A stretch of 24,240 nt of DNA from a virus: the IMG/VR virus record IMGVR_UViG_3300035670_001212, positions 1-24,240 of that record. One strand, written 5' to 3'. Within the stretch, counting starts at the first letter, position 1, and each line of letters starts with the position of its first letter. Below the pieces are notes generated by a model. It made no database searches. It was given only the letters and a program-made list of their open reading frames with translations, and was not told where the DNA came from. Both the position numbers and the translations under genes were made by a program. Below, one piece after another: positions 1 through 24,240 of this stretch.

Positions 1-474
1 GACATCAATTACGCAATGGTAATAAACCTTTCCATCGATATACCATCTTCTGAAAATTTCAAATCCCTTATTTGAAAAATCAAATAGCTTTAGAATATTT
101 TTATATTCATTTAATACTTTAAATTTAATATTTTCCGATAGATCAGTAACGTTATCTAGATTGAGTTCTATTGACTTTTTCTTATCGTCAAATACTATAG
201 ATTCGTTTATGATGTCTTCTATAGCCATATCGACCTCTGGATATAGGGACATCGATCTATATTGTTGAACTAATTGATTTTCGTTTCGATACTGACTACC
301 AAAATCATAAACAGTAGAAAGAAAACCACCCGCATCGATTACAACGCTTCCGTCATAATCGTCGGGTGGTACAAACGATTGGTTTGTTTTTTGATCCTCA
401 GCAGTTGGCTGCAATGGATCATTTTGTTTTCTACCGAACGCGAACCCAAATAAATTGTCTATAAAATTTGCCAT
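1..474 (-). CDS. 20: Portal vertex protein gp20, N-terminal part (cut by window edge)
   Basis: The frame opens with an ATG at 474-472 and stays open for 158 codons to the left edge, so only the N-terminus is present. In T4-like phages the portal forms the dodecameric channel at the unique capsid vertex, through which the terminase pumps DNA and to which the neck attaches. Visible support is the conserved T4-type portal segment: YRSMSLYPEVDMAIEDIINE near residues 72-91, followed by a stretch ending in FRRWYIDGKVYYHCVIDV at residues 141-158. The position directly after gp19 is the T4 order. The gap to gp19 is 26 nt, AT-rich, with only a weak purine-rich stretch before the start. The identification is firm; exact start choice is likely but not proven. 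Confidence 0.93.
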   Translation of the reverse strand, partial: MANFIDNLFGFAFGRKQNDPLQPTAEDQKTNQSFVPPDDYDGSVVIDAGGFLSTVYDFGSQYRNENQLVQQYRSMSLYPEVDMAIEDIINESIVFDDKKKSIELNLDNVTDLSENIKFKVLNEYKNILKLFDFSNKGFEIFRRWYIDGKVYYHCVIDV

Positions 475-500
475 ACATTATATATATTCCACACTTTGAC

Positions 501-1070
501 TTATTTGCCTGCGGCTGCGGTTTGTGGTTCCCAGAAATCGTAAGCCATGGTGACTGTGAATTCTGCGAATTGGTTTTCCGAGTCGTAGGAAAGGTCGAGT
601 GGGGACATTTCTACTGGGAAGCAGTTAATCATCTTGATGTGCTTCGAGTAGCTTGCTGGTTCCTGTGAAGCACCAGTTCCCTGACCCGATGAATCGTCGT
701 AGTAAATATCCCAGTTGGTTACGTAGTTGTAGTTTACAACGTGTGTATCTCTGGTGTCCATAGCATCAATCCAACGTTCAAAGCCAGCTTTGAGGTTGTG
801 TGATGTCTTTGCTCCAGAAGCTTCGTATACAACGATGCTCCAGTCGCCATATACACGTTCCCCTGAGAACTTAACAGTTCTACCTTGCCACATGATTGGA
901 ATTACTCCAATGGCTGAGGCTGGGGTTTGTGAAGCTTTGCAGTAGATTGTTTGTACGAGATTTAAATCTAGATCGTCAGCTATTCCTTGTGGGTAAGAGA
1001 AATTAACCATGAAGCGGTTTGTTCTTACGCCGAAAAAGTTTGCTCTGAATTGTGATAAGCTATTTGGCAT
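501..1070 (-). CDS. 19: Tail tube protein gp19
   Basis: This 189-residue protein is the expected subunit of the inner tail tube of a contractile tail, polymerising on the baseplate inside the sheath. T4 gp19 is 163 residues, so this version is slightly longer. Recognisable features are the N-terminal NSLSQFRANFFGVRTNRFMV segment, the central WSIVVYEA strand and the late SPLDLSYDSENQFAEFTVTM segment, which is typical of the beta-barrel tube fold of T4-like phages. It follows gp18 by 24 nt and precedes gp20, as in T4. An AGAAGGAG Shine-Dalgarno sequence lies about 10 nt before the ATG, consistent with a protein needed in many copies. Confidence 0.93.
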   Translation of the reverse strand: MPNSLSQFRANFFGVRTNRFMVNFSYPQGIADDLDLNLVQTIYCKASQTPASAIGVIPIMWQGRTVKFSGERVYGDWSIVVYEASGAKTSHNLKAGFERWIDAMDTRDTHVVNYNYVTNWDIYYDDSSGQGTGASQEPASYSKHIKMINCFPVEMSPLDLSYDSENQFAEFTVTMAYDFWEPQTAAAGK

Positions 1071-1094
1071 GTGTACTATACTCCTTCTATTTTA

Positions 1095-2324
1095 TCAGAG
1101 TGTTGATGTTAGACTCTTGTTTGTGATGGTGATCTTGACGAAGTTGATGGATGGGATTGCCTTGATGAGAACATCAGCAACGAATTGACGAGCTTGGATT
1201 ACTGATGGTGGGTTGTTTGTCTCATCGCAGACGATCTTGTATTCCGAGATACCGCTTTGTGCCTTAACGTTTCTTAGAACAGCGTCAGCGGTTGTTAGGA
1301 ATCTATTTCTAGAAATTGAGTCATTTTGCTCGAACAGAATTGTTCTACCAAGTTGTCCAAGAACCTTTCTCAAGTAAATTACGAGACGAGAGACGTTAAT
1401 AGCGTCAAGTGTGCTTGCATTATCAACATTGAATGTTCTATCACCGAAAAGATATGTTCCTTCACCAGCAAATGTAACTACTGGGTTGATATCAATATCG
1501 TAGAGAGAATCTTGTTGTGTGTCTGTAAGGGCTGTTACAAGACTTACTGCATTAAGAACTTGACCTCTCTTAACACCAGCTGGCGAAATCCATGGGAATG
1601 ATGTGCGGTCTGTTCTTGCCATGCAACCAGCGGCATCTGGTGAAAGGTATGTAGTAACAAGACTTGTGCTATCTCCACCAGAATTTAGTTGCTTCTTCTG
1701 ACCGAAGATGGCTGCTGTAAATTGAGATACTGATGCACTGTAACCAGTTAATCCTTGTGCTGTATTGTTGTCAAGAGCGGTAAGACCAGATGTTGAAGTA
1801 AAGCAAGATGGATCACATGCAAGAACAGCAAATACTGGCTCGTTCTTGGCTGCTTTATTTGTTGCAAATGTCTTTACTTTGACATTGTTTGCGGTTCCAC
1901 CCGAGAATACAACGTCTGGGGTGATTGCTTCAAATCCATTGCTAATTGTGACATTATTGAAACCAACATAGCATGGAGCTCCATACTGGAGGAAGTTATT
2001 TACTGCATACCATTCATCGGTCCAGAAGGTTACACCATTTGTTGCAAGATTTGCAGCAATGAAGGTAAGACCGCTGGCTCCGTTAAGGTTATAATTTGTC
2101 TGAGTAAATGTCTGAAGTCTACCATACCAGTCATTTAGAGTTGGGACGTAGTAGTAACCAGCTGCCTTTTCTGCGGTTGTACCAAAAATTTGAAGATTTA
2201 GTGTTAAGCCAGTAGGATCAGATCCGTCAGAAATGAACATTCCGATTGTTGGTGATGCTGGCTCTCCTACTGGAATTACGATTGAGTCATCTACGACTGT
2301 TAGTGCTACATTTGGTCTTGGCAT
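1095..2324 (-). CDS. 18: Tail sheath protein gp18 (compact form)
   Basis: At 409 residues this is a short contractile tail sheath protein; T4 gp18 has 659 residues, the extra length being outer domains. The C-terminal half carries the conserved sheath core: FPWISPAGVKRGQVLNA (about residues 243-259), a NPVVTFAGEGTYLFGDRT segment, LDAINVSRLVIYLRKVLGQL, and the final IKAIPSINFVKITI strand used in inter-subunit handshakes. The N-terminal half is less conserved and probably holds one exposed domain. The ATG at 2324-2322 has a strong AAGGAGA Shine-Dalgarno six nt upstream, the best in the window, fitting very high expression. It lies between gp17 and gp19 as in T4. Confidence 0.95.
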   Translation of the reverse strand: MPRPNVALTVVDDSIVIPVGEPASPTIGMFISDGSDPTGLTLNLQIFGTTAEKAAGYYYVPTLNDWYGRLQTFTQTNYNLNGASGLTFIAANLATNGVTFWTDEWYAVNNFLQYGAPCYVGFNNVTISNGFEAITPDVVFSGGTANNVKVKTFATNKAAKNEPVFAVLACDPSCFTSTSGLTALDNNTAQGLTGYSASVSQFTAAIFGQKKQLNSGGDSTSLVTTYLSPDAAGCMARTDRTSFPWISPAGVKRGQVLNAVSLVTALTDTQQDSLYDIDINPVVTFAGEGTYLFGDRTFNVDNASTLDAINVSRLVIYLRKVLGQLGRTILFEQNDSISRNRFLTTADAVLRNVKAQSGISEYKIVCDETNNPPSVIQARQFVADVLIKAIPSINFVKITITNKSLTSTL

Positions 2325-2387
2325 GTTTTCTCCTTAGTAATAATTTATCCTAATATTATATAGAAAAACCAAATTTTCACTAAAAGA
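2325..2387 (-). promoter_or_regulatory. gp18 leader with strong Shine-Dalgarno and possible promoter
   Basis: This is the longest gene-free stretch in the window (63 nt), between the gp17 stop and the gp18 start. It is very AT-rich, contains CTATATAATATTAGG and ATAAATTA on the minus strand, and ends in TAAGGAGAAAAC before the gp18 ATG. The first two resemble, but do not match, the T4 late promoter TATAAATA. A dedicated promoter is plausible because gp18 and gp19 are needed in far higher amounts than the terminase upstream. The ribosome binding site is clear; the promoter is a guess. Confidence 0.35.
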
Positions 2388-3593
2388 TTAAAATAACCAA
2401 TACTGACTGTTGTCTTTGGCGTTCTTAATGTACCACCGATCATCTCCATCCCATTCACTCTCAGGATTCAATCCATCATCTATTATCATTGGAATAATAT
2501 CTGTCTCGATTTTTTCAATTTCTTTTTCATACATCTCAAGGCGAACGTCTTTGTTAGTTAGAGCTTCGAAGAAGTCCTGTCGAGTTGCCCATGAGAAAAG
2601 AACCAAGCACATGACTAAATCGTCAGTATGACCCTCATCTGCTGTGAAAGATTGCCCATCTGCTATGAAAGTTGTCAATTCATCAATGGTGTCTGGATCT
2701 TCTACTAACAGTTTATCTTGTTCTATCAGATTTTTTAGAACCGCACAGCCTAACTTTTTTACGGGAATCGTTGTACGCACACCAAGTTGTACGCGCTTTA
2801 CACCGAACCCAGATTCTGTAATTGTTTGACCTTTGGTTCCTTTAAATGCAGCCTTAACCAAATTTTCATATTCTAGATCGTAATGAAGAATATCTGCCAC
2901 TTGGCTACCGATGTCATTTACCTCTACCAGAACATGAGCATTGTTATATTTTTTACCGACTGCCTTTATATAAGAAGGCAGCAGTAGGGGTGATACGACA
3001 TTACTCTTAAACCTAGCAACAACTCTGTATGGCATCTCAGAAATATCGAATACGCAAAATGCACTGTTATCGCCTCCCTGTCCGCGCGCGACATCTACCG
3101 TTATAAAATATTGCCTATCTTCTGTTCCTTCGCTGTCAACGCCTTTGATTGGTTCTCTGTATATCAGCAATCCTTCGGCATTTCTTTGCTTCGGTTTTCC
3201 ATAACTTAATTGATTTAATTTTGCTGCTTCAATCAGCGTGTTTGCAGATCCAATGAATGAACAATTATGCGATACTATATTATTTGTTAAATATGAATAA
3301 TTTTCTACAGAAAGTGCATCATATACTGTTATATTATCTGATACTGTAATTATTTCTAAGATTTCATTATAACCATCTTTAGTTTTTACTAAATTTTTAT
3401 TATTTAAATCTTTGGCAAATATCCACCCACGATCAGTCATAATTCTATGATCTGGGGTGCATTTTAATTTTATATCATTATCTAATTTTATTTCAATAAA
3501 ATTTTTTTTAATTAATTTTCTAACACCATTAAATGGTTGAAATCCAGACGGAGTTAATATTTTATATTTTGATGTTAGTTTACATTCTTCCAT
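2388..3593 (-). CDS. 17: Large terminase gp17, C-terminal fragment: split-intein C-part plus nuclease domain
   Basis: This 401-residue ORF starts with an intein C-terminal half (residues 1-110, ending in SHN) and continues from C111 with the C-terminal part of a T4-type gp17. The nuclease domain shows the expected acidic residues: D167 in YFITVDVARG, E224 in VLVEVND and D324/D325 in GHTDDLVM, in the order and spacing of the T4 RNase H-like headful-cutting nuclease. The ATPase half lies in the other fragment (4187-6223), so an active enzyme requires protein trans-splicing. The start ATG at 3593-3591 is the only Met before the intein motifs. It lies inside the 3' end of the GIY-YIG gene (19-nt overlap) with no good Shine-Dalgarno, which suggests translational coupling. 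Codons for the intein part are visibly more AT-rich than those for the nuclease domain. Confidence 0.93.
   Translation of the reverse strand: MEECKLTSKYKILTPSGFQPFNGVRKLIKKNFIEIKLDNDIKLKCTPDHRIMTDRGWIFAKDLNNKNLVKTKDGYNEILEIITVSDNITVYDALSVENYSYLTNNIVSHNCSFIGSANTLIEAAKLNQLSYGKPKQRNAEGLLIYREPIKGVDSEGTEDRQYFITVDVARGQGGDNSAFCVFDISEMPYRVVARFKSNVVSPLLLPSYIKAVGKKYNNAHVLVEVNDIGSQVADILHYDLEYENLVKAAFKGTKGQTITESGFGVKRVQLGVRTTIPVKKLGCAVLKNLIEQDKLLVEDPDTIDELTTFIADGQSFTADEGHTDDLVMCLVLFSWATRQDFFEALTNKDVRLEMYEKEIEKIETDIIPMIIDDGLNPESEWDGDDRWYIKNAKDNSQYWLF
3264..3593 (-). other. Intein 2, C-terminal half (IntC, 110 residues)
   Basis: Intein splicing motifs are visible in order: a beta strand beginning YKILTPSGFQPF (residues 10-21), block B as CTPDH (T46, H49), block F as VYDALSVENYSYL (residues 90-102) and block G as VSHN with penultimate H109 and terminal N110, followed by C111 as the +1 nucleophile. 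Only block A is missing, and it is found at the end of the other gp17 fragment. This is the unusual short-N/long-C split known from the AceL-TerL intein of an Antarctic lake metagenome (25-residue N-part, about 104-residue C-part, also in a phage terminase). All catalytic residues needed for splicing appear present. Confidence 0.92.
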
Positions 3594-4156
3594 GACTTAT
3601 TGGTAACTATGTTGTATAAATTTACAGAAGTTATATTATATTTTTTATGATATAATTTAGAAAAAGCTCTTGCCTGAGTCATCAAAACACCATTTTTTTG
3701 AACTGTTCCGACTCCAGGTATAATTTCATGTGATGAAAATAAATTTCTAATCTCACGAACAAGATCGGCATTTACTTTTGTGTGTTTATTATATCTTATA
3801 CCCTGTCTTGTTATTTTGAACTTTTCTACTGTTTCTGAAGAAAAACAATTTTTTACTCCTTTATTCCACGGTATTGTTCCTTTTTTAACACCACCTATAC
3901 CCTTTCGGTTGTAGCCAGAAAATTTTTCATATTCACCGCCTGGGGATAAATTCCAGCCATTTATAAAAGTATTATATTCTTTAATTAATTCTCTTTCGCG
4001 TATACCAGCATCACTTGGAGTATTATATGTTTCTAAAATTATAAACTCATGGGGTGGTTTTTTTCTTTTGTGATAATTTTTCCTGACAGATGGATTCTTG
4101 GTGAGGCCAATATACTTAATAATATTTTCTTGCGTTAATGAATAAAGGTGAATCAT
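3575..4156 (-). CDS. Free-standing GIY-YIG homing endonuclease
   Basis: A 193-residue protein sits between the two halves of the fractured gp17 gene. Its N-terminal domain matches the GIY-YIG nuclease fold: LYS at residues 4-6, KYIG at 14-17, a catalytic-type Arg at 25, Glu in GIRERELIKEYN (E54), then GWNLSPGGE near residues 67-75. A middle stretch with KKGTIPWNKGVK and SSETVEKFKITRQG resembles NUMOD3-type DNA-binding modules. The C-terminus, HTKVNADLVREIRNLF to IVTNKSWKNVN, looks like the helix-turn-helix tail common in phage homing endonucleases. Its likely role is to cut intein-free terL alleles and spread the cassette. It begins 30 nt after the first gp17 fragment stops and overlaps the second fragment by 19 nt. 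No strong ribosome binding site is seen. Confidence 0.9.
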   Translation of the reverse strand: MIHLYSLTQENIIKYIGLTKNPSVRKNYHKRKKPPHEFIILETYNTPSDAGIRERELIKEYNTFINGWNLSPGGEYEKFSGYNRKGIGGVKKGTIPWNKGVKNCFSSETVEKFKITRQGIRYNKHTKVNADLVREIRNLFSSHEIIPGVGTVQKNGVLMTQARAFSKLYHKKYNITSVNLYNIVTNKSWKNVN

Positions 4157-4186
4157 ATTAATAGTTATAATCCAATAAATTTACAC

Positions 4187-6223
4187 TCAATCAACCCATT
4201 CATAGAATTCTTCTATTGGTAATGTGTAAATATTATTATATTCGTCTTGAACTGTGATTTCGGTATCACCACTAACACAATTAAATTCTGCATCAAATTG
4301 ACGCTCCGAGGTATTTTTAATCTGCTGCTCTTTCCAAGCATCATCACGAAGCGGACCACCTGGGTATTGGGGTACTTGTCTCCAACTCACTTCAAATGGG
4401 ACGTATTCGCTTTGTCTGGAAGTAGCAGCTTTCCAGAGCTGGTAATACATGTTCAATCCCTTTGGGGTTGAGATTATGATCATCTGGGTGCTTTGACCAG
4501 ATGTAATTGTTGGATAGACTGAGGAAAAGAATTCTTCGGCAACGGTGGTTGGAACGAATGCGAACTCGTCTAAAAAAATGCAATTGTGTACTAAAATATT
4601 ATTAGCGTAGAATGAATGAACATCTTCTACTTCTAATAAATCATAAACATTTATTTGTTTGTATATTGTTTTTTCTTTAACAGATATGGTTTTATTTTTA
4701 CCGAGTATAACATGATCAGCAGTTAAATTATCAGCATTAACAAAACCAACTGTAGTTGCTATTTTATGATCTGCCGTACATATTATTTCGGTGTTGTCAT
4801 TAAATTTTATTTTTATTGTTGATTGATTAATTGATTTTGAGATTCCTCTGAATTTTTTATATCCTTCTGATGTGAGAACTTCCCATCTATCAATTTCTTT
4901 CCCTTGTTCCAGGGACCACCATTTTTCTCTATTCTTTTTAATGCTGCTATTCTCATTTTTTCTTTTGCTTCTGGTGACCGCTTCATCCCACGATGTTTCT
5001 CTGCTGTTTTTTGAATTTTGTTTTGATTTTTGTTTATCTTCTCTACGTGTTCTTTTGTTTTCTTTAACCCAGTTAATTTTTGTGAAATTATTTCTCCAAA
5101 TCCATCTGGTTTCTTGATCCCACACAAACGCCCAGTGTTTGCTTTGCTTATTTTCTTTCTCGTCTCTTTCGATATTATTTTTCCCGTATGAGATTCCGAT
5201 ATCTTCTTTTTTGTTTCTGCTGAGTGTTTTGAACCAATTCGCATCAACCTTCTCGCTTCCGAATAATTCTTTTTTGCCTCTACCAGAGCAGATTCGCTTA
5301 ACTGGAAAATTTTCCCCTGTCTTCCATTTACCATCCTGTAATATGCATGACACATTTTTGATTTCTCCACCCCACTCAGAAAATATGGAAGCAGACGATG
5401 AGCTAATAAATGTTCTCTGATTGTCAGATGAACTATATTGGTTTTCTGATTTGTCCCACCCAACGATTTTGGAATAATATGATGTTTTTCGTAATCCTGT
5501 AACATCTCTGAACGCGCTTTTGCTTTCTCCATCAGAGAAAAGTACCATTTCTTGTATTTGTTTTCTTCCATTTTCATTAAAATATTTATAATAATTACTA
5601 TTTCTAGACGAGTTAGCATAAAATTCTTCTATAGTAATATCATAAATTTCACCAGAAAATGAATCACGTATAGTAATAATACTATCACCACTAATGCAAT
5701 TATACGATCCACCACGAATTGCAGACGACGACGTAGCGGCAGCAGTTATCTTTGATCCGTTTTCCAGCTGTATAGATCCCTTGTTCCACTCCATTATGCC
5801 CTGCTGAAGCCACCAAGGAAGATGCTCATACGATTCCCTGATTCTAGAAAGAATGTCTCTAGCGGTATTCAGCTTGTTTGCTAGGATAGCTACGCTCATG
5901 TTCTGATTGAACAGGATCTTATGTAGTAAGTAGCAACAACCAACGGTGGTTGTTTTTCCACTCTGGCGCGCAAGCTTTCCGATAACAAATCGATTATTAC
6001 TTAAAAGTTTAACCAATGCCTCTTGATAGTCGTACAGATCAAATGGGGTGACACCCTTGTCCAAAGTTACGACCTTGATATATTTTTTTGCAAAATATAT
6101 TGGATCTTTAGCGCATTTTATATATTCCTGGACCTGCTCCTCTGTAAATTGAATCTTGATGCCAGCTGGCTTTAGATTCTTATTTCCAAGATATCCAGGA
6201 CCACGACTTACTCTAATTGCCAT
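4187..6223 (-). CDS. 17: Large terminase gp17, N-terminal fragment: ATPase domain with intein 1 and split-intein N-part
   Basis: This 678-residue precursor contains gp17 residues 1-175, intein 1 (176-547), gp17 again (548-648) and the N-part of split intein 2 (649-678). The extein is a T4-type packaging ATPase: Walker A as ARQSGKTT (K90), Walker B as CIFLDEFAF (D552, E553) and the coupling motif IIISTPKGLN (582-591). Its product drives DNA into the prohead through the portal. Joining the pieces with the nuclease fragment gives about 567 residues, against 610 for T4 gp17. The ATG at 6223 overlaps the gp16 end by 11 nt and has AGGA about 9 nt upstream. Intein 1 sits immediately before Walker B, so the unspliced protein cannot be an active ATPase. 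The frame is continuous; between residues 218 and 471 it is also read as an HNH gene in another frame. Confidence 0.93.
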   Translation of the reverse strand: MAIRVSRGPGYLGNKNLKPAGIKIQFTEEQVQEYIKCAKDPIYFAKKYIKVVTLDKGVTPFDLYDYQEALVKLLSNNRFVIGKLARQSGKTTTVGCCYLLHKILFNQNMSVAILANKLNTARDILSRIRESYEHLPWWLQQGIMEWNKGSIQLENGSKITAAATSSSAIRGGSYNCISGDSIITIRDSFSGEIYDITIEEFYANSSRNSNYYKYFNENGRKQIQEMVLFSDGESKSAFRDVTGLRKTSYYSKIVGWDKSENQYSSSDNQRTFISSSSASIFSEWGGEIKNVSCILQDGKWKTGENFPVKRICSGRGKKELFGSEKVDANWFKTLSRNKKEDIGISYGKNNIERDEKENKQSKHWAFVWDQETRWIWRNNFTKINWVKENKRTRREDKQKSKQNSKNSRETSWDEAVTRSKRKNENSSIKKNREKWWSLEQGKEIDRWEVLTSEGYKKFRGISKSINQSTIKIKFNDNTEIICTADHKIATTVGFVNADNLTADHVILGKNKTISVKEKTIYKQINVYDLLEVEDVHSFYANNILVHNCIFLDEFAFVPTTVAEEFFSSVYPTITSGQSTQMIIISTPKGLNMYYQLWKAATSRQSEYVPFEVSWRQVPQYPGGPLRDDAWKEQQIKNTSERQFDAEFNCVSGDTEITVQDEYNNIYTLPIEEFYEWVD
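4190..4279 (-). other. Intein 2, N-terminal half (IntN, 30 residues)
   Basis: After the extein sequence QFDAEFN the protein continues with C649 and CVSGDTEITV, a classic intein block A, then TLPIEEFYEWVD and a TGA stop. No other intein motif follows in this ORF; block B onward is in the ORF at 2388-3593. In gp17 alignment the flanking exteins (EFN before, CSFIGSANTLI after) join exactly where T4 gp17 passes from its ATPase to its nuclease domain. The 30-residue length matches the atypical class with very short N-parts. Confidence 0.92.
4813..5571 (-). CDS. HNH homing endonuclease nested out of frame inside intein 1
   Basis: From the ATG at 5571-5569 this frame gives 252 residues beginning MEENKYKKWYFSLMEKAKAR, the usual opening of free-standing phage HNH endonucleases. 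The nuclease core is YEKHHIIPKSLGG (H30, H31), N45 in TNIV and REHLLAH (H54, H58). Several NUMOD3-like DNA-binding repeats follow, for example GSKHSAETKKKISESHTGK and GMKRSPEAKEKMR, then PWNKGKK near residues 220-226. The frame is shifted by one base from gp17, which remains open throughout. The last 30 or so residues overlap the start of the intein C-part. In-frame ATGs also exist at 5577 and 5619, but the protein family favours 5571. No convincing Shine-Dalgarno is seen. Its likely role is mobility of intein 1. Confidence 0.87.
   Translation of the reverse strand: MEENKYKKWYFSLMEKAKARSEMLQDYEKHHIIPKSLGGTNQKTNIVHLTIREHLLAHRLLPYFLSGVEKSKMCHAYYRMVNGRQGKIFQLSESALVEAKKNYSEARRLMRIGSKHSAETKKKISESHTGKIISKETRKKISKANTGRLCGIKKPDGFGEIISQKLTGLKKTKEHVEKINKNQNKIQKTAEKHRGMKRSPEAKEKMRIAALKRIEKNGGPWNKGKKLIDGKFSHQKDIKNSEESQNQLINQQ
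5583..5590 (-). promoter_or_regulatory. TATAAATA motif before the nested HNH gene
   Basis: The minus strand reads TATAAATA, the T4 late promoter consensus, a few bases upstream of the HNH start codons at 5577 and 5571. If used, transcription would begin almost at the ATG and give a nearly leaderless message. This could let the endonuclease be expressed apart from gp17, but in AT-rich DNA the match may be accidental. Confidence 0.25.
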
Positions 6224-6647
6224 CGTGCTTATCCTGTGCTCTTTCTCTATTGATTAGATTTTGCAGATCGGTGGTGGAGCCAACATATATTGAATTGTTG
6301 GTTATATTGGTGATTTTTTCTTTTTGGATGTTTGAATTTTTTTCGTGCATGACGATTAAATCGCGGTTCATATCGGAGATGGTCTTCAACAGAAGTGCGG
6401 TAACTTCATATGCTCTTGGAGAATCGCTGGCTTCAGCGACTTTCATTATTCCACTCAATGCATCCATTCCATTGTCTATCAACTGCTTCATGTTGTTTCT
6501 TGCCGCTGCAAAATCAACATCAAGTTTTTCTGTTTTTATTCTCTTTGCTTCTTTCTTGATGAGATTTACATCATCTTTTTTGGTTTCTGGCTCAAATGAG
6601 ATATCTAATGCTTTGGATATATTGTCAATCGGATCAGGGGTTTTCAT
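6213..6647 (-). CDS. 16: Small terminase subunit gp16
   Basis: This 144-residue protein matches the T4-type small terminase (164 residues in T4), which oligomerises, recognises concatemeric phage DNA and stimulates gp17. The best evidence is the central helical segment FAAARNNMKQLIDNGMDALS, then SDSPRAYEVTALLLKTISDM (about residues 74-93), matching the T4 pattern with a conserved PRAYEV core. The N-terminal third is Lys-rich and probably flexible. It overlaps gp15 by 14 nt and gp17 by 11 nt, so the three are probably translationally coupled. Confidence 0.9.
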   Translation of the reverse strand: MKTPDPIDNISKALDISFEPETKKDDVNLIKKEAKRIKTEKLDVDFAAARNNMKQLIDNGMDALSGIMKVAEASDSPRAYEVTALLLKTISDMNRDLIVMHEKNSNIQKEKITNITNNSIYVGSTTDLQNLINRERAQDKHDGN

Positions 6648-7374
6648 ATGCAGTTATTCCAGATAGTGTAGCTATGTTACCAGTCCAACCACCAGAATAT
6701 ACTTTGGTATCATTTCCCATTGTTGCACCTTCGAATAGATTCAATTCAAAGTCATCAATTAAGTAGATATCATTCTTTATTGGACCATAAACATATGTTT
6801 TCATTGTAAAGTCAAATACGGTATTCACCGAACGTCGCGTCTCAAAATCTCCTTCGTAATCTTCAATCACATTCATGCTGTTCAGTACAATCGGAACATC
6901 TACCTTTTTGTTCAGCTCATTCATGTTCAGAGTGACGGTAAACTCTGGGGCAAAGTATGGAAGAATTTGTTCTATTATTTGAAGATTATCATCTAGATTT
7001 CTTGTGAAAAGATACAAACCGAAATTTATACTGTATGGAACTTCAATATAGCTTCCTATACTTCCATTCAAATAACCGTATTTTTGATTAAGTCTATTTA
7101 ACTTTCTTTCGGAATCATATAGAAACCCAGTGATCTCAAATGCCATTCTTGGCAGGCTCATTCTTACGTGAGCTGTATCGGTGAACGAGTTTTCCGCCTT
7201 TAACTTCTGTATGAATTTTTCCTTTGGTCCATATACCAAAGGGACTCTGCTAGTCTCGACCACAGTACCAGTTTCATCTTTTCTGTTGAAATATATTTGA
7301 TTGAACAGAGAACCAAAAGCAATGACAGATTTTCTAATGGCTTCATTGTAGAATGGTTGGAATTTATTAAACAT
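6634..7374 (-). CDS. 15: Tail sheath stabiliser / tail completion protein gp15
   Basis: The 246-residue product corresponds to T4 gp15 (272 residues), the hexameric ring capping the tail tube and sheath and docking to the neck. Recognisable features are the N-terminal FYNEAIRKSVIAFGSLFNQI, the RVPLVYGPKEKF strand, LPRMAFEITGFLYDSERK and LQIIEQILPYFAPEFTVTLN (about residues 130-149), all of which have clear T4 counterparts. The start codon overlaps the gp14 stop in a TAATG arrangement, indicating coupled translation. The order gp14-gp15-gp16 is conserved. Confidence 0.92.
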   Translation of the reverse strand: MFNKFQPFYNEAIRKSVIAFGSLFNQIYFNRKDETGTVVETSRVPLVYGPKEKFIQKLKAENSFTDTAHVRMSLPRMAFEITGFLYDSERKLNRLNQKYGYLNGSIGSYIEVPYSINFGLYLFTRNLDDNLQIIEQILPYFAPEFTVTLNMNELNKKVDVPIVLNSMNVIEDYEGDFETRRSVNTVFDFTMKTYVYGPIKNDIYLIDDFELNLFEGATMGNDTKVYSGGWTGNIATLSGITAYENP

Positions 7375-8300
7375 TAATATTTTCCTTCTGAGAATGGATC
7401 TATCTCACTGAAATCAAATAAATCATCATTATTCTGCAATATATCCAACTGAGCATTGTCTCCAGAGGATTCGAGTATCTTTGGATCCTTGGTGATATTG
7501 ATATTGGTACTTTCTATATTCTGAATGTAGTAGTTCACCAAACCATCTTTTCTTATAATGGTTTGAGTCGATGCACCAGACAGAAGTACCCCAGTCTCAT
7601 CTGAAAGATAGAGATAGTTGTTCAACCCTTGAATGTAATCTGTAACCGTAGCAACGTAAGTTTTATTGGAATACGATCCAGATGTAACTCCAGCGACTTG
7701 ATATACGATATCCCCTCGGCGGAATCCAGTAATTCCAGTATTGGCCGATCCAAGGGTAACTTTGGTCAAGAACATCTTTCTTTCTTCTTCTATCAGATCG
7801 ATATCGCTGTTTCCAGTGTCGATTGTTTCGTTGGAGTAGGTGAATGCCTCACATGTCAATGTATAGGTAGTCAGCGTTCCGTGCTGATAGAACGGAACTT
7901 CGTCCTCAATGTAGTTGATTTCAAACAAATGCTTTGAGAGTGGAAAATATACTAAATCACCTTCTCTTGGTTTGTTTAGCTCTGGATGTCTTGCCGTTAC
8001 TTCCTGTGAAAATCTGGTAATCGAAACTTGCAAAGTAAGTCTATCGGTGATATCGATTCCGAACTTGGTGATTACGTCACGTTGACCATCGAATTTAAAA
8101 ATATCCTGGACATACATTTCAATAGGATATGCATATTTGAATTGAGACAGTATATCCTCACCAAACAATCTATCCAGCTTTACATATTCCCTTGGTATGT
8201 AATAGACATCTCTACCAGTGGCTTTGATAGTCTCTATTGTGAGATCATCAAGCAGCTTTTGTTCGTTTCTGAAATCACCAAAATATGGATTTATTGCCAT
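7374..8300 (-). CDS. 14: Neck protein gp14
   Basis: A 308-residue neck protein that together with gp13 joins the DNA-filled head to the completed tail. Support comes from the opening segment INPYFGDFRNEQKLLDDLTI, then GRDVYYIPREYVKLDRLFGED (residues 29-49), REGDLVYFPLSKHLFEINYI and the acidic, low-complexity tail ending in DPFSEGKY, all features of the T4-like gp14 family. T4 gp14 is 256 residues, so this one is longer. The middle part, around residues 185-245, has GDIVYQVAG and beta-rich sequence that may be an inserted domain. It starts one nt after gp13 ends, with AGGT just upstream. Confidence 0.9.
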   Translation of the reverse strand: MAINPYFGDFRNEQKLLDDLTIETIKATGRDVYYIPREYVKLDRLFGEDILSQFKYAYPIEMYVQDIFKFDGQRDVITKFGIDITDRLTLQVSITRFSQEVTARHPELNKPREGDLVYFPLSKHLFEINYIEDEVPFYQHGTLTTYTLTCEAFTYSNETIDTGNSDIDLIEEERKMFLTKVTLGSANTGITGFRRGDIVYQVAGVTSGSYSNKTYVATVTDYIQGLNNYLYLSDETGVLLSGASTQTIIRKDGLVNYYIQNIESTNINITKDPKILESSGDNAQLDILQNNDDLFDFSEIDPFSEGKY

Positions 8301-8301
8301 T

Positions 8302-9105
8302 TTAACCTACGTAGAAATCTATTGGTAATTCGTGACTTTGAATCAGTTCTGTTTCTATTTGTGATATCTCACTCATTGCTTCAGAATATATGGCGGATCC
8401 TTTCATGGTGATTCCACCAGGAAGTTGAACTCCGTCATACTTCGCCATGTTTGCACCCCACTGCCTCTTTATCAATGCAGTGACGTATTTCTTTAGAAGT
8501 CGATCATCATATATTTTTGTATATTGATCTGGATCAAATGCAGCATATGCTTGAATTACCACATAATCACCAGGAGCTGCTGTAGATAAAGTACCGTCGA
8601 TATTTATCCTACCAGTTACTTTGCTGAAATTGATTGCCTTTTCTGGTTGGAAAAAGTCTTCTATCAGCTTGATGTATCTTTTCGTGGAGTCGTAGCTGGC
8701 CAATCCCATCGATTGACCACCACCAACAGATGTGTTGATTCCGAAGTAATCGACCAGTGCCAATTGATACTTGAGATCGAAAAAATCAACGTTGGCAAAA
8801 TTTCCAAATTGGAACAACTTGACCACAGTGACTATATCGTTACCGTCTGGACCATCACCACCTGGCCCATTTACTGGTCCGATGTTTGATGTTTCGATGT
8901 ATTTGTTTTGTATGTCTTCTGCTGTCAATGGATAGCGAAAGAAGACCTTTTCCACTCCATCGAAATGTCTTTCCGAGAAAAATTGCAAGGCTTCATCGAG
9001 TCTATCTTCACATTGTTGATAATCAACGTTGATTGTGATAACTGGATGTCCAAGTGTTCTAAGACAATAATCTATCAATGATTCTCTGGAATTAGGTTTT
9101 GGCAT
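8302..9105 (-). CDS. 13: Neck protein gp13
   Basis: This 267-residue product is the T4-type gp13 neck protein (309 residues in T4), which binds the portal side of the head-tail connector. The diagnostic segments are ESLIDYCLRTLGHPVITINV (8-27), DRLDEALQFFSERHFDGVEK (34-53) and the C-terminal RLLKKYVTALIKRQWGANMA with KYDGVQLPGGITMKG. The ATG at 9105 has GGAG seven nt upstream, but this GGAG lies in the 3' arm of a perfect 10-bp hairpin (9111-9136), so its translation may depend on RNA structure. gp14 follows after one nt. Confidence 0.93.
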   Translation of the reverse strand: MPKPNSRESLIDYCLRTLGHPVITINVDYQQCEDRLDEALQFFSERHFDGVEKVFFRYPLTAEDIQNKYIETSNIGPVNGPGGDGPDGNDIVTVVKLFQFGNFANVDFFDLKYQLALVDYFGINTSVGGGQSMGLASYDSTKRYIKLIEDFFQPEKAINFSKVTGRINIDGTLSTAAPGDYVVIQAYAAFDPDQYTKIYDDRLLKKYVTALIKRQWGANMAKYDGVQLPGGITMKGSAIYSEAMSEISQIETELIQSHELPIDFYVG

Positions 9106-9110
9106 TAAAA

Positions 9111-9136
9111 AACTCCGTATTTATTTATACGGAGTT
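9111..9136 (-). promoter_or_regulatory. Hairpin covering the gp13 ribosome binding site; possible terminator
   Basis: On the minus strand AACTCCGTAT and ATACGGAGTT form a perfect 10-bp stem around a 6-nt loop (AAATAA), immediately followed by TTTT and then the gp13 ATG. The GGAG that serves as gp13 Shine-Dalgarno is paired with CTCC in the stem. The hairpin plus T-run also looks like a weak Rho-independent terminator for the upstream gene cluster, and A-rich DNA on the other side makes it symmetric. A TATAAATA late-promoter-like octamer lies in the loop and stem (9129-9122). Which role is real cannot be decided from sequence. Confidence 0.6.
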
Positions 9137-9142
9137 ATTTTA

Positions 9143-9715
9143 TTATTTATTTTGAGGTGGTTGTTGTGCTGGTGGTGGTTCGTGTGTGCTGACTGGAATG
9201 TCTTGAATATCGTTATATGAAGTTTTATTTTCGATATACCACCGACGAGTCACTGGCTCAACGCCCTCGTCTTCCTTTGAATGCTGGTAGTTGCTGAATC
9301 CTGGCATTGCCAATGGACATTGTAGCTTTGGATAGTCGAGTTTCGAGTATTTGTCCCCATCGGACATCAACCAGGTTCCTTCACGATCTCCACATCCACA
9401 TCCACCACAATAGAATTTTCCTGGAGTTGAAGATTCTTTCAGATGCTCACATGGAGGCAGAACTCCACCCTGCTGTTGATTTCCAAAGCATGAAAGAACA
9501 CGAAGCTGCTTTACTGGCTTCTGAACCTTATTGTCCTGTATTCCTCTTGATGCTATTGCTGTGGCGAAACTTTGGAGCATGGACATCTTTTTTTTTACCA
9601 TGCTCTGTTCTTGAATCGCTTGCTTTCTGAATTCTGGAGCTTGTTGTGGCTGCTGTGGTCTTGTTTCTGGCTCTTGTGAATTGTTATTCTTATTTTTATT
9701 GCAATTACATCCCAT
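9143..9715 (-). CDS. Small cysteine-rich protein with a putative metal-binding cluster
   Basis: A 190-residue protein of unknown function between the fibre genes and gp13, where T4 has its whisker gene; no resemblance to fibritin is seen. It opens with MGCNCNKNKNNN and a Gln/Pro-rich stretch (about residues 14-40), then a basic helix-like segment. A Cys module follows: LSCFGN, PPCEHL, YCGGCGCGDREG and LQCPLAMPGFSN (residues about 74-142), resembling small zinc- or iron-sulphur-binding knuckles with a CxxCGC core. The C-terminus is again Pro/Gln-rich. There is no signal peptide or membrane segment. The start has GAGGT about 8 nt upstream, within the upstream stop region. It is a real gene; the metal-binding idea is inference. 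Confidence 0.8.
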   Translation of the reverse strand: MGCNCNKNKNNNSQEPETRPQQPQQAPEFRKQAIQEQSMVKKKMSMLQSFATAIASRGIQDNKVQKPVKQLRVLSCFGNQQQGGVLPPCEHLKESSTPGKFYCGGCGCGDREGTWLMSDGDKYSKLDYPKLQCPLAMPGFSNYQHSKEDEGVEPVTRRWYIENKTSYNDIQDIPVSTHEPPPAQQPPQNK

Positions 9716-9725
9716 AGTATTTACC

Positions 9726-11267
9726 TCAAGTTATTACAATTTTTCTGAAAAGCATCAGCTTCACATCACTATTTATACCAAATAGCATGGTTTTTCCGTA
9801 ATTTTCATTTTTGGAAAAGTTCAAACCATACAAGAAGTTTACATTATTAAATGTATTTTGTCCAGTAGGAAATTGCACTGCATATTGATCGTTGAAGAAG
9901 CTAGTCGAGCAATATGCTCCAGTCAGTTCAAAAATATCCAACAATGATGTATTGTTTTTTAATTGTTCTGCAAAAAACATCAGCTCAACAATCGATGGTA
10001 TGTAATAGTCTATGAATCCATTTCGTTGTATGCCAGAAATGCTATTTATTGTAGCTGAACTCAATCTTGGTGGTGCAGTCAAAGATCCATTTGCATTGAA
10101 ATAACCATCATAATATGATGTGTTTATGGTTGGATTCACATCGTTTGAAGTTATCAGTGGTGTCTGTAGGAATGTTTTATTCACTACAATCGCCCATTTA
10201 TCGTGTGGGGATTCATCAGTAACATTCACAAATAACGATTGTGGAGTTCCAAAATTCAACGATCCGTAAACTTTAGTTGGAGATGTTGCATTTGGCTTCA
10301 GGGGTTTAAATTGACCAATGTATATTCCACCTTGAAATTCATCGCCTATCTGAAGTCCCAGTGAATCGAATTCTTCCTGTGTATATTGCGCGGGATTTAG
10401 ATAGCTGTTGGAGTATGAAGGAGCCTCTGGTGAATATGGGTGGTTGCAATATGCAACAGTAGAATCGATTGTTTCTGGATTGATCCAATACCCAGAGCAC
10501 GCAAATTCTGTTTTCAGTGAGCAATTGTATGAATATTGATTTTCAGATTCTACTAGCTCGTAGCATGGGCCAAATAAATCATTTGCAAAAGCACTTGATG
10601 CCGTTGTTATTCTAGTTACAATGTTATTAACATCACAGTTTACAGGATTTACCCCAGAAACTATACTCACACCACATGTTTTATTTGGAGTATATGTCGT
10701 GTCGTAAAACGGATCTGTTTCACCTGGGCCTTGTGCTATTGCAAGATTAGCACACTCTCTCGCACCACATACATTCTGACAAGTTATTCCAATAGGAAAA
10801 TTATCTTGTATTATCAGGGAACAACAAGCAGTTGGTATTCTAACATCAATAGTTCTATTAATTCCATCTATTATAACTTCTTTAGTACACAAAGCTGGTG
10901 TGGGTGATTGCGACATAGGAATCCAATTACCACCAATTCGATTACATTCACATTCAGTGACATCAGATCGTATTCCCACCCCTAAAGACCGAAAAAATCC
11001 TGGAATTACAGGAACAAATGGTAAATTTACCATGGCTTCATTTCTCTGTGATGTTGTAAGAAACGAACATGCACAGCAATGACCTTTTTCAGATGATGAT
11101 GGGCATGGAGAATCTGGATTTTGTAAAAATTGTCCTCCGCGAGAAAAGCATTCCAAAAAAGTTATGGCTTCCGATGTTCCATCTGAAAAACAGCATTTTC
11201 CAGCTGACTTCAATTCAGCTCCATAATCATATGCACTTTTTATTCTTGATCTAAATTGAACTGTCAT
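9726..11267 (-). CDS. Cys-rich fibre/adhesin-like protein with DUF1566/Lcl-like C-terminus, no collagen tract
   Basis: The start chosen is the ATG at 11267-11265, which overlaps the stop of the upstream gene as ATGA; a further upstream ATG at 11294 lies inside that gene. The 513-residue product begins MTVQFRSRIKSAYDYGAELK, then has one GKCCF-type Cys module with SRGGQFLQ (about residues 23-68) and a second GGNWIP-type module. Around residues 305-320 is GLQIGDEFQGGIYIG, also seen in variant form in two neighbouring genes. A DUF1566-like C-terminus follows, with DKWAIVV and IDYYIPSIVELMFFAEQL (from about 419). Unlike its relatives it lacks collagen-like repeats. It is probably a virion surface or receptor-binding component; this is inferred from position and modules. 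Confidence 0.8.
   Translation of the reverse strand: MTVQFRSRIKSAYDYGAELKSAGKCCFSDGTSEAITFLECFSRGGQFLQNPDSPCPSSSEKGHCCACSFLTTSQRNEAMVNLPFVPVIPGFFRSLGVGIRSDVTECECNRIGGNWIPMSQSPTPALCTKEVIIDGINRTIDVRIPTACCSLIIQDNFPIGITCQNVCGARECANLAIAQGPGETDPFYDTTYTPNKTCGVSIVSGVNPVNCDVNNIVTRITTASSAFANDLFGPCYELVESENQYSYNCSLKTEFACSGYWINPETIDSTVAYCNHPYSPEAPSYSNSYLNPAQYTQEEFDSLGLQIGDEFQGGIYIGQFKPLKPNATSPTKVYGSLNFGTPQSLFVNVTDESPHDKWAIVVNKTFLQTPLITSNDVNPTINTSYYDGYFNANGSLTAPPRLSSATINSISGIQRNGFIDYYIPSIVELMFFAEQLKNNTSLLDIFELTGAYCSTSFFNDQYAVQFPTGQNTFNNVNFLYGLNFSKNENYGKTMLFGINSDVKLMLFRKIVIT
9770..9777 (-). promoter_or_regulatory. Possible late promoter (TATAAATA)
   Basis: The minus strand reads GGTATAAATAGTG near the end of the upstream coding sequence, an exact match to the T4 late promoter octamer. 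The next gene starts at 9715, leaving a leader of about 50 nt, which is a natural distance. It could drive the Cys-rich gene and the gp13-gp17 block separately from the fibre genes. Confidence 0.4.
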
Positions 11268-14200
11268 GATGGGCAATCCTCGAATTGACTGCAATCTATA
11301 CTAGAGCAATCCATATTTACGCATATAAACTGATCTTCCGAAACATATATTTTCTTATAGGCACTTGCTTGTGTTAAGTTTTGTCCCGATGGACATGGTG
11401 CTGCAATTACATTTAATATATTTTCTTCTGGTTCATACAATCCATCATTATCTCTATCATTTGAATGTGCTATTAAATTATTGATTAGAGTTGTTGTTTC
11501 TGGCGTTAATGGCAATGAAAGGGTATTTATTTTATTTGTGCACGCTTCTCCTGCCAGTTCGCAGAAATTAGTACATATAATTCCACCATTTATTGGCACA
11601 TTCAATCCACAGTTTTGTATTGTAATTGGATCAGTTGAAGGTCCATTTGGACCACAAATTGTATTTCTATAGTAAGAGGTTATTTTTCCAGCAACCGATG
11701 CTGCCATATATTCTGGTGGCGATATGTATGGAAAATTATATTTCTCGGTTGGTATTCCATTTATTGTTTCTACGCTGACAAGCAATTTCCAAACAACTAG
11801 TGGATATACATCATTCGTATCTACAATCCAATAATCTTGATTTTCAATATAACCATATTCATTAAAAAATGACTTAATGAATGCTGTAGCAGCTATTATT
11901 GCACCACCAGATGTAATTTCATTGAAGAGCGTCATCAAATTGCATCCAGCTGGACACTTTCCACATTCACGTATAAGCAAACATCCAAATGGTGGAGTTA
12001 TCGTTCCTGGTGGGGCTGAAGAACAATCACCACAGAAAGTGCATTCTTGTGCTGCTGGGCATGTAACTTGACCACCTTCTAGATTGAATGCATAGTTTAG
12101 TGTTGATGTCTTGCAAGAACATGGACTTGTGTGATCGCAATTTCTACAATTAAATAGAGATGAAATTCCATTTGTTCCTGACGATTCCACGCAATTTATT
12201 CCACTAGGTGGAGCACATGTGCATGTGGAAATAGATCCAATATTTCTTCCATTGCCACCAATCCCATATTGTGATGTTATTGTTGATAAGCAGTTCAGGC
12301 AACTTGTGCTAAAATTAGTATCTGGGCCACCAATAATCGCACAAACTAAATTTTCTAGATTTGCAGCACCATAACCATTGGTTTGTTTATCTAATTCGTT
12401 GATGTTGCAAGAGTTGCATGTTCCTTCTGAATTTTCATTTGATTCACATGAACATGATGTATTTGTACAGCCATATTTTATGATATTTTTATTTAGATTT
12501 ACATCGGTAGTGCTATAATAAACTCTTCCTGTGTACTGACCACACGCAGTTGATAATGTTGAATATGGATTATTTCCAACATCACCAAATCTGAGTTGAT
12601 CCGAGAATGAATTATATGGATTTGAAAATACAACTATTCTTAGAGAATTCTTATAATTTAATACTCGTTTATTTCTGGCTTCCGTTACATCCATCAAAGC
12701 GTCATATGTGTCTGAAAACGTTAGTGGTATTTGATCATCCGTTAGAATATAATCCCTGTAATTTTTCAATTTGATGCATAATTTTATTCCAGTTGCAGTT
12801 TTACTTATAACTGTCTCGGCTGGATCTGGAGTTTGTCCCCCAGCTCCATTAGCATACCACGGATTGTTGATAGCTCCATATACTTTTCGTTTCTTAGCAA
12901 ACACCTTTGGAGCCTGCCCAGTTTGTTGATTTTCCAGATTGTAATCTGGTATGTAATTTCCAAATATATCCATAGTTCCAGTATCACAAATTATTGAACT
13001 ATGTCTGGTTTTATATATTGGTACTCTTTTTACGTTTTCTCCATCCGCAGTATTGTTATAGGGATTAGCAACATCATACGAAAACACATCTCGTTCTGAT
13101 GGCGTTGGGAATTGTGTTTGTCTTAGTTCTATGTTAGCTTCATAGTCTATTGTTAGCGGATGGCCTGGATTCGAGAATCCATATGGAATTAATGTTTCTG
13201 CTGCTGGATCATTGCCGTTAAATGTTTCAACATATAATCTTCTATTTATGAATATGTTTGAAAATCTATTGAGTGTAGCATTTAGAGGATAATATCCAAT
13301 CGACAAAATATTATTGGTATCGGTATCATCATATTGTGGGTAAAAAATTGTTGGATTTTCTTGTGCTGAATTACATACTTCACAATATCCAAAATCGGTA
13401 TATCCATATGTTCTTGTATATTTTACTTTATCGTTTGTTGTCAAAATTCCAGATACATTTGCCTGTTGTCTAGCTTTGGATATATAACCACTTCTTGAAA
13501 ATGAATTTTCATTATTATACCATTGAAAATTTATACCATCGATATTGGTTATATCACTTGATAAGGATGATAAATCAGAACCAAATCTTCCGCCGATATT
13601 TGTACTTTGATAATAAAATGGATTGTTGTAACTTATACCCTCAGCATAAGTATATCCCGCAGAATTTCTAAACGGAATTTGTGGTCTTGCGCTTCCAGTT
13701 GGGATTGGAGCATCTGCGTTTATTGTAGTAGATTCGTGATTTAAATATCGACCGCGTGGATTTAACCCATATAAAGGACAATTTAGTTCCTCTATAAGTC
13801 TAACAGTATTGAGGTTTATACTAGATCCATCTGCTAAATCTTGTGGTGAATTTTGAATATTAATATAATTGTAGCCATTTTCTGTTATAAAAGAACCAAG
13901 ATTATAATAATATTCATATTTGTCTATATTTTGCTGTTCTTGTGTATTGGCTAATGTTAATTTTCCTAAACTCCCCCAAACAGAATATTCTTCTCCCTTT
14001 GTGCTTGGATCGATAAAATTTATTGGAACATTGTTAGATAATGTTAGTCCCTGATATGCGGCCATATTTGTTGAAAAATACTTTGGATACCAAGTTCTTA
14101 GAACATAAGCTCTTACAGACTCTGTTAAGTCTGTATTTTCTTCCTGCATTTCAATTTCAATGCAAAATTGCAAGTCTGTCCCATTTGAACATTTATATTC

Positions 14201-16579
14201 ATCCTTTATTGGAATATAATAATCTTTTACATTATATCCAATAACTGGTCTTCTACCTGCATTATTATTTCCTTGTGTTTGGGGGCATTGTGATGAAGCA
14301 ACAGCTTGGTTGTAATCGGGAAAAATAGTATCATCAAAGATTCTTGGTACACCATCTGGTTCACCCCCCAGACCTCTAGATCTATGTGTTCTAGTATAAT
14401 TTATTTGACCGCTGCCTTCGGGTATGCCATTGGCAAAGCAATCCGTGCAAGTGGATCCAGTTGATATATCTGATGTTCCTGGACATTCTACTGATTCAGA
14501 TACTGGTGGAACTAAACAGTTGCTTTCATAACAATTTGGAAGAACATTTTGACATGGATTTTCCAAACATGTGGTATTTCCAACACAAGTCACGCCAGAT
14601 TCATCACAACCAGCATTTGGATCTGAAATATCTGGAATATCTTCGCAGTTTCTTACGCCACCATTTGGAGTAGTCAAACATCTACATTTTACACCAGGGG
14701 TTGGAACATAACAATCTGAGCATGGTATTTGACATGGATCACATGGAGTCGCGCATGTTTCTCCAGGATAAAAGGTGTCATTTCTTCCGCTCAATGCAAA
14801 ACAACTTGCTCTAGTTGTGAAAGTGCAGAAAACAGCTAAATCAGAATCTGGATCACAAAAACAACATTTACCTTGTTGTTCTACACAATTATATTGCGCT
14901 GCTAAATCAGCACAGCGGGTAAAATCAGCAGAACCGCATCCACTGCCAACAACATAATTTTCATTATATACCCATGTTTCTGGATTTTGACAATTATTTA
15001 GTGTGGTAACTCTACAAGCAAATGATGGTAGGCCATTCTCGTTTGTGGTACACTCACAACAAGACCCAAGTGGCAATCCAGCATCACCAAAACATCCGCA
15101 ATTAACTTCGCCACACGCAACCCCTTCTCCTAAAAATACACCACCAGCTTCCTTGCATTGTATTAAAGTTGCTTGATTACAAGTTCCCGAGGAACAACAT
15201 GCACCAACTTTGACGTTCTGGATGCAGCAATCTATTTCTTCGCATTGTTTTCCTGGGAATGCAACGCCACCTATTATTTGTTCGCATTCTATTTTGGTAT
15301 AGTCATCGCCTAGGCAAACTCCATTCTTGCAGCAGGCAACTGGTTCTTTGCACCGATCAAAGCACAGTCTTGTAGAATTTGGTGCTGCTGGATCAACAGA
15401 AGCGTTGAAGCTATCGCAATTTACACCAAATAGGAATTTTCCACCAAAGGCAGTGCATTCTGCATAGTTGCTATTCTCTATGCACTTTCCATTCGAGCAG
15501 CATACACCAAATGTGGATCCACATGTTTCAGCGCACGATTGCAATGGATGGAATGTTCCAGCGATTGCATCGCATTCGTTCCTAGTCACGAAATCTCTAC
15601 ATGTGGTTCCAGTAATTCCAGAGTAGCAGCAAGACCCGATAATCGATCTTAGCTCACAATTGAAAGTGGTTCCATCGATTCCTCTTGCAGCAACCGTTGC
15701 ATACCAAGAATTTCCTTGATCGAATGATGTTAGATTTAATATTGATTTTCCACAGGTCAGATAATTTTCACCAGTCTCAAAGTAAACATTAGCTGGAAAA
15801 TTCCATAAATCATCGCTCTCAGTTATTATAGTGAAAGATACTATTTCGCTATTATTGAAATTTCCAGAAAAAGCAGATATTCCATTTGGTGTACGAACAT
15901 AAAAAACACCAGCATCGTTTACGTTTAGAACAACTGGTGTTGGAGATTCGGTTTTATAATTTGGCTGTACGTACTTTACCTTTGCTCTTGGTAATAATTT
16001 TGAAAATTTTGGAGTCGATGCATTTTGTTCAAAATTCAATGCCCCAGTATAAAATGCTCCACTAGTTACACCAATTGTTGTACTTGATATTTGATTTTTT
16101 TCTTTTAGATATATCAGAGTATTGTCGGTCAGACTTGCAGAATCGACCAAGCCGCTCAATGGAGTATAGATAGAGTCTATGTAGATTGCCTGTGAATCTT
16201 CTGTAACAACCAACGATCCGCTTCCAGAGATTCCACGCATAACAAAGGAACTTGTTCCTTCACCAGACGATATAAAGCTATATGTAGTTACATCTGTCAG
16301 TGGATTTAAATAATCTACCGTTTGAACCTTAGAATAATCCGTTGATGTCGCTCCACCAAATGCGCCTATGGCACTATATTCAGTGCCATCTGACATGATT
16401 ACTGTAGCACCAGCAGAGTAAAATGTAATATTTTCAATGTGTGGTGCATACGATCCACGCGGACCAATAGATCCACTGGTGGCTCCATCTGGCCCCGTTG
16501 GTCCACGATTGCCTATGTTTCCTGTCGGTCCTGTTGGTCCGTATGTTACTGTTATAAATCCAATTGCGCTACTTGACAT
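11264..16579 (-). CDS. Giant collagen-like, Cys-rich structural protein (1771 residues)
   Basis: The largest gene in the window. I chose the ATG at 16579 (MSSSAIGF) over the one at 16618, because 16618 lies inside the upstream gene and the neighbouring paralogues open with MSAFPGSS and MSLYGSSP. Residues about 14-43 are collagen-like (GPTGPTGNIGNRGPTGPDG). A beta-rich region follows, then six GxCC modules (about 315-613) and further Cys clusters. Next is a long Tyr/Asn-rich region that is nearly Cys-free (about 730-1320), then new clusters such as CSCESNENSEGTCNSC and CRNCDHTSPCSC. Near the C-terminus DRDNDGLYEPEE fits a calcium-binding loop. No DUF1566 domain is present; the next gene, coupled by ATGA, supplies one. 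A long fibre or baseplate-attached adhesin is likely. Confidence 0.8.
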   Translation of the reverse strand: MSSSAIGFITVTYGPTGPTGNIGNRGPTGPDGATSGSIGPRGSYAPHIENITFYSAGATVIMSDGTEYSAIGAFGGATSTDYSKVQTVDYLNPLTDVTTYSFISSGEGTSSFVMRGISGSGSLVVTEDSQAIYIDSIYTPLSGLVDSASLTDNTLIYLKEKNQISSTTIGVTSGAFYTGALNFEQNASTPKFSKLLPRAKVKYVQPNYKTESPTPVVLNVNDAGVFYVRTPNGISAFSGNFNNSEIVSFTIITESDDLWNFPANVYFETGENYLTCGKSILNLTSFDQGNSWYATVAARGIDGTTFNCELRSIIGSCCYSGITGTTCRDFVTRNECDAIAGTFHPLQSCAETCGSTFGVCCSNGKCIENSNYAECTAFGGKFLFGVNCDSFNASVDPAAPNSTRLCFDRCKEPVACCKNGVCLGDDYTKIECEQIIGGVAFPGKQCEEIDCCIQNVKVGACCSSGTCNQATLIQCKEAGGVFLGEGVACGEVNCGCFGDAGLPLGSCCECTTNENGLPSFACRVTTLNNCQNPETWVYNENYVVGSGCGSADFTRCADLAAQYNCVEQQGKCCFCDPDSDLAVFCTFTTRASCFALSGRNDTFYPGETCATPCDPCQIPCSDCYVPTPGVKCRCLTTPNGGVRNCEDIPDISDPNAGCDESGVTCVGNTTCLENPCQNVLPNCYESNCLVPPVSESVECPGTSDISTGSTCTDCFANGIPEGSGQINYTRTHRSRGLGGEPDGVPRIFDDTIFPDYNQAVASSQCPQTQGNNNAGRRPVIGYNVKDYYIPIKDEYKCSNGTDLQFCIEIEMQEENTDLTESVRAYVLRTWYPKYFSTNMAAYQGLTLSNNVPINFIDPSTKGEEYSVWGSLGKLTLANTQEQQNIDKYEYYYNLGSFITENGYNYINIQNSPQDLADGSSINLNTVRLIEELNCPLYGLNPRGRYLNHESTTINADAPIPTGSARPQIPFRNSAGYTYAEGISYNNPFYYQSTNIGGRFGSDLSSLSSDITNIDGINFQWYNNENSFSRSGYISKARQQANVSGILTTNDKVKYTRTYGYTDFGYCEVCNSAQENPTIFYPQYDDTDTNNILSIGYYPLNATLNRFSNIFINRRLYVETFNGNDPAAETLIPYGFSNPGHPLTIDYEANIELRQTQFPTPSERDVFSYDVANPYNNTADGENVKRVPIYKTRHSSIICDTGTMDIFGNYIPDYNLENQQTGQAPKVFAKKRKVYGAINNPWYANGAGGQTPDPAETVISKTATGIKLCIKLKNYRDYILTDDQIPLTFSDTYDALMDVTEARNKRVLNYKNSLRIVVFSNPYNSFSDQLRFGDVGNNPYSTLSTACGQYTGRVYYSTTDVNLNKNIIKYGCTNTSCSCESNENSEGTCNSCNINELDKQTNGYGAANLENLVCAIIGGPDTNFSTSCLNCLSTITSQYGIGGNGRNIGSISTCTCAPPSGINCVESSGTNGISSLFNCRNCDHTSPCSCKTSTLNYAFNLEGGQVTCPAAQECTFCGDCSSAPPGTITPPFGCLLIRECGKCPAGCNLMTLFNEITSGGAIIAATAFIKSFFNEYGYIENQDYWIVDTNDVYPLVVWKLLVSVETINGIPTEKYNFPYISPPEYMAASVAGKITSYYRNTICGPNGPSTDPITIQNCGLNVPINGGIICTNFCELAGEACTNKINTLSLPLTPETTTLINNLIAHSNDRDNDGLYEPEENILNVIAAPCPSGQNLTQASAYKKIYVSEDQFICVNMDCSSIDCSQFEDCPS
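11423..11458 (-). other. DxDxDG calcium-binding-type loop
   Basis: The encoded stretch DRDNDGLYEPEE has Asp at positions 1, 3 and 5, Gly at 6 and Glu at 12, the standard EF-hand or thrombospondin-type-3 loop pattern. It stands alone, near the C-terminus of the 1771-residue protein, so it is more like an isolated calcium clamp than a paired EF-hand. Confidence 0.6.
14741..15637 (-). repeat. Six tandem GxCC cysteine modules in the 1771-residue protein
   Basis: Modules begin GSCCYSG, GVCCSNG, VACCKNG, GACCSSG, GSCCECT and GKCCFCD. Most follow the pattern G-x-C-C, a Cys 4-9 residues later, a Thr/Asn-rich stretch, another Cys, GG-x-F and a final Cys pair, spaced about 40-60 residues. The same pattern appears in the two upstream paralogues. 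It recalls Cys-rich modules in secreted bacterial proteins, especially planctomycete-type ones. Confidence 0.8.
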
Positions 16580-16599
16580 AATATTATTTATTCTTTGTA

Positions 16600-19500
16600 T
16601 TATAATGACGGATTGCAATCACCTGGACACGATTCACAGCTTGAGAAGTATGATGGTTGAATTATTTCAGCTACATTTGTATTTGCACATCCAATTATTA
16701 TTGGAATTCTTCTAACAGGTCTTAGTCTTGCTGAGTAATTTTTTCTGGATCTAGAACGAACCAATCCATCATTCGCATTGATTTCATCATTAAAACTAAA
16801 TTTTTGAGTTAGCATATTTTCTCCAGCACAGACATTCAATGACAGTTCATACGCTGTCTTATCGTTGAGTCCAGAGAAATCGTTTTTAGTAAATCTATAT
16901 TTTGTATTTTTATCCAGAGATGTAACTTGCTCTTCGAGGTTATATGAAGAATAATCTAGATGATCCGATGAACTCCATGACTTGAGATAGCAAACTGATG
17001 TTGATGACCAATATTCTGCGTTGGCGGAAATAAGAATCGGAGAATCACCATTTATTAAAATTTGATTATTCAATTCCACTACATTGTTATGGATGTAGTT
17101 TAACTCTACTATTGATGGAATATACCAATCATTATATCCTTTATATTCTGATTGATTCAATATAGATATTTGTCTGGTGCATGAATTTTGTGGATTGTTT
17201 GCTTCCCACATTTCTGAATATTTTTGAGAAAATACTTCTATATTGGTTTCTACTAAATTTTCTACAACAGAAAAACTCCAATTAGATCTTTTGGTTACAC
17301 TAGTATTATAGAACGCAAATCTATCATATGCTTTACTGTCTGAGTTTCCTCCACCACGGAACCAAAGCCTTGGCTTTAGAATTGAACTTTGATCGAACAT
17401 TCTAGTTGACAATAGACCATCGACTGCAAACGTAGTTATTGGTTCTTGATTGAATTCGCCTATTCTAGCTCTTCCTTCTTCCATGCCCCAAGGTAGTGTA
17501 GTTGCATTATATGCATCTTCTGGTGCTACGACTAAGGCCCATAGCATATGAATGGAGTTTTCGCCATAATATTCCGAAGCTAATTCTCTATAAAGAGCTG
17601 AATATTGAGAAGTTTCTGGTATCAGATAATTTAAATCAATATCCCCACCAACAGGATATGCAAATCTACCATTTGACGCATTATATTCAGAGGAACCAGA
17701 ATATTGTATTAAGTTGTTCCACTTGACTACTGTCTGAGTTTCTTCGATTAGTGTTAGTTTTTCCGCTGTTTGTTGGATATAAGGAACACCATATTTAACT
17801 AAACATTTATTTAATGCGTTATCTGTATATGATAGATCTATACCATCACTTGATTTAGTTCTGATAAAATATTTCATATTTAAATCAAACGCTAATGCAT
17901 CGATTGATCCAATTGCAGCTCCGTTAGCACCACCACAATTTTTCCAATTCCAAGTAAAAGCACCGCTTCCAGAAACTTCACCTCTTGGAAGAACCCTACA
18001 AATTAGTGGTTGACCATATGCAACTAGGGGATTTCCATAAGATGAGCATGGAGATGGCATTCCAATCACACCGACCAAATATCCACCACCAATTTTTGTT
18101 CCTATCGGCAAACACGGTTGTATTGTATTTGCCCTACATGAAGTTGAAGCATTAAAATATTCTTGTATAAAATTAGTTCCACAGCACTCTACTTCTTCGC
18201 ATAATGTTCCTGGCCCATGAAATATACCTCCACTAGCAGAACATATGTCTGGTAATTCTTGATTACAAGTATATTCCCCATCTATTTTTTTACAGCAAGC
18301 TCCTGCAAGCCCTTGACAACATGCTGGATCTCCTGTTTGCGAAATACAAGTTGCTTCATTTGTAAATACAGCCCCTGGTATTGCAGAACATTCAACATTA
18401 GTCAGATCAAAGCAATATCCACGATAGCAACACCGTCCTGTATTTACAGATCCAGGACACGTATTGGGGCAAGTAAAATATGAAGATGCATTTTGTTCGC
18501 CAGAGCAAATTTCTCCAGGAAAAAATGTCCCATTGAATTCTGAGCACTTTTCGAGTGATGAATTTATGCACTTTCCATTGACGCAACATGCACCTTCAGC
18601 ATAGCAATCACCAGAAGAAATTCTATTGATGCATGATGTCGTGTTGAAACTTCCTCCAACATTTCTGCAATAATCTCTGCTTACGTAATCAAGACAGCCA
18701 ATTTCTGTGGTATCACTTTCACAAAAACAACAAGATCCTATACTGTCACTTTCAACTATCTGTGGCGTGAACGTGGATTGTTTATTGTATTCTATCCCAG
18801 CAAATTTAAATGTTAGATTATCAGATCCAGTAACACCTAGATTTAGCCTTGTTTCTGATATTGCTGGATCTTCAACTAGTTGATAATTATTATTGTTGAT
18901 GGCGAATTGACCGTAATTTACACTAAAGAATGCAAATCCAGTTGCTCCAGATAATCCAGATATGTTTTGATTTGAAAATGTATATGTCGGAATCCCTATA
19001 TTTTGATTATTGTGAACTGGATGCCGATCTGCCGCCAAAGCGACGCTGAGTAGTTCAGTTTGTGGATTATATACAGACCCATCAACAGCAAACATTAAAT
19101 TGTTTGCTTTGTATAATATCTCACCAGTGTTTCCTATCGAATTAAAAGAGTATGTCTGGCCTACTAAGTAAATATAACTACCATCGGCACTTATTCCTTT
19201 AAGTGCTCCACCAGCCGATTCGAATGTTCTTATTTTTAATGCAACTTCATCGTTTGTTGGATCATAGCCAGAAAAATTTGGCTGAATCACAACTTCATTT
19301 CTTGCTTCGAAGATATCAACGTAGCTGTATAAAACAGAATGACCTCTAGTTGCAACAGGGCCAGAAGTAAGTCCTTTTGCAACAATCACCGATTGTGGTA
19401 TTCCACCTATAAAACTTACACCAGCATTTCCAGAGAATTGAACATAAAACTCTGTACTATTAAAATTTTCAAATGAAATTCCACTAGAAGCGTAATATAC

Positions 19501-19659
19501 GGCCACGATACCAGGACCAGTTGCTCCTGTGCGACCATTCAACGCTTCTCCCGTGATTCCTATGGGACCATCTGGTCCTGTGTCCCCCTGAATGCCTATG
19601 GCAGCTGGAATAACAGACGCATATATTGGTATTGGTGAACTTCCAGGAAAAGCACTCAT
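16600..19659 (-). CDS. Collagen-like, Cys-repeat, DUF1566/Lcl-type fibre protein (1019 residues)
   Basis: Domain order: collagen-like tract at residues 22-50 (GIQGDTGPDGPIGITG and GRTGATGPG); a beta-rich region to about 300; four GxCC modules (308-493); a linking module with IGTKIGGGYLVGVIG (519-533); a region with MLWALVVAPEDA; and a DUF1566-type domain from about 842 with YNDWYIPSIVELNYIHNN, AEYWSSTS and final RLRPVRRIPI. Legionella collagen-like adhesin (Lcl) has the same collagen plus DUF1566 logic, where the C-terminal domain binds sugars. By analogy this may be a receptor-binding fibre. The start overlaps the upstream stop as TAATG. It ends with a Cys-rich tail (CESCPGDCNPSL). Confidence 0.82.
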   Translation of the reverse strand: MSAFPGSSPIPIYASVIPAAIGIQGDTGPDGPIGITGEALNGRTGATGPGIVAVYYASSGISFENFNSTEFYVQFSGNAGVSFIGGIPQSVIVAKGLTSGPVATRGHSVLYSYVDIFEARNEVVIQPNFSGYDPTNDEVALKIRTFESAGGALKGISADGSYIYLVGQTYSFNSIGNTGEILYKANNLMFAVDGSVYNPQTELLSVALAADRHPVHNNQNIGIPTYTFSNQNISGLSGATGFAFFSVNYGQFAINNNNYQLVEDPAISETRLNLGVTGSDNLTFKFAGIEYNKQSTFTPQIVESDSIGSCCFCESDTTEIGCLDYVSRDYCRNVGGSFNTTSCINRISSGDCYAEGACCVNGKCINSSLEKCSEFNGTFFPGEICSGEQNASSYFTCPNTCPGSVNTGRCCYRGYCFDLTNVECSAIPGAVFTNEATCISQTGDPACCQGLAGACCKKIDGEYTCNQELPDICSASGGIFHGPGTLCEEVECCGTNFIQEYFNASTSCRANTIQPCLPIGTKIGGGYLVGVIGMPSPCSSYGNPLVAYGQPLICRVLPRGEVSGSGAFTWNWKNCGGANGAAIGSIDALAFDLNMKYFIRTKSSDGIDLSYTDNALNKCLVKYGVPYIQQTAEKLTLIEETQTVVKWNNLIQYSGSSEYNASNGRFAYPVGGDIDLNYLIPETSQYSALYRELASEYYGENSIHMLWALVVAPEDAYNATTLPWGMEEGRARIGEFNQEPITTFAVDGLLSTRMFDQSSILKPRLWFRGGGNSDSKAYDRFAFYNTSVTKRSNWSFSVVENLVETNIEVFSQKYSEMWEANNPQNSCTRQISILNQSEYKGYNDWYIPSIVELNYIHNNVVELNNQILINGDSPILISANAEYWSSTSVCYLKSWSSSDHLDYSSYNLEEQVTSLDKNTKYRFTKNDFSGLNDKTAYELSLNVCAGENMLTQKFSFNDEINANDGLVRSRSRKNYSARLRPVRRIPIIIGCANTNVAEIIQPSYFSSCESCPGDCNPSL
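18181..18738 (-). repeat. Four tandem GxCC cysteine modules
   Basis: Modules open with GSCCFCE, GACCVNG, GRCCYRG and GACCKKI at residues 308, 356, 408 and 453, with the recurring second half of GG-x-F or similar followed by Cys. They are divergent in sequence but keep Cys spacing, so they are old duplications rather than recent tandem copies. Confidence 0.8.
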
Positions 19660-22541
19660 TATTGATTATCTATAATTGATTCTGACAGTATTGGGATATT
19701 CCAAAGTTTAAAATTAGCATCTGTTGGTTGATATGATCTCTTGTCACAGCGAATTATTTTAATTGGACGAACTTTATATTTTTCTGTTCTTGCTTGTTTT
19801 GAAATTTCCATGTTTTCCGAAATCCCATCAACATCAATGTTGACGGCCCATGCTTTTGATCCATGAGTAACACCAGAAACTCCGTATATTCCTTCGTTAG
19901 AGGATACATCAAATGCACCAGTGGAAGACCAATGCCATCCGCTGATTGGTGTGTATCCCAACTCAATCAATCTAGCATTTAGATTGAAAGTGAATGTATT
20001 TCTACATGAATTAGAAATATATGATAATTCGTCTATGCTTGGGATGAACCACCCAGTGCTAGAAATGTTCTGTGGTGGATAATATCGATTATATATCGAT
20101 AGAGCTCTTGCGGCTGTGATCTCGGATGATAATGGTAAATAGTTACTGAGTGTGGCTCCATCAGAAGAAGTTCCTATGTTGTAGTAGAAATACTCAGAGG
20201 AAACCAATCTTATTGTATTATAGAGTCCGTTGTTTCTGGTCCAGTTGCCATTGAACGATTGTACTGGTCTATTTTCTATGAAAGTCAATGCATTTGTATC
20301 GAATCTAGACGAAAAACAACTCAAAAAGCTATTTTGATATAAACTCAATTTAGATGAAGTTTCGTTCTGAGAATCGTAAATATATCCTTCTTTATATTGT
20401 AGATTGTTATTTTCAAATTCATCTACTATGAAGGATGATGTGTTTACCAATGGACCCCATGAAACAGAACCATTCGACCAGGCAAATGTATGGTTATTTG
20501 ACGATCCATCCAATAAAACCTTATCGTCAGTCAAATTCACTGGGTGTTTTGATACTAAAATAATATATGAATCTGAATCATTTTCGCATATTGCGGTAGG
20601 ATCAAATCCATATCCAGAGTAATCATATTGGGATAAGTATTCAGTTGAATTTTGTTTTGTGATTCCAGTCAGATCAGCATATGATGTTTTTAGACCACTG
20701 AATATATCTCCACCAAAACAGGTGGTATTGTTTGGATTGAAAATTCCAACAACTATTCCATCCTCATATTCCATGCCAGGTGTTAGTTGTGTTCCTTCTA
20801 TTATGGAATAACATGGTATTTCTGCTGGAGAGCAATTAAATTGCCCGCATGTGGTTCCATCACCAAAATAAGTTTTAAATTGGGACAAACACACAGAACC
20901 AGTTATGCCAGATTCACATGTAACACCAGAATCGCAGCATCCACCTATTCCATCATAACAAACATTCAATCCATCGGAAGTAGAACAATTTATTCCAATT
21001 CCTTGAAAATAATAACCTAAAGATAGGCACTCATCGCTAGTCAATTCCTGACAACCACCATTTCCATCACAACAAGCTCCAATTGAGTTTTTAGCATTTT
21101 CACAATTAAAATCGGCACAAGACTTCTTCAATGTTGTGAATTTATTCCAATTGTATTCCAGTCCTGACTGGCTTGCGGCTTGAGCGCATTGACAATATGT
21201 AAGTTCTTGGCAAGGAACAACCAAAGATCTATCGGTTGAATATAAACAACATGCACCTAACGATGAGCATGGTCCAGAAACTCCGCATGTCAGTCCAGCA
21301 TAGAAATATCCAGAACATTCAAAATCATAAGTATCTTCACACGAACAATCGGCTTTGCAGCAAATTCCAGATACTGGATTGAAAGTTATTCTATAGAATG
21401 TTTCATAATTTATAGGTTTGCAGCTAAATGTAGTTGGAACTGGAGAGATAGTGGCTTCTGTATTTAAATCAGTATTGACTATTCCAGGAATCCCAACATA
21501 TCTGGATCCTATTGATATGAAATTAACTACATCATATTTCTGAGATGGACAAAAGTAGGTGCTATTTTGCCAAATAATATTTGGGGTAAATTTACTTTTA
21601 AATCCGCTAGTTCCAAAATTTGCAAGAACCAGATCCGAATCTAATTCATATGTTGAATAAAATAGTCTATTAGGAACAGTCGAAACATAAAATTCTTGTG
21701 GTAAAATTAAAGTAAAAGCCTTTGTCGAATTTGTCGTTAAATCTCTTTTTATCATTATATGATGACCAGAGACACGACCAGGTTCAATTGAAGAGATATC
21801 CAAATAACCAGATAAGTAAAAAACAGATCCAATTGTTGGATCTATCGGCCATATTTGAATTCTATTAGATGACAGATTTATTGGATTGACAACTACAAGC
21901 TGTTCGGCTCCATTCAATATACCAAATCCTGCTGCATTTTCTGATATATTGTATGTGGTTCCAGTGTATCCACTCTGAATGTTTCCAGGATTGTTTATGA
22001 CCAGTGATCCATCTGGACCACCAGAAACATTTGATGCTCCTAGATTGAATACATCATATGTCAATTTTATCGTTTGACCTGGTTCACCCTGATTTGGACT
22101 TGATGGTGGGCCTTTATATTCTATCTTAATGAAAGGGGCGGAATTCGTTTTTATATTTTTAAAATTCAATCTTCTGACTATCTCGAAGATATTTGCATCG
22201 CCATCCTCGTTATATGCTATGGATTGATCGAATATTTGCTCAGTTGATGCTAATGGAGAAAAATTTCCTCCAGTAGTACCTGTTATTTCAAGAAGATAAT
22301 TTCCAGTTAATTGTCCTATTGTTTCCGAAGATCTAACTTCCCCATCAGTGTATACGGTGTTTATCTTGCTGTTGATAAAATTTATAAATGTTACACCATA
22401 TCCAGTTGGTCCAGTTGGACCATACCCAGGATTTCCCTGTGGTCCTTGTGGCCCTTCTGGGCCTTGAGCTCCTTTTGCTCCATTATTTGCAAAAAAAGTA
22501 AGACCAGTTACGTTGTATGGTGATGATCCGTATAATGACAT
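19659..22541 (-). CDS. Collagen-like, Cys-repeat, DUF1566/Lcl-type fibre protein (960 residues)
   Basis: Same plan as the next gene downstream: collagen-like Gly-X-Y tract at residues 21-48 (GAKGAQGPEGPQGPQGNPG), a beta-rich region to about 390, Cys modules at 392-570, a linking module EYEDGIVVGIFNPNN (about 591-605), and a DUF1566-type domain from about 829 with TGWFIPSIDELSYISNS, GWHWSSTGA and YKVRPIKIIRC. It begins 12 nt after the hydrolase gene and ends in a TAATG overlap with the next gene, so the genes are probably cotranscribed and coupled. Sequence identity to its paralogues outside Cys and motif positions is low by eye. Probable role: trimeric surface fibre that binds host glycans; this is inference from domain order. 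Confidence 0.82.
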   Translation of the reverse strand: MSLYGSSPYNVTGLTFFANNGAKGAQGPEGPQGPQGNPGYGPTGPTGYGVTFINFINSKINTVYTDGEVRSSETIGQLTGNYLLEITGTTGGNFSPLASTEQIFDQSIAYNEDGDANIFEIVRRLNFKNIKTNSAPFIKIEYKGPPSSPNQGEPGQTIKLTYDVFNLGASNVSGGPDGSLVINNPGNIQSGYTGTTYNISENAAGFGILNGAEQLVVVNPINLSSNRIQIWPIDPTIGSVFYLSGYLDISSIEPGRVSGHHIMIKRDLTTNSTKAFTLILPQEFYVSTVPNRLFYSTYELDSDLVLANFGTSGFKSKFTPNIIWQNSTYFCPSQKYDVVNFISIGSRYVGIPGIVNTDLNTEATISPVPTTFSCKPINYETFYRITFNPVSGICCKADCSCEDTYDFECSGYFYAGLTCGVSGPCSSLGACCLYSTDRSLVVPCQELTYCQCAQAASQSGLEYNWNKFTTLKKSCADFNCENAKNSIGACCDGNGGCQELTSDECLSLGYYFQGIGINCSTSDGLNVCYDGIGGCCDSGVTCESGITGSVCLSQFKTYFGDGTTCGQFNCSPAEIPCYSIIEGTQLTPGMEYEDGIVVGIFNPNNTTCFGGDIFSGLKTSYADLTGITKQNSTEYLSQYDYSGYGFDPTAICENDSDSYIILVSKHPVNLTDDKVLLDGSSNNHTFAWSNGSVSWGPLVNTSSFIVDEFENNNLQYKEGYIYDSQNETSSKLSLYQNSFLSCFSSRFDTNALTFIENRPVQSFNGNWTRNNGLYNTIRLVSSEYFYYNIGTSSDGATLSNYLPLSSEITAARALSIYNRYYPPQNISSTGWFIPSIDELSYISNSCRNTFTFNLNARLIELGYTPISGWHWSSTGAFDVSSNEGIYGVSGVTHGSKAWAVNIDVDGISENMEISKQARTEKYKVRPIKIIRCDKRSYQPTDANFKLWNIPILSESIIDNQ
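20832..21368 (-). repeat. Four GxCC cysteine modules
   Basis: Modules begin GICCKAD, GACCLYS, GACCDGN and GGCCDSG at residues 392, 429, 488 and 533. The third is the cleanest copy, with CQELTSDECLSLGYYFQG between its Cys pairs. The second is expanded by an insertion of about 20 residues. Confidence 0.78.
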
Positions 22542-22553
22542 TTTAATTATTTA

Positions 22554-24240
22554 TTATAATTCTTTGTATACTACAAATTCATCAAAAACAATATGTGCAA
22601 ATGTTGAACCATAATCTGGACCAAAATCTAATCTAATTTGCTTTATTTCATTTATATTAATTGATGAATTTTTTATATTGAAATCACCAGCTCTAAAAAA
22701 TATATTTGTCGGAACGCAATTGTTGATAGAAAATGGATCGGATCTCAAAGCACCTGTAGTGATTCTAAACTCCTTTTCAAATCCTATTGATGTATTTTTT
22801 GAAGTTAGAGTTGAACTGTTGTTGTTGTTATCTATTACCGTAATATTAAAATTTGCATTTAATGTATTTCCTGTAGTAACATTATCATCAAATGCAATTA
22901 ATGATCCTCTCAGAGCAAGATAATTATTTTCTGATAAATTTATAGGAGATGTGAATGTATATCCAAGAGAAATATTACTTTCTATTGGTATGAACAATCC
23001 GCTATACGTTAAATCCATTATCCCATTGAACGTGTCTAACGGATTAACATCTGCTGTATAATCAACACCACCACCAAAGTTGAATAAGTATCTAAGTATT
23101 GGCCGTACATTATCAATAGCATTCTGTGCAGCAGTCGATATGCGAAGTGGGTCTAAATTAAAATAATCAGAATCTACTGCTAGTCCATAGGTGTGTCCTA
23201 TATATGGGCTTATTGTGAATCCTGTAAGGCCAGCATATGAAAGAGTTGATCCCTGGAACGAATCTAGCATGTATTTTAAATCTGAAAATTTATTATAGAA
23301 AAATTCATGACAAGGTACTTTTTGTGAAAAAATACTTTTTTGATTATTGATTCTATAATCTATAAATCTTAGTTTTTTCAGTTTATCTGAATTAAAATTA
23401 TTGATTGATAAAAACTGTAAAATACTAGATGAAATTTTATTTCTTGGTATAGATGTGGAATTAAACGTATGATTAGTTTCAATTCTACCAGAGGGGCTTT
23501 GATTTGGTCCAGAATTTACGAAATCTCTAAAATAATAATCTGATAATTGAGCGTGTTCTGCATTATCGAAAATAACAACTCCTTTATCAATAGTATTAAC
23601 CTTTAGGATTTCGTTGTATCCAGTTATCATCAATGTTGTGTGAGCTTCTGGCCCCGCTTGATTATCATATTTTGCTCTAATTGATAGTGTAGGAATTCCA
23701 TGATTTCTTTTTCCTAACTCTACGGTTGAAGTATTTACCAATATTGGATTTACATCACTATCAAATACAATACCATCCGTTGTTATTGTTCCAGAATTAA
23801 CTTGTCCTAGTGGAAATAAACATTTTATGTCACTCAAATTTAATAAACTATTTTTTACTGGAGAATACGTTCCATTTTTATTTTGTAGGGCTAATCCAAT
23901 GTAGTCTATCAAATCGCCACCTCTACTATGGCCTGATAAATTTATTTTAGAAAAATCTAATTTATTATTAAAATATCCATTTTTTATCTTTGATTGATTT
24001 TGTTGTAGATGATCGATCAATTTAATTGCATAATAACATCCAGAAACTGGTCCTATAACATCTTGATCTATTGAAATAGATGCGCCAAAGTATCCATATG
24101 AAGCAGCAGTGGATAAAATATAATCATAATTCTCTGTTAATTGATTATTTCCATGAAATGCAAATATCAGTGGGCTTTTAGATCCAACTGGTAAATTTGT
24201 TGGGTAGAAAGCTCTTATAGCTTCTCCACCTATCATCAAT
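22554..24240 (-). CDS. Alpha/beta hydrolase with C-terminal beta-sandwich, cut by window edge
   Basis: The frame is open to the right edge; the true start may be an ATG at 24236 or, more likely, outside the window. In the visible 561 residues: an oxyanion-hole segment PLIFAFHGNN (23-32), a nucleophile elbow LSGHSRGG with Ser105, a possible acid residue around D192 (IRAKYDNQAGPE) and a His at 229 (FDNAEHAQ). This is the order of a serine esterase or lipase. The C-terminal 150 or so residues are beta-rich and end FDEFVVYKEL, resembling a carbohydrate-binding-type jelly roll. Lying directly before the fibre genes, it could be a virion-borne esterase trimming host surface polymers. Substrate is unknown. 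Confidence 0.75.
   Translation of the reverse strand, partial: LMIGGEAIRAFYPTNLPVGSKSPLIFAFHGNNQLTENYDYILSTAASYGYFGASISIDQDVIGPVSGCYYAIKLIDHLQQNQSKIKNGYFNNKLDFSKINLSGHSRGGDLIDYIGLALQNKNGTYSPVKNSLLNLSDIKCLFPLGQVNSGTITTDGIVFDSDVNPILVNTSTVELGKRNHGIPTLSIRAKYDNQAGPEAHTTLMITGYNEILKVNTIDKGVVIFDNAEHAQLSDYYFRDFVNSGPNQSPSGRIETNHTFNSTSIPRNKISSSILQFLSINNFNSDKLKKLRFIDYRINNQKSIFSQKVPCHEFFYNKFSDLKYMLDSFQGSTLSYAGLTGFTISPYIGHTYGLAVDSDYFNLDPLRISTAAQNAIDNVRPILRYLFNFGGGVDYTADVNPLDTFNGIMDLTYSGLFIPIESNISLGYTFTSPINLSENNYLALRGSLIAFDDNVTTGNTLNANFNITVIDNNNNSSTLTSKNTSIGFEKEFRITTGALRSDPFSINNCVPTNIFFRAGDFNIKNSSININEIKQIRLDFGPDYGSTFAHIVFDEFVVYKEL

Follow-up and report, generated by a model that had tools for sequence, protein, structure and literature searches.

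How can an endonuclease gene lie inside terL, out of phase with it, and leave the terL frame without a stop codon? The question is raised by a T4-like virus, IMG/VR record IMGVR_UViG_3300035670_001212, positions 1 to 24,240 of which make up the window, i.e., the whole stretch of 24,240 nucleotides analysed here. On the minus strand, which carries all of the features described below, a single open frame at 4187-6223 encodes the terL (gp17) N-extein, a first intein, the middle extein, and the N part of a second intein. The N-extein (5699-6223), which holds the ATPase part (Pfam Terminase_6N, E = 4.7e-14), ends in ...RGGSYN and is followed by intein 1 (4583-5698; 372 aa), which begins with Cys1, ends in His-Asn before a +1 Cys at the Walker B sequence CIFLDEF, and is stop-free through an embedded gene for an HNH/NUMOD3 homing-type endonuclease (4813-5577; 254 aa, ATG start). 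The middle extein (4280-4582) is collinear with the uninterrupted terL of L003-L009 (such identifiers denote loci of relatives on viral contigs, and WIN the window locus), and the C-extein, with the nuclease domain, follows at 2388-3263 (Pfam Terminase_6C, E = 6.3e-16). Intein 1 itself comprises an N-intein segment upstream of the HNH ATG (5578-5698; CISGDSIITIRD...EEFYANSSRN..., delimited in a 16-locus alignment), an overprinted segment of about 230 terL-frame codons (4889-5577), which the substitution, junction, and model-confidence data given below mark as a spacer peptide, and a C-intein part (4583-4888; RWEVLT...CTADH...VYDLLEV...HN) that overlaps the HNH tail at 4813-4888. The HNH gene terminates within conserved C-intein sequence, so its entire length of 765 bases is read in both frames. 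The original prediction placed the HNH start at 5571, but this is the second ATG; the ATG at 5577 is found at the same place in 12/12 aligned relatives.

The HNH ORF as listed (4813-5619) occupies the frame next to that of the terL ORF, and reading the frames of 4187-6223 bore out the predictions that the HNH gene is one base out of phase with a stop-free gp17/intein frame and that the remaining minus-strand frame contains stops, of which it is full. Any HNH codon with a third-base T creates a stop in the terL frame if the codon after it starts with AA, AG, or GA. Such at-risk junctions number 98 in the listed HNH ORF, or 96 counted from the ATG at 5577, and T is present at none of them, compared to 61 of the 169 other junctions of the ORF (Fisher p = 1.8e-14, T-capable codons). 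The original prediction had counted about 84 at-risk residues, none preceded by a T-ending codon; the absence of T holds, but the figure is too low, as it omitted AGN codons, from which TAG would arise. Synonymous shuffles with the HNH gene's own codons produced a mean of 16 terL-frame stops and a minimum of 7 in 20,000, against none observed, and recoding with the codon usage of the window or of the GIY-YIG gene gave an expectation of 23-25. The dual open frames are real and far beyond chance.

Homologous loci display the same arrangement. A scan of viral contigs identified nine loci with an HNH 69-82% identical, each of which shares the terL intein site and keeps the terL frame open, and profile scans added loci down to 42% HNH identity (to the query L109), for a total of 20 distinct loci including the window (19 further), all members being from metagenome contigs and some additional hits being copies or fragments. 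All 20 loci share the phase of the HNH gene relative to terL, and in each an intact HNH is paired with a terL frame that contains no stop; in loci where stops of the third frame were counted, it held 19-35. Thus, both frames stay open in homologous terL loci, and the case that would have spoken against the original prediction, an intact HNH in the overprint phase beside a broken terL frame, was encountered in 0/20; nor was an HNH in frame with the intein found within the overprinted clade. Across the 20 loci, T is present at 0 of 1,744 at-risk junctions (1,396 + 348) and at 1,001 of 3,166 others (823/2,536 + 178/630; 32%). For 18 free-standing or in-frame relatives, T occupies 648 of 1,667 at-risk junctions (39%), and these relatives contain 10-34 stops in the frame equivalent to that of terL. 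Searches of bacterial and archaeal genomes with the HNH returned no relative. No member was found among cultured phages, where four records matched in the C-intein only, at 32-42% identity, and the HNH matches among those listed were 31-37% identical.

The window carries the marks of a class 1 intein: C1, CTADH (block B, TxxH), and HN|C. C1 and the +1 Cys are present in 16/16 aligned loci; L104 and L105 have Ser/Ala for the penultimate His, and in L109 and L110 the last residue is Gln; judging from these terminal residues, splicing may not be equally efficient in all loci. Residues 271-372 of the structural model match solved inteins of the HINT fold (Z up to 11.2, 94-102 aligned residues), the N part of the model being of low confidence. 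Collectively, these features are those of an intein, and we infer that intein 1 splices out of terL. The HNH begins about 40 residues after Cys1, and block B follows the HNH insert. A structural study places all known intein endonuclease domains at the C35 site (PMC6801210), and atypical TerL split inteins have N parts of 25-37 residues (PMC11766414). Intein 1 is neither of these: its HNH is out of phase and precedes block B, so it is not an endonuclease in the intein frame at C35, and it is one open frame in all overprinted loci, hence not two polypeptides. The original view of the arrangement as unusual for being out of frame therefore stands, with the refinement that the HNH is also off the usual endonuclease position and near the N-terminal position of the atypical splits.

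Substitution patterns reveal what is being maintained. Between pairs of loci, pN/pS in the HNH frame is 0.01-0.22, whereas for the terL-frame reading of the same DNA it is 1.77-6.33 in 7/8 pairs with a defined ratio, the eighth being L109/L110 at 0.79. Substitutions are concentrated at HNH third positions (33-45%, compared to 6-10% at second positions, in WIN/L001, WIN/L003, and WIN/L004). The sequences thus indicate purifying selection on the HNH amino acids, and the low HNH ratios together with terL-frame ratios mostly above 1 imply that the terL frame is kept open while its amino acids are largely free. The original claim that selection keeps both frames open is supported by this dual-frame measure, albeit in an asymmetric form in which the HNH protein is conserved and the terL frame is mainly kept stop-free. 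Stop avoidance would accordingly be what chiefly constrains the spacer. Conservation is poor in the HNH tail (after DGK), which overlaps conserved C-intein sequence. AF2 modeling of intein 1 in full, from a 9-row alignment, gave pLDDT values of 76-92 over the bulk of the C-intein part and about 20 in the spacer. HNH-less mini-inteins at the same site, in L028, L031, and L032, keep the first part of the N-intein segment without the spacer; in L032, a remnant, TATAAAAA, stands in place of the relatives' TATAAATA, and the HNH ATG is also gone.

The HNH gene appears to have its own means of expression. In the window, a T4-type late promoter box (TATAAATA, 5583-5590) is followed by five bases and then the HNH ATG. 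T4 late promoter boxes lie at -13 to -6 (PMC1524935), and with the 5-nt gap the predicted transcription start is therefore the A of the HNH ATG. The box NATAAATA with the same 5 nt and ATG is found in 10/16 aligned loci, and NATATATA with the same spacing in four more. This box in the window's clade suggests separate, possibly leaderless, late expression of the HNH, and leaderless transcription and translation are what we would predict there. A box with 5-nt spacing is absent before the HNH of L109/L110, L140, L142, L143, and L148, and L142 has a Shine-Dalgarno sequence before its HNH ATG; leaderless expression is therefore not family-wide. Two other window genes, with starts at 16579 and 22541, have the box at a similar spacing (5 and 6 nt, respectively), and the probability of the three placements by chance is about 3e-6. 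We detected no conserved hairpin that could sequester the start of the HNH gene in the manner of T4 I-TevI; folding energies are mostly near shuffled values, and the more stable folds at the HNH starts of L104, L105, and L109 share no structure.

Several other features of the window were noted. The genes starting at 16579 and 22541 are large and tail- or fibre-like, and begin 5-6 nt after ATAAATA with no evident Shine-Dalgarno sequence, which suggests leaderless late transcripts in this phage group. The region at 11264-22541 contains very long Cys-rich ORFs of up to 1784 aa with collagen-like GPTGPTG starts, apparently structural. Just before gp13, a hairpin with a T run after it (ACTCCGTATAAATAAATACGGAGTTTTTT, 9106-9150) holds the late-promoter motif in its loop, and terminator and promoter may overlap there.

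The HNH protein matches Pfam NUMOD3 above the cutoff and HNH and HNH_5 below it, and an HH...N...H motif is invariant in the aligned HNH homologues. A Foldseek search with the HNH model gave no significant match, so the HNH assignment rests on sequence. Its motifs and the pattern of mobility make it a putative endonuclease. In L005 and L006, the N-exteins are 72% identical, whereas the N-intein is 97%, the HNH 98%, and the C-intein 95% identical. L004/L007 behave likewise (intein and HNH 95-98%, N-extein 72-73%), as do L109/L110 (about 94-96%, compared to 75% in the terL N-extein). An intein and HNH far more alike than the N-extein is what homing of the two as one unit predicts, and these comparisons indicate that the unit moves between terL alleles.

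Phylogenetic analysis of the HNHs places the overprinted ones in one clade (98/97), so the overprint has a single origin in this tree. The sister group (L111 1-2552, L112 434-3384, L121 2016-4627) occupies the same terL site, with the HNH as an in-frame fusion to the N-intein; the C-intein there has a frame of its own, which opens at a GTGA overlap. The overprinted and fused HNHs together fall among free-standing phage HNHs (94/74). The origin of the overprint is a sharp problem because a typical AT-rich HNH gene of the family carries 10-34 stops in that frame. In simulations, the probability of an open frame was 21-31% at a third-position T (T3) weight of 2% and 0.03-0.3% at 10%. One idea is that GC-rich codon usage, in a phage of GC-rich origin, would have made the first open frame possible; none of the relatives found combines GC-richness with an open frame, and the deepest members have a GC3 of 0.29-0.57. 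Passage through a split state would be another route. Further variety was observed among the relatives. A possible -1 slippery site, GGGAAAA or GGGAAAG, occurs in L111 and L112. A GIY-YIG-like endonuclease lies in frame at a similar terL intein position in L048 (2126-3709, contiguous), and others lie in frame at a similar position in L150, L155, L158, L172, and L174, apparently ending the N part. Further inteins occur at the Walker A site, in the upstream terL part, in L028 and L105; L028 has an apparent in-frame LAGLIDADG-like insert at this intein, along with its mini-intein at the Walker B site.

The same terL gene thus carries both an overprinted intein and a fractured one. The N part of the second intein (4187-4279; CVSGDTEITV...EWVD) stops at 4187, and is followed by a GIY-YIG endonuclease gene (3575-4156; Pfam GIY-YIG, E = 1.2e-5) and then by a separately started C part (3264-3593), which matches CatC (6dsl, E = 1.6e-10). 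This GIY-YIG gene is not overprinted, with 19-38 stops per frame over the split region. In work cited in PMC10448857, Dassa et al. (2009) reportedly described fractured genes with split inteins and free-standing endonucleases. The window resembles these in combining a phage gene, an intein, and an endonuclease gene in one locus; its second intein looks to be of the fractured-gene type, whereas intein 1 is not fractured and its coding frame is kept.

Based on the data presented above, we consider it likely, with a probability of about 0.88, that intein 1 is mobile, resides in the essential terL gene, and carries its homing endonuclease gene as an out-of-frame overprint instead of an in-frame fusion. 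Ribosomes from the terL start would traverse the HNH gene in the wrong phase and add about 230 meaningless residues to the intein, whose flanking halves would fold and splice the spacer out to give mature terminase. The HNH protein would be made separately, with initiation at the HNH ATG. The window's clade probably uses a leaderless transcript from the internal late promoter, and a Shine-Dalgarno site probably serves at least one further member, L142. The HNH protein would then cleave intein-less terL at this site, and the whole unit would be copied in. As terL is essential, stop mutations in its frame would be purged, and the HNH would therefore avoid T at every at-risk third position. With less assurance, we lean toward regarding this as a stable class of intein, in which overprinting admits an endonuclease gene to a position believed to be closed to a folded in-frame domain, separate initiation yields the nuclease from a leaderless late mRNA and the terminase from the long mRNA, and the intein disposes of the nonsense peptide.

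Other explanations must account for the same observations. The coding strand here is purine-rich and T-poor (43% A, 20% T), which lowers the frequency of stops somewhat, but for chance or base composition to have left both frames open is vanishingly improbable: shuffles with these very codons still give 16 stops, T is missing from every at-risk junction in 20 loci, and free-standing relatives are riddled with stops in the equivalent frame. A chance origin of the open frames was in fact already refuted by the homologue set, in which no member has a stop. The terL frame, being continuous, must be translated, and might be the true coding frame of a novel intein domain, with the HNH reading spurious; we regard this as extremely improbable, given that the HNH side shows the NUMOD3 match, the HNH motif, a pN/pS of about 0.2, and overprinted relatives at identities as low as 42%, and that the spacer has terL-frame ratios that mostly exceed 1 by a wide margin, lacks a modeled fold, and has no counterpart in the mini-inteins. 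That the spacer peptide is functional in addition, for example in splicing timing or the intein fold, and the locus thus dual coding at the amino acid level, is unlikely, although it retains the most credit among these alternatives. The spacer is consistently hydrophilic and charged, a few of its residues are conserved in aligned members, and L109/L110 have a ratio below 1; however, a common spacer sequence is expected as a by-product of a conserved HNH, the ratio exceeds 1 in the other pairs, and mini-inteins persist without it.

Two further alternatives concern how the gene products are made. Ribosomal frameshifting from terL could yield the HNH as an N-intein-HNH fusion, and the in-frame fusions of the sister group lend this some plausibility, but in L001/L002 the HNH frame has a TAA immediately before the HNH ATG, so that in L001 the HNH is unreachable by frameshift from upstream, and the ATG is invariant in the 12/12 aligned loci; we judge this very unlikely. 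Removal of the insert at the RNA level comes to mind given that group I introns are a frequent home of phage HNH genes. It is, however, highly implausible here, as an Rfam search of the sequence gave no relevant match, introns require no open frame, and intein halves flank the insert.

Relative to known systems, the nearest precedent for the overprinted intein is ShiLan (PMC11855218), which likewise has an out-of-frame HNH inside a host gene, an open host frame, and a pattern of mobility. In ShiLan, however, no intein or intron is detectable and the insert is thought to stay in the methylase, a non-essential protein, whereas in the window intein halves flank the HNH, within terL of an AT-rich T4-like phage and behind a late-promoter box. 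In inteins with an in-frame endonuclease such as PI-SceI and PI-PfuI (C35 site; PMC6801210), splicing domain and endonuclease similarly move as a unit; the window endonuclease differs in that it is read out of frame, is probably made as a separate protein, and is placed toward the N terminus of the intein, upstream of block B. Like AceL-TerL, GOS-TerL, and Cat (PMC11766414), the window has a TerL intein, with its break after about 37-40 residues and a C part that aligns to CatC, but its precursor is contiguous rather than split, and the overprinted HNH gene fills the break. The endonucleases of the T4 td intron (I-TevI) and Aeh1 (mobE) lie inside a gene with their own regulated expression, from a late promoter for I-TevI (PMC3014915). 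They are thus also expressed apart from the gene that houses them, but reside in an intron or between gene halves, where no open host frame is needed. In the literature searched, which took in only a minority of subscription papers and preprints, we found no account of an out-of-frame endonuclease within an intein.

These results imply that an intein can shelter an endonuclease gene outside its own protein, against the expectations of an in-frame domain and of the C35 site. The locus also provides an unusually clean natural measure of selection on a reading frame as such, over deep divergence, with one frame selected as protein and the other mainly for lack of stops. Moreover, as this terL insertion position holds overprinted, mini, fused, split, and in-frame forms, the order of events that produced them is open to test.
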